Shown here piece after piece: positions 1 through 47,869 of a stretch of 47,869 bases of DNA (positions are counted from its first letter, which is position 1; every line of letters begins with the position of its first letter). The stretch lies in IMG/VR virus record IMGVR_UViG_3300047388_000258, positions 1 through 47,869 of that record, one strand, 5' to 3'. Below the pieces are notes generated by a model, which worked only from the letters and a program-made list of their open reading frames with translations, was not told where the DNA came from and did not search any database. The position numbers and the translations under genes are program-made. This DNA comes from a virus.

Positions 1-610
1 TGGGTTTGCACATAGTGATCGTGATGGCGCGGTCGGTGATGGTGTCCGGCATGTTGCCGGCTATGCCCGCGAGTGCGATCGGGCCGAACATCGACCCGTG
101 TTCCAGCCCGGACGGGCCGACACACCAATCGTGGATCACACCTTTCTCGTAGCCGGAGTTGATGATCCCGCGAATCTCCTCGGTGGAGCGAGTGATGCGA
201 CCGTGCTTCGGGAACAGCGCGTCCGTCTCGTCCAGCAGGATGGTGCGGTGTTCGTTCATGATGAGCCGGCGAAGCACAGCCGGCGAGAACTTCACAGTCC
301 ACCGCGGTCGGGCCACGAGGTGCTGAGCCACTTTGAGGACGCGCGACTTGCCGCAACCTTTGGTGTCGGCTGTGATGATGACTCGTGGCGAGATGTCGAA
401 CCTGTCGTAGACGTATGTCAACATGTACCAAGCCACGAGCATTGGTGCGCAGTGCTCGTCCGGGAACACGGAGTATCGTTCCACGAACTCCACGATGTCA
501 TCGAACGCCAGCGACTCGCCAGTCGGTTCGGAACCGATCTGTATCCCGTCGTCGGTTCCCACGATGACGCCTACGGCGCCAACACCGTGCTGTGTCTTCT
601 TGATTGTCAT
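1..610 (-). CDS. DUF3631-type P-loop ATPase, N-terminal part, C-terminus off the window
   Basis: Reading leftward from ATG at 610 the frame stays open to the window edge (203 codons). A Walker A-like loop is visible at about residues 83-91 (DTKGCGKS) and a Walker B-like stretch about 50 residues later (ILLDETD). Near the edge lies IAGNMPDTITDRAI, which is the sensor/arginine-finger style segment of DUF3631 proteins from actinobacterial phages and plasmids. In that family the domain is found in primase/helicase-like proteins, so a role in replication or DNA handling is inferred, not shown. The start overlaps the stop of the upstream small gene as ATGA, which indicates translational coupling. 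It is the last gene seen in the left leftward block. Confidence 0.8.
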   Translation of the reverse strand, partial: MTIKKTQHGVGAVGVIVGTDDGIQIGSEPTGESLAFDDIVEFVERYSVFPDEHCAPMLVAWYMLTYVYDRFDISPRVIITADTKGCGKSRVLKVAQHLVARPRWTVKFSPAVLRRLIMNEHRTILLDETDALFPKHGRITRSTEEIRGIINSGYEKGVIHDWCVGPSGLEHGSMFGPIALAGIAGNMPDTITDRAITITMCKP

Positions 611-867
611 GCCCAAACCTCGCGGTAGGTCACGTGGCTGATGTCGCCGGCATCGTTGTGCCCGGTGAGCCACAACACGGTGTGGATCGGCGGCAGTTTG
701 TCGATGCCGTTGCTGCGCTCGATCAGCTCTCTCCGAATGGCGCGCCGTGCCTTGGTGCGGATGCGACTTTGTTCCTTGGCACTGAGTTCGGCGACCGGAG
801 TCACCAGATAAACAGTGGCGTGCCAGGCTCCAAAGCCGTTGGCGTAGGTACTGACTTGCTCTGTCAT
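607..867 (-). CDS. Small conserved phage protein of unknown function (86 aa)
   Basis: ATG at 867 is preceded by an AAAGG ribosome-binding site. The longer open frame upstream is Arg/Thr-rich noise, so the shorter start is chosen. The product is basic in its middle (KEQSRIRTKARRAIRREL) and ends TYREVWA. No family is recognised. It is the first gene of a coupled pair with the DUF3631 ATPase (4-base ATGA overlap), so a partner or accessory role to that ATPase is possible but only inferred from position. Confidence 0.7.
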   Translation of the reverse strand: MTEQVSTYANGFGAWHATVYLVTPVAELSAKEQSRIRTKARRAIRRELIERSNGIDKLPPIHTVLWLTGHNDAGDISHVTYREVWA

Positions 868-970
868 GGTCGACCTTTCGTAGGTAGCTCGTTCGGCCTC
901 TAGCGCGTGAAAGAGTCCTTTCTGATCAGATACTGAACGACCGGTCACACTCCGGTCGGACAGAATCGGA

Positions 971-1324
971 TCAGCGAATCCAGTAGTCGACCCCGTCGAA
1001 GTCGATCGACGTGTGGTCGTATGACAGCTCGCGGGCTGCCTGTTCCCAGTCGATGCAGGTCCACGGCCATTCGGTTGGCTTGTTCTCACACACGTCGTCG
1101 GCCAGTTCCTGTGCGTACGTCTTGAAGTAGCTGTACCGGATCAGCGTGGCCCCGTGCGGCCAGTCTTCGGAGTAGTTTTCGCCCTGCTGGGCCAGCGCGA
1201 CCAGTGCGGTCAGTTCGGCGTCTTCGGACTCGTCCCGGATGTAGTCGTCGTAGGTCAGTTCTTCGATCCGTTCGATGACGTCCCGCGAGTCGATGACGTC
1301 TTCATAGTTCGTGATCTCGCCCAT
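971..1324 (-). CDS. Acidic phage protein, ArdA-like in style (117 aa)
   Basis: ATG at 1324 has a GGAAGG ribosome-binding site 9 bases upstream. The product is strongly acidic and aromatic, with a C-terminal half (SYFKTYAQELADDV, then TCIDWEQAARELSYD and DFDGVDYWIR) of a type common in actinophage early regions and in ArdA-like antirestriction proteins, which mimic DNA by negative charge. I do not see a definitive ArdA signature, so antirestriction is only a suggestion. It lies 103 bases upstream of the next leftward gene; no clear terminator is seen in that gap. Confidence 0.75.
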   Translation of the reverse strand: MGEITNYEDVIDSRDVIERIEELTYDDYIRDESEDAELTALVALAQQGENYSEDWPHGATLIRYSYFKTYAQELADDVCENKPTEWPWTCIDWEQAARELSYDHTSIDFDGVDYWIR

Positions 1325-1329
1325 GGTGG

Positions 1330-1470
1330 TCACACCTTCCAACGGTTCGGGATTGCGGTGTCGGTGGGCTTCGATGTGGTCGGTGGGGTCTTGCGCTGGA
1401 CAGCCGGCACGCGGACCAGTTCGAGGTCCTGCTGTGCCATGAGCGCCCGCATGTCGACCTGCTGTGTCAT
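1330..1470 (-). CDS. Small hypothetical protein (46 aa)
   Basis: ATG at 1470 has a strong AGGAGG ribosome-binding site 9 bases upstream, which decides this start over longer in-frame options. The product begins MTQQVDMRALMAQQDLELVRV and has a Pro/Thr-rich C-terminal half. No family is recognised. Its start overlaps the stop of the upstream gene by 4 bases and its stop lies 5 bases before the start of the acidic gene, so it is inside one leftward operon. Confidence 0.65.
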   Translation of the reverse strand: MTQQVDMRALMAQQDLELVRVPAVQRKTPPTTSKPTDTAIPNRWKV

Positions 1471-1664
1471 CGCTGTGTCTCCTCCTGGCCCCACAGTGCG
1501 CGGGGCATGCGGTTGGCGTTGAGAGCGGTCCAGAAGTCGGCCGTCGCGTCGTACCGCTCCACATCCCTGTCCTGCCATGCGTAGGGGTTGACGCCCTGGC
1601 GGTTGTTGTCGACCTCTTCGATGGCTGCGGCGATCACACGCCGCGCCTTCTTGAATCCGAACAT
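1467..1664 (-). CDS. Small hypothetical protein (65 aa)
   Basis: ATG at 1664 is preceded by AAAGGA. The product starts MFGFKKARRVIAAAIEEVDN and continues with an aromatic, polar region (YAWQDRDVERYDATADFW). It looks like a soluble, possibly helical protein. No family is recognised. It is coupled by ATGA overlap to the 46-residue protein downstream. Confidence 0.65.
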   Translation of the reverse strand: MFGFKKARRVIAAAIEEVDNNRQGVNPYAWQDRDVERYDATADFWTALNANRMPRALWGQEETQR

Positions 1665-1686
1665 GTCAGTGATCCTTTGTCAGTTG

Positions 1687-1842
1687 TCAGCGAACGATGT
1701 CGTGGATGACCAGGGAGGCGAGCGAGACACGGAACGCGGACGGGTTGCCCGGCAAGCGGACCATGGCGGTCTGGTTCACGTGATCCACGGTCCCGGAGAC
1801 GATGTTGACGATGTGACGCTGGTAGATGTACTCGTGAGCCAT
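1687..1842 (-). CDS. Small hypothetical protein beginning MAHEYIY (51 aa)
   Basis: ATG at 1842 has a CGGAG ribosome-binding site. The protein is compact and beta-rich by eye (HIVNIVSGTVDHV, then FRVSLASLVIHDIVR). It could be a small beta-barrel, but no family is recognised. Its first 31 bases, counted from the start codon inward, recur at 2558-2588 with one change, so the same N-terminus (MAHEYIY then Q or P, R, H) also opens the 17-residue leader peptide. This points to module duplication in the leftward region. Confidence 0.65.
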   Translation of the reverse strand: MAHEYIYQRHIVNIVSGTVDHVNQTAMVRLPGNPSAFRVSLASLVIHDIVR

Positions 1843-1881
1843 GATGTCCACTCCGTTGTGTGTGTAGAGCCTTACCAGAGT

Positions 1882-1925
1882 GACTAGGTGGAGTATGACC
1901 TCCGTAGCCCCATGGGCGCCTAGTC
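1882..1925. other. Inverted repeat GACTAGG...CCTAGTC in an intergenic gap
   Basis: Seven-base arms GACTAGG (1882-1888) and CCTAGTC (1919-1925) enclose further short complementary stretches. The element lies between the stop of the 60-residue gene (1933) and the start of the next leftward gene (1842). It could be a processing hairpin or weak attenuator; there is no T-run on either strand. Confidence 0.3.
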
Positions 1926-1932
1926 GTCGTGC

Positions 1933-2115
1933 TTAGAAACGATATGTCTTGGTAGCGTCATCCCAGATTTGTGAGTTGCCGAACGATTCGTTCAGCTTGA
2001 CTGCCTTGTTGACCGCGTTGCCGAACCGGTCATACGTTTTCGTCCACACTGTGTCATCCTTGGTGTCTTGCACTGCCCAACCGGTGCCTGATTCGACTAC
2101 TTGAAAGCGTGCCAT
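1933..2115 (-). CDS. Small hypothetical protein, first gene after repeat promoter copy 1 (60 aa)
   Basis: ATG at 2115 follows an AGGA-type ribosome-binding site inside the 121-bp repeat. The product begins MARFQVVESGTGWAVQD and ends WDDATKTYRF. The pattern of a short beta hairpin with conserved Gly/Trp followed by a helix is reminiscent of small DUF2188-like proteins, but I would not assign it. It is the first gene of the long leftward operon that runs to the DUF3631 ATPase, so it is likely an early and strongly expressed product. Confidence 0.7.
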   Translation of the reverse strand: MARFQVVESGTGWAVQDTKDDTVWTKTYDRFGNAVNKAVKLNESFGNSQIWDDATKTYRF

Positions 2116-2146
2116 GGTCTTCGTCCTGTCTTCCGATCCGGGTTGA

Positions 2147-2159
2147 TACAGCAACTGTA
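2147..2159. promoter_or_regulatory. 13-bp palindrome TACAGCAACTGTA over the -10 region (copy 1)
   Basis: Arms TACAG and CTGTA are separated by three bases. On the leftward strand the palindrome overlaps the candidate -10 box TACAGT, the position expected for a repressor operator. The identical site is at 2619-2631. The binding protein is unknown. Confidence 0.5.
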
Positions 2160-2191
2160 GCACCGGTGGCCTGGTTGTGCCGGTGGGTTTA

Positions 2192-2207
2192 TGTGACGTG
2201 AGTCACA
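2192..2207. promoter_or_regulatory. CRP/GlxR-type operator TGTGA-N6-TCACA (copy 1)
   Basis: The sequence TGTGACGTGAGTCACA is an exact match to the TGTGA-N6-TCACA core bound by CRP-family regulators, including actinobacterial GlxR and mycobacterial Crp. It is centred about 40 bp upstream of the candidate leftward -10 box. That host CRP-type protein activates the phage early promoter is an inference. The identical site in copy 2 is at 2664-2679. Confidence 0.55.
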
Positions 2208-2260
2208 GCCCTTCGGAGGCCTCGCGCGCGTTTCATAACGCCTCCGGCGGACCCCTCACA

Positions 2261-2308
2261 AGCAGGAGGAGCCCCCGGCGTAGGTTGCCGGGGGCTCCTC
2301 GTCCTGCT
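2261..2308 (-). terminator. Strong hairpin terminator between two leftward units
   Basis: A 14-bp perfect GC-rich stem with a 7-base loop (2267-2301) is extended by AGCAGGA/TCCTGCT outer arms after a small bulge. It lies just downstream of the 68-residue leftward gene and upstream of repeat copy 1. There is no T-run, as is common for actinobacterial terminators. It would isolate the two promoter copies from each other. Confidence 0.7.
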
Positions 2309-2327
2309 CGATCGGGGTCAGGCCAGC

Positions 2328-2534
2328 CTACGCCGCACCTGCTCCCTCTGGCCCGCGCGGCGCACCCTTGGGGTCCGGGTAGGCCAGGAGCCTCCACTCC
2401 TCCTGGAGGTTGCACAGCCGGCACACTGCATCCTCTTCGTTACGCTGCGCAGCTTCAGTCCTCATCCTCAGAACGCTGAGGGCTGAGTGAGCTGACATGA
2501 TCTCCGCGAGCACCGTCAGCGGGTCCCGGGCCAT
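2328..2534 (-). CDS. Small hypothetical protein with CxxC pair (68 aa)
   Basis: ATG at 2534 shares one base with the stop of the 17-residue leader peptide (TGATG), so translation is probably by termination-reinitiation. The product begins MARDPLTVLAEIMSAHSAL, looks helical in its N-terminal half, carries CRLCNLQEEWRLLAY in the middle and a Pro/Gly-rich tail. A single CxxC is not enough for a zinc finger unless it dimerises. No family is recognised. Confidence 0.6.
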   Translation of the reverse strand: MARDPLTVLAEIMSAHSALSVLRMRTEAAQRNEEDAVCRLCNLQEEWRLLAYPDPKGAPRGPEGAGAA

Positions 2535-2587
2535 CACTCGACCCACCAGGCTGGGTAGTGACGCGGGTAGATGTACTCGTGAGCCAT
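2534..2587 (-). CDS. 17-residue leader peptide MAHEYIYPRHYPAWWVE
   Basis: The ATG at 2587 sits exactly where repeat copy 2 places its start codon, with the same AGGA ribosome-binding site as the gene after copy 1. The frame ends after 17 codons in TGATG overlapping the next start. The peptide has three Tyr and a Trp-Trp pair. It may be a coupling or attenuation leader, or simply the truncated N-terminus of a duplicated gene (its first ten residues match those of the 1687-1842 gene at nine positions). Confidence 0.5.
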   Translation of the reverse strand: MAHEYIYPRHYPAWWVE

Positions 2588-2703
2588 GGTCTTCGTCCTG
2601 TCTTCCGATCCGGGTTGATACAGCAACTGTAGCACCGGTGGCCTGGTTGTGCCGGTGGGTTTATGTGACGTGAGTCACAGCCCTTCGGAGGCCTCGCGCG
2701 CGT
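2583..2703 (-). repeat. 121-bp perfect direct repeat, copy 2 (leftward promoter/leader module)
   Basis: This copy is identical to 2111-2231, offset by 472 bases. It contains the TACAG-N3-CTGTA palindrome at 2619-2631 and the TGTGA-N6-TCACA palindrome at 2664-2679, and it delivers transcription into the leader peptide and the 68-residue gene, ending at the 2261-2308 hairpin. Confidence 0.85.
2664..2679. promoter_or_regulatory. CRP/GlxR-type operator TGTGA-N6-TCACA (copy 2)
   Basis: Second exact copy of the 16-bp palindrome, in the same position relative to the downstream start codon as in copy 1. Preservation of both palindromes without a single change suggests either recent duplication or selection on the whole module. 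Confidence 0.55.
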
Positions 2704-2890
2704 ACGCGGGGGTGTCTGTGGAAGCTGGTCACGGCCGTGTGTCCGCGGAGGGGTGTGCTGGCAGGTTGAGGATGGTCGGCAGGTCGATTAATTCTGCCTT
2801 CGGCGAAGTCGTTGGGTGGGCTCGGGGACCGCAGATTTGGGATACTTCAATTTTCGATGTTAAAACTCCAAGATCAACAACTCCGAGACA
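2704..2890. other. Intergenic stretch upstream of the leftward promoters, no gene seen
   Basis: No convincing coding frame is present on either strand. The first half is GC-rich; from about 2780 it becomes clearly AT-rich compared with the rest of the window (for example TTCAATTTTCGATGTTAAAA). AT-richness next to divergent transcription could mark a promoter upstream element or a replication origin, but no iterons are visible. Confidence 0.4.
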
Positions 2891-2937
2891 TAAAAACGCG
2901 TAAGTCGGAACAACGAGCTCGTTATTCCGACTTACGC
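2891..2937 (-). terminator. Intrinsic terminator with near-perfect 40-nt palindrome and T5 tract
   Basis: Positions 2898-2937 form a palindrome with 13-bp outer arms (GCGTAAGTCGGAA and its complement), one C/A mismatch and a fully palindromic 12-base centre AACGAGCTCGTT. On the leftward strand it is followed by G and TTTTT (2896-2892). It lies 60 bases downstream of the stop of the 61-residue gene, so it ends the 3335-2998 leftward transcript. Confidence 0.85.
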
Positions 2938-2997
2938 CATATTAAAAAATCGGGCAGTTGGGTGCGTAAAGATCAACTATGGGTTGGGGGTCGAAAC

Positions 2998-3183
2998 CTA
3001 CGAGGACGACACCGCCAGCAACGTGACCGGCCCGCGTTGCGCCACAAGCTCGTCCCAGTTCATCGATCGCCACACCACACCACTGCGGGCCGGGAACCAA
3101 CCCCAGTCGTGCCGTTGCCACGCCAGGCCAAGACGATCGAGCACCACGGACCCCACTTCGGGCTCTGGAACGTCCGTTTTCAT
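2998..3183 (-). CDS. Small phage protein with GSVV...AWQR signature (61 aa)
   Basis: ATG at 3183 has an AGGGGA ribosome-binding site, and its first bases overlap the stop of the upstream gene (ATGA). The product reads like a small single-domain protein: PEPEVGSVVLDRLGLAWQR, then WGWFPARSGVVWRSMNWDEL and GPVTLLAV. Such proteins are frequent in actinophages and have no known function. It is a clear relative of the 9116-9295 product, which has PPVGSIVMTQDDHIAYQR and GWYSAS in the same order. Confidence 0.75.
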   Translation of the reverse strand: MKTDVPEPEVGSVVLDRLGLAWQRHDWGWFPARSGVVWRSMNWDELVAQRGPVTLLAVSSS

Positions 3184-3335
3184 CCGTTTTCCCCTGTTGA
3201 AACCGGGTTTGGTGGGGGGTTCCACGCCAGTACACCTACGTCCATCCATCGGCCGCCCCGCAGCCGCCAGTACCGCCCCCACATCGCTTCGCACGAGGGA
3301 CACCGGCAATCATCGTCGTGCAGTTCGTCGCCCAT
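3180..3335 (-). CDS. Small Cys-rich protein from a leaderless start (51 aa)
   Basis: The frame from ATG 3335 gives an acidic start (MGDELHDDD), a cysteine cluster CRCPSCEAMWG that could bind zinc, then WRLRGGRWMDVGVLAWNPPPN. There is no ribosome-binding site; instead a -10 box TAACGT ends exactly 6 bases before the ATG, so the mRNA probably starts at or next to the A of the start codon. It overlaps the following leftward gene by 4 bases. Function unknown; a small regulator is possible. Confidence 0.6.
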   Translation of the reverse strand: MGDELHDDDCRCPSCEAMWGRYWRLRGGRWMDVGVLAWNPPPNPVSTGENG

Positions 3336-3341
3336 GGTGCC

Positions 3342-3371
3342 ACGTTACCACGGTACTAGAGCACGGTACAA
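3342..3371 (-). promoter_or_regulatory. Leftward SigA-type leaderless promoter TTGTAC-N18-TAACGT
   Basis: Read on the minus strand, -35 TTGTAC (3371-3366), an 18-bp spacer and -10 TAACGT (3347-3342) precede ATG 3335 by six bases. It is one half of a divergent pair with the rightward promoter at 3396-3401. Confidence 0.6.
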
Positions 3372-3395
3372 CCCCCATGTGCCGCCGATCCATGT

Positions 3396-3401
3396 TAGGG
3401 T
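3396..3401 (+). promoter_or_regulatory. -10 box TAGGGT six bases before a leaderless ATG
   Basis: TAGGGT ends at 3401 and the ATG of the next gene is at 3408, the spacing at which transcription would begin on the start codon. No good -35 hexamer is seen at 16-18 bp (the position holds CCCCAT), so this half of the divergent promoter may need an activator. Confidence 0.5.
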
Positions 3402-3407
3402 ACCCCC

Positions 3408-3587
3408 ATGGCGATCAAGAAACGCACGGTCACCCTTTCTGACGCGGAGTGGGAAGCACTCCGCCTGGAAGCACGGTCCCAGGGTGTGTCGCGGCATCAG
3501 ATGTTCCGCAAACTCGGCCAGGACGCCCTCCGCATGCACCCCGAGGCTGGCGCCTTGAAGACGCCCGGAGAGGTCTACGGTGGCTAG
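3408..3587 (+). CDS. Ribbon-helix-helix-like small DNA-binding protein (59 aa)
   Basis: The product begins MAIKKRTVTLSDAEWEALRL, that is, a short beta strand followed by two helices (EARSQGVSRHQMFRKLGQDAL). This matches the size and pattern of CopG/Arc-type ribbon-helix-helix repressors, which bind DNA as dimers through the N-terminal strand. It is leaderless and is the first rightward gene after the divergent promoter, a typical position for an autoregulator of that promoter. Its 3' end overlaps the next gene by 8 bases. Confidence 0.6.
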   Translation: MAIKKRTVTLSDAEWEALRLEARSQGVSRHQMFRKLGQDALRMHPEAGALKTPGEVYGG

Positions 3588-4086
3588 CCCCGGGGATTTT
3601 GGCCTGTACAAAGGCACCGACACGGTGGGGCGCCTCATTGAGTTGGGTGAGTGGGCCAACGGAGACGGTTTCAGTCGTTACAGCCATGCGTTCGTTTTGC
3701 TGGACGACGCCACGATCCTGGAAGCTGAGCCGGGGGGCGCGCGCATCCGACCCGTCGAGGAGTATCCGGCGGAGCTGATTACCTGGTCGAGTTGGGACTT
3801 GTCGGCGCTTCCCGGGATGCGCAGTCTGATCGTAACGCACGCTCGGTTGTTGCTTGGGACACCGTACTCGTTTCTGGACTACTTCGCGTTGGCCACCCAC
3901 CGTTTGCACCTCTCGGCTCCCGGGTTGCAGCGGTACGTGGCGTCGACCGGGCACATGATCTGCTCCCAGTTGGTAGACGAGGTGTATCGGCGTGCCGGTC
4001 TGCAGTTGTTCGCAGACGGTCGCTGGCCCGGCTACGTCACGCCCGCGGATCTGGAAGCCGTGCTGCACGACGGCCCGAAGCGGTGA
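3580..4086 (+). CDS. YiiX-like (permuted NlpC/P60 papain-fold) hydrolase (168 aa)
   Basis: The GTG start at 3580 overlaps the end of the previous gene. The sequence has the permuted papain-like layout: an early His in RYSHAFVLLDD followed by ILEAEPGG, and a late Cys in GHMICSQLVDEVYRRAG. Enzymes with this fold cut amide or ester bonds in peptidoglycan, lipids or protein conjugates. There is no signal peptide. A similar protein of the same layout is encoded at 44059-44532. Role in this phage unknown: early cell-envelope or host-protein modification and lysis are all possible. Confidence 0.65.
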   Translation: MASPGDFGLYKGTDTVGRLIELGEWANGDGFSRYSHAFVLLDDATILEAEPGGARIRPVEEYPAELITWSSWDLSALPGMRSLIVTHARLLLGTPYSFLDYFALATHRLHLSAPGLQRYVASTGHMICSQLVDEVYRRAGLQLFADGRWPGYVTPADLEAVLHDGPKR

Positions 4087-4097
4087 GGTTAGCCACG

Positions 4098-4125
4098 TTC
4101 GTACCGATCCTGTGTGTAGTAGAGT
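4098..4125 (+). promoter_or_regulatory. Candidate promoter TTCGTA-N16-TAGAGT for the exported-protein genes
   Basis: A -10 box TAGAGT (4120-4125) with a weak -35 TTCGTA (4098-4103) lies just after the stop of the hydrolase gene. It would give a leader of about 33 bases before ATG 4165. Confidence 0.45.
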
Positions 4126-4144
4126 GGGCACGTCGAGTAACCAC

Positions 4145-4161
4145 AAAGCCTTGGGGGCTTT
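4145..4161 (+). promoter_or_regulatory. Small hairpin holding the G-rich ribosome-binding stretch before 4165
   Basis: AAAGCC (4145-4150) pairs with GGCTTT (4156-4161) around loop TTGGG. The only Shine-Dalgarno-like bases for ATG 4165 (GGGGG, 4153-4157) are in the loop and 3' arm, so folding could limit initiation. Confidence 0.4.
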
Positions 4162-4164
4162 CAC

Positions 4165-4665
4165 ATGAAGAAGACTATGCTCGCTGCGTCGGCAGTCTTG
4201 GCACTTGGTGCTACTATCGCCGCCGTCCTGCCGGCCTCCGCCGCTACCGTGGGTGCCAGTGTCCAGCTTCTGCCGACCGGCGGCTACATCGGTGACCTGC
4301 CGGGCAGCCATTCCTATCTCGGTGACGACCCGATCACCGCGGGTACGTCGCGTTCGTACACCGTGGCGTGCGGCAACGCCGGCAGCGTCAACGAAGACCT
4401 GACACTGGCGGCCACCGCTGGCTTCCCGTGGAACCACACCGCTCCGCAGGCCCCTACGTCGTGGGTCTATGCCGATCCGGAGAGCCTTGCCAACGTCGCC
4501 CCCGGTGGATCGCTCACGTCCACCGTCACAGTGACTGTTCCGGCCGGCACCGCGCCTGGCCTCTACGTCGGTATCGTCTACTGCAACGCTCTGGCCTCGA
4601 CTCAGGGCGGTGGAATCAACGAGGGTGCCGGAGCCGGCATCCGCGAGTACGTCCAGGTCCCGTAA
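4165..4665 (+). CDS. Exported protein of unknown function (166 aa)
   Basis: The N-terminus is a textbook Sec signal peptide: MKKTM, a hydrophobic core, then PASA before ATVGAS (cleavage after about residue 26). The mature part is Thr/Ala/Gly-rich with two well separated Cys (SYTVACGN and GIVYCNAL) that could form a disulfide, and repeated beta-strand patterns (GGSLTSTVTVTVPAGTAPGLY) like a bacterial Ig or jelly-roll fold. No family is assigned. It opens a three-gene run of exported products. Confidence 0.7.
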   Translation: MKKTMLAASAVLALGATIAAVLPASAATVGASVQLLPTGGYIGDLPGSHSYLGDDPITAGTSRSYTVACGNAGSVNEDLTLAATAGFPWNHTAPQAPTSWVYADPESLANVAPGGSLTSTVTVTVPAGTAPGLYVGIVYCNALASTQGGGINEGAGAGIREYVQVP

Positions 4666-4685
4666 CCTATCGGAGGTCCCCCACC

Positions 4686-5774
4686 GTGTCCCGTAAAACG
4701 ATCGCTGCTCTTTCCGCTACAGGTCTGATACTCGGGGCATTTGTGGGCGTTGCCACAGCCGCGACGCTGTCCAGTTCGACCTTGACACTCGGGGCCGGAG
4801 ACAGCGTCGCGGCTGTCTGCCCCAACCAACTGTCTACCAGTGGTAAAACCACGCACAACATCACGTTGAAGTGTGCCGCGAACCCCACGACTGTCCCACC
4901 CACGACTACAGTCGTGCCGCCGGCCACTACGACCACCGCTCCGGTTACTACCGCGACCCCCCCGCCCACGCCCACCACACCGCCCGCCGGCACGTGGTGG
5001 CAGCCGGGTCCCGGCAACATCGAGTGGCAATGGGAGATCGACCACCCTCTGAGCCTTACCTCGGCCGCGGACATGGGCACCGGCCAGACCGCGTACACCG
5101 GTGCCACCGCACCGGCCACCAATCCAACCGTCTTCGACATCGACGGTTTCGACAACCCGGCCAGCACGGTCGGTTCGCTGCACGCGCTCGGGTTCAAGGC
5201 GATCTGCTACATCGAGGTGGGCGCGGCCGAAAACTACAGGGCTGACTACAGTCAATTCCCCACGGTGGCGTTGGGCAACACCATGCCGGGGTACAGCTCG
5301 GAGCGGTACCTCGACATCCGCAACGCCACGGTGGTGTCGGTGATCGAGGCGCGGATCTCGATGTGCAAGTCCAAGGGCTTCGACGCGGTCGAGACGGACA
5401 TCGACGAGTCGTACCAGTCGAGTACCGGTTTCCCGCTGACCAAGGCCACCGAAGAGACGTTCATGGTTACCTTGAGCAACTACATGCACGCCAACGGCAT
5501 GGGCTGGGTAGCGAAGAATTTGGACGACACGGGTGATTCGTACGCGACGGACATGTTTCCGAACGCGGACGCCCTGCTCACCGAGGAGTCCAACTTCTAC
5601 GGGACCTCGGGCCTGTTCAGCTCGTACCTCGGTCACAAGGCCGTGTTCAACGCGGAGTACACCAGCGACAACCAGACCGCTGCGAAGTTCTGCCCGCAGG
5701 ACAACGCGGCCGGCGAAAATGGTGTACTGTTCAACGTTAATCTGAACGCCACTGTCCGCGGCGTCTGTCGGTAG
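4686..5774 (+). CDS. Secreted GH114-like glycoside hydrolase with Thr/Pro linker (362 aa)
   Basis: GTG 4686 has a GGAGG site about 10 bases upstream; the longer upstream frame is noise. Residues 1-25 form a signal peptide ending ATA. Residues about 26-62 are a small two-Cys module (VCPNQLS...ITLKCAAN), followed by a Thr/Pro linker to about residue 100. The rest carries the GH114 (endo-alpha-1,4-polygalactosaminidase type, TIM barrel) hallmarks: FDIDGFDNP, AICYIEVGAAENYR, GFDAVETDIDESY with acidic catalytic candidates, and GWVAKNLDD. GH114 enzymes cut galactosamine-rich exopolysaccharide. Encoded by a phage with an export signal, it would act outside the infected cell. The next gene shares its N-terminal module. 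Confidence 0.75.
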   Translation: MSRKTIAALSATGLILGAFVGVATAATLSSSTLTLGAGDSVAAVCPNQLSTSGKTTHNITLKCAANPTTVPPTTTVVPPATTTTAPVTTATPPPTPTTPPAGTWWQPGPGNIEWQWEIDHPLSLTSAADMGTGQTAYTGATAPATNPTVFDIDGFDNPASTVGSLHALGFKAICYIEVGAAENYRADYSQFPTVALGNTMPGYSSERYLDIRNATVVSVIEARISMCKSKGFDAVETDIDESYQSSTGFPLTKATEETFMVTLSNYMHANGMGWVAKNLDDTGDSYATDMFPNADALLTEESNFYGTSGLFSSYLGHKAVFNAEYTSDNQTAAKFCPQDNAAGENGVLFNVNLNATVRGVCR

Positions 5775-5783
5775 GGAGCAACA

Positions 5784-6926
5784 GTGCGATTGAAGGCGGC
5801 ATTAGCCCTGTTATCCGTTCTTGTCCTGATCCTCGGCGGTGGCCTGTTTTTCGAGGCCACCGCATCCACCAGCAGCATCGCGCTCGCGCCGGGCACTACT
5901 ACGACCGCGGTCTGCCCCAACTCGTTGACCACCTCGAACAAGACGGCTCACAGCATCACGTTGAAGTGCGCGGCGAACAAGACACCACCGCCAACCACTA
6001 CGACCGTAGCCCCACCCACCACCACGACGGTCCCCGTAACGACCACCACTACCCCGCCGAGCACCACTACTTCGACACCGGTCAACGGCAACTGGCCCAC
6101 CGCAGCGGACACTGGGTCGAGCGGCACTTTGACTGACGTCACGCCGCCCACCGGGGAGCTGATCCTGGATCAGACCAACCAGGTGTTCGCGAACACGAGG
6201 GTGCACGGCACGGTCACCGTGCTGGGTTGCAACATCACCCTACGGAACGTAGAGGTGGATGCCAGCGAGCCGTACAACGGTAACGCGAGCCCAGACTTGT
6301 TCGCGGTGTGGCTCAAGGAAGACCCGTCGTGCTCGGTGACGCTGGACCACGTGTCGGTTTTGACGCCGGCCGGCCAGTACGCCACCGAGGCGGTGCGGGA
6401 CGCGTACGGCGGTCCTGCCACGGTGACGTCACTCAACGCTCAGGGCCAGCAGCTCGGCATGACGGTCGGCGTGGGAACCGTCGTGACCGACTCGTACATC
6501 GCGTTGGCCCCGACACTGCGCGGAGACCACAACGAAGACGTCCTGGACGACGGAACCACCAGCCTGACCTTGACGCACAACACGTTCCTCAACCCGAACG
6601 GCCAGACCTCGGCGTTGTCGCTGTTCACCGAGTTCGGCCCCAACTCGGACGTACTGGTCAAGGACAACTGGCTGGCGGGTGGTGGTTACACCTGCTACTG
6701 CGGCGACGGTGCCACCAGTAACAGTGGTGCTCCTGCTCCGTCATCCAACGTCAGCTTCGAGGACAACGTTTTCAGCGAGCAGTATTTCCCGACTGTGGGT
6801 GCTTTCGGCCCGGGTCGGGCGTACAACCCCGCAGGCGGCGGACAGTGGCTCAACAACGTCTACGCCCTCCCCGACGGTACGGTGACGACCCAGCAGGTGT
6901 CACAGCCGCCGTTGGATGGTAAGTAG
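5784..6926 (+). CDS. Secreted parallel beta-helix protein, lyase-like, with shared N-terminal module (380 aa)
   Basis: GTG 5784 is followed by a signal peptide (hydrophobic core LALLSVLVLILGGGLFF, cleavage near EATA). Residues about 28-62 repeat the two-Cys module of the previous protein (VCPNSLTTSNK then ITLKCAAN), followed by a Thr/Pro linker. From about residue 105 the sequence has coils of the right-handed beta-helix type (NTRVHGTVTVLGCNITLRNVEV, TLTHNTFLNP, VSFEDNVFSE), as in pectate-lyase-like enzymes and other polysaccharide-active proteins. Catalytic residues cannot be assigned by eye. It probably works with the GH114-like enzyme on extracellular polysaccharide. Confidence 0.7.
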   Translation: MRLKAALALLSVLVLILGGGLFFEATASTSSIALAPGTTTTAVCPNSLTTSNKTAHSITLKCAANKTPPPTTTTVAPPTTTTVPVTTTTTPPSTTTSTPVNGNWPTAADTGSSGTLTDVTPPTGELILDQTNQVFANTRVHGTVTVLGCNITLRNVEVDASEPYNGNASPDLFAVWLKEDPSCSVTLDHVSVLTPAGQYATEAVRDAYGGPATVTSLNAQGQQLGMTVGVGTVVTDSYIALAPTLRGDHNEDVLDDGTTSLTLTHNTFLNPNGQTSALSLFTEFGPNSDVLVKDNWLAGGGYTCYCGDGATSNSGAPAPSSNVSFEDNVFSEQYFPTVGAFGPGRAYNPAGGGQWLNNVYALPDGTVTTQQVSQPPLDGK

Positions 6927-6946
6927 GCGGGATATCGGGCGGGGGG

Positions 6947-6975
6947 TTGCGATGTGCCCCCCGCCATGGTAGCGT
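6947..6975 (+). promoter_or_regulatory. SigA-type leaderless promoter TTGCGA-N17-TAGCGT
   Basis: -35 TTGCGA (6947-6952), a 17-bp spacer and -10 TAGCGT (6970-6975) end six bases before GTG 6982. Among the leaderless sites it is one of the best matches, with the same TTGCG- start as the divergent promoter at 43787. Confidence 0.7.
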
Positions 6976-6981
6976 CGCAGT

Positions 6982-7212
6982 GTGAACGAAAACCCGCGTG
7001 ATACCGACCCGGACCTCGCGCGGCTGGACACAGACTACGACTCACCACCGACCCGAGAGAGGCCTGTTGTGGCTAAAGACAAGAAAGGCGACAGGACGGA
7101 CCCGAAGACGGGCGAGACCGTGTCGAAGAAGGACGTCAAGAAGGACGAACGGATGATCGAGGAGCTCCGGGAGATCCACAAGCAGGGTAAGAAGCCGGAG
7201 GCCCAGAAGTGA
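6982..7212 (+). CDS. Charged hypothetical protein, leaderless GTG start (76 aa)
   Basis: The product is rich in Lys, Asp, Glu and Arg (for example VAKDKKGDRTDPKTGE and SKKDVKKDERMIEELR) with no hydrophobic core, so it is probably disordered with a C-terminal helix. No ribosome-binding site precedes the GTG; the -10 box is six bases upstream. Function unknown. It overlaps the next gene by 4 bases (GTGA). Confidence 0.65.
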   Translation: MNENPRDTDPDLARLDTDYDSPPTRERPVVAKDKKGDRTDPKTGETVSKKDVKKDERMIEELREIHKQGKKPEAQK

Positions 7213-8177
7213 GCAAGGAAATCATCGTCTCCGACCATGCCCACGAGCTGATCGTCCGAGCGCTGGGCGAGCGGGCCATACGCAACAACCCCATAGGCGT
7301 GGACGAACTGCTGTTGGAGTGGGCCGTAGCCGATCAGGGGCGTAGTTCCGAGGACGTGGTCAGGCTGACCCACCCCTCGGCTTGGGATGCCCAGGAGCTG
7401 GCCAACACCAAGGCGGTTGAGGCCGAGTTCACCGAGCCGCCCAAGCCGACGTACCAGACGTACGATCTGCCTCAGTCGGTGTACCTGACGTACGAGCCGC
7501 CCAAGTCGGCGTACCAGACGCGGGATCTGCCCACGTGGGACATCGGCCAGGTCGAGTACTGCGTTCCGGCAGCGCCAACCAACCTGCCGGGCCAGAACGA
7601 CATCGCCGACGACGCTCCGTGGCACAGTGACGACTTCCCACCGGACCACACCGAGCCGGCCAACCAGCACGAAGACCCCGACCAGTTCACCAGCCCTGCA
7701 GACGTATCGGTCGGGGTAACACCTGCAGTTGAGCAGGCCAAGAAGCCTCGTCGCACCAAGGTTCAGATGGACGCCGTCCGAACGCTCGTGCGGGACGCGT
7801 ACATCGAGGCTCTGGGCAACGGCCGGTGGGCCGACGGTTGGCTGGCCGCTCACGAGGCCGCGTTGCTCGTGGCGGACGAGGAGGCCAAGAAGCACCGCCT
7901 CACGGCGGTTCAAGGACGCCAGGCGCTAACCGCAACGATGATCTCGGAGGAGCGGACCAAGTTCGACAACGACGCACACGTGATGCGGGAGCAGCACCCC
8001 ACCACTCTCGCCGAGAAGTACGACGATCTCGGCGGCAGTGACGGCATGGCTTCACACGTCGAGGAGCGTGAGCCCACCGGAGACCCGACCGAGTTCCAGG
8101 GTGTGTCGGAAGTTGTCGAACCGGTGGTTGTCGCTGGTACGGACGACGACATCTTCGCGCAGTTCCTCAACGGTTAG
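7209..8177 (+). CDS. Large hydrophilic protein with internal YxTY repeats (322 aa)
   Basis: GTG 7209 overlaps the preceding stop. Residues 1-65 look like a small helical domain (SDHAHELIVRALGERAIRNN). Residues about 75-108 hold three tandem repeats built on YQTYDLP, YLTYEPP and YQTRDLP (DNA about 7434-7531). An acidic Pro-rich linker follows, then a helical region (TKVQMDAVRTLVRDAYIEAL). No family is recognised. The acidic C-terminus ends DDDIFAQFLNG. It is cotranscribed with the 76-residue protein. Confidence 0.65.
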   Translation: MSKEIIVSDHAHELIVRALGERAIRNNPIGVDELLLEWAVADQGRSSEDVVRLTHPSAWDAQELANTKAVEAEFTEPPKPTYQTYDLPQSVYLTYEPPKSAYQTRDLPTWDIGQVEYCVPAAPTNLPGQNDIADDAPWHSDDFPPDHTEPANQHEDPDQFTSPADVSVGVTPAVEQAKKPRRTKVQMDAVRTLVRDAYIEALGNGRWADGWLAAHEAALLVADEEAKKHRLTAVQGRQALTATMISEERTKFDNDAHVMREQHPTTLAEKYDDLGGSDGMASHVEEREPTGDPTEFQGVSEVVEPVVVAGTDDDIFAQFLNG

Positions 8178-8180
8178 GAT
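8175..8180 (+). promoter_or_regulatory. -10 box TAGGAT six bases before the lysin GTG
   Basis: TAGGAT overlaps the stop codon of the preceding gene and ends six bases before GTG 8187. The -35 region (CTTCGC/TCTTCG) is weak. No ribosome-binding site is present before this GTG, which supports leaderless initiation. Confidence 0.5.
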
Positions 8181-8186
8181 GTAGCG

Positions 8187-9116
8187 GTGGCGATACTTCT
8201 GGACTACTCTGCCGGCCAGCTGTCCGGAGCAGCCGTGGCCAACGCTGGGGCTGCTGGGGTCATCCGCTATGGTGGCACCCCCGGACGCATCAAGAACACC
8301 ACACCGGGGGAAGTGGCCAGTCAGCACGCCGCCGGTCGTGAAGTTCACATGGTGTACGAAAACGGCACCTCGGACTTTTTGGGCGGCTACAACGCTGGCC
8401 GGATCAACGCTGCGGCTCTCGCCGCCGACGCCAGTCACTGTGGCGTCACGGGGTACTTGTTCATGTCTGCGGACCAGCATCTGTCATCAAGTCAGATCGG
8501 GGTGTGGCAGGCGTACGTAGACGGGGCACAGACCGTCTTGGGTGAGCGCGGCGGTGCCTACGGGTTCAGCGAAGCCCTTCTGGCAGTGCGCGGTGCCACG
8601 CACGTGTTCTGGCAGTCCGGCGCGCATCCGTCCGCCACCGGGACGTCGGGGTTCGTCAATGTGTGGCAGCGAAACAGCGGCCAGACTACGCTCACTGTCA
8701 GTGGCATTACCTGCGACATCAGCGATGTCCTCATCCCACTAGGAGACGAAGTGGCTCTCGATGCGAACGACGCCAACACCATCTGGTCGGCACCCGTGTG
8801 GTTCCACTACCCGGCCGGCCCGCTGGCCACGTGGCTGACCAGTGTCGGCTACACCGCCAATGCGGACGGATCTGTGGACGTTCGGAACGTCGGCGCGGGA
8901 GAACTGCTCAACGTCGCAGCCACCCGCATCGGTCTGATCGAGTCCCAGGTGGCCCAGCTGCTGGCTCGGCCGGCCGGTCAGACGGTCACCATCGACCCGA
9001 CCACACTGGTCCAGCCGATCGTGGATGCGCTCATCCCGCACCTGCCGGCGGCAGCGGACACCAACGCCATTGCCACGGCGGTCAAGAACACCATCCAGGC
9101 CCAGTTCAACAAGTAA
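8187..9116 (+). CDS. DUF1906 glycoside-hydrolase-like protein, candidate endolysin (309 aa)
   Basis: Residues 1-180 match the DUF1906 (Rv2525c-like) TIM-barrel pattern: LLDYSAGQLSGAAV, GVIRYGG, EVHMVYENGTSDFLGGYNAG and later YGFSEALLAV. Such domains occur as catalytic modules of actinophage lysins and as exported bacterial cell-wall proteins. The C-terminal 70 residues have a helical tail (RIGLIESQVAQLLARP, then LVQPIVDALIPHL) often seen on phage lysins. There is no signal peptide. The holin gene lies 200 bases downstream, which supports a lysis role. Its exact bond specificity is unknown. Confidence 0.65.
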   Translation: MAILLDYSAGQLSGAAVANAGAAGVIRYGGTPGRIKNTTPGEVASQHAAGREVHMVYENGTSDFLGGYNAGRINAAALAADASHCGVTGYLFMSADQHLSSSQIGVWQAYVDGAQTVLGERGGAYGFSEALLAVRGATHVFWQSGAHPSATGTSGFVNVWQRNSGQTTLTVSGITCDISDVLIPLGDEVALDANDANTIWSAPVWFHYPAGPLATWLTSVGYTANADGSVDVRNVGAGELLNVAATRIGLIESQVAQLLARPAGQTVTIDPTTLVQPIVDALIPHLPAAADTNAIATAVKNTIQAQFNK

Positions 9117-9295
9117 TGGACGTCTGGGCGAAGAACGAACCGCCTGTGGGGTCGATCGTGATGACCCAGGACGACCACATCGCGTATCAACGGGCCGAAT
9201 CGGGCTGGTACAGCGCCAGTCCGATTCGGATCAACGTGGCCACCAAGTGGAGCCACCTCCGCAACGGCGGAATCATCGTCGTACTCATCGGATAG
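9116..9295 (+). CDS. Small phage protein with GSIV...AYQR signature (59 aa)
   Basis: ATG at 9116 shares one base with the preceding stop (TAATG). The sequence PPVGSIVMTQDDHIAYQR, then GWYSASPI and WSHLRNGGIIVVLIG, parallels the 2998-3183 product position by position. The two are divergent copies of one family of unknown function located in opposite transcription units. Confidence 0.7.
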   Translation: MDVWAKNEPPVGSIVMTQDDHIAYQRAESGWYSASPIRINVATKWSHLRNGGIIVVLIG

Positions 9296-9314
9296 ATCTC
9301 AAGGAGACACTGAC

Positions 9315-9563
9315 ATGTCGTTTTCTTTCGGCAAGTACGCCAAGGCCATCGTCGCCGCGCTCATCGCCGGTCTGACCACCGCCCAGGTGGCGCTGGACTC
9401 GACTCATCCGGTCACCCTGACCCAGTGGGTCACCCTGGGCATTGGTGTCGCCCTGGCCATGTTGGGCGTCGCCGCGGTGCCCAACACTACCAAGACGCTC
9501 GCGGCGCCTCCGGCGGCACCCGTGGCGCCGCCGGTCCCTACCGAGCCCCCCACGGCACTGTGA
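9315..9563 (+). CDS. Holin (82 aa)
   Basis: ATG 9315 has an AAGGAG site. Two membrane segments are visible: about residues 8-27 (AKAIVAALIAGLTTAQVAL) and 37-55 (WVTLGIGVALAMLGVAAV), followed by a Pro/Ala-rich cytoplasmic tail. This size and topology, right after a lysin candidate, is typical of actinophage holins, which permeabilise the membrane at the timed end of infection. Its stop overlaps the next GTG (GTGA). Confidence 0.8.
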   Translation: MSFSFGKYAKAIVAALIAGLTTAQVALDSTHPVTLTQWVTLGIGVALAMLGVAAVPNTTKTLAAPPAAPVAPPVPTEPPTAL

Positions 9564-10069
9564 GCGGGTTCCAGGTCGTCTCCGAGGAGGAGTGGGAAGC
9601 CCGGGTCACGGCTCTGCACAGCGCTGTCGGCCTGGGCGGTCCACTGTCGTCCGCCATAACGGCGGCTGAAGAGATCTACAACTGGCTGACTCGCAATCGC
9701 CGTGCGAGTTCGATTACAATCAGCGTTGGTACCATCACTGAGCAGACCGGAGACAAAACCGTGGCCGTAACCCTGTCCGACACCCAGCAGGTCGTTCTCA
9801 CCGCCGAGGCCAAGGACGCCGCCGGCCTGGCCGTTGTCGAGCCCCAGACCTGGACGGTCGACAACACCGCCGTCGTGACCCTGGCCGTGTCCGAGGACAC
9901 CCAGACCGTCACCGTCGCAGCGACCAAGCCGCCGACCCTCGGTGAGGCTACCGTCACCCTGACCGACGGTGTGCGCACCGCGACGACTGTCATCACCGTG
10001 GTCGCCGGCGTGCCCCAGACCTTGGCGATCGTCGAAGGCACACCCACCGAGATCCCGCCGGGCGCGTAA
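9560..10069 (+). CDS. Ig-like fold protein with N-terminal helical segment (169 aa)
   Basis: GTG 9560 overlaps the holin stop. Residues 1-60 are helical (SEEEWEARVTALHSAVGLGG). The rest has the seven-strand character of bacterial Ig-like (Big_2) domains: QQVVLTAEAKDAAGLAV, QTWTVDNTAVVTLAV, TVTVAATKPPTLGEATVTL. Phage Ig-like domains usually sit on virion surfaces and bind carbohydrate weakly; its place in the lysis cassette makes the role here uncertain. Confidence 0.65.
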   Translation: MSGFQVVSEEEWEARVTALHSAVGLGGPLSSAITAAEEIYNWLTRNRRASSITISVGTITEQTGDKTVAVTLSDTQQVVLTAEAKDAAGLAVVEPQTWTVDNTAVVTLAVSEDTQTVTVAATKPPTLGEATVTLTDGVRTATTVITVVAGVPQTLAIVEGTPTEIPPGA

Positions 10070-10347
10070 TGCTCAACTGGTTGTTCTGGCTGTTCGGCCT
10101 GGGTAACGGGTCGAGCAGCCAGTACCTTTTCTGGTCCGGAATTGGGTCTGACTTGACTGAGCTGGCCATCGTGGGTGGCTTGATCACGATGGTCCGGCCT
10201 CGTAACTGCGAAATCCACCGATGTTGGCGGCTGGGCCGTCACCAGTCGGCCGCGGGCCACCGGTTGTGCCGCAAACACCACCCGGACGACGTGCTCACCG
10301 TCGAAGACGCACATGCAGCGCACGAAGCCGCACGGGACGCGCTGTGA
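10069..10347 (+). CDS. Small membrane protein of the lysis cassette (92 aa)
   Basis: ATG 10069 overlaps the preceding stop (TAATG). A hydrophobic N-terminus (MLNWLFWLFGL) and a second segment (LTELAIVGGLITMV) suggest membrane association. The C-terminal part holds CEIHRCWRLGRH and LCRKHHPDD, a Cys/His-rich arrangement that recurs in small proteins next to actinophage holins. Function unknown; an accessory lysis role is inferred from position. Confidence 0.65.
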   Translation: MLNWLFWLFGLGNGSSSQYLFWSGIGSDLTELAIVGGLITMVRPRNCEIHRCWRLGRHQSAAGHRLCRKHHPDDVLTVEDAHAAHEAARDAL

Positions 10348-10703
10348 CGACTCCGGTTCCTGATCCGACGCTGATGACCACGGCGCAGCTTTATCGCGAG
10401 GTGCAGCACATTCGGGAGCTGTACGACACCCGGCTTGAACAGCTAGATTTGAGGCTTGAGCAGCGTTTTCAGGCCCAGTCCAAGGCTCTGGACGCCGCTT
10501 TGTTGGCCGCTGACCTCAAGTCCGATGCCCTGTCTGACAAGATCGACACGTCGGCGGCCGAGACCAAGACCCTCGTCGGTACGCAGCGCGGGATGCAAAC
10601 CCAGCGCACCGAGTCTCGACTAAACACGGGGCAGGTGGTTCTTCTTGTCGGCCTGGCGATGTCGGTGGCTTTTTCCGTGTTGACCTTGGTTCTTCACCAC
10701 TGA
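10344..10703 (+). CDS. Coiled-coil protein with C-terminal membrane anchor, second holin candidate (119 aa)
   Basis: GTG 10344 overlaps the preceding stop. Residues about 15-60 form a heptad-like helix (LYREVQHIRELYDTRLEQL, then LRLEQRFQAQSKALDAALL). The C-terminus is a single membrane helix (VVLLVGLAMSVAFSVLTLVL). One-TM coiled-coil proteins following the holin are common in actinophages and may act as a holin partner or tail-tube-independent membrane protein; that is not certain. Confidence 0.7.
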   Translation: MTTPVPDPTLMTTAQLYREVQHIRELYDTRLEQLDLRLEQRFQAQSKALDAALLAADLKSDALSDKIDTSAAETKTLVGTQRGMQTQRTESRLNTGQVVLLVGLAMSVAFSVLTLVLHH

Positions 10704-10715
10704 CGTAGCGCTGTG

Positions 10716-10746
10716 TTGCCAACCTGTGCTAGGGTGGCAACACAGG
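10716..10746 (+). promoter_or_regulatory. Two interleaved inverted repeats around a -10 box
   Basis: TTGCCA (10716-10721) pairs with TGGCAA (10735-10740), and CCTGTG (10723-10728) pairs with CACAGG (10741-10746). Between them lies TAGGGT (10730-10735), a good -10 box. The arrangement looks like an operator over the promoter of the small DNA-binding gene at 10756, which could be autoregulated. Confidence 0.5.
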
Positions 10747-10755
10747 AGGTGTGAT

Positions 10756-10920
10756 GTGGCCACGCATGCGACGATTCCGGTCGATCACGACACCAAAGCC
10801 CGATTTATCCGGTACGTGTCAGCCCTACAAACCCAAGACGGTCGGCGCGTCACCCACAGTGAGGCAATAAACGAGCTGCTGACCCTCGCGGACCTCGTTC
10901 GGACCGGTCTCCCGGAGTAA
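10756..10920 (+). CDS. Small Arc/RHH-like protein (54 aa)
   Basis: GTG 10756 follows a strong GGAGGTGT site. The product begins MATHATIPVDHDTKARFIRYV, a strand then helix, and continues VTHSEAINELLTLADLV, a second helix, as in ribbon-helix-helix repressors. It stands directly upstream of the packaging genes behind an inverted-repeat promoter, so it may regulate late transcription. Assignment is by pattern only. Confidence 0.55.
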   Translation: MATHATIPVDHDTKARFIRYVSALQTQDGRRVTHSEAINELLTLADLVRTGLPE

Positions 10921-10953
10921 GCTCACAACACCGACTTACCGAGGGGAGGCGAC

Positions 10954-11505
10954 ATGGTCGAACAGGACCCTGATTTGGCTCTGATCAAGGTCAGCAACGC
11001 CGCCTGGGACCGTTACGACCAGTACGTTCGTGGGCGCTCGCCGAGGGCCATCGCTGCTGAGTACGGTATGACCATTCCGGCCGTCCAAGCAGAGCTGAAG
11101 GCTGTCACCCGGGCCATTCCGCAGGAGGCACTGGACGACGTCCGGCGCAAGCACCTGGAAGAGTTGGCGGCCATGACCAGCGGCATGTGGGAACTGTTCC
11201 ACAAGAAAGGCGCCCCGGTCACCTCGGGCAAGGACGGCGACGTCGTCTACGACCCGGAAGACAACGAGATCGTCCGGGACTACGCTCTGCGCCTGTCGGC
11301 CACCGACAAGATCCTCAAGATCCAGGAGCGCGCGGCCAAGCTACTCGGGTTGGACTCGGCTGTCAAGGTCGATGTAGCCGTCACGTCCAGCTCGGTGGAC
11401 GCCGACCTACAAGAACTGGCGGAACAGCTGGGTCTGAATAAGGTCCAGGCAGAATCACAGCGAGTGGGTGAGTTGGATGCAGGAGACACCAGCGTCGACG
11501 GGTGA
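10954..11505 (+). CDS. terS: Terminase small subunit (183 aa)
   Basis: ATG 10954 has a GGGGAGG site. The N-terminal part contains a helix-turn-helix (GRSPRAIAAEYGMTIPAVQAEL) for binding the packaging site. The middle is helical (LDDVRRKHLEELAAMTSGMW) and the C-terminal region (LSATDKILKIQERAAKLLG, then LQELAEQLGL) is typical of actinophage small terminases just before the large subunit. The subunit recognises phage DNA and hands it to the ATPase. Confidence 0.8.
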   Translation: MVEQDPDLALIKVSNAAWDRYDQYVRGRSPRAIAAEYGMTIPAVQAELKAVTRAIPQEALDDVRRKHLEELAAMTSGMWELFHKKGAPVTSGKDGDVVYDPEDNEIVRDYALRLSATDKILKIQERAAKLLGLDSAVKVDVAVTSSSVDADLQELAEQLGLNKVQAESQRVGELDAGDTSVDG

Positions 11506-11764
11506 GGGCATCGAAGATGCCCTTAACGACGCCATCGCGGACGTGATACTCATCCACGAGCAGGGTTTTGTCACGAAGTGGGTGTGTCTCATTGAGACTG
11601 TCGATTCCGAGGGTGAGCGGGGTGTATGGTCCTGCACTAGTGACAGCATGGCCCCGTGGGACATCTTGGGGTTGCTCCAGTACGCTACGGAAAAGGAAAA
11701 GCTGAACCTGGTGTTGAGTCGGACTCGTGAATTGGGCGAGGACGCTGATGGCGACGCAGGCTGA
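11468..11764 (+). CDS. Small protein between the terminase subunits (98 aa)
   Basis: GTG 11468 is used here; ATG 11477 is an equally possible start. The sequence (ALNDAIADVILIHEQGFVTKW, then GVWSCTSDSMAPWDILGLL) belongs to a small family common in actinophage operons, with no known activity. It overlaps the small terminase by 38 bases and the large terminase by 17, so it is translationally embedded in the packaging operon. Confidence 0.7.
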   Translation: MSWMQETPASTGEGIEDALNDAIADVILIHEQGFVTKWVCLIETVDSEGERGVWSCTSDSMAPWDILGLLQYATEKEKLNLVLSRTRELGEDADGDAG

Positions 11765-13763
11765 GCTGCTCCAGAAGCTTCAGGCGTTGTCCAAATACGC
11801 CTGGTACTGTCCGGACCCCAAATGTCCGGGAGACCCGCACGATGTATATCTGAATCGGCACGCCCGCCCAAACCAACGGCCCCCGCAGAGTGACTGGTGG
11901 GGGTGGTTTCTGCGGTCCGGCCGGGGGTTCGGCAAGACCAGAAGCGGGTCTGAGTTCGTCAAAGATAGGATGCTTACGATTCCGGGTCACCGCGTCGCTA
12001 TCATCGTCCCGGACTTCGGTGTCGGCCGAGACGTGTGCATCGAAGGCCGCTCCGGACTGCACGGACCGACCGCCGGGGAAGGCGTCATCCCCAAGAATAG
12101 AATAAAGCTGTGGAACAGGTCTCTCGGAGAACTGGTTCTCGATAATGGCTCAATAGCCAAGATTTTCGGTTGTGATAAGCGAAAAGACGCTGAAAAGCTC
12201 CGTGGATTCGAGTTCTCGACGGCATGGTTCGAAGAGTTGGGTTCCTGCGCCTACGGTGAGGTCGCGTGGGACATGCTGGAGTTCGGTTTGCGTGCCGACG
12301 ACCCCAAGGTGGTCATCACCAGCACACCCCGACCCACCCCGCTGATCAAGCGCCTGTGCGCGGACCCCGACATCCTCGTGGTCACGGGATCGACGTACGA
12401 CAACATCGACAACCTCGCCCCCAAGTTTGCCGCACGTATCAAACGCAGGTACGAAGGCACCACACTGGGTCGGCAAGAGCTGTACGGCGAGATCCTGGAC
12501 GGCTCGGACGGAGCCCTGTGGAGCTACGACATTATCCAGCGGGTGGCCGAGGCTCCGCACCTTGTGACGGTAGTGGTAGCCGTAGACCCGGCCGGCACGG
12601 CGCACGCCACATCCGACCTCACCGGAATCCTCGTTATGGGACTCGGTGAAGACGGCAAGATCTACGTTCTGGCCGACAAGTCGGACCGGTATTCACCTGA
12701 GCAGTGGCGCAAAGTCGTGGTGCAGGCGTACGAGGACTACAACGCCGATGCCGTGGTGGCCGAAGTCAACTTCGGCGCCGACATGGTTGCCGCCAACTTG
12801 CGGACCTCGGACATCGGTGTGCGGCCAGTGTTCGTTCCGGTCCGGGCCAGCCGGGGCAAGGCGATCCGCGCTACCCCCGTGGTCGGGCTGTACGAGCAGG
12901 GCCGCGGGCGGCATGTCGGAACGTTCCCGGAGTTGGAGGTCGAACTGACCACGTGGGTTCCACCCGGTCAGTTCGATGCGGACGGCGAGCCGATTCCGGA
13001 GTCGAAGTGGTCCCCGAACCGCCTGGACGCGCTGTGCCTAGTGGGTGACACACCTGTGCTTACCGCTGTGGGGGGGGTGGAGATCTCTCGTGTTCGTGTG
13101 GGGGACCGCGTGTGGACTCGCAACGGGTGGCGTCGGGTGGCCGCTGCTGGGATATCCCGCCGGTCAGCCCCCATCCTCGAAGTGGCGATAAGCGACGGAT
13201 CAAGTCTCCGGGGAACGGGTAACCACCCCGTTTGGGTGGTAGGGCGCGGTTGGGTTCGCATCGATGCACTGGTATGTGGCGATACACTGGACGCATGGAC
13301 CACGACGAAGCGGCGAAGTGGCATGGGTCTGAAGCGGGGCGAAGGTGGCACTCGGAGAAGTCCCTCCAACAGTGGGCTAACCCCACGACGTATGCCCGAA
13401 TATGCCAGGCGTCTCGATGCGGCACTGTGTTTGTGGCGTACAACGCGGACGCTGTTTACTGTTCTAGGGCGTGTGCCCGGTGGGCGGAGGACCAAGAGCA
13501 TCGCTACGAGGTCGAGGTACCGTGTCCCGTTTGTGACATCCCCTTTTGGCAGAGTAAGTACCGACCCAAGCCGGCCCACTGCTCCAGTTCGTGTGGTTGG
13601 GTTGCGCGACGCAGGCGTAGCTGATGTGTACGATCTCGCGGTGGCTGAGACGCACGAGTTTGTGGCCTCCGGTGTGGTGGTGCACAACTGTTGGGGCGCG
13701 ACCCACCTCGCGCTGAAGCCTCGGCGTCCCCGCAGCAGGATGCGATTCCCGATCCTCGGTTGA
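11748..13763 (+). CDS. terL: Terminase large subunit, interrupted by an intein (671 aa precursor)
   Basis: The packaging motor ATPase/nuclease. Walker A is at about residues 57-64 (SGRGFGKT), Walker B at about 156-163 (FSTAWFEE), the coupling motif at TSTPRP, and the RNase H-like nuclease begins at VAVDP (about 277-281), continuing with EVNFGAD. At residue 430 the conserved SPNRLDAL is interrupted by the intein; CWGATHLAL resumes at residue 648. After splicing the protein would be about 453 residues, the usual family size. The first block CPDPKCPGDP resembles a small Cys pair seen in actinophage TerL. The gene ends inside the -35 box of the next promoter. Confidence 0.9.
   Translation: MATQAELLQKLQALSKYAWYCPDPKCPGDPHDVYLNRHARPNQRPPQSDWWGWFLRSGRGFGKTRSGSEFVKDRMLTIPGHRVAIIVPDFGVGRDVCIEGRSGLHGPTAGEGVIPKNRIKLWNRSLGELVLDNGSIAKIFGCDKRKDAEKLRGFEFSTAWFEELGSCAYGEVAWDMLEFGLRADDPKVVITSTPRPTPLIKRLCADPDILVVTGSTYDNIDNLAPKFAARIKRRYEGTTLGRQELYGEILDGSDGALWSYDIIQRVAEAPHLVTVVVAVDPAGTAHATSDLTGILVMGLGEDGKIYVLADKSDRYSPEQWRKVVVQAYEDYNADAVVAEVNFGADMVAANLRTSDIGVRPVFVPVRASRGKAIRATPVVGLYEQGRGRHVGTFPELEVELTTWVPPGQFDADGEPIPESKWSPNRLDALCLVGDTPVLTAVGGVEISRVRVGDRVWTRNGWRRVAAAGISRRSAPILEVAISDGSSLRGTGNHPVWVVGRGWVRIDALVCGDTLDAWTTTKRRSGMGLKRGEGGTRRSPSNSGLTPRRMPEYARRLDAALCLWRTTRTLFTVLGRVPGGRRTKSIATRSRYRVPFVTSPFGRVSTDPSRPTAPVRVVGLRDAGVADVYDLAVAETHEFVASGVVVHNCWGATHLALKPRRPRSRMRFPILG
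13283..13288 (+). promoter_or_regulatory. -10 box TACACT six bases before the intein-nested ATG
   Basis: TACACT ends at 13288 and the nested ATG is at 13295, the same six-base spacing seen at six other leaderless starts in this window. No convincing -35 hexamer is at 16-18 bp (ATCGAT at 17 bp). Confidence 0.4.
13295..13624 (+). CDS. Zinc-finger protein nested in the intein in another frame, homing-endonuclease-associated type (109 aa)
   Basis: This frame is -1 relative to terminase. It begins MDHDEAAKWHGSEAGRRWHS, then carries two Cys4 fingers: RICQASRCGTVF with YCSRAC, and CPVCDIPF with HCSSSC, and ends in a basic tail ARRRRS. The WHGSEAGRxWH-plus-two-fingers layout resembles insertions that normally sit in frame between intein blocks B and F of Hint inteins in actinobacteria and phages. 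Here it is out of frame but intact, starting where block B ends and stopping just before block F. Either it is expressed separately from the leaderless start, or two indels displaced its frame. No HNH catalytic motif is seen. Confidence 0.6.
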   Translation: MDHDEAAKWHGSEAGRRWHSEKSLQQWANPTTYARICQASRCGTVFVAYNADAVYCSRACARWAEDQEHRYEVEVPCPVCDIPFWQSKYRPKPAHCSSSCGWVARRRRS

Positions 13764-13788
13764 CACTGTTGGCAGTACAGTGTAGGTT
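13760..13788 (+). promoter_or_regulatory. Strong promoter TTGACA-N17-TAGGTT for the sugar cassette
   Basis: A consensus -35 TTGACA (13760-13765) overlapping the terminase stop, a 17-bp spacer and -10 TAGGTT (13783-13788). The spacer and flanks contain repeated TTGGCA words (13770, 13788 and 13820 region), which may be operators. It is the best SigA match in the window and precedes the sugar genes. Confidence 0.75.
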
Positions 13789-13815
13789 GGCAATAACGAT
13801 GATTGGCGGCCAGTG

Positions 13816-13977
13816 ATGTTGGCAGGACCGGAGCGCGACTGGTTTACCAGCGCCGTTGAGTTTCTGCACCGGCTCACTGCCGATCACAGCCCAGACCTCA
13901 CGCTTCCGGAGATGAGCGACATCACGGTCATCGAGATCACGGTAGTCCACTTGCGCAAACTACTCGACTCTGACTGA
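13816..13977 (+). CDS. Small hypothetical protein (53 aa)
   Basis: The frame from ATG 13816 gives MLAGPERDWFTSAVEFLHRL followed by LPEMSDITVIEITVVHLRKL. A GTG directly before the ATG is an alternative start. It appears to be a small helical protein. No family is recognised. It is the first gene after the TTGACA promoter and precedes the methyltransferase by 10 bases. Confidence 0.5.
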   Translation: MLAGPERDWFTSAVEFLHRLTADHSPDLTLPEMSDITVIEITVVHLRKLLDSD

Positions 13978-13987
13978 AAGGCTCGAA

Positions 13988-15127
13988 GTGAAGGTACCGA
14001 TCCTAGACCTCGGGTTGACCCCGCTGGCAGACCAGTTCCCGGCGACGTCAGCCGAGGCGTACGCACAGGAGCTGTACCCGCTGGGCCTGACGGTAGACGA
14101 CCAGACGTGGACCGTCGAGTTGACTCACCACGTTCCGGACGAGCTGCTGTTCGGCGACGGTTACGCGTTCCTAACCGGGTCGTCCCCCGCGCTGAAGACG
14201 TACTTCGAGAACTACGCGGAGTGGGTGGCAGAGCGGTATGATCACCTGTTTCCCCAGGGTGTCTGTGAGATCGCCTGCAACGACGGCACGCTGTTGCAGC
14301 ATTTCAACCACACTCGGCATCTCGGTATCGACCCGGCCAAGCCTGCGATCACCGAGGCCAAGCGCAAGGGGCTCAGTACCGCCCACATGGCGTTTGACAA
14401 TGACACGGCACACGACATCGAAGAACCGTTCGGCGTGGTCATCGCCAACAACGTAGCCGCCCACGCAAGCAGCCTAGAAGACTTTCTGGCCGGCGTTGCG
14501 TATCTGATCCGCGACGGTGGCGTCGGGATCATCGAGTTCCAGTATGTGGGGGACCTGCTCAGTGACGCACTGTGGACGGTGGTGTACCACGAGCACCGGA
14601 GGTTCCTGTCCCTGACTAGCTTCATGGCCGCGTGCCCGGATGAGATGCACGTGGTTGACGTGCTGCGGACGCCGACCCAAGGCGGTTCGCTACGCGTCGT
14701 GGTGAACACCACGTCTGGCAACCCCTCCGGTGCGGTGCTGGACCTTCTGGAGAAAGAGGCGTGGCTGTGTCGGCTCGACACGTACACCTCGCTTCAAGGT
14801 CGCGTGGACTACCAGGTGGATCGGCTGTGGTCGGCACTGGAGAACCTCGGAACGATGACGCTGTACGGGGCACCGGCCAAGGCCACCACGCTGGTCCACT
14901 ACGCCGGATTGGTTAACATGATCGACTACGCGGAGGATCTGACACCCGGAAAGATCGACCGATACCTTCCTGGGACGGATATCCTGGTGGTAAAACCGGG
15001 CACACACAGCCGCCCGTCGGCGTATCTGGTCGCGATCGACAATTACTTGTCCAGCACCCTGAGCCGCGAGAGCACGTTTCTGGCCGACGGTGGTCGTTTC
15101 GTCTTGCCGAACGGAAAGGTGATCTGA
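13988..15127 (+). CDS. Sugar C-methyltransferase-like SAM-dependent enzyme (379 aa)
   Basis: GTG 13988. The N-terminus has LGLTPLADQFP, matching the PLAN/PLADxF start of nucleotide-sugar C-methyltransferases, though their usual zinc-binding Cys cluster is absent. The SAM-binding core is at about residues 88-110 (VCEIACNDGTLLQHF) with a downstream FGVVIANNVAAHASSLEDFL. The C-terminal domain shows the family's YGAPAKATTLVHYAGL and KIDRYLPGTDI motifs. Such enzymes (TylC3/NovU type) add a methyl branch to a 4-keto-6-deoxy sugar bound to a nucleotide. With the GDP-mannose dehydratase downstream it would make a branched deoxy sugar. Confidence 0.8.
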   Translation: MKVPILDLGLTPLADQFPATSAEAYAQELYPLGLTVDDQTWTVELTHHVPDELLFGDGYAFLTGSSPALKTYFENYAEWVAERYDHLFPQGVCEIACNDGTLLQHFNHTRHLGIDPAKPAITEAKRKGLSTAHMAFDNDTAHDIEEPFGVVIANNVAAHASSLEDFLAGVAYLIRDGGVGIIEFQYVGDLLSDALWTVVYHEHRRFLSLTSFMAACPDEMHVVDVLRTPTQGGSLRVVVNTTSGNPSGAVLDLLEKEAWLCRLDTYTSLQGRVDYQVDRLWSALENLGTMTLYGAPAKATTLVHYAGLVNMIDYAEDLTPGKIDRYLPGTDILVVKPGTHSRPSAYLVAIDNYLSSTLSRESTFLADGGRFVLPNGKVI

Positions 15128-15128
15128 C

Positions 15129-15338
15129 ATGAGCACACTGTTTGACGAAAAAGTAGGTGCGATAGCGCAACTCCTGGGGAGGTACGTAACCGTGTCCGAC
15201 TCCAAAACCGCCATGACCGGCCGATTCGTCAAGTTGGAGTACGTGATAACGCGGGGGATTGAAAGCGTCTTGGTCGTTCTCGATTATGGGTACGCCATGC
15301 CGGTGTCAGTGGGCCTGACTGTTAGAGAGGGTGACTAG
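15129..15338 (+). CDS. Small hypothetical protein (69 aa)
   Basis: ATG 15129 lies one base after the methyltransferase stop. The product begins MSTLFDEKVGAIAQLLGRYV and has a beta-rich C-terminal half (VKLEYVITRGIESVLVVLD). It might be a small barrel domain. No family is recognised. It is inside the sugar operon but need not be an enzyme. Confidence 0.6.
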   Translation: MSTLFDEKVGAIAQLLGRYVTVSDSKTAMTGRFVKLEYVITRGIESVLVVLDYGYAMPVSVGLTVREGD

Positions 15339-15339
15339 C

Positions 15340-16284
15340 GTGCGGGTGTTGGTCACGGGTGTCACAGGGCAAGATGGTTACTACCTCGCCGAGCTGCACG
15401 CCAAACGCGGCGACGAGGTCTTCGCGCTGGTGCGTGGTCAGCGGCCGGTTGTACTGCCCGAAGGCGTCACCGAGATCCGGGGCGACCTGCTCGATCAGAT
15501 GAGCCTAGTCAACGCCGTGAAGACCGCTCAGCCCGACACGGTCTACAACCTGGCCGCCGTGGCGTCCATAGCCGCGTCGTGGGGCTCGCCGGACCTGGTG
15601 GCCAACGTGACCGGCCTGGGCGTCTTGCGGCTGCTGGAGGCCGTCCGAACGGTGGCACCAGGAGCCTCGTTCGTCCATGCCTCGACATCGGACATGTTCG
15701 GTAACTGGGCCGGTGTGTCCACCGAGAACACACCGTTCGACCCCAAGACACCCTACGGCTGTGCCAAGCTGTACGCCCACCAGATGTGCCGTACCTACCG
15801 CGATGCGTACGGCATGCGGATCTCGACGGCAATTTTCTACCCGCACACCAGCCCCCGACAGGGTTCCGGGTTCATCATCCCCAAGGTGACCCGCGCGGCG
15901 GTCGCTATATCGCGAGGGTTCCAGACAGAGCTACGCCTCGGCAACATCGACGTGGTGCGCGACTGGGGCTGGTCGTACGACTACGTGCGTGCGTTCCCAA
16001 TCCTAGCTTCACGGGATGCCGCCGTCGGTGACTACATCCTGGCCACCGGTGTCAAGGCCAACCTCGCTAAGTTGTGTCAACTGGCATTCGACTCGGTCGG
16101 GTTGGACTGGGTGGACCACGTCAAGGTGGACGACTCGTTCTATCGGCCCACCGACGTTAAGTCCCAACAGGGTTGTCCATCCAAGGCTTGGACCGAGTTG
16201 GGTTGGAGGGCGCGCGTAGGACTGCCCGAGACTGTTCGTCGCATGGTGGAGCACGCCAAGACGGAGCTGGGGTGGCCGACGTGA
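15340..16284 (+). CDS. GDP-mannose 4,6-dehydratase-like short-chain dehydratase (314 aa)
   Basis: GTG 15340 is chosen because GAGAGGG lies 8 bases upstream; GTG 15331 is an alternative. The Rossmann NAD(P)-binding loop is GVTGQDGYYLAEL (residues 7 onward), followed by GDLLDQMSL, and the active site is STSDMFG (about 115-121) with Tyr139 and Lys143 in YGCAKLYAH. The GQDG loop and SDMFG are hallmarks of GDP-mannose 4,6-dehydratase, which makes GDP-4-keto-6-deoxymannose. The product would feed the C-methyltransferase and the glycosyltransferases nearby. Confidence 0.85.
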   Translation: MRVLVTGVTGQDGYYLAELHAKRGDEVFALVRGQRPVVLPEGVTEIRGDLLDQMSLVNAVKTAQPDTVYNLAAVASIAASWGSPDLVANVTGLGVLRLLEAVRTVAPGASFVHASTSDMFGNWAGVSTENTPFDPKTPYGCAKLYAHQMCRTYRDAYGMRISTAIFYPHTSPRQGSGFIIPKVTRAAVAISRGFQTELRLGNIDVVRDWGWSYDYVRAFPILASRDAAVGDYILATGVKANLAKLCQLAFDSVGLDWVDHVKVDDSFYRPTDVKSQQGCPSKAWTELGWRARVGLPETVRRMVEHAKTELGWPT

Positions 16285-17009
16285 CCAAGGTGGTGGTGGG
16301 CGGCACCCTGTGTGCCTACGCGATGCTCGACCCCGCTCGACCGTGGCTGTGGGGTGCGTGGCTGCACAACGCTGAGGAGATGATCCGGACCTCGCCGTTC
16401 GACGTTGAGTTCCACACGTCGATCCAGGTGGACGCCCGCGGTATCGAACCGTTTGCCCCGCTGTTGAGGAGGCTCTACGAGATCGGCGGCACGCACTGGA
16501 CGTTTTCCCTGGACGACGGGCGCATCCGGGTCACCGGTGAGAACCGCGGACGGCACATCTGCACCGGGATCAACCTGACGGTTGAGTATGCTACCTCGGT
16601 GGGCGCTACCCACTGGCTGAGGCTGGAGGCGGATACGGAGGCTCCTCCGGACGTGATCCCGCGCTTGCTGGAGGTTGGTAACGGCCTGGCTGCGGCGGCG
16701 TGCTCGACGTACTTCACGTACGACAACCCCGACTATTGGGCCCGTGCTCCGCAGTACGATTTCCCGGTGGTCGAAGGGCCGATGGCTGCTGTGTGCCTGC
16801 TGGTCGAACGCGAGGTCTTCAAGCGGTTGAAGTGGCGTTGGGACCCGGACGAGCAGACAACGGACGACCCGAGTTATACGCAGGACGCCAAAGATTTCTT
16901 CGGCGTGCCGACGCTGACTCGGCTGGATTGCGTGGCGTCGCATTGGCCACCTGCCATAGGCCCCGTGGACACCAGGTACGGCGATCTAGACATGGGGGTT
17001 CAGAGATGA
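16281..17009 (+). CDS. GT-A fold glycosyltransferase (242 aa)
   Basis: GTG 16281 overlaps the dehydratase stop. The sequence has the GT2-like nucleotide-sugar layout: an N-terminal strand TKVVVGGTLCAY, a metal-binding acidic motif in WLRLEADTEAPPD (about residues 114-126), and an acceptor-side segment VEGPMAAVCLLVEREVFKRL followed by TDDPSYTQDA. It is cytoplasmic, with no membrane segment. It probably transfers the sugar made by the upstream enzymes to a phage protein; the acceptor is unknown. Confidence 0.75.
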   Translation: MTKVVVGGTLCAYAMLDPARPWLWGAWLHNAEEMIRTSPFDVEFHTSIQVDARGIEPFAPLLRRLYEIGGTHWTFSLDDGRIRVTGENRGRHICTGINLTVEYATSVGATHWLRLEADTEAPPDVIPRLLEVGNGLAAAACSTYFTYDNPDYWARAPQYDFPVVEGPMAAVCLLVEREVFKRLKWRWDPDEQTTDDPSYTQDAKDFFGVPTLTRLDCVASHWPPAIGPVDTRYGDLDMGVQR

Positions 17010-17170
17010 CCTGGCTTATTGTGGGCGATGCGGTACTATCATTGGTGGTGGGTGCTGTGGCCGGGGCAGTTGCCACGGTACGTAAGCTACCTGTAATCTT
17101 GGCTAGGATGTCGCCGAACCAGATCGATGAACTGGCGGCCCGGACGGCGGAGGTGAAGCGATCAGCCTAA
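17006..17170 (+). CDS. Small single-pass membrane protein (54 aa)
   Basis: ATG 17006 overlaps the glycosyltransferase stop (ATGA). A membrane helix spans about residues 5-23 (IVGDAVLSLVVGAVAGAVA), followed by a helical cytoplasmic tail (PNQIDELAARTAEVKRS). Its last codons tca gcc taa lie in the degenerate copy of the portal start; in the ancestral arrangement the gene probably ended two codons earlier in ATGA overlapping the portal start. Confidence 0.65.
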   Translation: MTWLIVGDAVLSLVVGAVAGAVATVRKLPVILARMSPNQIDELAARTAEVKRSA

Positions 17171-17200
17171 ATGATCTTGTTGCCCCTGAGGCTGGGCTGG
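17161..17200 (+). repeat. Degenerate upstream copy of the portal gene start
   Basis: Positions 17161-17200 match 17724-17763, the first 40 bases of the portal gene, at 30 of 40 positions, with no gap. The start codon is ATC here and ATG in the downstream copy. Translated, ISLNDLVAPEAGL aligns with MSLSDLVLRAAGL. It marks the left edge of the HNH insertion. Confidence 0.75.
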
Positions 17201-17208
17201 TTGCTGGA

Positions 17209-17727
17209 TTGGGAGCTGTTCGTGAGGTTCCTGTTGCTCCCAGTTACACAGCGCTAGTCGACGCTGTCGACTACGATCGAGTAGTAACAGCGGGGCCGTG
17301 GCGCGCACAGGCGTCAGGCAGTGTAGACAACCCTATAAACTATGCTAAAACCCATACCACCCGCAACGGGGTTGATACCAGCTTGTACATGCACAACTTG
17401 GTGTCAGGCGGCGGGTTGACGGACCATAAAAACAGCGACGGTCTAGACAACAGACGAGACAACCTTCGGGCTGCGACACACCAGCAGAACATGGGTAATC
17501 AACGCCCACGATTGGGTCGATCGTCGCGGTATAAGGGCGTATCGTGGTGCAAGGCGGTTGGTAAGTGGCGTGCGTATATTCGGGTGCATGGGGAACAGCG
17601 GCACCTTGGGTGTTTTGATGCGGAGTTGGACGCCGCATTGGCTTATGATCTGGCCGCGCAGAAGCCGGACCCGGACGGATTTGGCGAGTTCGCACGCCCC
17701 AACTTGGTGACGTGGGGATCGATATGA
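17209..17727 (+). CDS. HNH homing endonuclease with AP2 DNA-binding domain (172 aa)
   Basis: The N-terminal half has the HNH core: LYMHNLVSGGGLTDHKNSDG (about residues 59-78) then LDNRRDNLRAATHQQNMGNQ. The C-terminal half is an AP2-type three-stranded DNA-binding domain, SSRYKGVSWCKAVGKWRAYI with HLGCFDAELDAALAYDLAA. These are free-standing homing endonucleases that nick phage DNA to spread. The start is uncertain: TTG 17209 is the first usable codon, but the frame is open upstream through the degenerate portal start. Its stop overlaps the portal ATG (ATGA). Confidence 0.85.
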   Translation: MGAVREVPVAPSYTALVDAVDYDRVVTAGPWRAQASGSVDNPINYAKTHTTRNGVDTSLYMHNLVSGGGLTDHKNSDGLDNRRDNLRAATHQQNMGNQRPRLGRSSRYKGVSWCKAVGKWRAYIRVHGEQRHLGCFDAELDAALAYDLAAQKPDPDGFGEFARPNLVTWGSI

Positions 17728-17763
17728 GCCTAAGCGATCTTGTCCTCCGGGCAGCTGGGCTGG
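17724..17763 (+). repeat. Functional copy of the portal start, right flank of the HNH insertion
   Basis: Partner of the 17161-17200 repeat. The two copies flank the HNH gene and differ at 10 of 40 positions, including the start codon, so the downstream copy has taken over as the portal start. Confidence 0.75.
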
Positions 17764-19637
17764 AAACACGCGCCCGGCCGTCGAGGCTTGTCTCCCAATC
17801 GGCCCCTCCCGGCGCCCTAGCGTCACCACTGTATCACGCTGCGCATCAACCCATATGGCCTGAGAACGACCCGCTAGCGGGTGTTTCGGCCGCGTACCAG
17901 CGCAACCTGTACGTGTACCGGGCCATCAACACGATCGCCAACAACATGGTGCAGATTCCGATCCGCGCCGGCGCACTGCCCAATGGTGCATTCCGAACCA
18001 CGGCGCCGCTCGCCCAGCTTCTCGGGCCGCCCCCCGGTTCGCCCAACCCGCTGTGGTCGCCGGCCATGCTGTTGCGCTACGCCATCATCCAGTATTTGGT
18101 GACCGGCAAGTTCGCCTGGGCCATCGAGCGCCGCCCCGGTTCGGACCAGATCGTCGGTTTGTGGCCGATACCGGTGCAGTACCTCAAGCCGGTAATGCCC
18201 GAGCCGGACTCTACCAAGCCCGAGTATTTCGAATCTTTCGACCTGTACACGCGGGGTTCGATCAACTACGTATCGTACAAGCCCCAGGACATTGTCTACT
18301 GCTGGCGCCCGTCGTTGTCGGATCCGCGGCAGCCGGAGTCTCCGCTGAACGTGGCGAAGTCCGAGATCAACGTGATGTGGTTGCTCGGCCAGTTCGACCA
18401 GGCATTTCTTCAGAACGGCGGTGTCCCGTCCCACCTCATCGTGACGAGCCCGTTCGTGGACGACGCCGAGCGCGGCGCGTTCCGCAACCAGTTCAACCGC
18501 AAATTCGGCGGCGTCAGTAACGCCGGCAAGCCGATGTTCGCCGAGCGCGAGTTGGACCTGGGCGACGGTGGGCCTGGGGGTGGTTCGGTCGGAGACCCCG
18601 TTTCGGTCACCAAGATCGGCCAATCGCAGCGGGATTCAGAAATGTCCAACCTGCGGTCCGCCAAGATCGGGGACCTGTCGGTCGGACTGGGCGTTCCGCT
18701 GTCTGTGTTGGGCGACACAAGGGACGCTAAGTTCGAGAACATCGAAGGCGACCGGAAGATCTTCTATCGCGAGACCATCCGGCCCATGCTCCGCGAGTTC
18801 GAGGACATGCTCAACATCCACCTAGCACCTCTGCTGGGAAACGACGTTTGTTGGTTCGACATCACCAAGGTGTACGAGCTGAAGCCGATCCCGCTGTTTT
18901 CCGAGCGGTGGGGGCCGACCTTGGTCGAGTCGGGCATCATCACCCGTGACGAGTACCGCGACGACCTGGGCCTGCCGCCACTGACCGCCGCGCAGAGAGA
19001 CGAGATCGACGCGGCGGGAAACCCGCTGGTCGAAGACATCCCGGCGCCGGGTACCGAGCTGCCGGCCAAGCCGAAGCTGGTCCCGTTGCCCGGCATGGGT
19101 GCACTGAACACCGGGCTGAAACCGAAGGCATCGCCGGCTGGCGTGGTCCCGCCCGGGTACAAGATTGGGCCTAAGTCGCCGCAGGGTGCTCCGCCGAAGG
19201 CCGCGCTGGCGCAGTCTCAGCCGATGATAGCTGTCGCACACAGGGTGAGCCACACCAAGGGTGTCCGAGACGGCTTGATCGACATCTTGGTCATCGACTT
19301 GGCGCACGCGGTGGAGCAGCGAGCCAACTCCCGCCGCAACCGATCGCTGGTCGACGTGCCGTACTGGACCAACCGGTTCCGCACCGTGCTGTCTACCGTG
19401 GTGGACGATCCGCGCACGTTGGGCCGGTGCACCCACACCGCCATCGAGCTGGTGGTTCGGGCGGTTGCGGACGGTAAAATGCTGGACGGCGACGTGACGC
19501 AACGCATCGTCGAAATCTACGACGGATATGATAGCAGTGTGCCGCTGGCCGGTCTGGGCCAGATCCTCGGACAGATGCGGGCAGGAACCATGGACCAGGA
19601 CAGGGCACTCAATATCATTAAGGGCGGTGCGGCGTGA
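17724..19637 (+). CDS. Portal protein (637 aa)
   Basis: The dodecameric portal ring is the DNA entry and exit gate of the head. The start ATG 17724 overlaps the HNH stop; the longer upstream start is inside the HNH gene. The HK97-type portal pattern is clear: AYQRNLYVYRAINTIANNMV (about 53-72), PNPLWSPAMLLRYAIIQYLV, then VYCWRPSLSDPRQPESPLNV, RSAKIGDLSVGLGVPLSVLG and REFEDMLNIHLAPLLG. The C-terminal 150 residues beyond the core include a helical segment (DGLIDILVIDLAHAVEQRAN) longer than the minimal family length. Its stop overlaps the protease GTG. Confidence 0.9.
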   Translation: MSLSDLVLRAAGLETRARPSRLVSQSAPPGALASPLYHAAHQPIWPENDPLAGVSAAYQRNLYVYRAINTIANNMVQIPIRAGALPNGAFRTTAPLAQLLGPPPGSPNPLWSPAMLLRYAIIQYLVTGKFAWAIERRPGSDQIVGLWPIPVQYLKPVMPEPDSTKPEYFESFDLYTRGSINYVSYKPQDIVYCWRPSLSDPRQPESPLNVAKSEINVMWLLGQFDQAFLQNGGVPSHLIVTSPFVDDAERGAFRNQFNRKFGGVSNAGKPMFAERELDLGDGGPGGGSVGDPVSVTKIGQSQRDSEMSNLRSAKIGDLSVGLGVPLSVLGDTRDAKFENIEGDRKIFYRETIRPMLREFEDMLNIHLAPLLGNDVCWFDITKVYELKPIPLFSERWGPTLVESGIITRDEYRDDLGLPPLTAAQRDEIDAAGNPLVEDIPAPGTELPAKPKLVPLPGMGALNTGLKPKASPAGVVPPGYKIGPKSPQGAPPKAALAQSQPMIAVAHRVSHTKGVRDGLIDILVIDLAHAVEQRANSRRNRSLVDVPYWTNRFRTVLSTVVDDPRTLGRCTHTAIELVVRAVADGKMLDGDVTQRIVEIYDGYDSSVPLAGLGQILGQMRAGTMDQDRALNIIKGGAA

Positions 19638-20830
19638 AGGCGACAACGGAAACCCGATCGGGCGAGATCGTGGAAGTCCGGCAGACCGCCGACGGCGGCC
19701 ACGAAGCCGACATCCGGATCGTGAAGTACGGAGTGGTGGATTCGTACAAGACCCGCTTCATGCCCGGTGTGTTTAAGCGCCAGGTGGCGGAGGGTCAGAT
19801 CGCCTCGGTCTGGGCGCACCAGGTAGATCGGCCGATCGGGGTTGTCACCGACTTCCGCGACTCCTCGGAAGCCTTGGACGGCACGCTGAAGTTCCTACCA
19901 TTCGAGGACTGCCCCGACGCCCGCTTGGCTTGGTCGAGCATGAAGGCCGGCGCCATCAAGGGCATCTCGTTCGGGTTCGAACGACTGGCCGACGAGCGTA
20001 ACGCTCAGCAGTCCGAAGTACGGGACATCACCGACGCCAACCTCTCCGAGGCCTCGCCCGTGCTGAGCCCCGCCGTCCCCGGCGCCAAGGTCCTCGCGGT
20101 GCGCAGCGACGCCTCGGCCGAGATGCCCGAGAAGGATGCCGCTGCGGTGATCCGATGGTTCGCGGATGCCACCGACGAGGAGCGGTCCAAGTTCTTGGCG
20201 CTGCTCCCCGAGACCCGCGAAGACGAGCACGCCGCGACCCACGAGTTCCGAGCGCTGGTCGACACTCCGGACATCGACCCGATGCAGGTGCTGTCGGACA
20301 TCAACGGGCACGTCGCCAAGCTGCACGAAGCTCTCGACGCGGATGACCTGCACAAGGCCAAGAACTTTTTCCAGCAGGCCGCGGACAAGCTGCGCACTCT
20401 TCAGTACGCGGTGGGTGTCAAGCCGAGCGCGCTGGCGGCCGGGACGTACAGCGACTACGCGGCACCCGAGGGTGAGGTCCGCGAAGACGACACGGTGGTC
20501 GAGACGGTGGAAGAGCCGGACGAGTTCCCAGCCGAACTGCTCGGTCCGGACGCCGACGAAGACGTGCTCTCCGGCCTGGACGCGCTGACCCGCGGCAAGA
20601 ACCCGAAGATGCCGTACGGCAACGTCAGCTACGCCGACCCCGGCTACCAGGCCGACAAGAAGAAGCGATACCCGCTGACCGCCGACAAGGTTCAGGCGGC
20701 GTGGTCGTACATCAATCAGGACAAAAACCAGACGCCGTACACGTCGGCGCAGCTCGCCAGCATCAAGGGCAAGATCAAGACCGCCATGACGAAGTTCGGG
20801 CACAAGGTAAACGACGGAGGCACGGCGTGA
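19634..20830 (+). CDS. HK97-family prohead protease with C-terminal DUF6582-like domain (398 aa)
   Basis: GTG 19634 overlaps the portal stop. The serine protease core has His62 (SVWAHQVDRPIG) and Ser112 (GAIKGISFGFE), the catalytic residues of herpesvirus-like prohead proteases that mature the capsid. A helical acidic middle could act as scaffold (LHEALDADDLHKAKNFFQQA). The C-terminal 60 residues (VSYADPGYQADKKKRYPL, then VQAAWSYINQ and IKGKIKTAM) match a domain often found on its own in phages and bacteria and here fused to the protease. Confidence 0.85.
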   Translation: MKATTETRSGEIVEVRQTADGGHEADIRIVKYGVVDSYKTRFMPGVFKRQVAEGQIASVWAHQVDRPIGVVTDFRDSSEALDGTLKFLPFEDCPDARLAWSSMKAGAIKGISFGFERLADERNAQQSEVRDITDANLSEASPVLSPAVPGAKVLAVRSDASAEMPEKDAAAVIRWFADATDEERSKFLALLPETREDEHAATHEFRALVDTPDIDPMQVLSDINGHVAKLHEALDADDLHKAKNFFQQAADKLRTLQYAVGVKPSALAAGTYSDYAAPEGEVREDDTVVETVEEPDEFPAELLGPDADEDVLSGLDALTRGKNPKMPYGNVSYADPGYQADKKKRYPLTADKVQAAWSYINQDKNQTPYTSAQLASIKGKIKTAMTKFGHKVNDGGTA

Positions 20831-21420
20831 GCAATGGAGTCGATCTGACGGGTCACTCCACCCTGGCAGTGGTGGAGAAGTACGACGACGACCAGGTCGC
20901 GTGGGTTGAGAGCCAGACCGGCATACTTGCCCCAAGCGGCGATGTCCTGCGCGCGCACGTCAAGCCGTACGACGTCATCGTTGACGATTCCCCTAACCTG
21001 ACCACCACCAACGGCCTGGGCCGGCTGACCAACTTCTTGATCGGCACGGGTTCGCTGGTCGGGTTCGACTCTACTCACACCATGCTGGGTGTCGGTGACG
21101 CCAACACCGCTGCCACCGCAGCGGACACCCACCTCGGGTCGGACTCGGCGGCGCATTCGTACTACGTCGCTACCGGTGCGCCTACGCGAGTCACCACGAC
21201 CGTCACCAACGACTCGATCCAGGCCGCCGCGACGTTCAACACGTCGAACTCGGACTTCGCCTGGCAGGAGTGGGGGTTCGTGCTGGTCACCACGCCGGCC
21301 GCGTCGGCTACGTTCGCGGGCACCGGCACTTCGCCGATCCTGTTCAACCACAAGATCCAATCGTTCGGTACGAAGTCCGGCGGAAGCTGGGTGCTCACCG
21401 CTACCTTGACCTGGTCGTAA
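20827..21420 (+). CDS. Probable virion structural protein (197 aa)
   Basis: GTG 20827 overlaps the protease stop. The product is beta-rich with GRLTNFLIGTGS, THTMLGVGDANTAATAADT, NSDFAWQEWGFVLVTT, and ends in TATLTWS. Comparable proteins occur among head and minor structural genes of actinophages and have no assigned role. Position between the protease and fibre-like genes suggests a head-decoration or tail-attachment protein. Confidence 0.65.
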   Translation: MSNGVDLTGHSTLAVVEKYDDDQVAWVESQTGILAPSGDVLRAHVKPYDVIVDDSPNLTTTNGLGRLTNFLIGTGSLVGFDSTHTMLGVGDANTAATAADTHLGSDSAAHSYYVATGAPTRVTTTVTNDSIQAAATFNTSNSDFAWQEWGFVLVTTPAASATFAGTGTSPILFNHKIQSFGTKSGGSWVLTATLTWS

Positions 21421-21442
21421 GCCAACGGAAGGCAATCTGACC

Positions 21443-21694
21443 GTGGATACCATTTACCGGTTCACGTGCCCGATCACCGGCACAGGGGTCGACTTGACCA
21501 CCCCCGACGTGATACCCCCGCAGTGGAACGAACTGTCGGGTAACCCTGTGTCTCCGATGGGCCAACTTCTGGTGGCTCAACGGCTGTTGTGGACGCTCCA
21601 TCAGGGCCTACCAGCACCGAGCCCGTCGGAGATTCTGGCTGCTCATCCGTGCCCGCTGGACCCACCAGCAGGCACCCAGATAACGACGATGTGA
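21443..21694 (+). CDS. Small hypothetical protein (83 aa)
   Basis: GTG 21443 has a GGAAGG site. The product begins MDTIYRFTCPITGTGVDLTT and has one other Cys near the C-terminus. The middle (GQLLVAQRLLWTLHQGL) is helical. No family is recognised. It lies between two virion proteins. Confidence 0.6.
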   Translation: MDTIYRFTCPITGTGVDLTTPDVIPPQWNELSGNPVSPMGQLLVAQRLLWTLHQGLPAPSPSEILAAHPCPLDPPAGTQITTM

Positions 21695-21695
21695 C

Positions 21696-22745
21696 ATGGC
21701 TGACAACACAGTTCTTAACACCATGTCGGGTGGGGACACCATTCAGACCGATGACTCTGCGGCCGGGTACAAAACCCAGGTGGTCAAAGTTTCCTACGGT
21801 GCGGATGGTGCGGCGCCCACTCGCGTGGTGGCCGGCACGGGTCTGCCAGTTCAACAGCAGGATTACACCACTACAGCCAACATCACGACACAGAACCTAG
21901 TCCCGACAGGTACGGCTACCGCTGGCTCTGTATGCCAGACAGCAGCGCTCAATGGAGCCTGTCAGGTAGCCATTCAGGTCACAGGGACTTACACCGGTAC
22001 GTTGACGCCTCAGGGCACCGTTGACGGGGCGACGTGGCAGACGTTGGGCTCCTCGACTGCTCTACAGGTGAACTCTAACGGCTCATTCCAGGGCTCCATT
22101 ACGTCAGCTACCCAGGGTGTCTTTTTCGCCAACGTAGCTGGATTCAGTAAGTTCAGGATCTCAGCGAACGGTGCGGTCACTGGTACTGCGGTAGTCACTC
22201 TTCAGGTGTCCAATGGTTCAGGACAGATTCCAAGTACGATCACTGTAGGTAACAACCCAACCGTCACGGGTCCGCAGGCTAAGGCAGGCATCGCTGCTAA
22301 CGGCTTCCCACAGCTCACCTTGGGGGCTACAGCACTGCCTACAGCGGTTACCAATGGTCAGCTAGTCATGCCTATGGCGGATAAGCTTGGCCGGACGGTA
22401 GTCGTACACAATGCGATGCGGGATCTAGTAACCCCGGTCACACAGCTAGTCCTCACAGCCAGTACAGCTGAGACGACATTGGTTGGCGCCACCGCGTCGA
22501 CGTTTCATGATCTATTGGAGGTGACTTTCTGCAATAGCTCACTGACCACAGCGACGCAGGTTGATATCCGTGATAGCACTGGCGGTACTGTCCGCTGCTC
22601 CGTCTTCGTTCCGGCCGGCAGTACGGTAGTCAAGGCTTGGCACACCCCGCTGCCTCAGGCGACTGTGAACACGAACTGGACTGCTCAGTGTGGTTCGTCG
22701 GTTAGCTCACTGACAATCACTGGCTCCTACGTATCTAACAACTGA
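21696..22745 (+). CDS. Beta-rich virion surface protein, lower GC codon use (349 aa)
   Basis: ATG 21696 is one base after the preceding stop. The protein is Thr/Ser/Val/Gly-rich with repeated strand patterns: QVAIQVTGTYTGTLTPQGTV, GVFFANVAGFSKFRISANG, VTLQVSNGSGQIPST, and a C-terminal domain with TSTAETTLVGATAS-like and DSTGGTVRCSVFVPAGS. This resembles Hoc-like or decoration proteins seen on phage heads. Codon third positions are less GC-rich than in neighbours (many gct, cct, aca), a sign of acquisition from another phage. Confidence 0.6.
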   Translation: MADNTVLNTMSGGDTIQTDDSAAGYKTQVVKVSYGADGAAPTRVVAGTGLPVQQQDYTTTANITTQNLVPTGTATAGSVCQTAALNGACQVAIQVTGTYTGTLTPQGTVDGATWQTLGSSTALQVNSNGSFQGSITSATQGVFFANVAGFSKFRISANGAVTGTAVVTLQVSNGSGQIPSTITVGNNPTVTGPQAKAGIAANGFPQLTLGATALPTAVTNGQLVMPMADKLGRTVVVHNAMRDLVTPVTQLVLTASTAETTLVGATASTFHDLLEVTFCNSSLTTATQVDIRDSTGGTVRCSVFVPAGSTVVKAWHTPLPQATVNTNWTAQCGSSVSSLTITGSYVSNN

Positions 22746-22764
22746 TCGTAGGGAGGGGTAGGCT

Positions 22765-24051
22765 GTGCTTCTATTCCTCCCGCTGATCCCTACTCAGAAG
22801 TCGAACTCGGACGCGTCTTCAGGTGTCGACACCGGTGGGTTGACCAGCTACGTCGGCTCCTACGCGGACAACACCCTCACGCCGGGCACCACACCACCCA
22901 ATACTGCGGGTGGCGACACCTCGGTGTGCCTGGGGCAGGTTTTCTACCTATCTGAGGCACAGGTCATCACGGGTGTGCAATACTACCGATCAGACGGCAC
23001 CTGGGACGGCACCGATATCCTTGTGGGCGTCTGGGACCCCTCCGGTAATTTGCTGGCCACAGCTACATCCACACAAGACCTGCTAGAGCCCGTGGGCTGG
23101 GTGCAGGTCCTTTTTCCCATACCTCTCGAACTGGCCCTTCTGGGCGTGGGTAACCAATACACCGTCGGCTACCGCACGGGCGGAGTTAACCTCGGGCACT
23201 ACGCGTACAGTGCGGGGTTCTTCTCCTCGGACTACTCGAACGGCGCGTACAACGTACCCGCTAATGGCGGTCGGTTCAAATACGTGTTCGGTCCCGCGTT
23301 GGACCAGCCAGACCACGGAACCAGTAGCGGGTATTTCGTAGATGTCGTTACCGTGCCCACGGGTCTCGGTACAGACGCCACCGCAGGTTCCGACACGAGT
23401 GCACTAAGCGTCGATCAGTCCGTGTCGGATACGTTGTCCGGAGCAGATACCGAGACTCTCAACTCTGCGGTTGCTGGCAATGACACAGTCTCGCTGATTG
23501 ACACTACCATAGCGCAAGTCACGACTAATGCTACCGATGCGATAACAACCACCGAGTCGGCCTCTGTATCCGTTGTTCAGACGGGTGTAGACGATACCGC
23601 AAGTGTGGAAGCCGGATCGGGTTCGGTCTTCGTTACGGCGGCCGACATTGGCACCCTGATCGAAACGGGGATGGCCGGCGAGAGCATCGTTGGATCGGAT
23701 ACCGGCTCGTCTGCAGACTCTGGTACAGCGACTCCTGGGTTGTTCAGCACAGATGTCACAGCTTCGTCAGAAACGGGTGTCGCCTCCGTCGCGGATCTTG
23801 GATCGGATACCGCTGCGGCCGCTGACTCCGCCGGCGTGTCCGCCTCCCTCCTGGGTATGGATGCTGCGTTGACGGCGGAGCTTTCTGTCCTCGTGGTGGC
23901 TGGTGCAGGGATCGAATCTGCCACGGGATCCGACACGGCAAGTGTGAATAAGCTCGGAGTGCCGAAACGAATCAAGTCGGAGAGCATCGCACAGCGCCCC
24001 GACACCGTATCCTCGGTACGTACCCCACGAACGGAGACGACACGTCGATGA
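22765..24051 (+). CDS. DUF4082-domain protein with Asp/Ser/Thr repeat tail, fibre-like (428 aa)
   Basis: GTG 22765 has GGGAGGGG upstream. Residues about 55-180 form a DUF4082 domain (ITGVQYYRSDGTWDGTDILV, VGVWDPSGNLLATATS, QYTVGYRTGGVNLGHYAYS), a carbohydrate-binding-like beta sandwich. From residue 205 to about 400 the chain is built of loose repeats around the words GSDT, DTAS and ETGV (for example TGSDTASV and VAGNDTVS), with almost no charged residues except Asp and Glu. This composition suits an extended fibre or spacer. The last 25 residues are basic. Confidence 0.65.
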   Translation: MLLFLPLIPTQKSNSDASSGVDTGGLTSYVGSYADNTLTPGTTPPNTAGGDTSVCLGQVFYLSEAQVITGVQYYRSDGTWDGTDILVGVWDPSGNLLATATSTQDLLEPVGWVQVLFPIPLELALLGVGNQYTVGYRTGGVNLGHYAYSAGFFSSDYSNGAYNVPANGGRFKYVFGPALDQPDHGTSSGYFVDVVTVPTGLGTDATAGSDTSALSVDQSVSDTLSGADTETLNSAVAGNDTVSLIDTTIAQVTTNATDAITTTESASVSVVQTGVDDTASVEAGSGSVFVTAADIGTLIETGMAGESIVGSDTGSSADSGTATPGLFSTDVTASSETGVASVADLGSDTAAAADSAGVSASLLGMDAALTAELSVLVVAGAGIESATGSDTASVNKLGVPKRIKSESIAQRPDTVSSVRTPRTETTRR

Positions 24052-24365
24052 TCGACATGACGATGCGCGCCGGTGAGACCCTGACGGTTGACAGCCAGGT
24101 GACTAACGCGGATGGGTCACCCCGGGACATCTCGGGTGCCGCCGTCTCATTTTCGGTGTGGGACGGCCCGGCCCTTGGTTCGCTAGAAGTGGTCGGCACC
24201 GGGGTTGTGACCAACGGTCCGGCCGGGGACATAACCGCTTACCTGATCGACAGTGCTACCGATGAGTACGCTGGCCAGCGGCACGTCTTCTACTACAAGA
24301 TCTCCCTGACCGAGGTCAACGGTACCGAGACCGTGATCGAGGATGGAAAGCTGATCATCCAGTGA
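24048..24365 (+). CDS. BppU-like beta-sandwich protein (105 aa)
   Basis: ATG 24048 overlaps the preceding stop. The sequence (MTMRAGETLTVDSQVTNADG, then AAVSFSVWDG and RHVFYYKISLTEVNG) is like the N-terminal Ig-fold domain of phage baseplate/upper-collar BppU proteins, which adopt a beta sandwich. Here it stands alone. A structural attachment role is inferred. It overlaps the next gene by 4 bases. Confidence 0.6.
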   Translation: MIDMTMRAGETLTVDSQVTNADGSPRDISGAAVSFSVWDGPALGSLEVVGTGVVTNGPAGDITAYLIDSATDEYAGQRHVFYYKISLTEVNGTETVIEDGKLIIQ

Positions 24366-25306
24366 CGACCCAGGTCTACGCGCATGCAAAGTGCGCGTCT
24401 TTTTTCTACCGACTGGCCGAGCCCGCCCGCGTGCTCGGGGTCGAAGTGGTCGAGCACCCCGGCCACGTCACAGCCGACACTGTCGTCACCCAACGACCTT
24501 TGCTCCCCGAGCTGGCCGACCTGGTGGTCAAGTGGGTGGCCGAAGGCCGACGGGTGGTGGTGGATTCGGACGACTCTTTCGACCACCTCGACCCGGCGCA
24601 CGGCATCCACGGCCACTACAAGACCGAGCACTACCACCGTGCGTGCAAGGCTGCCACGGTCAACACCACTACCACCCCCGGCCTGGCCAAGCTGTACGGC
24701 TACGGTAAGGCCGCCGTGCTGCCCAACTGCGTCCCCGAGTCGTACCTTCGCTCAGCCCCACGCGGTCGGCGTTCGCCCGAGCCGTGGATCGGCTGGTCCG
24801 GCTCGATCAGCGCTCACCCCAACGACCTCGCGGTGACCGGTGCTGGCATCGCCAAGGCGATCAAAAGCACGCGAGCCCGGGTCGTCTATCTCGGACCGGA
24901 GCGAGACGAAGCCACGATCAGTCGTCAACTCAGCGTGCGTGACGTCATGCCGCTTGGTTTCGTGTCGTTGCTCGGCTTCCCGTCGGTCATCGCGGAGTAC
25001 GACATCGGCATCGTGCCGCTAGAGCCGATCCCGTTCAACACGAAGATGAAGTCGTGGCTCAAGGGAATCGAACTGGCGGCGTGTGGCGTGCCGGTGGTGG
25101 CGAGCCCCACCGAAGACTACCGCCGGTTGGCCAAGCTGGGTGCCTGTCTCCTGGCCAAGACCCCGGCCCATTGGTACGAGCACGTGAGTCGCCTGTTGCA
25201 CGACGAATCGTTCCGATCAGAACAGGCCCAGCGCGGTCGAGAAGCGATGCGCGATTGGACATACGAGAAGCGTGCTGATCTGTGGCGAGAGGCCTGGGGC
25301 TTGTAG
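24362..25306 (+). CDS. GT-B fold glycosyltransferase, GT4-like (314 aa)
   Basis: GTG 24362 overlaps the preceding stop. The C-terminal nucleotide-sugar-binding half shows IGWSGSISAHPND, RARVVYLGPERDEA, and the donor-binding helix WLKGIELAACGVPVVASPTED, all typical of GT4-type glycosyltransferases. The N-terminal half is short and holds VVVDSDDSFDHLDPAHGIH, often seen in phage and bacterial members. It is the last gene before the capsid promoter. Together with 16281-17009 it gives two glycosyltransferases flanking the head genes. Confidence 0.8.
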   Translation: MTTQVYAHAKCASFFYRLAEPARVLGVEVVEHPGHVTADTVVTQRPLLPELADLVVKWVAEGRRVVVDSDDSFDHLDPAHGIHGHYKTEHYHRACKAATVNTTTTPGLAKLYGYGKAAVLPNCVPESYLRSAPRGRRSPEPWIGWSGSISAHPNDLAVTGAGIAKAIKSTRARVVYLGPERDEATISRQLSVRDVMPLGFVSLLGFPSVIAEYDIGIVPLEPIPFNTKMKSWLKGIELAACGVPVVASPTEDYRRLAKLGACLLAKTPAHWYEHVSRLLHDESFRSEQAQRGREAMRDWTYEKRADLWREAWGL

Positions 25307-25323
25307 TAAGATCCACAGTAAGA

Positions 25324-25352
25324 GGCCCCGCGTGACAGCCATCACCGGGGCC
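25324..25352 (+). terminator. Hairpin terminator after the GT4 gene
   Basis: GGCCCCG pairs with CGGGGCC around a 15-base loop, 17 bases after the stop of the glycosyltransferase. No T-run follows, as is usual in GC-rich actinobacteria. Confidence 0.6.
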
Positions 25353-25497
25353 GTGGACAACGAGTAGGATAGTCGAGCCTTCGACCTGGTCAGCCCCGTT
25401 TTCGGAGCACTAGGCCGAACCGATGCGGATGCGCTGGCGTTTAGTTCGGTTTTGACTGCGACGGTGCGGGGTTGTGTAGACCGCCAGGTTGCCCGTG

Positions 25498-25527
25498 TTG
25501 CCCCCGATCGCACCGCGGGTGTAGTAT
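25498..25527 (+). promoter_or_regulatory. Promoter TTGCCC-N18-TAGTAT for the capsid gene
   Basis: -35 TTGCCC (25498-25503), 18-bp spacer, -10 TAGTAT (25522-25527). Transcription would start near 25534, giving a leader of about 145 bases before the capsid ATG. Confidence 0.65.
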
Positions 25528-25678
25528 CCGGGTCAGCACCCGTGTCTGATGAACGGATTCAAGACCAGTCCGGCTAGCCGGAACGCCCGAGGGGGCGCGT
25601 GGGCTTGGGTGACATCGAACTATCGCGAGTGGACCTGTAGTCCCCGCAACACCCCAACGCGCCCTGGAGGGCAACACC

Positions 25679-26926
25679 ATGTCTGCCAAGAACGCTCAGT
25701 GGTACGCCGACGCGTCGGAGACCGAGCTTCGTGCTCGCGCCGCCGAGATGCGTGGCGAGTACAGCACCCTGTCCGAGAGCCGCCGGGACAACCCGGACGC
25801 CTACGACACGGCGATCGTCGAGTTCAAGAACGAGGTCGAGACCCTGGATGTGCAGCTCGGTTTGCGCGCCAAGGCCGAAGCCCCCGTCGAGACCCGGTCC
25901 ATGCCGGCCGGCGCCCGCGGCGGCGTCGAGACCCGTAGCCTCGGTGAGCTGGGTATCTCCATGGAGTACGCCCAGGCTCGTTCGGCCCTGACCAACCCCG
26001 AGTTCCGCTCGTGGCTGGACAGCGGCGGCCGCGGTTCGTCCCCCCGCATCGAACTGCGTGCCGACGTCGTCGAGGCCTCCGGCATCGGTTCCGACTGGCT
26101 GCCCCCGAAGGCGAAGTTCTGGCCGGTGCCCCGTCAGCGTCGCCTGACGATCCGGGACCTGCTCACCGTTATCCCGACCACGAACTCGAACCACGAGTAC
26201 GTGCGGGAGCTGAACCCCGCCACCAACCAGCTGGGCGCCTCGACTGTCGCTGAGTCGGCCACCAAGCCGGACCAGCTGTACGAGACCCAGATCGACACGG
26301 CCCCGGTCCGGACCATCGCGGCCCTGACCACGATCACCCACCAGGCGATCCAGGACGAGTCGACGCTGGTTGCGTACATCAACAACGCCCTCACGTACCG
26401 CATCCGGCTGCGTGAAGAGCTGGAGATCCTGTTCGGTAACGGCATCTCGCCGGACCTGAAGGGCCTCCTCAACTTCGCGGGTGTCCAGACGCAGTCCACC
26501 GCGGGCGCCGGCGAATACGCCATCACGCTGGCCAACGCGATCGCCAAGGTCGTTCTGGCCGACGGCGAGCCGGACGGCATCGTCATGAACCCGACCACCT
26601 ACTACGCGATGGTCAGCCACCGTGTCGCGGGTGGTTCCAACGCAGCGGGTGGCGGTGTGTTCGACACGGACGCGTACACCAGCACCCCCAGCCAGTACGT
26701 GTGGGGTCTGCCCACGGTGATCAGCAATTCGGCCGTGGCCAACCAGAACATCGTCGGCAACTGGAAGCAGGCCGGCTGGCTGTTCGACCGCGAGGCGCCG
26801 TCGGTGCAGGTCTTCGAGCAGCACCAGGACTACGCGGCCACCAACAAGGTGCTGCTCCGTTGTGAGGAGCGCGTAGCGCTAGCCTGCCCCAGGCCAGACC
26901 TCCTGGTGGTCGCAACCACGAGTTGA
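25679..26926 (+). CDS. Major capsid protein, HK97 fold (415 aa)
   Basis: ATG 25679 has a GGAGGG site. Residues 1-110 form a helical, charged N-terminal region (ASETELRARAAEMRGEYSTL) that probably works as a scaffold and is cut by the prohead protease. The HK97 core follows: LTIRDLLTVIPTTNSNHEYV, LTTITHQAIQDESTLVAYIN, RLREELEILFGNG, VVLADGEPDGIVMNPTTYYA and WLFDREAPSVQVFEQH. It is expressed from its own promoter and followed by a hairpin terminator, which suits the high copy number needed. Confidence 0.95.
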   Translation: MSAKNAQWYADASETELRARAAEMRGEYSTLSESRRDNPDAYDTAIVEFKNEVETLDVQLGLRAKAEAPVETRSMPAGARGGVETRSLGELGISMEYAQARSALTNPEFRSWLDSGGRGSSPRIELRADVVEASGIGSDWLPPKAKFWPVPRQRRLTIRDLLTVIPTTNSNHEYVRELNPATNQLGASTVAESATKPDQLYETQIDTAPVRTIAALTTITHQAIQDESTLVAYINNALTYRIRLREELEILFGNGISPDLKGLLNFAGVQTQSTAGAGEYAITLANAIAKVVLADGEPDGIVMNPTTYYAMVSHRVAGGSNAAGGGVFDTDAYTSTPSQYVWGLPTVISNSAVANQNIVGNWKQAGWLFDREAPSVQVFEQHQDYAATNKVLLRCEERVALACPRPDLLVVATTS

Positions 26927-26946
26927 TCCGCTACCGACAGTGATGC

Positions 26947-26983
26947 GGTGCGAGGGCCTTCGGTTCGAGGAGGCCCCCGCACC
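26947..26983 (+). terminator. Hairpin terminator after the capsid gene
   Basis: GGTGCG-A-GGGCC pairs with GGCCC-C-CGCACC through a GC-rich stem closed by a short loop. It starts about 20 bases after the capsid stop and 16 bases before the next start codon, so it probably attenuates rather than abolishes downstream transcription. Confidence 0.65.
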
Positions 26984-26998
26984 CACTTCGGAGGGCGC

Positions 26999-27163
26999 AT
27001 GAGATTCCACGAGACCAAGCCCGAGCTGACCCGTGAGGAACAGCTCGCCGCGCGTCCCGGACCAGTCATCGCGGTGTTCACAGTGCCGACTGAAAACCCG
27101 ACGGACGAACCGTGCACCGAGCCGTGCTGTGTCCGTCAAGACCCGGACGGGCTATTCTTGTGA
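26999..27163 (+). CDS. Small hypothetical protein with Cys cluster (54 aa)
   Basis: ATG 26999 has a GGAGGG site. The product begins MRFHETKPELTREEQLAARP, and the second half holds PCTEPCCVRQDPDG. Three close cysteines could bind a metal. No family is recognised. It is the first gene after the capsid terminator. Confidence 0.6.
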   Translation: MRFHETKPELTREEQLAARPGPVIAVFTVPTENPTDEPCTEPCCVRQDPDGLFL

Positions 27164-27182
27164 CGACCGCGAGGAGCGCACG

Positions 27183-27431
27183 ATGACGCAGCCGTTCGGA
27201 CCCCCGGAGCCCGAACCCAAGTTCGACCGTCTGCTGGAGCAGCCACCCATCTTGGAGAACCGTCTTCGAGCGATCGAGAACTACGTGGTGGTGGTGTCCC
27301 GCCGGATGACCAAGCTCGATGCGTACGTCTTCACCTTGGCCCAGAGGATCAGTCGGCTGGAGTCCAAGCTCACCGCTCCCGAACACTCGGACCACAGGAT
27401 GCCGGATCCCCGCGAGACGAGGCCGTCGTGA
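27183..27431 (+). CDS. Small coiled-coil-like protein (82 aa)
   Basis: ATG 27183 has a GAGGAG site. The N-terminus is Pro-rich (TQPFGPPEPEPKFDRLLEQ) and the middle is a likely helix (LRAIENYVVVVSRRMTKL, then LAQRISRLESKL). No family is recognised. Its stop overlaps the connector GTG by 4 bases. Confidence 0.6.
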   Translation: MTQPFGPPEPEPKFDRLLEQPPILENRLRAIENYVVVVSRRMTKLDAYVFTLAQRISRLESKLTAPEHSDHRMPDPRETRPS

Positions 27432-28045
27432 CCATCTGCACACTGGCCGCGTACCGCCGGATGACAGGCGACCTGATCACCTATGACGCCGATGTGGTGC
27501 AGACCCTCGCCGACGCCCAGGCAGAAATCGAGCGGTTGACTGGTCGGTTTTTCGAGCAGGCCGCCGTCACCGAGACCCTGGAAATCCTGGACGGCTACCG
27601 CGTGTTTCCCAGCCGATATCCGGTCACCGCGGTCACCGCGCCAGCTGGGGCACTCACCGACGACGGCATCGGAATCTACGTGGGCCCGCAGAACAACGAC
27701 GTGGCCACCGGGTTCGGTGCCCTGGCCGGCGGCGGCTACGGCGGCTACGTCGGTACCGGCAACTTCGTGGCGTACACCGGGGCGCCAACGGTGCCGCTCA
27801 CACTGAACACCGCCACGGTCAGCTACACCGGCGGTTTCGCGACCATCCCGATCGACTTGCAGCGGATCAACGCCGAGATGGCCATGATCATGTTGTATCC
27901 GGAGTCCCCGGCCAACCGTCAGACCAACGCGGACGAATCGGACACTGAGGGCTTGGCCTACCCTGTGATGGCCACCTTGGCGGACTGGCCCAAGTCGGTG
28001 AAACGTAAGTTGAAGGTTTGGTCACACATCAAGACCCGCTTCTGA
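27428..28045 (+). CDS. Head-tail connector protein (205 aa)
   Basis: GTG 27428. The N-terminal helical part (TICTLAAYRRMTGDLITYDA, DAQAEIERLTGRFFEQ) and the later IPIDLQRINAEMAMIMLY match the gp6-like (YqbG/Gp15-type) head-tail adaptor family that docks under the portal. An unusual Gly-rich insert (FGALAGGGYGGYVGTGN) occupies the middle. It is the first of three connector genes in the standard order. Confidence 0.75.
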   Translation: MTICTLAAYRRMTGDLITYDADVVQTLADAQAEIERLTGRFFEQAAVTETLEILDGYRVFPSRYPVTAVTAPAGALTDDGIGIYVGPQNNDVATGFGALAGGGYGGYVGTGNFVAYTGAPTVPLTLNTATVSYTGGFATIPIDLQRINAEMAMIMLYPESPANRQTNADESDTEGLAYPVMATLADWPKSVKRKLKVWSHIKTRF

Positions 28046-28092
28046 CCGGACGTGCGGTATCATCCAGGTGTACGCACTAGACCCGGTGAGGG

Positions 28093-28425
28093 ATGGCGAC
28101 GTTGAAGGTGTCAGTTCGGGCGCTGCCCGGTGTTGAGGAAGCGGCTATCCGCGCTGTCCTCCCCGCGATGCGACGACTCGGTGCCGACATCGAAACCGCC
28201 ATGATGACCCACGAATACGCCAACCGCACCGGCTTGCTGGAGTCCAGCACCTCCTCGGATGTTGACGACGCCACCGGAACCTTGACCGTCACCAACGACG
28301 CATCCCGTACGGGTGCCGACGGTGAGGTCTTCTACGGACCGTTCGTGGAGTTCGGTACGAGTCGAATGCGTCCACGTCCGTTCATGCTCCCCGCCCTGGT
28401 CAGTCAAATGGGTGAGCGCCGATGA
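28093..28425 (+). CDS. HK97 gp10-like neck protein (110 aa)
   Basis: ATG 28093 has a GAGGG site. The helix-strand pattern with NRTGLLESSTSSDVDD and the end FYGPFVEFGTSRMRPRPFML is diagnostic of the gp10-like putative neck/head closure family. It overlaps the next gene by 4 bases. Confidence 0.85.
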   Translation: MATLKVSVRALPGVEEAAIRAVLPAMRRLGADIETAMMTHEYANRTGLLESSTSSDVDDATGTLTVTNDASRTGADGEVFYGPFVEFGTSRMRPRPFMLPALVSQMGERR

Positions 28426-28871
28426 CGGTCTACACCCCGGGCCCCGAGCTGGTTGCCGCCGCGTGGCTGGGCACCCTAAACCTCCCGCTGGTTGGAGAGA
28501 TCTCCGGGAACAGGCTACCCGTCAACAAATGGCGCGGTGTCGTATTCTTGCAGGTGTCGTCCATGGCTGGACGGACAGATCCGTACGACTCGGTGCGAAA
28601 CTCGTACGTCCAGGTGGACGCCTGGGGTGCACCGGGTAAACTCGGAGAGACCAACTCCATCGCCGAGGAGATCTACAACGCCACGTTCTTCTCCGGTAGC
28701 TACGGGCACCTGCCCATCAAGGTGGGCAACACCGCACGTCGGCCGGTGAACTTGTCGGGAGTCACAGTTTTCTCGGCGCCTCGCGCGTTGAGGGATGAAA
28801 AAGATGGCTTGGCTCGGACCACGATGATCCTTGCCATGGTTTACAACATCGAAAACCTGTCAAGGAGCTGA
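28422..28871 (+). CDS. Tail terminator-like protein (149 aa)
   Basis: ATG 28422. Position after gp10-like and before the major tail protein, length, and segments such as PELVAAAWLGTLNLPLVG and DAWGAPGKLGETNSIAEEIY fit tail terminator (gpU/gp11-type) proteins, which cap the tail tube and join it to the head. Sequence conservation in this family is low, so the call rests mainly on position. Confidence 0.65.
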   Translation: MTVYTPGPELVAAAWLGTLNLPLVGEISGNRLPVNKWRGVVFLQVSSMAGRTDPYDSVRNSYVQVDAWGAPGKLGETNSIAEEIYNATFFSGSYGHLPIKVGNTARRPVNLSGVTVFSAPRALRDEKDGLARTTMILAMVYNIENLSRS

Positions 28872-28873
28872 GC

Positions 28874-29515
28874 ATGTCCGTGGTCCAGAGCTACCACAGC
28901 AACAGGCGCCACTATGGCGTCTCAGCTGTGTGGACGGCCCCCCTGGGTACCGTCACCAGTGCGTATGTCCCGGCCGGCACCGCGTCTGCCTTCACCGTGG
29001 GTACCGCGCCCACCAACGTTCCCGGCAACGTCGCGTGGCTGCCCCTCGGCTGGACGGACGGTGGGTACGACCTCACCTTCACGATCAAGACCGAAGAGGA
29101 CGACGCGGCGGAATCCTACGACCCGGTGGCCTACCCGCTGGTCGGTCGTGCGGCTGTGCTGAAGGCGAGCCTCAAGCAGGCCAACCTGACCAACCTGCGG
29201 TTGTCTCTGAACGCGCCCACCACGTCCGTCAACCAGCCTCCGGGCCCGTCGACCACGGCCACACTGACACCCCCGGCCCCGGGCAGTGAGGTCCGCAACC
29301 AGTACCTCCTGGTCAGCCAGGAAGGCAACTTCGCCGTCGTGATCTACCGAGCGCTGAACACCGGCGCTGTGTCGCTCATGTTCCAGAAGGGCGCGAAGGG
29401 CCTCAGTGTCCCGCTGGAGCTGAACGTCGAGGTCGTGGACTCGTCCATCTCGCCGGCGCCCTACCACATCCACACCATCGGCACCGCGTTCGCCGAGACC
29501 CTGAACACGGACTGA
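28874..29515 (+). CDS. Major tail protein (213 aa)
   Basis: ATG 28874 has an AAGGAG site. The product contains AWLPLGWTDGGYDLTFTIKT, the usual tail-tube start, and GRAAVLKASLKQANLTNLRL followed by SLMFQKGAKGLSVPLELNVE near the end. These are standard for siphovirus tube proteins that polymerise around the tape measure. It lies directly before the chaperone pair, as expected. Confidence 0.85.
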   Translation: MSVVQSYHSNRRHYGVSAVWTAPLGTVTSAYVPAGTASAFTVGTAPTNVPGNVAWLPLGWTDGGYDLTFTIKTEEDDAAESYDPVAYPLVGRAAVLKASLKQANLTNLRLSLNAPTTSVNQPPGPSTTATLTPPAPGSEVRNQYLLVSQEGNFAVVIYRALNTGAVSLMFQKGAKGLSVPLELNVEVVDSSISPAPYHIHTIGTAFAETLNTD

Positions 29516-29526
29516 GGAGTCTAACC

Positions 29527-30009
29527 GTGCCCACCGACATCTCCACCGAACTGAACACCCGGTTCGACTTCGGCATCCCGGTTGCCCACATCGGCAACCC
29601 GGGCGACAACGTCCTGGACATCCCGGACGAGGTTGCCCGACGCCGGGCCGAGCGGGCAGAGGCCGAGAACACCGCGAAGCCGCTGGTGACGATGGACGAG
29701 GCGAAAGGGCAGGCCGAGGCCGCGATCATCGCTGAAGTCCAGCACACAGGTGTGTCGTTCGTGTTCGACGGCGACACCTACTGGGTTCCGTTGGTCGACG
29801 ACTGGGACCTCGACATCTACGAAGCCCAGGAGTCGGGCAAGTTGGTCACCATGGTGCAATCCATCCTCGGGGTCGCGCAGTACGCACAGTTCAAGACCAC
29901 GGACGACGGCGACGGTGGCCGCATCGTCAAGAAGCGGACGCTGAAAGACCTGCTCTCGATCCTGAACGCATCGGCGGCGGCAGCGGGGGGAAAATCGAAG
30001 AGTTCTTGA
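29527..30009 (+). CDS. Tail assembly chaperone, upstream product G (160 aa)
   Basis: GTG 29527. The product has helical and acidic segments (EVARRRAERAEAENTAKPL, then WVPLVDDWDLDIYEAQESG) and ends in an Ala/Lys-rich tail GGKSKSS. In siphoviruses this protein and its frameshifted fusion (G and GT) bind the tape measure during tail assembly. A slippery run lies 15 bases before the stop. Confidence 0.85.
   Translation: MPTDISTELNTRFDFGIPVAHIGNPGDNVLDIPDEVARRRAERAEAENTAKPLVTMDEAKGQAEAAIIAEVQHTGVSFVFDGDTYWVPLVDDWDLDIYEAQESGKLVTMVQSILGVAQYAQFKTTDDGDGGRIVKKRTLKDLLSILNASAAAAGGKSKSS
29986..29994 (+). other. -1 ribosomal frameshift site (G GGA AAA)
   Basis: In the frame of the upstream chaperone the codons read GCG GGG GGA AAA TCG. 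Two overlapping X XXY YYZ heptamers are present: GGGGGGA (29985-29991 region) and GGGAAAA (29988-29994). Slipping -1 on the latter continues as ATC GAA GAG TTC TTG and leads directly into the downstream frame. Confidence 0.85.
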
Positions 30010-30338
30010 GGCTGCGCCACATCCTCAAGGACAACAACCTGATCGGTTGCCTAGAATACGACCTTCGGAGGTATCTCGATGTGGATCTCCGAGGGTTGTA
30101 CTCCAGCCCACGCACCATCACGCAGCGGCAAGTCATGGTGTGGCTTCGGTACCTGCCGAGTGACGCGGCACTGTCCCGCCGCGGACTCGCCGGCGATCGA
30201 CGGTCGGACATGACCGAGATTCTTCAGGTGGCCACGCTCAACGAGCTGCGACTGTTGAATAATTACTACGTGCGAAGCCATTCTAACGGTGAGATAGACG
30301 AGCCCGACCTGTTGTCGATCGAGAACGAGGAGGTGTGA
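29994..30338 (+). CDS. Tail assembly chaperone, frameshifted C-terminal part T
   Basis: This frame has no good start of its own (only a TTG at 30006) and is reached by the -1 shift at about 29994, giving a GT fusion of about 270 residues from 29527 to 30338. The T part reads IEEFLRLRHILKDNNLIGCL, then DLRGLYSSPRTITQRQVMVW and LRLLNNYYVRSHS, typical of the C-terminal half of mycobacteriophage-type chaperones. Its stop overlaps the tape measure start (TGATG). Confidence 0.85.
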   Translation: MEEFLRLRHILKDNNLIGCLEYDLRRYLDVDLRGLYSSPRTITQRQVMVWLRYLPSDAALSRRGLAGDRRSDMTEILQVATLNELRLLNNYYVRSHSNGEIDEPDLLSIENEEV

Positions 30339-33300
30339 TGTCCGAGTACCAACTCAGTGCGGAGATCACACCCGAACTCGCAGACGACTTCTCCCGGATC
30401 GTTCAGACCAAAATCTCGGCCGCGCTCGCGGATGTCACCGCGTCGGTGCGCATCACCGGGGATCTGACCCCCGCATTCTCTCGCGACATCCAAGACAAGA
30501 TCAAGGCAGAACTAGCTCGGGTTAGCGCATCGGTCACGATCGGTGCCGACATCGCACGGGCCCGAACCGACATCGACAAACTGGTCAACGAGAAGCGTTC
30601 GGCGACCATCGTGTTGTCATTGGACAAGAAGCGGTTCGATGCGGACATCGCATCCGCCAACGCCCAGCTCGACAAGCTGAAAGCCAAGGCAGACCTGTCG
30701 CTCGGCGGTGTCCGGGTCGGTGGGGGCGGCGGTGGGGGGGGGGGGGGGGGCGGTATCCCGCGGCTTCCCAGTACCGGCGGTGGGGGTTCGGGCAGTTCTC
30801 GGTTCCAGGGGCCTGGCTCATTCTCGGGTGCGCTCCCAGGTGGTCAGAGGGCCGGCCCTGGGGTAATACTGGGAGCCGCGTCACTGGCGGCCGGCCCGAT
30901 GGCGGGCACCGCACTGGCTGCGATCCCCGTGGCGTTCACCGCTATCGGGGCTTTCGCCGAACACGCCAACGCCCAAGTGGACGCCGCGTTCAGCGGGATG
31001 ACCCTTGCGGCCAAGAGCGCGCTAACCCAAGGCTTCCAACCGCTGGTTCCGGTGTTCACGTCGATTTCCAACCAAGCTAGCCTGGCGGTGTCCGGCCTGG
31101 TGCCGGCGTTCCAACAGGCGGCCAACGCAACAGGGCCCTTGATCAAATCCATGTCGTCCGGGTTGGTCACCGCGACACAGGAGGGTGTTCAGAAGTCCGG
31201 TTCGATCCTGGCCACCCTGGGTCCGTTGGCAGACGCCGCGGGTCAGGGTTTTGTGGCCCTGGAACGCGGTATCGGCGGGTTCTTCCAGAACATCAACGTC
31301 GGCGCGGCCACCGAAGGCATCCGTCAGGTCTCTAATCTGGTACAGACACTGCTGCCCGAGGTGGGGTCGCTTCTGTCGACCCTCGCTCCGCTGGCCAACG
31401 CCGCTCTCGAAGTGGCCAACGCCCTGCTGGCCGGTCTGGCGCCTGCGCTCAAGGGCGTCGCCGACGTCATGAACATCCCCGGCATCGCGCCGCTGGTGCT
31501 GGGTCTCGGTGCACTCGCCCTTGCGTCCAAAGCCCTCACCGGGTCGTGGGTCGGGCTGAAGGCGCTGATGACCGAGGCGTCCTGGGACAAATTGGGCGCG
31601 GCGTTCGGCCTGGGCACCAAGTCCGTGCAAGAAAACAAGCTGGCCGTGGCCGCTAATGCCGACGAGCTAGCAGCGTACAAGCTCCAGATCGCCGGGACCA
31701 ATGCCGAACTCGCTGCGAATCGCGTGGCTCAAGCCGGCGCCAACCTAACGCTCAACTCTTCTGCTGCCAATGTCCGAGAGCTGGCCGCAGCCAAGATGGC
31801 CCAGATCGCCGCCGATCAAGGCGTGGTTGCGGCCGAACTGGAAGTCACCGCCGCCGAGGACGCCGCGTCTGTAGCCGCCAAGGGGCTCTGGGCCAGCATC
31901 GGTCCGATCGGCTGGGCTGTACTCGGCATCACAGCAGTAGCCACAGCCATCGGGTTCGTGGGCGGTGGAGCGACCACTGCGTCTACCGCTGCGGCGACAC
32001 TCACCACCCAGATCGAGCAGCTCAACCAAGCGGGGGGTTCGTCGGCGGCCACGTTCGCCGCGAACAACGCACAATACAAGGATCTGGTGGCCAACGCCAC
32101 CGCCGCGAAGATCCCGCTGCAAGATGTTTTCACCGCCATCGACAAGGGGTCTGCCGGATTGGCCGACCTGGCCGACAACACACAGAAAGCCCTGGACAAG
32201 CTGGGTTCCACCGCGACCCAATCCGCCGACCGCGGTCGCGCCGCTGGTCAACGCCAACAGGTCAGTACAGTCAACGATCTGACCGACGCGGTGAACCGCG
32301 GAGACACGGCCTACGCCAGCCTCACCGCAACCCAGAAAACCCAGGTCGACCAAGAAAACGCCCTGCGAGACGCACTCAAGAGTCAGCGGCAGGCCACCGA
32401 GGACGCCAAAAACGCCGAGACGCTCCGCGCGGCGGCCATCTCGATCAGCACACACCTGACTCAGGGGTCGGCGCAAGCGCTGGCCGATTCGAACCGCCAG
32501 CTACTCCAGTCTGGTGACTACACCAACACGATCACTAAAGCCCAGAAGTCGTTCAACGACATGATCGATTCGGGCCAGGGTGGCACGGCTGCGTTCGCGG
32601 ACAACCTCCAGACACTGAACACCGCGACGTACACCACGCAAGCCCGAACCGCCGAGGCCGCGTACGCCATCGGCACGCTCAACCAGATGCAACTGGCCGA
32701 AGCGATTGTCGCCGACAGGGTGACCAACGCCAACGGCCAGCTCGCCACATCGATCGCCGGTGTGGCGCGGAACACCGAACAGGTCACCGTCGACACGGCT
32801 GGCGCCAACGCGATGTACGCCGGGCTCCAGAGCGGCCTGTCCCAGTCGGCGTCGCTGGCCGAGGGGTTGGCCGCATCCCAGGAAAAGGTCAACTCTGATT
32901 TCGCCGCCGCTGCCGCGCCGATCGAAAACCAGATCCGCAACACCATCGCCTACGACTCGGCCATGTCCAACGCGGCGTCCACCGCTCAGATCACCATCGC
33001 GTCGCAGGCGCAGGCCATAGCAGACGCCCAGGACACACTGAACCAAGCGTCGGCACCTGGGACCGGTCTGGTGGCTCAGGCCCTGAATAGCCAGGCTCAG
33101 GCCCAGCGCGGGCTGGCCAGCGCGGTACACAGCCAGTTGGAAGGCGACATTGCCGCTGGCCTCGCCCAGCGGAACCTCACCCAGACTCGCAAAGACGCCA
33201 TTCAGACGCTGAAGGACCTGGCGCTCCAGACAAAGGACCAAGCCGACACCGAGGCCGAGTCGAAGCTGAAGCTGATCGACGCCCAGAACGCGGTGAACGC

Positions 33301-35431
33301 GCTCGGGCTCCAGAACAGCAACTTGAAGATTCAGGATATCAATCTGACCGGTGGGGTCACATACGCCAACGAAGTCCAGTACAAGGCACTGCTGGCGTTG
33401 GACGAGGCCAAGAACTCGTACAACGACACCCTGAACAACAGCTCGAAGCTGGCCACCCAGGAGGCCCAGGCTACGGCTCTGGGTGTCAACAACGCACCGA
33501 CCGTGGTGGCAGCACAGCAGGCCGTGAACGACGCACTCTACAACCAGGGTCAGCAGGCCCAGGCCGTGGCGGACGCCAACCACAACATCCTGATGCAGTC
33601 CCCCGATCTGCACAACGCGTACCGCCAGCTCAACGCGGATTCGATCGCGGTTCGCACCGCCCAGAACAACCAGTCGAGCGCGACAGACATCACCACGACC
33701 GCGGTGACCAACCTGTTCGACGCTTGGGTTAAAAATCACGACAACACGCCGATCACCGAAGCTGACTTCCAAAAGGTGGGTGAGAAAGCCGGATTCACCC
33801 ACGACCAGGTCAAATCCGTGGCGGACCGGCTGTTCGGCGTGTCCGGCGAGCTGCCTGGGGTGAACGGCGCGGCCGTCGGATTCTCCATCGTCGGAACCCC
33901 CAGTTTGAACCTCAACGCCTTGATCTCCCAGGCCCAGTCGATGGGTATCGACCCGCACGGCCTTGGATTCACGGGCAACCAGATACTCGCGGCCAAGACA
34001 CCCGGCAGTTTCGGAAACGTCCCCGGTCCTATCGGGTCTAGTTTTGCCACCGGTGGTCCGATCAACGGTCCGGGTGGTCCGACCGACGACCGGGTTCCGA
34101 TTATGGCCTCGGCGGGCGAACACATGCTCACCGCCGACGAGGTCCAGAAAGCGGGCGGTCACGCCGGGGTCTACAAGCTCCGTCAAATCATCCGGGGGTA
34201 CGCCACCGGTGGAGCGATCCAGAGCGCGAACTCCGTCATCCAAGGCGCTGCTCACGATCCGTACGTGTGGGGTGCCGTCGGCCCGAACTCATTCGACTGT
34301 TCTGGGCTGGCCGGAGACGTCTACGCCGCGCTGCTCGGGTTGCCGCTGAACAAGCGGTATTTCACCACGCACAGCGACTTCGCTTCGCTGGGGTTCAAAC
34401 CGGGCCACGGCACGTTCACCATCGGTGTCAACCCCGCTACACACATGGCGGGCAACCTCGCCGGCCTGGGCTTCGAAGCACGATCGACCGCCGCCGGCAT
34501 CAAGGTCGGTTCGGCGGCCCAGTCGGTGGACGCCTTCCAACAGCAGTGGTACCTACCCAACATCGGCGGCTCGTTCACGGCCAACGGTGGGGGTGGAGGA
34601 GCCGCGCTCGGCGGTGCGTACGGCGCTGGTGGTCTGGGGTCGGGCACCTCTACGGCGGATGCCCGCGCGTTGTTCGGAGCCAACTTCAAGCTGGCCACGA
34701 TGCAAGCGCTCGGTCAAGGCGTGTCCAATTCGCTGGCTGCGTTCGGTATCGCGCCCAAGTCCAAGCTTCCGTTCGGATCCGCACCAGCCGCGGGACAAAC
34801 CCAAACGCCGATCCCGGTCGACTTCGGTGCGTTCATGCCGGGAGGTGACCCTTCCACCGCACCGCTGTCCGGGGTGTCTGGTGGGGCGGCGGCCAACAAG
34901 GCCCTCATGCAGTCGGTGTTCGCCAAGTACGGCTGGGGCAGCGGACCAGAATGGGCAGCCCAGGACTATGTGGAGACCCGCGAGGCCGGCTACAACAACA
35001 CGGCCCAAAACCCGACCAGCACTGCGTATGGCATGGCCCAGTTCCTCGACTCGACCTGGGCCAACTTCGGCCCGAAGACGTCAGACCCACTGCTCCAATC
35101 CGAATACATGGCCAAGTACGAGGCCCAGCGCTACGGTGATCCGATCGCCGCCGCAGCCCACGAGCGTCAATTCAACTGGTACGACACGGGCGGGGACTGG
35201 AAGAGCGGCACACTGGGCATCAACACCAGCGGCAAGACAGAAGCCGTGCTCACCGGCCCGGAACGCGAAGCGTACAAAGCCCAGGCCGCAGCGGCGGCGG
35301 CCAACAAGCCGATGCGTCTGGACGACTACACTATAGCTAGGCTGGCACAGGCACTGTCGCTGGCCAACAACGACCGGCCGGTCAAAGTCAACGTCAAGAG
35401 CCAGGGAAGCGGGGTCTTCGTCCCACAATGA
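30338..35431 (+). CDS. Tape measure protein with NlpC/P60-like and transglycosylase-like domains (1,697 aa)
   Basis: ATG 30338 has AGGAGG seven bases upstream; the GTG three bases earlier is less likely. The protein sets tail length. Hydrophobic segments lie near residues 180-215 (GAASLAAGPMAGTALAAIPV) and 525-550 (IGPIGWAVLGITAVATAIGF). Long Ala/Gln/Asn-rich helical repeats follow. Near the C-terminus a papain-like NlpC/P60 domain has Cys1321 (FDCSGL) and His1369 (ATHMAG), then a lytic-transglycosylase-like domain has Glu1549 (ETREAGYNN) and AYGMAQFLDSTW. Both would help the tail cross peptidoglycan at entry. A run of 17 G encodes the Gly stretch at about residues 132-138. Confidence 0.95.
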   Translation: MSEYQLSAEITPELADDFSRIVQTKISAALADVTASVRITGDLTPAFSRDIQDKIKAELARVSASVTIGADIARARTDIDKLVNEKRSATIVLSLDKKRFDADIASANAQLDKLKAKADLSLGGVRVGGGGGGGGGGGGIPRLPSTGGGGSGSSRFQGPGSFSGALPGGQRAGPGVILGAASLAAGPMAGTALAAIPVAFTAIGAFAEHANAQVDAAFSGMTLAAKSALTQGFQPLVPVFTSISNQASLAVSGLVPAFQQAANATGPLIKSMSSGLVTATQEGVQKSGSILATLGPLADAAGQGFVALERGIGGFFQNINVGAATEGIRQVSNLVQTLLPEVGSLLSTLAPLANAALEVANALLAGLAPALKGVADVMNIPGIAPLVLGLGALALASKALTGSWVGLKALMTEASWDKLGAAFGLGTKSVQENKLAVAANADELAAYKLQIAGTNAELAANRVAQAGANLTLNSSAANVRELAAAKMAQIAADQGVVAAELEVTAAEDAASVAAKGLWASIGPIGWAVLGITAVATAIGFVGGGATTASTAAATLTTQIEQLNQAGGSSAATFAANNAQYKDLVANATAAKIPLQDVFTAIDKGSAGLADLADNTQKALDKLGSTATQSADRGRAAGQRQQVSTVNDLTDAVNRGDTAYASLTATQKTQVDQENALRDALKSQRQATEDAKNAETLRAAAISISTHLTQGSAQALADSNRQLLQSGDYTNTITKAQKSFNDMIDSGQGGTAAFADNLQTLNTATYTTQARTAEAAYAIGTLNQMQLAEAIVADRVTNANGQLATSIAGVARNTEQVTVDTAGANAMYAGLQSGLSQSASLAEGLAASQEKVNSDFAAAAAPIENQIRNTIAYDSAMSNAASTAQITIASQAQAIADAQDTLNQASAPGTGLVAQALNSQAQAQRGLASAVHSQLEGDIAAGLAQRNLTQTRKDAIQTLKDLALQTKDQADTEAESKLKLIDAQNAVNALGLQNSNLKIQDINLTGGVTYANEVQYKALLALDEAKNSYNDTLNNSSKLATQEAQATALGVNNAPTVVAAQQAVNDALYNQGQQAQAVADANHNILMQSPDLHNAYRQLNADSIAVRTAQNNQSSATDITTTAVTNLFDAWVKNHDNTPITEADFQKVGEKAGFTHDQVKSVADRLFGVSGELPGVNGAAVGFSIVGTPSLNLNALISQAQSMGIDPHGLGFTGNQILAAKTPGSFGNVPGPIGSSFATGGPINGPGGPTDDRVPIMASAGEHMLTADEVQKAGGHAGVYKLRQIIRGYATGGAIQSANSVIQGAAHDPYVWGAVGPNSFDCSGLAGDVYAALLGLPLNKRYFTTHSDFASLGFKPGHGTFTIGVNPATHMAGNLAGLGFEARSTAAGIKVGSAAQSVDAFQQQWYLPNIGGSFTANGGGGGAALGGAYGAGGLGSGTSTADARALFGANFKLATMQALGQGVSNSLAAFGIAPKSKLPFGSAPAAGQTQTPIPVDFGAFMPGGDPSTAPLSGVSGGAAANKALMQSVFAKYGWGSGPEWAAQDYVETREAGYNNTAQNPTSTAYGMAQFLDSTWANFGPKTSDPLLQSEYMAKYEAQRYGDPIAAAAHERQFNWYDTGGDWKSGTLGINTSGKTEAVLTGPEREAYKAQAAAAAANKPMRLDDYTIARLAQALSLANNDRPVKVNVKSQGSGVFVPQ
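30734..30750 (+). repeat. 17-base G homopolymer inside the tape measure gene
   Basis: Counted directly: 17 consecutive G within a Gly-coding stretch (12 Gly in a row). It is in frame with the remaining 1,560 codons. One-base slippage would end the protein soon after residue 140. Confidence 0.9.
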
Positions 35432-36300
35432 CAACGACGATGACGCTCGTAGATGGCAACATATCGCTGCCCCTAACCGTGGCCAGTACCAACCGCGCGG
35501 TGCCTGGTGTGGTTGTGCGGTCCTACGACCTGGGTTTTCCGACGCCTCGGGAGGTAGTCAGCGACGACGTGGATCAAGACGGCACCCAGGACTTCACCAC
35601 GTTTTTCGGGTCTCGGGTCGTCAAGCTGGAGTGCTCCATCCACGACACCCCAGGTGTGACGAAGCACCAACTGTTCGAGACCCTGCGCACAATGTGCCTG
35701 CCCAGTCACCGACCGCAATTGTTGGTGCAATGCGACGGGTGGGGGCAGCAACGGGTGCTGACGATGCGAGGTACGCCAGCCAGCTGCGTGGTCGCATCCA
35801 AACACGTATCGTTCCTAGAAGCCTCCGTCGGGTGGGTGGTGCCTGAGGGCGTCATGCTGTCGTTGGCCACCGAGCTGTCCATCCAGCCCACCGCAGCCAA
35901 CGCCACCGGCCGGTCGTACCAGAAGTCGTACCCGTGGTCGTACGTCCCGGGAACGCAGCCCAACGAAGCCACTGCGACCAACGCCGGCAACGCACCGTGG
36001 GGTTGGGTGGCAAAGTTCTGGGGTCAAGCCACCAACATACGTATCAACAACCTGACCACCGGTGGTGTGACGAAGCTGGATTTGAACATCCCGGAAGGTC
36101 ACTTCGTCCAGGTGGACAGTCGAGCCAAGACGGTGTTGATGGACAACGACCCGACGCAAAGCGTGTTTAGCAGCATGGACTTTACAGTCAGCTCGTGGTG
36201 GACACTCGCCGCCAACACCGACAACACCATATCCGTGACCGCACAGTCGTCGGATACCAACGCAATCTGCTACTTCGACTTCGCGTCGGCGTGGGCGTAA
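35428..36300 (+). CDS. Distal tail-like protein (290 aa)
   Basis: ATG 35428 overlaps the tape measure stop. Sequence segments such as PGVVVRSYDLGFPTPREV, FGSRVVKLECSIHDTPG and TLRTMCLPSHRPQLLVQ fit the Dit-like (siphovirus tail component) N-terminal domain found right after the tape measure. The C-terminal part (INNLTTGGVTKLDLNIPEGH, VDSRAKTVLMDND) is the second Dit-type domain. It forms the ring that joins tube to baseplate. Confidence 0.75.
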   Translation: MTTTMTLVDGNISLPLTVASTNRAVPGVVVRSYDLGFPTPREVVSDDVDQDGTQDFTTFFGSRVVKLECSIHDTPGVTKHQLFETLRTMCLPSHRPQLLVQCDGWGQQRVLTMRGTPASCVVASKHVSFLEASVGWVVPEGVMLSLATELSIQPTAANATGRSYQKSYPWSYVPGTQPNEATATNAGNAPWGWVAKFWGQATNIRINNLTTGGVTKLDLNIPEGHFVQVDSRAKTVLMDNDPTQSVFSSMDFTVSSWWTLAANTDNTISVTAQSSDTNAICYFDFASAWA

Positions 36301-36312
36301 GGAGAACACGAA

Positions 36313-37335
36313 ATGGCCGACACCTTCGCCAACAGCTATGATGCGTCGCAGCCAAACATGATCAAATACCCACAGTGGCTTCAGGCCACCGGCGGCGACG
36401 CGGCGATCAACTACGCAGCTCAAGACGATCGGGAGTTGCTCAGCACGCTGTTCCCCGTCGGCGGACCACTCACGCCCGCGGACTTCCAGATGACCCAGCG
36501 CGGCGCCGGCGCGAACTTCTCAGTGGACATCTCGGCCGGACGATGTGCGGTTGTCGGGACCACCAGCACCGAGCAGGGTACATTCCTCACCCGAACCACC
36601 GGTGTGGTAAACCTCACCACCCCTTCAGCCCCGGGATCGGGAGCCACCCGGACGCACCGAGTAGTGGCCGAGATCTTGGACAAACAGGCCGCGGGCAGTC
36701 TCTACGGCTGGCGCTTCCACCTGCTAGAAGACACCGGATCGGGTGAACCCGCAGCACCCGCCAGCTCATTCACCCTCGGTACGGTCTCCATCGCCGTCGG
36801 TCAGGGCAGTGTGTTGAACGCCAACATCACGAACCAGAACCAGTTCGTCGGCATCTCCGCCGGCCGGCCGTCAGTGTGCGCCCGATTCACCGCGTCGTCC
36901 GGTAACACCATCCCCAACAACACAGACACGGTTCTCACTTTCCAGGGTGTGGACTGGGACACCGATCCACTAGGCGCGATGTGGTCCGCAGGCACGCCCT
37001 ACATCATCACCGTCCGCCGCCCCGGGCTCTGGCTGATCGAGGTGGAGTCCAACTGGGCGGCCAACGCCACCGGGGTACGGTCGGGTAAGGTGCAGAAAAA
37101 CGTGGCCGGCTCGGGGTCGGACAACACCAAGACCGTCTTGGGTTACAACGTTCTGGCGGCCAACGCCAACGAGACCCTGGTCACAGCGTGCAAACGCGTC
37201 CGACTGGCCACAGGCGACACACTCAGATTGGATTACTTCCAGAACAGCGGGTCCGGGGTCAACATCGTCCAGACCGTCGGTGCGTCGGCCTGTGCCATGG
37301 GCAACGCGCTCACCGCTACCTGGGTTTCGAGCTAG
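36313..37335 (+). CDS. Minor tail protein with C-terminal jelly-roll-like domain (340 aa)
   Basis: ATG 36313 has a GGAGAA site. The N-terminal part (FANSYDASQPNMIKYPQWLQ, RELLSTLFPVGGPLTPADF, VSIAVGQGSVLNANITNQNQ) resembles actinophage baseplate/appendage proteins. The last 150 residues (TDTVLTFQGVDWDTDPLGAM, RRPGLWLIEVESNWAANATG, ACKRVRLATGDTLRLDYFQN) have the C1q/TNF-like jelly-roll pattern used in receptor-binding heads. A host-adsorption role is likely. Confidence 0.7.
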   Translation: MADTFANSYDASQPNMIKYPQWLQATGGDAAINYAAQDDRELLSTLFPVGGPLTPADFQMTQRGAGANFSVDISAGRCAVVGTTSTEQGTFLTRTTGVVNLTTPSAPGSGATRTHRVVAEILDKQAAGSLYGWRFHLLEDTGSGEPAAPASSFTLGTVSIAVGQGSVLNANITNQNQFVGISAGRPSVCARFTASSGNTIPNNTDTVLTFQGVDWDTDPLGAMWSAGTPYIITVRRPGLWLIEVESNWAANATGVRSGKVQKNVAGSGSDNTKTVLGYNVLAANANETLVTACKRVRLATGDTLRLDYFQNSGSGVNIVQTVGASACAMGNALTATWVSS

Positions 37336-37339
37336 TGCC

Positions 37340-37936
37340 ATGACCAAAATGTCTGAGTTGATGGACACATTTGACGGGTCTAACTTGGACCCGTCAAAGT
37401 GGAACTCGCTAAACGGGCTGTCCACCCAGTTGATGCCCGAGGGTCTTGGCTTCCCCGAGACAAACGCTTTGTCGGGCATATCGAGCATCGACGACTACGA
37501 CCTAACGGAGTCTTGCCTGTGCGCAAGGGTGGTGGTCCCGAGTTCGGGCAATGGGTTCTTCTCTATCTCCGTAATGGAGGAGATAAATGTCCTCGGGTTC
37601 TCGGCCTCCCTCGGGGCTCTCACACTCATCCAAGTAGTGGGTGGTGACCCCACATCCACTACCATCACATACGACCCGGTAGCACACCGTTGGTGGCGTA
37701 TCTGCAATGTGGGCGCGTACATCACCTGGGAGACATCGAACAACGGGTCGGTGTGGCAAACCCAACGCCGTGAGCCTGTGCAGTTCAACCTCACGACACT
37801 GACCGTGGTAGCACGTGGAGGGGCCGGTTCGTCCCTCGACGGGTATGGTGGGGGCGTCTTCGGTGTTGGTCCTTACGGACTAGACTTCGGATACGGTTCT
37901 AAAACGTACGGCACCCTTACATACGGAGGATTCTGA
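37340..37936 (+). CDS. Lectin-like minor tail protein with Gly/Tyr tail (198 aa)
   Basis: ATG 37340 is used; ATG 37349 is an alternative. MDTFDGSNLDPSKWNS matches the beginning of concanavalin-like lectin/glucanase domains (DxFDGxxLDxxKW), and later SSGNGFFSISVM and HRWWRICNVGAYITWETSNN fit the same sandwich. The C-terminus is Gly/Tyr/Phe-rich (FGVGPYGLDFGYG). Carbohydrate binding at the tail tip is likely. A perfect 11-bp hairpin lies in its coding sequence at 37370-37398. Confidence 0.65.
   Translation: MTKMSELMDTFDGSNLDPSKWNSLNGLSTQLMPEGLGFPETNALSGISSIDDYDLTESCLCARVVVPSSGNGFFSISVMEEINVLGFSASLGALTLIQVVGGDPTSTTITYDPVAHRWWRICNVGAYITWETSNNGSVWQTQRREPVQFNLTTLTVVARGGAGSSLDGYGGGVFGVGPYGLDFGYGSKTYGTLTYGGF
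37370..37398. other. Perfect 11-bp stem-loop inside a coding region
   Basis: TTTGACGGGTC (37370-37380) and GACCCGTCAAA (37388-37398) flank loop TAACTTG, 30 bases after the start codon of the lectin-like gene. Such a stem would slow early elongation or serve as a processing or terminator-like structure. Confidence 0.6.
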
Positions 37937-38454
37937 TGGCGTACTCACTCGACCCGGTTTTGGGCAGTGTCGGATGGGGGGTGGCGCTCAACAACGCACT
38001 GGACGACCTGGACTCCCGCATCGATACCTCCACCAACGACTTCGCCAGCTACCAAGCCACGGTGACGCCCACGGCGGTGAGCGCGGCGGTGACCGGATGG
38101 GCGCTGTACTCCGGGTACTCGGCCAGCACGCACATCACATACACATCGGGTGCCTCGTTCACCATAGTCGACGAAGGCATATATACAGTGAGCCTGCTGG
38201 GAACCCCGGCGACCGCCGTACCAGCAGGTGGCGAATTTCAACTGTGGACCACCACAGGGTTCGCCGGTGACCAACCCATCGTCACACCCCAAGCGCTGAT
38301 CGGCTTGATGCCCGCCCATCTCGGCACCTACGCTTACCCTACCTGTTCGCAGTCCCTTTACCTGCCGGCCGGAACCACGGTAGAAGTCGGAACCGTGGGC
38401 TCCGCCACGTCACCCTCTACGGTTATCAACCTGGAATTCGTCAAGGTTAAGTAA
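37936..38454 (+). CDS. Beta-sandwich minor tail or appendage protein (172 aa)
   Basis: ATG 37936 overlaps the preceding stop. N-terminal VLGSVGWGVALNNALDDLDS is a trimerisation-type segment, followed by strands (GWALYSGYSASTHITYTSG, SFTIVDEGIYTVSLLGTPA, SLYLPAGTTVEVGTV, VINLEFVKVK) of a C1q/TNF-like jelly roll. This layout is typical of short trimeric fibres exposed on virions. Receptor binding is inferred. Confidence 0.65.
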   Translation: MAYSLDPVLGSVGWGVALNNALDDLDSRIDTSTNDFASYQATVTPTAVSAAVTGWALYSGYSASTHITYTSGASFTIVDEGIYTVSLLGTPATAVPAGGEFQLWTTTGFAGDQPIVTPQALIGLMPAHLGTYAYPTCSQSLYLPAGTTVEVGTVGSATSPSTVINLEFVKVK

Positions 38455-38461
38455 CCGCACC

Positions 38462-39670
38462 ATGACCGCATTCCTCAGCCAGATCAACCAACCGGAATCG
38501 CAGCCCGCGATCCCGGTGTGGTCATGGGCGGTAGGCGGGTTCGCGGGCGGTAAGCCGAACTGGGAGCTGGCCACGATTTCGGCACGGTCACTGAAGATAG
38601 TGCTCAACGACGTGTCCACCGCCACATACACCATCAACGGTGACTCGGCCGATGCCCAGAACCTCGCCCCGCTTGCCAACGGTCAGCCGCTGGACCTGGC
38701 CACGGACACCTGGGTGTCCCGAAACGGCGTGCCACTGTTCCGCGGCCGAATCACCAACGCCACAGACGACCTAGAGGCCACTAAATACGACGTGAATGTA
38801 ACGGCCACCAGCTACGAGGGTGTGTTGGATCGTCGGTTGCTCCTGCTCGAAGGTGCACCCGCTGCGCATCAAGACGCGGTCGGCAACATGGTGTTCGCCG
38901 GTGCGGACCAGGCTGACATAGTGTTGGCCCTCTTGAACTACGCCATCGACGCATCCAACGGCGATATGGGCATCCGGACAGTGCCTAGCTGGTCCGCCAC
39001 CGGCGTGTTGCGGAACATCACGTTCCCCGTGGGGTCTTCGGTGTGGGCGGCCATAAAATCCATGATCGCGATGAGCAACGGGTTCGATTGGTTCCTGAAC
39101 ACCCTCTTGCAGGCGTCCATCACGCCAGGACACTCAGGCGTGTACCGCGGGGCGGTGTTGAGCTACGGCGGCAACGTCACCGCAGCCTCGGGTGTGACGG
39201 ACTCCGGAGCGTACTTCAACGGCATCTACATGAGTGGCGGGACGATCACCAACTCCTCATTCGTACCGCAGCCCATTTCGGAGAGTGTGTCGGACATCGC
39301 TGTGCGGCCCGAGGGCCGCTGGGAAACGGCCATAGGTGACCCCGTACTGGTCGACAGCGCATCCGTGCAGAGCGCTGCGGACTACTTCCTGCAGCGATAC
39401 GGGGACCGGGTACAGACCGCCTGGTCCATCACCATGGCGCCGGGTGCGTGGGGTGGGCCGGGTCACATCTGGGTGAACGACATCGTGCGATGGACCCTAC
39501 GCCGAGGTCGGCTGAACATCGATGTGAGCCTACGCGTGTACGAACTGGACATCTCGGTCGACCAATCGGGTATCGAGACGGTAACGTGTACGATAGGGGC
39601 AGTTGACAACAACGACCGCTCCGTCATCAAGGCGTTGTCTCGCAAGCTCAACGCACTCGCCAAGCAGTAG
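38462..39670 (+). CDS. Tail hub-like minor tail protein (402 aa)
   Basis: ATG 38462. The product has ISARSLKIVLNDVSTATYTI, YDVNVTATSYEGVLDRRLLL, DIVLALLNYAIDASNGDMGI and RWTLRRGRLNIDVSLRVYEL, matching the actinophage ReqiPepy6 gp37-like/Gp27-like hub proteins. These form the central baseplate hub through which DNA and tape measure leave. The order fibre genes before hub is unusual but found in some actinophages. Confidence 0.7.
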   Translation: MTAFLSQINQPESQPAIPVWSWAVGGFAGGKPNWELATISARSLKIVLNDVSTATYTINGDSADAQNLAPLANGQPLDLATDTWVSRNGVPLFRGRITNATDDLEATKYDVNVTATSYEGVLDRRLLLLEGAPAAHQDAVGNMVFAGADQADIVLALLNYAIDASNGDMGIRTVPSWSATGVLRNITFPVGSSVWAAIKSMIAMSNGFDWFLNTLLQASITPGHSGVYRGAVLSYGGNVTAASGVTDSGAYFNGIYMSGGTITNSSFVPQPISESVSDIAVRPEGRWETAIGDPVLVDSASVQSAADYFLQRYGDRVQTAWSITMAPGAWGGPGHIWVNDIVRWTLRRGRLNIDVSLRVYELDISVDQSGIETVTCTIGAVDNNDRSVIKALSRKLNALAKQ

Positions 39671-39685
39671 CGGAGGAATCGACCG

Positions 39686-39934
39686 GTGGAGGCACTGTTG
39701 GTAACATTCCTGGGGATAAGCACTTCGGGCTTCCTCGGGCTGCTCTCCGCCGTCGTGCTGGGCCAACTCGTACCGGGCAGTTGGAAAGCTGCCTTCGAAC
39801 GGGAGCGGGAAAACACCCTCGCCCAGCAGCGCATCATCGACCGGTACGACGCTTCAAAGGAGATAGACAAGAAGGTTGCCAGCGCGGTGGCCGAACTTGT
39901 CCACTCCGGGTTGTGGAAGGAGGGGCGCAAGTGA
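39686..39934 (+). CDS. Small membrane protein (82 aa)
   Basis: GTG 39686 has a GGAGGA site. One membrane helix is at about residues 4-28 (LLVTFLGISTSGFLGLLSAVVL), followed by a charged helical tail (RERENTLAQQRIIDRYDA). Topology resembles small phage membrane accessory proteins downstream of tail genes. No family is recognised. Confidence 0.6.
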   Translation: MEALLVTFLGISTSGFLGLLSAVVLGQLVPGSWKAAFERERENTLAQQRIIDRYDASKEIDKKVASAVAELVHSGLWKEGRK

Positions 39935-40131
39935 TGTTCCCGCGGTGGGGGTCTGCGGTCCGAGCCAACGCGGCCAAAAAGGCGGCGGGGGATCGCCTGA
40001 CACGAACCCTCAAGCTGGAAATAACCCTCGAAGAGCAACTTCGGAAGATTGAAAAACTCCGCAAAGAAAACCACATATACGACAGTGTTCTGCTGACATT
40101 CCGGGGGTACCGAGAAAGCGAACCGCGATGA
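39934..40131 (+). CDS. Small basic coiled-coil-like protein (65 aa)
   Basis: ATG 39934 overlaps the preceding stop. The product is basic at the start (MFPRWGSAVRANAAKKAAG) and helical in the middle (LKLEITLEEQLRKIEKLRKE). No family is recognised. It sits between membrane proteins. Confidence 0.55.
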   Translation: MFPRWGSAVRANAAKKAAGDRLTRTLKLEITLEEQLRKIEKLRKENHIYDSVLLTFRGYRESEPR

Positions 40132-40517
40132 CACCTACTGTACTGCTAGACGCAGCCATCGTCTTCTCCGCGGCAGCGTCCCTCAGCTTCGTAGTGATCT
40201 ATGGTTGGTCGTCCAAGTGGTGGCACAACCTCATCGGACGCGGGTTGATGGTCAAGTCCATCATGCAGACCTGGATCTTCGTGGGTCTCGCCATCGGCCA
40301 CTTCTTCATCAGTCCGGACGTCGGCACGTCCGGATACCCCGTGGCGCCCTCTATAGCCCTGTTTGCCCTGTTTGGCATCGCGGATGCCCAGAGGTCCGTG
40401 TCCTTTCTGGTCGAATACTCCCGACAGCGGAAGATAGCGGCTACACGAGCAGCACTGGAGCACAACGCTGAGTCAGATGTATCGTTACGCACGGGGGGTC
40501 GCACTCGGATTTTTTGA
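40128..40517 (+). CDS. Three-helix membrane protein, copy 1 (129 aa)
   Basis: ATG 40128 overlaps the preceding stop. Hydrophobic segments are about residues 5-26 (VLLDAAIVFSAAASLSFVVI), 42-62 (VKSIMQTWIFVGLAIGHFFI) and 72-90 (APSIALFALFGIADA). The next gene repeats the pattern. Such pairs occur in actinophages near tail or lysis genes with unknown function; a holin-like role is possible. Confidence 0.6.
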   Translation: MTPTVLLDAAIVFSAAASLSFVVIYGWSSKWWHNLIGRGLMVKSIMQTWIFVGLAIGHFFISPDVGTSGYPVAPSIALFALFGIADAQRSVSFLVEYSRQRKIAATRAALEHNAESDVSLRTGGRTRIF

Positions 40518-40546
40518 CCCAAGCAACCAGTCGGGCGGACAGGGCC

Positions 40547-40876
40547 ATGAACCTCGCTATTGATCTCGCCATACTCTTCGCCGCCTCCTCTGCCGTGGGC
40601 TTCATCGCTGTGTACTGGGCTACGGCTCGGTGGTGGCGGAACCGCATAGGTAAGAGCCTGATGATCCAGTCTTTGGTGTTGGCCGCCACGTTCATATTCA
40701 CGGCGTTCCGTCGGCTCACCACGGCTCACGTTGCTATATCCGCAGCTACGAGTTGGGTCACGTTCGGGTTCTTCGTAGCCATCGGGGCCGCGGAGCTTCA
40801 GAGCGCGGTGGCGTTTGCGATCGAGTACGCCCAACGAGCAGGTAGCGTCAAACCGGATCGGGTGGTCTCTGACTAG
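40547..40876 (+). CDS. Three-helix membrane protein, copy 2 (109 aa)
   Basis: ATG 40547 is chosen because it aligns with the start of copy 1 and follows GGACAGG; TTG 40514 is an alternative. AILFAASSAVGFIAVYWATARWWRN here aligns with AIVFSAAASLSFVVIYGWSSKWWHN in copy 1, and KSLMIQSLVLAATFIF with VKSIMQTWIFVG. It is a diverged tandem duplicate. Confidence 0.6.
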   Translation: MNLAIDLAILFAASSAVGFIAVYWATARWWRNRIGKSLMIQSLVLAATFIFTAFRRLTTAHVAISAATSWVTFGFFVAIGAAELQSAVAFAIEYAQRAGSVKPDRVVSD

Positions 40877-40897
40877 GTCTACCCACACAACTAGCCC

Positions 40898-40910
40898 GGT
40901 ACGTGGTACC
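40898..40910. promoter_or_regulatory. 13-bp palindrome GGTAC-GTG-GTACC upstream of the HTH gene
   Basis: The palindrome lies 46 bases before ATG 40956. TACCTT (40907-40912) overlapping its right arm could be a -10 box. It may be an operator for the small HTH protein that follows. Confidence 0.4.
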
Positions 40911-40955
40911 TTCCACATAGGACACCGAGAACGGCTACGCCGGAGGACAACCCCC

Positions 40956-41201
40956 ATGTCTCTCGCTGATGCTCTTTCCGAATCTCGAAGACGAACACGG
41001 GCCCGTTACTGTGGAGTAGGAAAACTCCTGCAAACGATGCCGGTTCTGGATAAGGACGCCCTGCTCGACGCGCTGGCCGATCCGCTGTACTCGTCTTCCG
41101 ACATCGCCCGGGCCCTACAGGACGAGGGGTTCGACATCTCGAACTACACCCTAAGGTACCACCGTCGCGGTGACTGTTCCTGCGCCCGGAACGACGCCTG
41201 A
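40956..41201 (+). CDS. Helix-turn-helix-like small protein (81 aa)
   Basis: ATG 40956 has CGGAGG upstream. The segment SSDIARALQDEGFDISNYTL is a plausible helix-turn-helix and is followed by HRRGDCSCARND. This family precedes metallophosphoesterase genes in several actinophages. DNA binding is inferred. The stop overlaps the next ATG (TGATG). Confidence 0.65.
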   Translation: MSLADALSESRRRTRARYCGVGKLLQTMPVLDKDALLDALADPLYSSSDIARALQDEGFDISNYTLRYHRRGDCSCARNDA

Positions 41202-42382
41202 TGGCCCTCTCCGATCGGCTGGCCGGGTCCAGGGCACCCGATGCCCGACGGGATCGCATCGCGCCACCCAAGGGCTTTGAGCCGGGTGTACGGTACGAGC
41301 CCGACGGCTCGGTCGAGGTGACGGTGCAGCTCACCGAAGTTCCCGAGAACGAGGTGGCGTGGCGCGAAGCTATTACCCGCGTCACCGGGCTGGACGTACC
41401 GCTGGAACGCGAAGTAAAGCTGACCCAGGTCCGGTACTGGGGGCGAGAGGGCGAATTCAGCTACTGCCGGTTCTCGATCTCCGACCGGGCGGTGTGTAGT
41501 GGGCTCGACGTGGACGGCCTGGTGAAGGCGGCCCGCGCCGTCAAACGCACCACACCCCCGAAAACCGCAGGGACCGACAAGGCCCTCGTCGTGGCCTGGG
41601 CAGATCTTCAGGTCGGTAAAGTTGGGTCGCTGGGGGACAGCGAGACACTGGTCAGTCGAGTCATGGATAAGATAGACTCTCTGGAAAAGCACGCCCGCAC
41701 AGTCAAAGCGGACACCGCCTACCTAGTGGACGTCGGCGACTGTATCGAGAACTTCGAAAACACGTCCAGCCAGATGTTCACCAACGACCTCAGCCTTCCC
41801 GAACAGATCCGGTTGGCCCGCAGGTTGTTCACTGAGTGCGCTATGCGTCTTGCCAAGACCCACTCGAAGGTGGTGGTGGCCGGGGTGCCGTCCAACCACG
41901 GTGCTTGGCGTCGCGGAAAAGGCTCGCTGGGAAAACCACTAGACGACTTCGGCATCGAAACCCTGGTGGCTGTGGCCGACGCGTTCGCTCTCAACCCTGC
42001 CGCATTCGGTCACGTGTCGTTTGTCCTGCCCGGCGAGTGGGAGGAGACCCTCGCGCTGGACGTCAACGGAACGATCCTGTCCATCGCCCACGGACACCAA
42101 GTCAACCGGCCAGAAGGTTTGGCGTTGTGGTGGGCGAAACAGGTGCACGGAGGTCAGCCAGCGGCGGATGCCGACATCCTGTTGACCGGGCACTTCCACC
42201 ACCTGCGCATCCAAGAGACCGGGAAGTCCGCGCACACCGGCCGATCCAAATGGCTGATTCAGGCCCCGACTTTGGACAACGGTTCGGACTGGTACCGGCA
42301 CCGCAGTGGGGAAACCAGTGAGCCCGCCCTGCTGACGTTCGTCATAGACGCCGACGGCTGGAGCGGGCTCAAGCGGTTGTGA
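41201..42382 (+). CDS. Calcineurin-like metallophosphoesterase (393 aa)
   Basis: ATG 41201. The metal-binding signature residues are in order: WADLQVGK (about residue 130), DVGDCIENF, GVPSNHGAW, SIAHGHQ and LTGHFHHLR, the standard D-x-H, GD, GNH, H and GHxH motif chain with DLQ in place of DxH. The N-terminal 120 residues (EVTVQLTEVPENEVAWREAI) are extra. Phage members of this family are thought to process nucleic acid or nucleotide phosphates; the substrate is unknown. It ends the rightward block, with its stop meeting the leftward stop of the next gene. Confidence 0.8.
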   Translation: MALSDRLAGSRAPDARRDRIAPPKGFEPGVRYEPDGSVEVTVQLTEVPENEVAWREAITRVTGLDVPLEREVKLTQVRYWGREGEFSYCRFSISDRAVCSGLDVDGLVKAARAVKRTTPPKTAGTDKALVVAWADLQVGKVGSLGDSETLVSRVMDKIDSLEKHARTVKADTAYLVDVGDCIENFENTSSQMFTNDLSLPEQIRLARRLFTECAMRLAKTHSKVVVAGVPSNHGAWRRGKGSLGKPLDDFGIETLVAVADAFALNPAAFGHVSFVLPGEWEETLALDVNGTILSIAHGHQVNRPEGLALWWAKQVHGGQPAADADILLTGHFHHLRIQETGKSAHTGRSKWLIQAPTLDNGSDWYRHRSGETSEPALLTFVIDADGWSGLKRL

Positions 42383-43084
42383 TTAGAGTGCGGGTTCCGG
42401 AAGGCCGCCAAGCTGTGTAACGGCCGCGTAGCCCGCATTTGTGATCACAAACCCGGCCGACGTCCGTTCGGCCAATCCGTACCGGACTAGCGCGTCCGCA
42501 GTTCGCTGATTCGGCTTTTCCTCGATAAGACCGCCCGGCTCGCTGGCCACCGCCAGAAGCAGCCGCTGCTGTGTGGGTGTGAGGTACTTGTTCGCGGGGG
42601 CACCCTCCAAGAACAGCCGGAGGGCCACACGGGACAACACAGGCACCGGCTCACCCCTGCGCGATTTCCGAGACGGGGCTTGGTTGCCATCTTCAGGAGA
42701 CAGCCTCGACGCTGGCTTCGGAGGCCGAAAGTCGTTGAACCCCGCGGCCCGTAGCGTGTCGGCCCGCTGAAGCCCTGCGACTGTCAGCGACCACCGTTTG
42801 TCCTCGCCAGTACCGGTGGTCTTGACGAGTTTTCGAGCCAGCAGTTGTTTCAGGATGTCGGCCGGCCGGTCGCTCTGGCTGAAGTCTCGCACCTCTTGTG
42901 TGGTGTACCCGCCACCCCGGTGCATCTTGGCCAGGGCACGGCGCGCGGATAGCGACGGCATGTCCGAAGGGTCGTAGTCGAGGAGTTCTTCGCGGTGCTT
43001 CCGGAGTCGGCGGGCGGCATCGCGACGACGCTCGGCGGCCAACTGATCTGCCTTCCGGCTTTCGGTGACGGGTGCGCTGCTCAT
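42383..43084 (-). CDS. Two-domain winged-helix-like DNA-binding protein (233 aa)
   Basis: ATG 43084 with an AAAGGA site, convergent with the phosphoesterase. The N-terminus is a charged helix (ADQLAAERRRDAARRLRKHR). Two winged-helix-like units follow: about residues 50-115 (GGYTTQEVRDFSQSDRPADI, LARKLVKTTGTGEDKRWSLT) and about 160-225 (YLTPTQQRLLLAVASEPGGL, ALVRYGLAERTSAGFVITN). The duplicated layout suggests a transcription factor or a replication-associated DNA binder. Confidence 0.65.
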   Translation of the reverse strand: MSSAPVTESRKADQLAAERRRDAARRLRKHREELLDYDPSDMPSLSARRALAKMHRGGGYTTQEVRDFSQSDRPADILKQLLARKLVKTTGTGEDKRWSLTVAGLQRADTLRAAGFNDFRPPKPASRLSPEDGNQAPSRKSRRGEPVPVLSRVALRLFLEGAPANKYLTPTQQRLLLAVASEPGGLIEEKPNQRTADALVRYGLAERTSAGFVITNAGYAAVTQLGGLPEPAL

Positions 43085-43161
43085 AACGTGTTTCCTTTGT
43101 CTGGTTGGTTTAGAGCGGGCGACGCAGCAATGGCTTGGTAGGAAAGGAATACTACCGTCAT
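43081..43161 (-). CDS. Possible 26-residue leader peptide
   Basis: From ATG 43161 the frame reads MTVVFLSYQAIAASPALNQP and ends in ATGA overlap with the winged-helix gene. A GAAAG ribosome-binding site is weak. A candidate -10 TAGTAT lies within it. It may be a coupling leader or a chance frame. Confidence 0.3.
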   Translation of the reverse strand: MTVVFLSYQAIAASPALNQPDKGNTL

Positions 43162-43235
43162 GACCACGCTTTCGATCCCCGGGCCGGGTGAATGAGGTCC
43201 GACGGGGTGGCGTTGACGTCGCGCCGCAAGTCTTG

Positions 43236-43568
43236 TCAGTACTCTATTCGGAAAGAATACCCTCGGGCCACCAGCATGTCACCGACTTGCTTGACCGCCT
43301 CGTTCAGCGGTCTGGGAGACGGGTGTTGGTCCAGAACGTGCCCGATCTCGAAGTCGAACAGTTCATCAAACTCCGCGATGTCCAAGGCTTGTCGAGCGTA
43401 GTCGACCTGGACCAGCGAGTGGTGCAGCCTGAGAAGCGCCTGGTCCTCATACTCGCCAGAACGACTCACCGCGTCCAGCTCGGCTGCACGCTGCTGGGCT
43501 TTGTCTAGTGTGGCCATTGCGTCCTGGAAGTTCCGGACGAGCAGTCGTTTAGCCTTCGCCCCCTTCAT
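43236..43568 (-). CDS. Helical hypothetical protein (110 aa)
   Basis: ATG 43568 has GAGGG upstream and overlaps the preceding stop (ATGA). The product begins MKGAKAKRLLVRNFQDAMAT and is helical and acidic in the middle (LRLHHSLVQVDYARQALDIA), ending ARGYSFRIEY. No family is recognised. It is the second gene of a leftward unit from the divergent promoter. Confidence 0.6.
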   Translation of the reverse strand: MKGAKAKRLLVRNFQDAMATLDKAQQRAAELDAVSRSGEYEDQALLRLHHSLVQVDYARQALDIAEFDELFDFEIGHVLDQHPSPRPLNEAVKQVGDMLVARGYSFRIEY

Positions 43569-43759
43569 CGGACAGCCCTCACCGTGAGCTGGTCATTGAG
43601 TCGGCCGATCTCGGTGACCGCGAAGGACATGCCTACGAGGACTAGCGCAGTGGCCGGTCCGCGTTCGCACCGTGCGAGTCGGAGCAGTGAGGAAAGCAGC
43701 CGCTCTTCGAGCTGGTCGATTCGGGTTTCGAGGGATTCCCTTGCTGGTTGGTTGGTCAT
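43565..43759 (-). CDS. Small coiled-coil/membrane-anchored-like protein, leaderless (64 aa)
   Basis: ATG 43759 has no ribosome-binding site; -10 TACGTT ends six bases upstream. The N-terminal half is a helix (RESLETRIDQLEERLLSSLL) and the second half has a mildly hydrophobic stretch (PATALVLVGMSFAVTEIGRL). No family is recognised. It is the first leftward gene at the symmetric divergent promoter. Confidence 0.55.
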   Translation of the reverse strand: MTNQPARESLETRIDQLEERLLSSLLRLARCERGPATALVLVGMSFAVTEIGRLNDQLTVRAVR

Positions 43760-43765
43760 GGTGCG

Positions 43766-43815
43766 AACGTACACCACGCATGCCGGTTGCGCAAGTAGCG
43801 ATTGAAGTGTAGGTT
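43766..43815. promoter_or_regulatory. Symmetric divergent promoter sharing a palindromic -35 TTGCGCAA
   Basis: TTGCGCAA (43787-43794) provides TTGCGC as the -35 box on both strands. Rightward: 17-bp spacer then TAGGTT (43810-43815), six bases before ATG 43822. Leftward: 17-bp spacer then TACGTT (43771-43766), six bases before ATG 43759. Both transcripts are predicted to be leaderless. Overlapping -35 boxes mean that the two promoters compete for polymerase. Confidence 0.8.
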
Positions 43816-43821
43816 GTGGTT

Positions 43822-44046
43822 ATGGAAGAACTCAGTGTGAGCATCACCCCGGAGGCAGGGATGTCCGTGACGTGGCGGGCGACCTACCGTCTCTCGTGGG
43901 GGACAGACCACGACTACTTCACGTCCAACACCCTGCGGGGGGCGTGCAAGCAGGTGACCGAAGCACTCCGCAAAGAGTGCTGGACGTCCGTCGGCCGTTG
44001 GGCGGGGCGTGGCACCAACTCCACCCGTACGTTCGTCAAGCGCTGA
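43822..44046 (+). CDS. Small hypothetical protein, leaderless (74 aa)
   Basis: ATG 43822 follows TAGGTT by six bases, with no ribosome-binding site; GTG 43816 is less likely. The product begins MEELSVSITPEAGMSVTWRA, with strands, then a helix RGACKQVTEALRKECW and a basic tail. It may be a small alpha/beta regulator. No family is recognised. It leads the rightward unit that ends at 44994. Confidence 0.6.
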   Translation: MEELSVSITPEAGMSVTWRATYRLSWGTDHDYFTSNTLRGACKQVTEALRKECWTSVGRWAGRGTNSTRTFVKR

Positions 44047-44058
44047 CGGGAGACGGTA

Positions 44059-44532
44059 ATGGCACCGAAGGCAGGAAGCTACGGGGTGTCGTCTGGCGAG
44101 GATCGGATGTCGCGTGTGATGACGATGTTCACCCGCTCACCGTGGACCCACACGTTCATCGTAGGGCCCGACGACACCGCAATTGAGGCTTGGCCCGGCG
44201 GAGTGCGGTCTGTTCCCCTGGCTACGTACCGGGACGGCAGGCGGGTGGCATACAGCGACGACCGGGTCGGAGACGTCCAGCGTGGACGCATCGTGGCCGC
44301 GGCCGTCGCCTTGATCGGGGTCGGCTACGACTTCCTGTCGCTCGGCCTGCACACTCTTCGGGTGCTTGGAGCTCCGGTACCGGTATTCGGACTGCCAGGA
44401 ACGATCCTCTGTCCCCAGCTCGTGATACTCGCCGGCCGAGCAGGAGGCCAGGACTGGACCAGTGGCTTGCCCGACGCCCTGGTGACACCCATGACCCTAG
44501 GGCGGAGGCTGGCATGGCCTCGTACAGCGTGA
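44059..44532 (+). CDS. YiiX-like papain-fold hydrolase, second copy (157 aa)
   Basis: ATG 44059 has GGGAGA upstream. A permuted papain-like layout is seen: His in SPWTHTFIVGPDDTAIEAWP, a central VAYSDDRVGDVQRGRIV, and Cys in GTILCPQLVILAGR. It is similar in plan to the 3580-4086 product. In both loci the hydrolase follows a small leaderless gene at a divergent promoter. Substrate unknown (amide bonds in peptidoglycan, lipid or protein). Confidence 0.6.
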   Translation: MAPKAGSYGVSSGEDRMSRVMTMFTRSPWTHTFIVGPDDTAIEAWPGGVRSVPLATYRDGRRVAYSDDRVGDVQRGRIVAAAVALIGVGYDFLSLGLHTLRVLGAPVPVFGLPGTILCPQLVILAGRAGGQDWTSGLPDALVTPMTLGRRLAWPRTA

Positions 44533-44699
44533 ACGACATGTGCTGGTGCGGACACATTCAACTGGATCACAACGCGTCGGGGTGCTTCGGGTTCCTGGAC
44601 AGCAGAGACCACACCGGATGCGTTCAATACAGCTTGTGCATGTGCGAACACTTCGACCTAGAACGCACCGATGACAGCTTGATCGAGGGAGAGTCATGA
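44514..44699 (+). CDS. Small zinc-binding-like protein with CxCGHxxxDH motif, copy 1 (61 aa)
   Basis: ATG 44514 has GCGGAGG upstream and overlaps the preceding gene by 19 bases. Motif order is MCWCGHIQLDHNASGCFGF followed by LCMCEHFDL, a Cys/His pattern that could bind one or two zinc ions. Similar proteins recur in actinophages with unknown function. The next gene encodes a second copy. Confidence 0.65.
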   Translation: MASYSVNDMCWCGHIQLDHNASGCFGFLDSRDHTGCVQYSLCMCEHFDLERTDDSLIEGES

Positions 44700-44854
44700 G
44701 CGAAGTAGCAGCGTGCACCTGTGGACACCCGTGGGCTGACCACGGTCCGCTTGGGTGTGTCAGCTTCGGGGTCAACGACGCGGACCCCGCCGGTGGAGTC
44801 GAACTGTGTCTGTGCAACATCGCTATCCACCACTGGTTTCGCCGCCGAGCCTGA
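44696..44854 (+). CDS. Small zinc-binding-like protein with CxCGHxxxDH motif, copy 2 (52 aa)
   Basis: ATG 44696 overlaps the preceding stop. ACTCGHPWADHGPLGCVSF followed by LCLCNIAIHHWF matches the neighbour in every Cys/His position of the first half. It is a tandem duplicate. Function unknown. Confidence 0.65.
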   Translation: MSEVAACTCGHPWADHGPLGCVSFGVNDADPAGGVELCLCNIAIHHWFRRRA

Positions 44855-44994
44855 CCGGGCGTCACAACGACGCCGACCTGTGGATCAAACAGCCTGGGAT
44901 CTCGGACGGCAACTGCAACCCGGGTGACCCGCCGTCCGGTTCGTGGTACCAGGACGCAGCCGTTAGCATGTACTACGCCCGCGTCGGGTGGTAA
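44806..44994 (+). pseudogene. Fragment resembling the C-terminus of a GH6 cellulase
   Basis: In a frame shifted from the neighbour, the residues ADLWIKQPGISDGNCNPGD followed by PPSGSWYQDAAVSMYYAR carry the GH6 C-terminal signature (LWVKxPGESDGxC...G.PxAGxW...A). The catalytic part of the family (about 250 residues upstream) is absent. A GTG at 44806 could start a 62-residue product, but its first third overlaps copy 2 above and shows no family match. It is best read as a remnant, or an adopted end, of a cellulase-like gene. Confidence 0.5.
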
Positions 44995-45005
44995 AACCGC
45001 ACAGT

Positions 45006-45041
45006 ACGAGAGCCAGGTCCGACCGCGGGCCTGGCTCTCGT
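45006..45041. terminator. Bidirectional 12-bp hairpin terminator
   Basis: ACGAGAGCCAGG (45006-45017) and CCTGGCTCTCGT (45030-45041) are perfectly complementary. The hairpin separates the rightward unit ending at 44994 from the leftward endonuclease gene ending at 45065 and can serve both directions. Confidence 0.75.
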
Positions 45042-45064
45042 CGTGACTGCAGTCGCAGCCTCGT

Positions 45065-45583
45065 CTACGGTATTCGCTCTTCCAACCCCCGCTTGGGCAC
45101 GTGCGTGGCCAGTAGCGTCGCCAACTGGTCCAACGTGACCATCGCGGGGGGCCAGCCGGTCCACCCGTATCGCTGTGCCGGCGGCCAGATCAGCACCTCG
45201 ATCACACGAAGAGCCGCAAGCGGGTCGTCTCGCAGTTGCCCGAGGAGTTGATTGCACGGCGAGCACAGGAGAGCCCGACAGCATTTGCCACACGCCGGCA
45301 GTTCGGGACAACACGAATGGTCATGATCGACAGCAAGATTTTTCGACCTTCCTGTGGCTCTTTGGCAAATAAAGCACTTGCCCCCTTGCTCGTCGTACAG
45401 CTTCCAGTAGCGGTCCGAAGAGATGCCGTATGTGCGCTCGACGTATAACCCGTGGGCGCGGCGCCGGTCGGCTTTCTTCTTGGCCCGCATGTGCGTAACG
45501 CAGCGGGGACCGGGTGCTTTGACTAGCCGGACCGAAGCGATGCCCTCGGCCCGGCAGTCTTTACACAGTACGGGGGTCGCCAC
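45065..45583 (-). CDS. Endonuclease VII-family HNH endonuclease (172 aa)
   Basis: GTG 45583 has GGAAG upstream; a longer frame exists but is noise overlapping the next gene. The N-terminal region has CKDCRAEG and CVTHMRAKK. The endo VII core follows: YGISSDRYWKLYDEQGGKC, FICQ, LAVDHDH, then LLCSPCNQLLGQL. In this copy an extra Cys-rich insert (SCCPELPACGKCC) lies between the HNH motif and the last Cys pair. The family resolves branched DNA before packaging in T4-like systems and is common in actinophages. Confidence 0.85.
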   Translation of the reverse strand: MATPVLCKDCRAEGIASVRLVKAPGPRCVTHMRAKKKADRRRAHGLYVERTYGISSDRYWKLYDEQGGKCFICQRATGRSKNLAVDHDHSCCPELPACGKCCRALLCSPCNQLLGQLRDDPLAALRVIEVLIWPPAQRYGWTGWPPAMVTLDQLATLLATHVPKRGLEERIP

Positions 45584-45713
45584 GGTCGTCTTCCGGTCGA
45601 TCCACTGCCTCGAACTCGGCCAGATCGAACGCCCGAGTAAGGTCTCGGTACAGATCGGGCTCAAAGAGACTGATAATGAATGTCTCGCACCAACTGCGCA
45701 GCCAGTTATTCAC
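45561..45713 (-). CDS. Small acidic protein (50 aa)
   Basis: GTG 45713 overlaps the preceding stop (GTGA). The product begins MNNWLRSWCETFIISLFEPD and is acidic at the end (AEFEAVDRPEDDRGDP). It overlaps the endonuclease start by 23 bases, so the two are coupled. No family is recognised. Confidence 0.55.
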   Translation of the reverse strand: MNNWLRSWCETFIISLFEPDLYRDLTRAFDLAEFEAVDRPEDDRGDPRTV

Positions 45714-46048
45714 GGCAACCAGCTTTCACAGTCCGAGTGACGCCCACGATCGTCGATGTACAGAGCAGCCAAGATCTTGCCCGGCTGGATCTTGTTCCAC
45801 GGGATACCGTGGTGGTTCAGCCACGCTTCGATAGCTTCATAGTCGGTCCACGGACGCGCGGTGTGCACCACCACTTTGTAGCCGGCTTCGACCGCTTCGA
45901 CCAGCTTGGTCACGTTACCGACGATGGGTGCCCCGATGTCCGACACCGGGTTGTCCGCCGTCCACAGAGGCTCGGCCAGCGTACCGTCCAGATCCACGGC
46001 CAACCACAGCAGTCGACCACGCGGGCCGGGCTGAACGAAGCCGGTCAC
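45710..46048 (-). CDS. HAD-family phosphatase (112 aa)
   Basis: ATG 46048. Motif I is AVDLDGTLAEP, motif II VVVHTARPW, and the later acidic motif ALYIDDRG, with a helix GKILAALYIDD between. This compact single-domain HAD is similar to the phosphatase half of polynucleotide kinase-phosphatases and other phage HAD proteins. It probably removes phosphate from nucleotides or DNA ends. It overlaps neighbours on both sides. Confidence 0.8.
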   Translation of the reverse strand: MTGFVQPGPRGRLLWLAVDLDGTLAEPLWTADNPVSDIGAPIVGNVTKLVEAVEAGYKVVVHTARPWTDYEAIEAWLNHHGIPWNKIQPGKILAALYIDDRGRHSDCESWLP

Positions 46049-46440
46049 GACTCCCCCAACGGCGGCCAGCGACCGTCCAAAACACCTCGAACGTACTCGA
46101 CGGCCATGACGTTGAAGAACACTGCCGCCGCGTGATCCTCGTCGATCTCACCGTTGAACCACTGCTCAAAGTGCCGTGCCGCCGAGGACTTCGCCCGGTC
46201 GAGTGCGGTCCGGTCGCTGAAATGCTCCCAGTTCCTTGCGGCGTACTTCTCCGCGCCACGAGCCATCAACGCGGCCCAGCGGGTGAGAATCTGATCCGCG
46301 TACGGCACATTGACCGGTCGAATCAGATCGAACCGTGGCTTGTCGGTCTCGGTGTCCCGGACACCGCCGCCGTCGAATTCCGCCTGCTGCCCCGACGACT
46401 TGGTCAGGTACACGTACGGACGATCAGCACAACTCGCCAT
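46045..46440 (-). CDS. DUF5664-like dATP/dGTP diphosphohydrolase-type protein (131 aa)
   Basis: ATG 46440 (GTG three bases upstream is possible). The family segments are RFDLIRPVNVPYADQILTRW, ALMARGAEKYAARNWEHFSD, RAKSSAARHFEQWFNG and EDHAAAVFFNVMAVEYV, matching DUF5664 proteins, some of which hydrolyse dATP/dGTP in phage pathways that replace adenine. Here none of the companion base-modification genes is seen, so the substrate is uncertain; nucleotide-pool control is likely. Confidence 0.75.
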   Translation of the reverse strand: MASCADRPYVYLTKSSGQQAEFDGGGVRDTETDKPRFDLIRPVNVPYADQILTRWAALMARGAEKYAARNWEHFSDRTALDRAKSSAARHFEQWFNGEIDEDHAAAVFFNVMAVEYVRGVLDGRWPPLGES

Positions 46441-46574
46441 CACTTCACCGCCTTCCGTGCCGACTTGCGACGCTCCGGCAACGTCCTGTCGTTCCGGGCC
46501 TCTGCCTCTTCCCGCCGAATCTCACGTAGAATGCGGGACTTACCTTTGCCTTGTCGGCCGCTGAACCGGGCCAT
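46440..46574 (-). CDS. Small highly basic protein (44 aa)
   Basis: ATG 46574 overlaps the preceding stop (ATGA). The product MARFSGRQGKGKSRILREIR continues with more Arg/Lys/Glu (RREEAEARNDRTLPERRKSA). Probably nucleic-acid binding. It is coupled by TGATG to the DUF5664 gene. Confidence 0.6.
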   Translation of the reverse strand: MARFSGRQGKGKSRILREIRREEAEARNDRTLPERRKSARKAVK

Positions 46575-46756
46575 CACACTAGCTCCTCTTCCGCCGTCTT
46601 GGTCAGAATTGCGTACTCCGACAGGTTGACGGCTCCTAGAAGATGTCGAATCTCCGACGTGTGCAGGTAGTGCTTGTCGGTAGGGGAACACTGGTCCTCC
46701 CTATCGCACTGCTCCAACAGCCGGCGGATGCCCTCGTCCAGTACCATGTCATTCAC
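46574..46756 (-). CDS. Small hypothetical protein (60 aa)
   Basis: GTG 46756 overlaps the preceding gene by 8 bases; ATG 46747 is an alternative start. The sequence is helical and acidic (VLDEGIRRLLEQCDREDQC, then IRHLLGAVNLSEYAILTKTA). No family is recognised. Confidence 0.6.
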   Translation of the reverse strand: MNDMVLDEGIRRLLEQCDREDQCSPTDKHYLHTSEIRHLLGAVNLSEYAILTKTAEEELV

Positions 46757-46922
46757 CGTCCTGCTGTCCTTCGTACGCCGCCATCAGCAGCGCTACCGTA
46801 AGGCTCAGCGACACGCGCTCATCGAGCTGCATCGACAGTCGCCGCTGAAGACGGGACAGTCGTTCGTGAACTGACTTCTCGATCGCTACGGTCACGATCT
46901 CTTTGTTGCCGTGTCGTGCCAT
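46749..46922 (-). CDS. Small RHH-like protein (57 aa)
   Basis: ATG 46922 overlaps the preceding stop. MARHGNKEIVTVAIEKSVHE is a strand and helix start and LQRRLSMQLDERVSLSLTVA continues into a second helix, compatible with a ribbon-helix-helix regulator. Assignment is by pattern only. Confidence 0.5.
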   Translation of the reverse strand: MARHGNKEIVTVAIEKSVHERLSRLQRRLSMQLDERVSLSLTVALLMAAYEGQQDGE

Positions 46923-47230
46923 CACTTCACCCTTAGTTCTTTGGTCACACCGCGGACGGCGTAGCGTTCGTACACCTCGGGCTCGGACGCCTTCATCTTG
47001 GCGGTGTCGAGCCGCGTGGTGCTCTTGAATCGAACCGTCGCCGCCGGCTGGCCGTCGCGCAACAGAGCCTCAGCGCCGTGATCATCGGCGAACTGGACCA
47101 GATGGTCCCGCGCCCTCTTCTTAACCTCTTCCAGCTCCGATATCTTCGCGCTGACCAGGTTGTAAACGTCCAGCCACTTTGCGTTGGTTTCGTCCAGCTC
47201 GGCCGGGGCAGTGGGTGCTTCGGGTGTCAT
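46922..47230 (-). CDS. Phage protein of unknown function, replication region (102 aa)
   Basis: ATG 47230 has AAGGAG upstream; longer starts are disfavoured. The middle is a helix (DVYNLVSAKISELEEVKKRA), and the end (RLDTAKMKASEPEVYERYAV, TKELRVK) is typical of a family found beside DNA polymerase or exonuclease genes in actinophages. The exact role is unknown. Confidence 0.7.
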   Translation of the reverse strand: MTPEAPTAPAELDETNAKWLDVYNLVSAKISELEEVKKRARDHLVQFADDHGAEALLRDGQPAATVRFKSTTRLDTAKMKASEPEVYERYAVRGVTKELRVK

Positions 47231-47302
47231 CCCGTCATCTCCTTCTCGTAGCGGTTCTTCCTGATACCACAACACTACCACGTGCAGCACCTGCGTCAAC
47301 AA

Positions 47303-47869
47303 CTACTTCGAGTAACAACCCGACCACGATCTGCTGGGCTTGCTGACCTCGCACACGATCGGCACCGGTATCGACGCCCACGGCGGGCACCACTCGAACG
47401 TCATGGCCTTCTCGATCTCGTGGGCCACCTCGGCGGCGTCCTCGGCCCGGCACTCGGCGATTACCTCGTCGTGCACCTGCACACGCAGGGTCCGAGCGAT
47501 GTCGTCCGGCATCCGGAGCATCGCCTCGGTCATCAGATCCCGCGTGGTGCCCTGACCCATCAGCGCCGGGCCTTGAGTGAACGCCCGCCGGCGGTCGCAC
47601 TGCATCTTCCGGCCGAAGCCGTTGTCGAGCACGCCGGTGGCCGCCGCTAGGCTGCGCACCTGGTCGCGCCACCACACCAGCCTGGGGAACATGTGCCGCA
47701 TCAACTGGTCAAAATCTCGAGCCTCCCGCTCTGACACCCCGCCGGATTCGGCCATCTTCTCGGCCTGCATCCCGTAATTCCAGCCGTGGCCCATTGGCTT
47801 AGCCAGCTCGCGTTTCGGGTTCTTAGTGGTCGGGCCACCCCACAACCGGCTGGCGATCTCGGAGTGCAG
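47303..47869 (-). CDS. Family A DNA polymerase, C-terminal part (N-terminus off the window)
   Basis: The frame is open to the window edge and reads LHSEIASRLWGG, then the region corresponding to motif B (RELAKPMGHGWNYGMQAEKM), the palm segment GGVSEREARDFDQLMRHMFP, and motif C VQVHDEVIAEC carrying the metal-binding Asp. The variant KPMGHGWNYG in place of the usual KxxNFGxxYG is notable but occurs in actinophage polymerases. It replicates the phage genome. Leftward transcription enters from beyond the window. Confidence 0.85.
   Translation of the reverse strand: MHSEIASRLWGGPTTKNPKRELAKPMGHGWNYGMQAEKMAESGGVSEREARDFDQLMRHMFPRLVWWRDQVRSLAAATGVLDNGFGRKMQCDRRRAFTQGPALMGQGTTRDLMTEAMLRMPDDIARTLRVQVHDEVIAECRAEDAAEVAHEIEKAMTFEWCPPWASIPVPIVCEVSKPSRSWSGCYSK

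Follow-up and report, generated by a model that had tools for sequence, protein, structure and literature searches.

The viral record analyzed here (IMG/VR, IMGVR_UViG_3300047388_000258; herein the window) comprises 47,869 bases without end repeats and is a fragment, as a DNA polymerase gene is truncated at the right end. It contains phage genes for terminase, portal, head protease, capsid, and tape-measure proteins. The C-terminal part of the terminase is Hint/intein-like, and the window also encodes a methyltransferase, a dehydratase, and a glycosyltransferase. Three tightly packed plus-strand genes (genes 1 through 3; Table 1) lie between phage genes with no visible junction, and their codon-position GC resembles that of the neighboring phage genes. 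This cassette sits between two lysis-type genes, outside the tail-gene block and without an adjoining integrase; its Rv2525c-like downstream neighbor is a possible lysis gene. Between positions 3300 and 9400 no sigma-70-type promoter was found and terminator-like sites are not above chance; the hairpin directly 5' of gene 1 (4145 through 4161) is neither unusual (z = -1.37) nor repeated in the window. Megablast of positions 1 through 25000 returned no match. Single-protein scans of viral_contigs with the portal and capsid proteins, and tblastn of the portal against 50,697 phage records, found no relative, and the terminase matched 331 of these 50,697 records by tblastn, all at <60% identity.

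Table 1. Features of the exported-protein genes and their neighbors, with positions in the window
Feature	Position	Strand	Residues	Description
Upstream neighbor	3580..4086	+		phrog_1128 (3.3e-27); YiiX/papain-amidase-like by sub-threshold Pfam C92 (E 0.33)
Gene 1	4165..4665	+	166 aa	ATG start
Gene 1 signal peptide		+		Cleavage site after LPASA, before A; rule-based scan
Gene 2	4686..5774	+	362 aa	GTG start; GGAGG at 4672-4676
Gene 2 signal peptide	4686..4763	+	1-26	Hydrophobic core 2.27 over 12 residues; rule-based
Gene 2 module	4764..4883	+	27-66	Cys45, Cys63; common to gene 3 and three GH114 proteins of genome G001
Gene 2 Thr/Pro linker	4884..5000	+	67-105	From sequence; pLDDT <50 over most
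GH114 domain	5025..5747	+		Pfam Glyco_hydro_114 (PF03537), 1.5e-48, 165.5 bits, cut-off 27
Gene 3	5784..6926	+	380 aa	GTG start at 5784
Gene 3 module	5868..5981	+	29-66	Cys44, Cys62
Beta-helix domain	6093..6923	+		Model pLDDT mostly >80 apart from a few loops
Downstream neighbor	8187..9116	+		Rv2525c-like, glycoside-hydrolase-like; PF08924 32.9 bits, cut-off 27.2; weak endolysin PHROG (E 0.015)

Signal peptides were scored by a rule combining a basic n-region, a 12-residue hydrophobic core, and an AxA/AxS site, run on the start codons of the 317 six-frame open reading frames (ORFs) of at least 60 residues. Seven ORFs were flagged. Three are genes 1 through 3, two encode membrane proteins (40245 and 40514), and two lie antisense within the tape-measure gene. 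The antisense ORFs aside, genes 1 through 3 encode the only soluble products with a signal peptide by this rule. The first-pass annotation had placed three consecutive exported genes here, and both its coordinates and the predicted export signals hold. Export of the three products is well supported by these predictions. The further view that secretion is likelier than packaging gains support from the signal peptides and from the closest viral relative of gene 3 (L118, described below), a predicted lipoprotein.

Gene 1 encodes a signal peptide followed by one NEW3 (NPCBM_assoc) Ig-like domain (PF10633, 31.6 bits; cut-off 24.4); this third exported protein had been left undescribed in the first-pass annotation. 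Weak relatives occur in seven of 246 genomes (actinobacterial), and a second search confirmed four, including L132, L133, and L134, in which NEW3 is followed by a C-terminal membrane helix. The fourth, L138, proved to be a chance match to a dehydrogenase. No relative of gene 1 was found in the 50,697 phage records (tblastn) or in viral_contigs (single-protein scan).

Gene 2 has the layout signal peptide, two-Cys module, Thr/Pro linker, GH114 domain. Its relatives of known structure, as found by sequence, are Ega3 (PDB: 6oj1, 6ojb) and entries 9ep6 and 9ep5. According to the account of Ega3 in PMC12054363, the catalytic pair of that enzyme is Asp189 and Glu247; in the alignment with 6oj1 these correspond to D238 (codon 5397 through 5399) and E300 (codon 5583 through 5585) of gene 2, which are kept in all 21 aligned GH114 rows. 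A cysteine pair, C302/C308, is kept in the other 20 rows and replaced by serines in the phage protein. A structural model of gene 2 (mean pLDDT 79.5) was built from 13 aligned sequences, and hence depends on sequence; it has a barrel fold like that of Ega3, its best PDB match being 6oj1 (5.7e-22, target TM 0.87), followed by the Fusarium solani GH114 enzyme, GH191, and then the PelA hydrolase. The GH114-like barrel proposed on first inspection is thus borne out by the Pfam score, by both catalytic acids, and by the nearest structure. As judged from its sequence, gene 2 is a genuine GH114 member with both catalytic acids, and its product is likely to be an active-looking endo-alpha-1,4-galactosaminidase with GH114 chemistry.

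Gene 3 shares the order of signal peptide, two-Cys module, and Thr/Pro linker, here joined to a right-handed beta-helix whose fold comes from the model (mean pLDDT 74, with the minimum in the linker). Its sequence gives no convincing match in Pfam and none in PDB. Foldseek matches to the model are all weak (best PDB E 0.011; one BFVD match below 0.001), and a second structural alignment gave Z scores of about 20 to 22, tied among a large number of tailspikes, lyases, and epimerases that includes the Vibrio matrix lyase RbmB. This tie establishes the fold class and not the function, and at that level the model agrees with the parallel beta-helix of a polysaccharide-active class that had been proposed. 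Ten regions at eight loci in the class of G001 (a bacterial genome described below) align to gene 3 at 22 to 26% identity. In an alignment of 25 rows (the window, the ten bacterial regions, and 14 viral sequences, one of them a near copy of another), H249 (codon 6528 through 6530), N295, G299, G300, N328, and N358 are invariant throughout. The gene 3 product is probably a polysaccharide lyase or hydrolase.

The modules of genes 2 (residues 27 through 66) and 3 (residues 29 through 65) align with a score of 121, compared with 64 for the best of 20,000 shuffles, confirming the suggestion that the two genes have this segment in common. At the DNA level they share 69% identity across 110 aligned bases, which together with the protein score fits duplication of the header onto a second enzyme. 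No Pfam domain matches the module over the cut-off, and NCBIfam gives none for the phage genes; the module is modeled at low confidence (block pLDDT about 39 to 76) with two short strands. It may bind the cell wall or a polysaccharide, as suggested on first inspection. It had been described as new-looking and is not phage-specific: the same header of signal peptide, module, and linker is found on three of the five GH114 paralogs of G001, a bog metagenome-assembled genome (MAG; Acidimicrobiaceae bacterium isolate bog_575, containing locus L003). In the remaining two paralogs, the N terminus is cut by a contig end in one and has a short signal-peptide form in the other. The profile search proposed earlier for the module, run over the class (247 genomes) and the family (150 genomes) to which G001 belongs, gave strong matches in G001 only, which is circular since three G001 sequences are in the profile, and matches of E 4e-4 or weaker elsewhere. 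More generally, exactly two Cys residues stand between the signal peptide and the Thr/Pro-rich linker in 11 of 13 proteins, the exceptions being L110 (none) and L118 (lipobox); L126, with its Cys residues after a short linker, was set aside, and the scripted count is 12 of 14. Because the spacing of the header Cys residues varies from 6 to 21 residues, we do not claim common descent of all headers.

Neither gene 2 nor gene 3 has a relative in the 50,697 phage records (tblastn) or in single-protein scans of viral_contigs; the latter result reflects limited sensitivity, as profiles found four and 14 contigs, respectively. Exported enzymes of the two kinds are not unique to this record. The GH114 profile scan (60 pattern matches examined) yielded L109 and L110, which are near copies, L111, and L112, and all three distinct viral GH114 proteins start with a signal peptide. 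Among the 14 contigs from the beta-helix scan (198 pattern matches examined), nine encode a protein whose start was computed to be signal peptide-like; L124 nearly duplicates one of these nine but lacks the start, and in L128 the gene runs off the contig. By inspection, no signal peptide precedes the domain in L127, L130, and L131, so elsewhere the domain can belong to the virion. The closest sequence, L118, is 67% identical over the domain and carries a lipobox without the module. Its gene is flanked by those for a phrog_19005 protein and for an unassigned protein that by eye resembles Rv2525c, with a holin gene coming next, and the L118 tape-measure protein resembles that of the window (46% over 155 residues). 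In L120 and L122 the beta-helix gene is beside endolysins. This recurrence suggests that viruses may help to dissolve the slime around their hosts.

The five G001 GH114 paralogs are 54 to 63% identical. A tree of 21 GH114 domains places gene 2 and viral L110, whose composition was flagged by the tree tool, inside a 100/99 clade with these paralogs; L112 groups with a Dormibacterota protein (91/91), and L111 branches outside. The topology suggests several separate uptakes of GH114 by viruses, in a direction that we infer. From this gene kinship, the host is probably an actinobacterium related to Acidimicrobiaceae. Among free-living actinobacteria, secreted GH114 and beta-helix proteins are commonplace. 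GH114 proteins of this kind occur in two of 14 genomes of the genus, G001 and G558, the GH114 of the latter being 59% identical.

The fourth G001 paralog is encoded on an 11.5-kb contig (C155) with PelF (NCBIfam equivalog; 181 bits against a cut-off of 100), nucleotide-sugar enzymes (an epimerase/dehydratase and a nucleotidyltransferase), a multi-TM protein, GlmS, and a spherulin-4 protein, which we take to be a member of the GH135 (Sph3) family. Sph3, as a GH135 enzyme, is described in PMC12054363 as acting on galactosaminogalactan. No PelG, PelD, PelE, or PelA domain was matched on this contig, which ends just past pelF. One of 14 known genomes passes the cut-off in the PelF profile control. 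Adjacency to pelF holds for one of the five G001 paralogs and not for G558, which has no PelF over the cut-off and, near its GH114 gene, neighbors other than pel genes. Next to the GH114 gene of another locus, L069, no galactosaminogalactan deacetylase was found, the neighbor being an Ig-repeat protein. According to PMC7112168, the Pel biofilm of Bacillus is disrupted by a secreted hydrolase encoded next to pel. From the one gene neighborhood and knowledge of the enzyme family, the target may fairly be inferred to be an exopolysaccharide of the Pel/galactosaminogalactan type made by the host lineage.

Several known systems resemble parts of this cassette. Ega3 and the F. solani enzyme (9ep6) share the domain, the catalytic Asp/Glu, and the predicted barrel with gene 2, which differs in being viral, in its two-Cys module and Thr/Pro linker, and in lacking the C302/C308 pair. 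PelA_H of Gram-positive pel loci, described in PMC7112168 as like the GH166 domain of PelA, is an exported galactosamine-polymer hydrolase near pel, features that for gene 2 are suggested through its G001 relative; gene 2 belongs to another GH family and is phage-encoded, away from any pel locus. Carbohydrate-active enzymes (CAZymes) of soil viruses are known from the accounts in PMC9485262 and PMC11222151. The chitosanase V-Csn of the former also comes from an uncultivated soil-type virus; the cassette differs as a set of tandem exported genes with a bacterial-type header, and the words "signal peptide" and "secreted" are absent from the main text of PMC9485262. A CAZyme table of the vinegar virome lists GH114 (PMC9602057) as an entry, without a gene, an export signal, or context in the accompanying passage. 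Phage tailspike depolymerases (3gq8, 6f7d) are of the same beta-helix fold class as gene 3; they are virion proteins, whereas gene 3 has a signal peptide, module, and linker instead. In searches of an open-licence library for phage GH114 and for exported depolymerases encoded by phages, we saw neither an exported phage GH114 nor the two-Cys header described. Bacterial GH114 enzymes are described in PMC12054363 as elusive to soluble production, which makes phage-borne members useful new candidates.

We propose, at about even confidence, that genes 1 through 3 form a siphophage export cassette whose enzymes would be exported, and perhaps displayed, to cut a Pel/galactosaminogalactan-like host matrix so that progeny escape the aggregate. 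The infected cell would make three proteins with Sec signal peptides, in two of which a long Thr/Pro linker would join the GH114 or beta-helix domain to a header, composed of signal peptide and two-Cys module, of the host-lineage type. The locus adjoining lysis-type genes points to export late in infection, and the linker and the L118 lipobox are consistent with display at the surface. Once the matrix is cut, progeny could leave the aggregate, a dispersal role suggested by the position of the genes. The same anatomy is expected if the enzymes, once exported, remove the polysaccharide that serves the phage as its receptor from the infected cell and debris, by analogy with influenza neuraminidase, so that superinfection would be blocked and progeny not trapped. 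A methyltransferase, a dehydratase, and a glycosyltransferase, the three kinds encoded in the window, also lie immediately 5' of the exported beta-helix gene of L123, and surface glycans may thus matter to such phages. The data fit matrix and receptor equally as targets, and we regard receptor removal as unlikely.

A possible, though doubtful, reading is that the enzymes serve lysogenic conversion or are cargo for host fitness: carrier cells would make them to remodel the matrix or to feed on it, to the gain of the lysogen. Integrases are present in three of the four relative records tested (L118, L111, and L112) and also in L120, making a benefit to the lysogen as natural in those records. 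In L111 and L112, endolysins and integrases are nearby and the GH114 gene lies between them, an interval that is a usual place for cargo genes; the secreted enzymes of free-living actinobacteria noted above would also suit such a role. In the window, itself a fragment, no integrase (PF00589) was found, and the cassette lies between lysis-type genes instead of beside an integrase. Virion-associated, tailspike-like depolymerases with incidental signal peptides would account for the tie of the gene 3 fold among tailspikes and lyases and for the three viral relatives without a signal peptide. They are very improbable given signal peptides on all three genes (that of gene 3 itself arguing against a virion part), the L118 lipobox, linkers and headers that are those of bacterial secreted enzymes, and a position outside the tail block. 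Bacterial DNA mis-assembled onto a viral contig, for which the close bacterial relatives would speak, is scarcely credible given phage-like codon-position GC, tight packing with no visible junction, and other viral contigs carrying the same gene kinds.

Building on the proposed export cassette, we suggest only tentatively that actinobacterial phages have repeatedly taken host matrix enzymes as release factors, coexpressed with the lysis genes and displayed at the surface of the dying cell. Each would combine a signal peptide, an interchangeable disulfide-type header or lipid anchor, a Thr/Pro stalk, and a matrix-cutting domain, the two-Cys module being a new class of envelope anchor copied from host Pel hydrolases. 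The exit of phages from matrix-embedded aggregates is usually explained by virion tailspikes. Enzymes exported by the infected cell, if this is true, would be a separate and shared exit route, and would tie CAZymes of soil viruses to the break-up of matrix and not to carbon feeding. The proposal also yields a substrate that can be tested, namely Pel-like galactosamine polymers of Acidimicrobiaceae in peat.

Immediately 5' of the start codon of the first exported gene, which encodes the NEW3 protein, lies a perfect hairpin that may mask the ribosome-binding site of this gene. The upstream neighbor is one of two widely separated phrog_1128 genes in the record (3580-4086 and 44059-44532).

The C-terminal part of the large terminase subunit scores 32.6 bits against Pfam Intein_splicing, slightly below the cut-off of 35.8, and only ∼20 residues follow this Hint/intein-like region. 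The DUF4082 gene sits between the head protease and capsid genes, and its product lacks a signal peptide; by eye, a DUF4082-like stretch is also seen in the exported β-helix protein of another viral contig, L129.

The product encoded after the viral GH114 of L110 has a signal peptide and a long Thr/Pro stretch, followed by a motif of the NTG type and a membrane helix; judged by eye, its sequence resembles a sortase substrate. FHGS...PIVGMA-type repeats occur in the N-terminal part of the L068 GH114 and in the Ig-repeat protein adjoining the GH114 of L069.

The C-methyltransferase, GDP-mannose-dehydratase-like and glycosyltransferase genes of the window have counterparts of the same kinds in the viral contig L123 (31 to 40% identity), where the exported β-helix gene comes immediately after them. 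Might these genes form a glycan-modification set that accompanies exported β-helix enzymes?

Features in the window and related loci
Feature	Location	Remark
Perfect hairpin	window 4145-4161	AAAGCC-GGCTTT
Large terminase subunit	window 11727-13763	C-terminal Hint/intein-like region
C-methyltransferase, GDP-mannose-dehydratase-like, glycosyltransferase	window 13988-15127, 15331-16284, 24362-25306	
DUF4082 protein	window 22765-24051	1.7e-17
Same three gene kinds	L123 3771-7450	
Gene following GH114	L110 10868-11392	
GH114 of Acidimicrobiaceae bog MAG (G001)	L068 4626-5504	N terminus truncated by contig end

Follow-up and report, generated by a model that had tools for sequence, protein, structure and literature searches.

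Textbook inteins are mobile through an endonuclease domain that is fused to them in frame. Fractured genes, reportedly described by Dassa et al. in 2009, are another arrangement, in which an intein is split and a homing gene lies between its two halves. Where an endonuclease domain is present in an intein, it occupies a highly conserved insertion site (PMC6801210). Out-of-frame HNH genes are known from insertions in actinophage DNA methylases, namely the ShiLan domain and Pacc40 gp60 (Arsenault, Gosselin, Gogarten 2025, PMC11855218), and one has been noted in phage Applejack (PMC12613952). Inteins of the phage large terminase subunit, TerL, have been described in the ATPase domain of mycobacteriophage terminases (Kelley et al. 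2016, PMC5050341). Our literature search found no published intein with a homing gene in another frame; a preprint on actinobacteriophage inteins (Gosselin et al., 10.1101/2025.01.02.630785) lay outside that search, and its title, which refers to non-canonical architecture, makes a prior description possible.

Here we analyse a terL locus in a stretch of 47,869 bases, the whole of an IMG/VR virus record and hereafter called the window. We consider it very likely that this locus holds an intein which, by its anatomy, is able to splice, which lies in the nuclease domain of TerL and which carries, out of frame, what remains of a homing endonuclease gene.

Anatomy of the terminase intein and of the nested gene

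Table 1. Features of the interrupted terL gene, with positions in the window.
Feature	Positions	Strand	Evidence or remark
terL, large terminase subunit, Terminase_6 type, intein-interrupted	11727-13763	+	single unbroken ORF
TerL N-extein	11727-13034	+	
Intein, 218 aa, Cys1 to terminal Asn, frame 0	13035-13688	+	Intein_splicing and intein_Cterm matches; predicted Hint fold (AlphaFold, Foldseek); empty site in L169
Block A, CLVGDTPVLT	13035-13064	+	sequence; Cys1 invariant in the intein alignment
Block B, GTGNHPVWV, with T..H pair	13212-13238	+	sequence; in the intein alignment T61 does not vary and H64 hardly does
TACACT, putative leaderless-promoter -10 element	13283-13288	+	separated from the ATG at 13295 by the six bases GGACGC
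Nested gene, frame -1, 109 aa, ATG to TAG, two-finger protein	13295-13624	+	phrog_15471; likeness to L090; mean AlphaFold2 pLDDT 95.1
Frame-0 linker over the nested gene, about intein residues 90-181	13302-13577	+	Arg/Ser/Thr-rich; AlphaFold pLDDT ~50, predicted disordered
WHGSEAGR motif, nested protein	13319-13342	+	nearly all of the 129 homologues have its W, H, S, E and G
Finger 1, Cys4 (C37, C42, C56, C60), nested protein	13403-13474	+	alignments
Finger 2, Cys4 (C77, C80, C96, C100), nested protein	13523-13594	+	alignments
Blocks F and G, DVYDLAVAETHEFVASGVVVHN/C	13623-13691	+	sequence and intein_Cterm; directly after the nested stop
TerL C-extein	13689-13763	+	

The features of the locus are collected in Table 1. 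The TerL ORF matches the Pfam families Terminase_6N (3.3e-14) and Terminase_6C (8.1e-12). Its intein runs from Cys1 (TGC, 13035-13037) to a last Asn (AAC, 13686-13688) and is followed by a +1 Cys (TGT, 13689-13691). It matches the Pfam family Intein_splicing (E=7.8e-9) and TIGR01443, intein_Cterm (E=1.4e-6). All the elements by which inteins are recognised are present: blocks A, B, F (VYDLAVAETHEFVA) and G (VVVHN/C, with His-Asn ahead of the +1 Cys), a nucleophile at position 1, a terminal Asn and one of C, S or T at +1. A Hint fold is predicted for residues 1-88 and 182-219 of the frame-0 protein (pLDDT mostly 95-98), and in Foldseek comparisons with solved inteins the model matched the Ssp DnaB mini-intein (E=6.9e-9) and gp41-1 (2.0e-8). 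The insert lies in a conserved nuclease motif of the terminase. An intein-less homologue, L169, reads SPNRLDAM-VWGATELVL across the empty site, with Val at the position of the window's +1 Cys, and L170 and L181 provide further empty sites. From these intein-less homologues it follows that the insertion in the window is precise. Judged by its anatomy, the intein should be able to splice.

The protein encoded in frame -1 matches phrog_15471, a family of HNH endonucleases (E=7e-9), and it is the C-terminal part of these endonucleases that is matched. A tblastn search with it reached the HNH nuclease of Pseudomonas phage PAE1 (E=2e-5). The WHxSE motif and the Cys4 fingers which define the C-terminal part of the HNH homing endonuclease (PF13392, phrog_15471) are both present, with all eight cysteines retained. 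Finger 1 opens with CX4C (CQASRC), where the relatives have CX2C. In the AlphaFold2 model two helices are followed by two units, each of paired strands and a helix, which hold the cysteines. A Pfam search of the 109 residues gave no match to the HNH catalytic motif. A sequence search of solved structures with the nested protein found no HNH or homing relative, and a fold search returned only weak zinc-knuckle matches such as YacG. The earlier note on this DNA had read here, from the letters alone, an intein with intact splicing blocks in frame 0, a middle that is Arg/Ser/Thr noise in that frame, a 109-residue frame -1 protein with two Cys4 fingers, and a TACACT box six bases before its ATG; each of these readings held, the intein to its exact coordinates.

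Could the frame -1 ORF have arisen by chance? This was rejected: shuffles of the codons that leave the frame-0 protein unchanged predict 4.3 stops in frame -1, with P(0)=0.004, and to this is added the homology of the nested protein.

Other genes nearby are worth recording. A free-standing endonuclease gene with AP2 and HNH_3 domains (17209-17727) lies directly before the portal gene (17712-19637) and gives the packaging region a second gene of homing type. The interval from terL to the portal gene holds genes for a C-methyltransferase (13988-15127, Methyltransf_14) and a GDP-mannose 4,6-dehydratase (15331-16284), a pair of sugar-nucleotide genes (13988-16284) within the structural operon.

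Recurrence and constraint in two frames among relatives

A DNA similarity search of the locus against deposited phages gave no match, and viral contigs searched with the 109-aa protein alone yielded none; alignment-based searches succeeded. From the alignment-based scan of IMG/VR the best 80 of 282 relatives were used. Among these 80, 67 are nested, always with the same -1 offset and nearly all with intein motifs on both sides in the sequence available. Three deposited phages found by tblastn have a full nested gene within the TerL ORF, again in frame -1. Genome contigs scanned with a finger profile gave nothing, and a full-length profile gave nine loci. The best-80 set, a second finger-based scan, the nine genome contigs and the phage records together form a sample of 129 distinct homologues. 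Of these, 100 are nested in frame -1 of a longer open ORF, 29 are not nested and none is in frame. Both intein motifs are present in 89 of the 100 nested loci (the window and 88 further ones), and the window shares with them a frame -1 homing gene, an open host ORF and intein motifs on both sides. Four of the other 11 (L103, L111, L147 and L006) are without a long host ORF and are probably not inteins; the remainder are mostly cut by a contig end or missed by the pattern.

Nearly all homologues encode a complete endonuclease with HNH domain and zinc fingers. All six full-length proteins that were tested match HNH_3 above the curated cut-off; five of the six are nested, and the closest relative (L090) is included. 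Most of ten sampled host ORFs match both terminase and intein families. The annotations of the cultured phages checked that have a continuous TerL (TJE1, Highwayman, LS06) call the terminase alone. Tetrasphaera phage TJE1 (HQ225832; L247, 1035-3293), for example, has a complete HNH and finger gene in frame -1 of its TerL intein and is annotated with terL only. One further TerL ORF (L151, 2-3511) apparently contains two inteins, with Intein_splicing at residues 163-514 and Hint_2 from residue 812. On a tree of nested and free-standing genes there are at least six switches between the two states on the starred branches, with many weak forks, and this tree is compatible both with a single origin followed by escapes and with repeated nesting.

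Constraint is visible in both frames across the relatives. When the synonymous codons of the nested genes were shuffled, 239.5 host-frame stops were expected in the 89 nested genes and none was observed, against 68 observed and 72.7 expected in the 29 non-nested homologues; the nested class is defined partly by its open host frame, and the contrast far exceeds what such selection among 129 would give. For the window alone the signal is weak: with the nested protein fixed, 0.43 frame-0 stops are expected and P(0)=0.57, so that frame-0 openness is significant only family-wide. About 1839 stops would be expected in the remaining third frame; only one offset is therefore practicable, and this probably explains why it is always -1.

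Substitutions tell a similar story. Over 18 pairs of relatives, some of which share members so that the counts are not all independent, differences within the overlap number 805, 659 and 1203 at the three nested codon positions (nested third positions being host second positions), and outside the overlap 1463, 1178 and 2851 at the three host codon positions. It follows that within the overlap the nested protein is the better conserved and that the host frame drifts in everything but its openness. In host-frame alignments the linker contains a conserved-looking motif, ITxTxTxxTT, which appears to be a frame shadow of the HNH motif (in L005, GIMFTIKMKTLGI in the host frame vs GYHVHHKDENTW in the nested frame).

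These observations bear on how the two frames came to be arranged as they are. Paired indels or assembly errors in this phage could have shifted a zinc-finger or endonuclease domain, once in frame, to frame -1, as the earlier note had allowed in naming paired indels or a sequencing error, and a noisy frame-0 linker over a clean frame -1 protein is what they would leave. However, the offset is common to all nested relatives, which come from many unrelated phages, no homologue among the 129 is in frame and host-frame openness is selected family-wide, all of which makes such a displacement extremely improbable. Nor do the relatives have the degraded frame -1 protein that the note would have counted against itself: nearly all are complete, and codon-position constraint acts on the nested frame. 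A non-splicing intein, that is an inert passenger in TerL with a frame 0 open by chance, would agree with the shuffle of the window taken alone. It is nevertheless very unlikely to be correct, as the splicing residues are all intact, a Hint fold is confidently predicted, the insert sits in a conserved terminase motif and the 89 nested genes are free of host-frame stops against 239.5 expected. Of the note's first alternative, an overprinted and separately expressed homing gene in an intein, the architecture is thus supported by about 100 distinct loci and by constraint in two frames; the separate expression is a probable reading of the sequence.

The missing HNH half, and proposed expression and homing

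The closest relative is 50% identical to the window over the fingers and has a complete gene of 222 aa with HNH domain and fingers. In a base-by-base alignment the two start codons are homologous (GATACACTGGACGCATG in the window, GATAGACTGGAGGCGTG in L090). The intein is 218 aa long in the window vs 327 aa in L090, and therefore about 330 nt coding for the HNH domain are missing from the window. We infer that the window gene is a deletion derivative which lost this HNH half and kept the start, the fingers and both frames, the frames because a loss of about 330 nt is a multiple of three; since the relative used for comparison is only 50% identical, the ends of the deletion are not exact. Of the nested relatives that have both intein motifs, no other was seen to lack an HNH-like motif. 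The ORF is as clean as the earlier note had said, yet the gene is not intact: WHGSEAGR, which the note took for a normal start lying in frame between blocks B and F, is in the relatives preceded by an N-terminal HNH domain and is carried in the same -1 frame. The window would represent, as far as one sequence can indicate, an early stage of endonuclease loss.

How the nested gene is expressed can be approached from its upstream sequences. A start codon lies ahead of the HNH core in 86 of the 89 nested genes, at a median of 4 codons after the upstream in-frame stop. Shine-Dalgarno sequences are strong in some loci and only modestly above controls over the family (p=0.02). Among GC-rich loci, TANNNT is found exactly 6 nt ahead of the first start in 8 of 20, with 1.0 expected from host amino acids and codon usage and none of 200,000 simulations as high; the spacing test was devised after the first examples, one clade accounts for four of the eight, and the window, whose TACACT is among the eight, was scored from the ATG at 13295 and not from an upstream TTG. 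The other loci, which are not GC-rich, have no excess of TANNNT at this distance. This suggests leaderless expression in the GC-rich loci, and in this phage too the nested gene is probably expressed separately.

Access to the nested frame by -1 programmed frameshifting from TerL would suit the offset, and slippery heptamers are somewhat enriched near the nested N-terminus (0.84% vs 0.47% of positions). But they are scattered over only 17 loci, to which the window does not belong, and the start codons that follow so soon after the upstream stop, like the strong Shine-Dalgarno sequences of some loci, point to a start of its own; frameshifting is accordingly a remote prospect. There is more to be said for a finger-only protein that is not a decaying remnant but a retained functional DNA-binding protein, a terL regulator or a means of site protection, although we still hold this to be unlikely. 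The ORF is intact, the cysteines and WHGSEAGR are kept and the fold is confidently predicted, and so are the start and the TANNNT box. On the other hand, the HNH-less form is unique in the sample, finger 1 has CX4C and a recent deletion accounts for the same facts. Nested third positions are still the most variable between window and L090 (34, 38 and 59 differences), which favours retention. Departures from conserved finger residues are slightly more numerous in the window (13/38 vs 8/38 in L090), which does not, but the latter counts are small and we read them neither as relaxation nor as retention. The more specific form of the idea, that the finger protein is still made from the leaderless promoter within the intein and acts in trans at the terL site, as regulator or as protection from related homing endonucleases, is a little more doubtful again; if true, a homing gene would have turned into an overprinted regulator within a splicing intein.

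Signs of mobility come from relatives. The inteins of L095 and L097 are identical (957 nt, 100%) and their upstream exteins 87.9% identical; for L044 and L059 the values are 98.9% and 84.1%, and more distant pairs go in the same direction. Near-identical inteins in TerLs that are only 84-88% alike are as homing would predict, and bear only indirectly on cleavage of the intein-less allele. Insertion points cluster around the nuclease Asp codon (H/CxDA, H/CDA, D/CLRY, DA/CVW and, in the window, DAL/CWG), and homing on a conserved target would give adjacent insertion points of this kind. In the exteins of L010-L246 the intein positions range from two residues before the Asp to three after it.

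We favour a deletion-derived remnant in an intein of a probably mobile family. The form that is ancestral and widespread has, in frame -1 between blocks B and F, a gene for an HNH_3 endonuclease whose zinc fingers are C-terminal; this is the usual place of the in-frame endonuclease domain in inteins. Frame 0 over the nested gene is stop-free, a probably disordered linker, so that the precursor could still splice to TerL. The endonuclease would be made separately from its own start, by means of a Shine-Dalgarno sequence in some lineages and of a leaderless -10-type promoter in GC-rich ones. Its presumed target would be intein-less terL near the catalytic Asp codon, where a cut would lead to the intein and its gene being copied in together. 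In the window, the internal loss of about 330 nt would have removed the HNH half with both frames preserved, and left an intact intein whose separate inner ORF codes for nothing but the DNA-binding fingers. Such a state would stand early in the endonuclease-loss phase of the homing cycle.

Comparison with known systems

These data point to a large group of inteins in phage terminases whose endonuclease is a separate, -1 overprinted gene that annotation misses. Mobility and splicing would then evolve with separate expression and shared nucleotides, and the endonuclease could be lost by a single deletion that leaves splicing untouched, as in the window. Overprinting occurs here naturally, in a form open to experiment, and for each of the two frames a function can be predicted. 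The linkers of other phage inteins merit an alternate-frame search, and the TACACT box may be part of a leaderless promoter that lies within a protein-splicing element.

With canonical inteins such as CDC21-1 (PMC6801210) the locus shares the Hint domain, blocks A, B, F and G and a mobility function at the conserved position. There the endonuclease is in frame, whereas here it is in another frame and a separate protein, and frame 0 forms the predicted disordered linker. The mycobacteriophage inteins are likewise in a phage TerL, but here the insertion is at the Asp motif of the nuclease domain and the homing gene is out of frame.

Fractured genes also have a separate homing gene at the place where the intein is divided. 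Here, in contrast, the host ORF is continuous, TerL being a single ORF, and splicing would be in cis. In Vibrio phage 1.238.A (MG592603; L249, 1800-3400) the TerL intein is in two ORFs and an HNH gene (2408-3118) overlaps both halves; this layout looks like the fractured-gene counterpart of the nested arrangement, with a distantly related HNH gene.

The free-standing HNH and finger endonucleases encoded near terL, PAE1 Orf3 and that of Acinetobacter phage BP10 (phrog_15471), belong to the same protein family, and the PAE1 fingers are 37.5% identical to those of the window. Those genes lie outside any intein and have the HNH domain, whereas the window gene lies inside an intein and is without it.

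The nearest published case we found is the out-of-frame HNH gene of ShiLan. ShiLan and Pacc40 resemble our locus in that the insertion encodes HNH and zinc fingers in a frame other than that of the host, which stays open, and in a disjunct distribution, and leaderless translation initiation has been proposed for them (PMC11855218). They differ in their host, a methylase, and in that no intein splicing motifs or intein-like structure were found there (PMC11855218). The window, by contrast, has an intein in TerL with its splicing motifs present and its HNH domain lost, and so does not belong with the non-intein insertions; what sets it apart from them is the intein as carrier.

Follow-up and report, generated by a model that had tools for sequence, protein, structure and literature searches.

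The window analysed here, the whole 47,869-nucleotide stretch of viral DNA in IMG/VR record IMGVR_UViG_3300047388_000258, carries a set of four predicted sugar enzymes within its head gene block (Table 1). A first-pass annotation had described a GDP-mannose 4,6-dehydratase (GMD)-like enzyme, a TylC3-like C-methyltransferase, a GT-A glycosyltransferase and a GT4 glycosyltransferase, the last directly before the capsid gene. All four genes are present at these places, three of them with strong family matches, and no gene lies between the end of the GT4 gene and the start of the capsid gene. The description of the set as embedded among head genes also holds, with terminase, portal, protease and capsid genes all around it. 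The third-position GC content of the cassette genes (0.78-0.81) is like that of the structural genes, and none of the four enzymes contains a strong membrane segment. In the nearest relative, contig L100, genes for TerL, the methyltransferase (45% identity), the SDR (48%), the GT-A protein (50% over its full length) and the portal follow one another in the same order as in the window; the 69-aa ORF has no counterpart there.

Table 1. Features of the cassette and of the surrounding head gene block in the window.
Feature	Coordinates	Strand	Basis
Terminase large subunit with intein; upstream cassette border	11727..13763	+	PF03237 3e-14; PF14890 8.6e-8; TIGR01443 (intein C-terminus)
TTGACA with overlapping perfect inverted repeat; putative promoter/operator	13760..13783		
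53-aa ORF between terminase and methyltransferase	13816..13977	+	
Sugar C-methyltransferase (predicted), SAM-dependent, TylC3/TcaB9-like, phage clade	13988..15127	+	PF08484; PF08242; 4rv9; alignments; tree
69-aa ORF between methyltransferase and SDR, no function assigned	15129..15338	+	
GDP-mannose-4,6-dehydratase-derived SDR	15331..16284	+	PF16363; 1rpn; motif table; tree
GT-A-like glycosyltransferase	16281..17009	+	L100 homologue; hhalign; AF2 model
54-aa ORF after GT-A, one hydrophobic segment (max KD 2.25)	17006..17170	+	
Portal protein; downstream cassette border	17712..19637	+	PF04860 1.2e-33
Second S/T-rich (25%) head-region protein; candidate acceptor	21696..22745	+	
Structural-type protein with DUF4082 and 25% Ser+Thr; candidate acceptor	22765..24051	+	PF13313 1.7e-17
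GT4-type glycosyltransferase, last gene before capsid gene	24362..25306	+	PF13524; phrog_7162
Major capsid protein, HK97 fold; candidate acceptor	25679..26926	+	PF05065 1e-30

By its domains and catalytic residues, the methyltransferase is a predicted member of the NDP-sugar C3-methyltransferase family. It matches PF08484 (E=6e-20; 72 bits, over the 23.5 cut-off), the SAM domain PF08242 (1.5e-7, over cut-off) and the structures of TylC3 (4rv9, E=7e-40) and TcaB9 (8e-39), with which it shares 31-35% identity and the C-terminal Methyltransf_14 domain. The TcaB9 residues Tyr76, His181, Tyr222, Glu224 and His225, which we take to be catalytic, are identical in the aligned window protein (Y59, H159, Y200, E202 and H203), and this Tyr, His, Tyr, Glu, His set is retained in essentially all 63 phage sequences. 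In contrast to TylC3 and TcaB9, the phage clade carries the signature YHEHR, with QGG in place of HGG, and the window copy has lost the zinc site. All four zinc cysteines are gone, the first pair being cut off and the second replaced by D and T, and the N-terminal zinc domain PF08421 scores 29.3 bits, below its 31.3 cut-off. These cysteines are common rather than universal, the second pair also being missing from four of the best 80 bacterial relatives listed. The window methyltransferase sits on a long branch of the tree, and its substrate is a prediction.

The SDR is homologous over its full length to GMD (PF16363, E=5e-82; PDB 1rpn, E=5e-78) and keeps the fold signature of the GDP_Man_Dehyd family, with the NAD(P) motif GxxGQDG (Rossmann), Tyr-x3-Lys, RDWG and RPxxV; GTG 15340 offers an alternative start. 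It departs from 1rpn at the catalytic Glu (Glu128 in GDP-mannose dehydratase; PMC3539893), which is replaced by Asp (TSD) in the window and in L100, and in having YPHTSP (YPHTSPRQG) for FNHESP. Its score against the NCBIfam equivalog TIGR01472 is 245.8 bits, below the cut-off of 415. In 24 related phage SDRs the same Glu is replaced by Ala with Tyr-x3-Lys retained, and the window SDR falls outside this Ala clade in the tree. With Asp at the catalytic Glu, the window enzyme is not classifiable as a true dehydratase. A second SDR of the ketoreductase or epimerase type was found on none of the 29 contigs searched, the GMD-like SDR being the sole PF01370 protein in the window. The host may therefore finish the sugar, and a diverged or host ketoreductase/epimerase may carry out the post-methylation step.

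The GT4 enzyme matches PF13524 (E=4e-9) and phrog_7162 (E=4e-28), with PF13692 also over cut-off, and is 32-35% identical to the L087 and L088 proteins. Its relatives (cluster 6) occur in 18 loci and, in other phages, share a cassette with the methyltransferase gene. The GT-A protein, which probably starts at GTG 16281, overlapping the SDR stop, matched no model in the profile libraries. In the DxD region it aligns with a GT2 cluster (hhalign E=0.0011), and it has a putative A-D-x-E metal-site motif after a Rossmann-like run of strands. An AlphaFold model from the single sequence had a pLDDT of 37; an AF2 model built with 13 sequences reached pLDDT 53 and pTM 0.52, which is weak, with ArnC and SpsA as the best structural matches. 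The gene is real, and its product has a predicted GT-A-like topology in this low-confidence model.

An earlier claim that the first three genes have a TTGACA promoter of their own is not supported. The window contains 14 copies of the hexamer, where chance alone would give 18; the site at 13760 has a poor -10 and is for that reason not listed by a promoter scanner. It overlaps a perfect inverted repeat (ACACTGT-N7-ACAGTGT, 13763-13783), and short repeats of this kind arise by chance.

A profile search recovered the phage-type methyltransferase clade from 65 metagenomic viral contigs, and tblastn found it in no isolated actinophage. Alignment-based searches were needed, since scans of viral contigs with single proteins (methyltransferase, GT-A, GT4 and capsid) matched nothing; a six-sequence alignment (A1) was too diverse as a scan query, and a GT-A profile returned L100 again and nothing further. 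In other contigs the methyltransferase and SDR genes form a pair between the capsid and head-tail connector genes. An adjacent SDR accompanies all 26 well-flanked head-locus copies versus 2 of 15 at tail loci (Fisher 6e-9, the related contigs not being independent). Nine of the head-locus SDRs are textbook GMDs (Thr/Ser-x-Glu, Tyr-x3-Lys and FNHESPRRG) and eight are RmlB-like, and the pairing of a single methyltransferase clade with two kinds of dehydratase points to their keto-sugar product as the shared substrate. Among the best 80 bacterial loci listed for related methyltransferases, nine contain a CDP-glucose dehydratase and four an RmlB-like enzyme; none contains a GMD by our motif test, and no recent bacterial donor operon was found among them. 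A phage line may once have taken over a dehydratase and C-methyltransferase pair, giving rise to an old phage-only head-operon clade in which the dehydratase of most members (Glu to Asp or Ala) acts after methylation and the virions bear a 3-C-methyl sugar with no known counterpart in their hosts, a scenario that we regard as rather doubtful.

Proteins with at least 20% Ser+Thr account for 20 of the 65 encoded between the methyltransferase and connector genes versus 22 of 617 elsewhere (p=2e-11, from related contigs), and no Wzx-type flippase was found in 29 contigs. Taken together, these structural neighbours and the lack of a flippase make cytoplasmic glycosylation of virion proteins the best reading of the predicted genes, with an acceptor guessed from gene neighbourhood. 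We therefore favour, with modest confidence, a phage sugar-tailoring cassette in which the SDR would make or remodel a nucleotide-bound 4-keto-6-deoxy sugar, probably carried on GDP, to which the methyltransferase would add a methyl carbon. Before the particle is assembled, the GT-A and GT4 enzymes would then move the branched sugar, in the cytoplasm, onto the capsid or onto head proteins rich in Ser/Thr. The first-pass annotation had the set both making and attaching a C-methylated deoxy sugar. This is supported by the recurrence of the module, SDR and glycosyltransferases included, in dozens of contigs, mostly in the head block beside S/T-rich neighbours and with no export genes, and is weakened by a dehydratase that lacks the catalytic Glu and by the missing second SDR. 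Its further idea that the sugar is made by the phage and not the host sits uneasily with the same loss and with an SDR score below the GMD equivalog cut-off. The altered substrate-pocket motifs of the SDR and the lost zinc cysteines also count against our reading.

The Asp for Glu replacement could instead mean that the SDR is no dehydratase. Host GMD would then supply GDP-4-keto-6-deoxymannose, which the phage would methylate and the SDR reduce or epimerise before transfer to the virion. This possibility, which we consider real if improbable, would account for the Ala-type SDRs with their intact Tyr-x3-Lys and would fill a post-methylation step that is otherwise missing, each contig having at most one SDR, so that the Ala-type phages are without a dehydratase. 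However, Asp is itself acidic and could function, the nine related head-locus phages with an intact GMD triad have it in the same slot, and the window SDR is not of the Ala clade. Transfer of the sugar to the host surface, on a wall polymer or lipid carrier and for instance in superinfection exclusion or receptor masking, appears unlikely. C-methyl deoxy sugars do occur in bacterial envelope glycans, as with Coxiella virenose (PMC3539893), cyanophage GMD sets have been interpreted as cell-wall genes (PMC9602691), and the GT4 enzyme has a weak match to TuaH. Nevertheless, surface export is not supported by the flippase search, the set is without a membrane glycosyltransferase, and it lies inside the head block beside S/T-rich structural proteins.

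Hypermodification of phage DNA by the glycosyltransferases, as reported for other phages (Pyle 2024, as cited in PMC12619734), is very improbable and not supported here, as no thymidylate synthase/hydroxymethylase homologue was found in the window, which is incomplete at its polymerase end, or in the head-locus contigs tested; such homologues occurred only in four tail-locus contigs, and the cassette sits with late head genes. Equally hard to credit is that this phage carries the cassette as a functionless passenger in decay. The missing zinc cysteines, the altered catalytic Glu and the long methyltransferase branch would suit decay, but the frames are open, their third-position GC matches that of the structural genes, all methyltransferase catalytic residues are retained and L100 has kept the whole set.

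Phage virion glycosylation is a recent discovery. That it is known in some actinophages, as the annotation stated, is correct, with reports for mycobacteriophages (Freeman 2023, as cited in PMC11256854 and PMC12619734). The actinophages Che8/F1, Corndog/O and Zuko carry glycosyltransferases, some with an O-methyltransferase or UDP-glucose dehydrogenase (PMC11256854, PMC4351075). Those of Corndog and Zuko adjoin head or terminase genes, like the window set, and in Corndog methyl- and glycosyltransferases lie between portal and protease (PMC4351075). Unlike these systems, the window encodes predicted branched-sugar steps; no C-methyltransferase was found in isolate actinophages, and no GMD is reported there. 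The same two-enzyme logic has been proposed for Coxiella, where GMD and the TylC3-like CBU_0691 would lead to GDP-virenose, a 3-C-methyl-6-deoxy sugar of envelope glycans (PMC3539893), although there the sugar goes to LPS and candidate reductases are known, whereas none was found in the window. Cyanophage S-SCSM1 also encodes a GMD with glycosyltransferases, read as cell-wall modification (PMC9602691), but its set makes GDP-fucose and is without a C-methyltransferase. Phage-encoded C-methylation of a coat sugar would be new as far as our literature search reached. We know of no virion-glycosylating phage described so far that makes its own branched sugar. If our reading is right, the phages behind some 65 metagenomic viral contigs build their own coat sugar, which would bear on immune recognition of phages, escape from host enzymes and novel C-methylating enzymes. 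In addition, the occurrence of Glu, Asp or Ala in SDRs paired with a single methyltransferase clade offers a test case for a change of dehydratase function.

Among isolate phages we found no close DNA relative of the window. It may plausibly be an actinophage, but its portal and lysin had no isolate match. The capsids of related contigs are nearest to those of Gordonia and Mycobacterium phages, and in Gordonia phage RavenCo17, a relative without the cassette, the capsid and adaptor genes are one small gene apart.

The window, a whole virus record of 47.9 kb, is a siphophage-type contig of ~62% GC, and no close isolate phage was found for it. From terminase to portal, the gene order includes a C-methyltransferase, a 69-aa ORF, an SDR resembling GDP-mannose 4,6-dehydratase (GMD) and a GT-A-like protein whose start overlaps the SDR stop (GTGA, 16281-16284). 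Gene calls and family matches bear out the earlier observation that a GT4 glycosyltransferase immediately precedes the capsid gene. Third-position GC in the methyltransferase, SDR and GT-A genes (0.78-0.81) resembles the values in structural genes (0.72-0.89), so these three genes did not arrive very recently. A perfect inverted repeat, ACACTGT-N7-ACAGTGT, overlaps TTGACA exactly at the terminase stop codon and could be an operator or chance. The Cys-rich, double zinc-finger-like product of the ORF nested within the mini-intein of the terminase gene may be a remnant or a nested part of a homing endonuclease, and the HNH/AP2 gene, not seen at the corresponding place in the nearest viral contig (L100), is likely a free-standing homing gene adjoining the cassette.

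Features in and around the sugar cassette
Feature	Position	Strand	Remark
GH114-family glycoside hydrolase	4368-5774		upstream of packaging genes
Terminase large subunit	11727-13763		carries mini-intein; 5' border of cassette
Nested ORF	13232-13624		different frame from terminase
Inverted repeat	13763-13783
C-methyltransferase	13988-15127	+
GMD-like SDR	15331-16284	+
GT-A-like protein	16281-17009	+
HNH endonuclease with AP2 domain	17209-17727		between GT-A and portal
Portal	17712-19637		3' border of three-enzyme part
S/T-rich protein	21696-22745		directly upstream of GT4, with next
S/T-rich protein	22765-24051
GT4 glycosyltransferase	24362-25306	+
Tape measure protein	30335-35431

The methyltransferase matches PF08484 (6e-20) and, over almost its full length, TylC3 and TcaB9 (phmmer, ~1e-39). 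Its Tyr59, His159, Tyr200, Glu202 and His203, conserved in essentially all 63 phage sequences, align with TcaB9 Tyr76, His181, Tyr222, Glu224 and His225, the catalytic residues of that enzyme. All four zinc cysteines are missing: a shorter N-terminus removes the first pair, and D and T stand in place of the second. The sister L100 retains the second pair, so the loss is specific to the window phage. Nor would a wrongly called start suffice to account for it, as the second pair has been replaced at internal positions.

Scanning with five phage methyltransferases yielded 65 viral contigs with a related enzyme, including two near-duplicate pairs. In the resulting tree, 61 phage methyltransferases formed a single clade (SH-aLRT 99) separate from the best 80 bacterial relatives, and the enzymes of the window and L100 were sisters (99). 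YHEHR and QGG each mark 61 of 63 phage sequences, whereas bacteria almost always have HGG; EVQY is not independent evidence because it was included in the search pattern. With two clade members as queries, tblastn found no isolated actinophage carrying such an enzyme, the matches being megaphages, faecal phage fragments and one cyanophage. In megaphages L002, L003 and L004 (LR756502, LR745206 and LR756501), C-methyltransferases lie within large sugar-gene islands, and the LR756502 enzyme forms a fusion protein with an SDR and a cupin-like domain.

The first-pass annotation had assigned the SDR as GMD-like, and family membership holds (5e-78 to Pseudomonas GMD, 1rpn), but the enzyme is not classed here as a true GMD. 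The GMD catalytic set is Thr126/Glu128/Tyr150/Lys154 (PMC3539893); here the active-site triplet is Thr-Ser-Asp rather than Thr-Ser-Glu, YPHTSP replaces the pocket motif FNHESP, and the score with the NCBI GMD equivalog model, 245.8, falls short of the cut-off of 415. We therefore call the enzyme GMD-derived. Textbook GMDs occur in nine head-locus phages, a GMD-derived SDR with Ala for Glu in 24 phages and an RmlB-like dehydratase in eight, while the Asp-type enzymes of the window and L100 form their own pair (bootstrap 99, SH-aLRT 95), matching the methyltransferase tree. Given these kinds, and no second such SDR on any contig tested, we infer that the SDR would supply the pre-methylation step in GMD-type and RmlB-type phages and perhaps a step after methylation in Ala-type phages, the window enzyme being intermediate between the two.

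Searches of Pfam, PHROGs and NCBIfam gave no match to the GT-A-like protein. L100 encodes a 50%-identical, full-length homologue at the same place, and profile comparison (hhalign) connected the region around the metal site with a GT2 cluster from related phages (E=0.0011, low probability). A structure model built from 13 sequences is weak (pLDDT 53); its top matches are GT-A enzymes, ArnC and SpsA among them. The GT4 assignment is solid, and GT4 relatives (cluster 6, 18 loci) share cassettes with the methyltransferase in other phages.

The main layout in these phages runs terminase, portal, protease, capsid, glycosyltransferases, methyltransferase, SDR, S/T-rich proteins and head-tail connector; a second layout places the cassette after the tail genes, usually with no SDR. 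Of the 46 loci that had sufficient flanking sequence, an SDR adjoins the methyltransferase in 26/26 head-locus and 2/15 tail-locus copies, a count in which the window and L100 were placed in the head class by hand and related contigs are not independent. In the second-layout contigs (L109, L111, L116, L119, L127, L133, L148, L152, L156 and L158), the C-methyltransferase is accompanied by numerous glycosyltransferases and frequently by a small SAM methyltransferase; most lack an SDR, and a thymidylate synthase homologue occurs in four. The capsid of Gordonia phage RavenCo17 is 40% identical to a main-layout capsid over the matched two thirds, and this phage has no cassette, its order being capsid, one small gene and adaptor.

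The sugar had been proposed to be a phage-made, C-methylated deoxy sugar put on the virion by the two glycosyltransferases. Proteins of the structural region counted as S/T-rich (Ser+Thr content of 20% or more) number 20/65 between methyltransferase and connector versus 22/617 elsewhere, a twelve-fold enrichment (odds ratio), and the window's two most S/T-rich proteins directly precede GT4. No flippase was found in 29 contigs searched, neither the window nor the head-locus contigs tested yielded a thymidylate synthase, and the methyltransferase, SDR, GT-A and GT4 have no strong membrane segment. On these grounds we favour cytoplasmic glycosylation of virion proteins, with the S/T-rich proteins as candidate acceptors. 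The main doubts about this reading of the cassette lie in the active site of the SDR, in the lack of a final step and in the candidate status of the acceptor.

As precedents, passages in PMC11256854 and PMC12619734, citing Freeman 2023, describe glycosylated capsids in F1 mycobacteriophages, and in Corndog methyl- and glycosyltransferase genes separate the portal gene from the protease gene (PMC4351075). The cassette chemistry resembles the pathway through GMD and TylC3 that has been put forward for virenose in Coxiella (PMC3539893). No paper joining phage, C-methyltransferase and virion sugar was found in the open-access literature; we rate virion glycosylation as the known part and phage-encoded C-branching of the sugar as the new part. 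Elsewhere in the window, the GH114-family protein (PF03537, 3e-48), unusual in phage, is possibly a wall or capsule depolymerase, and the tape measure protein shows an NlpC/P60-like match, its C-terminal part resembling lysozyme/transglycosylase.
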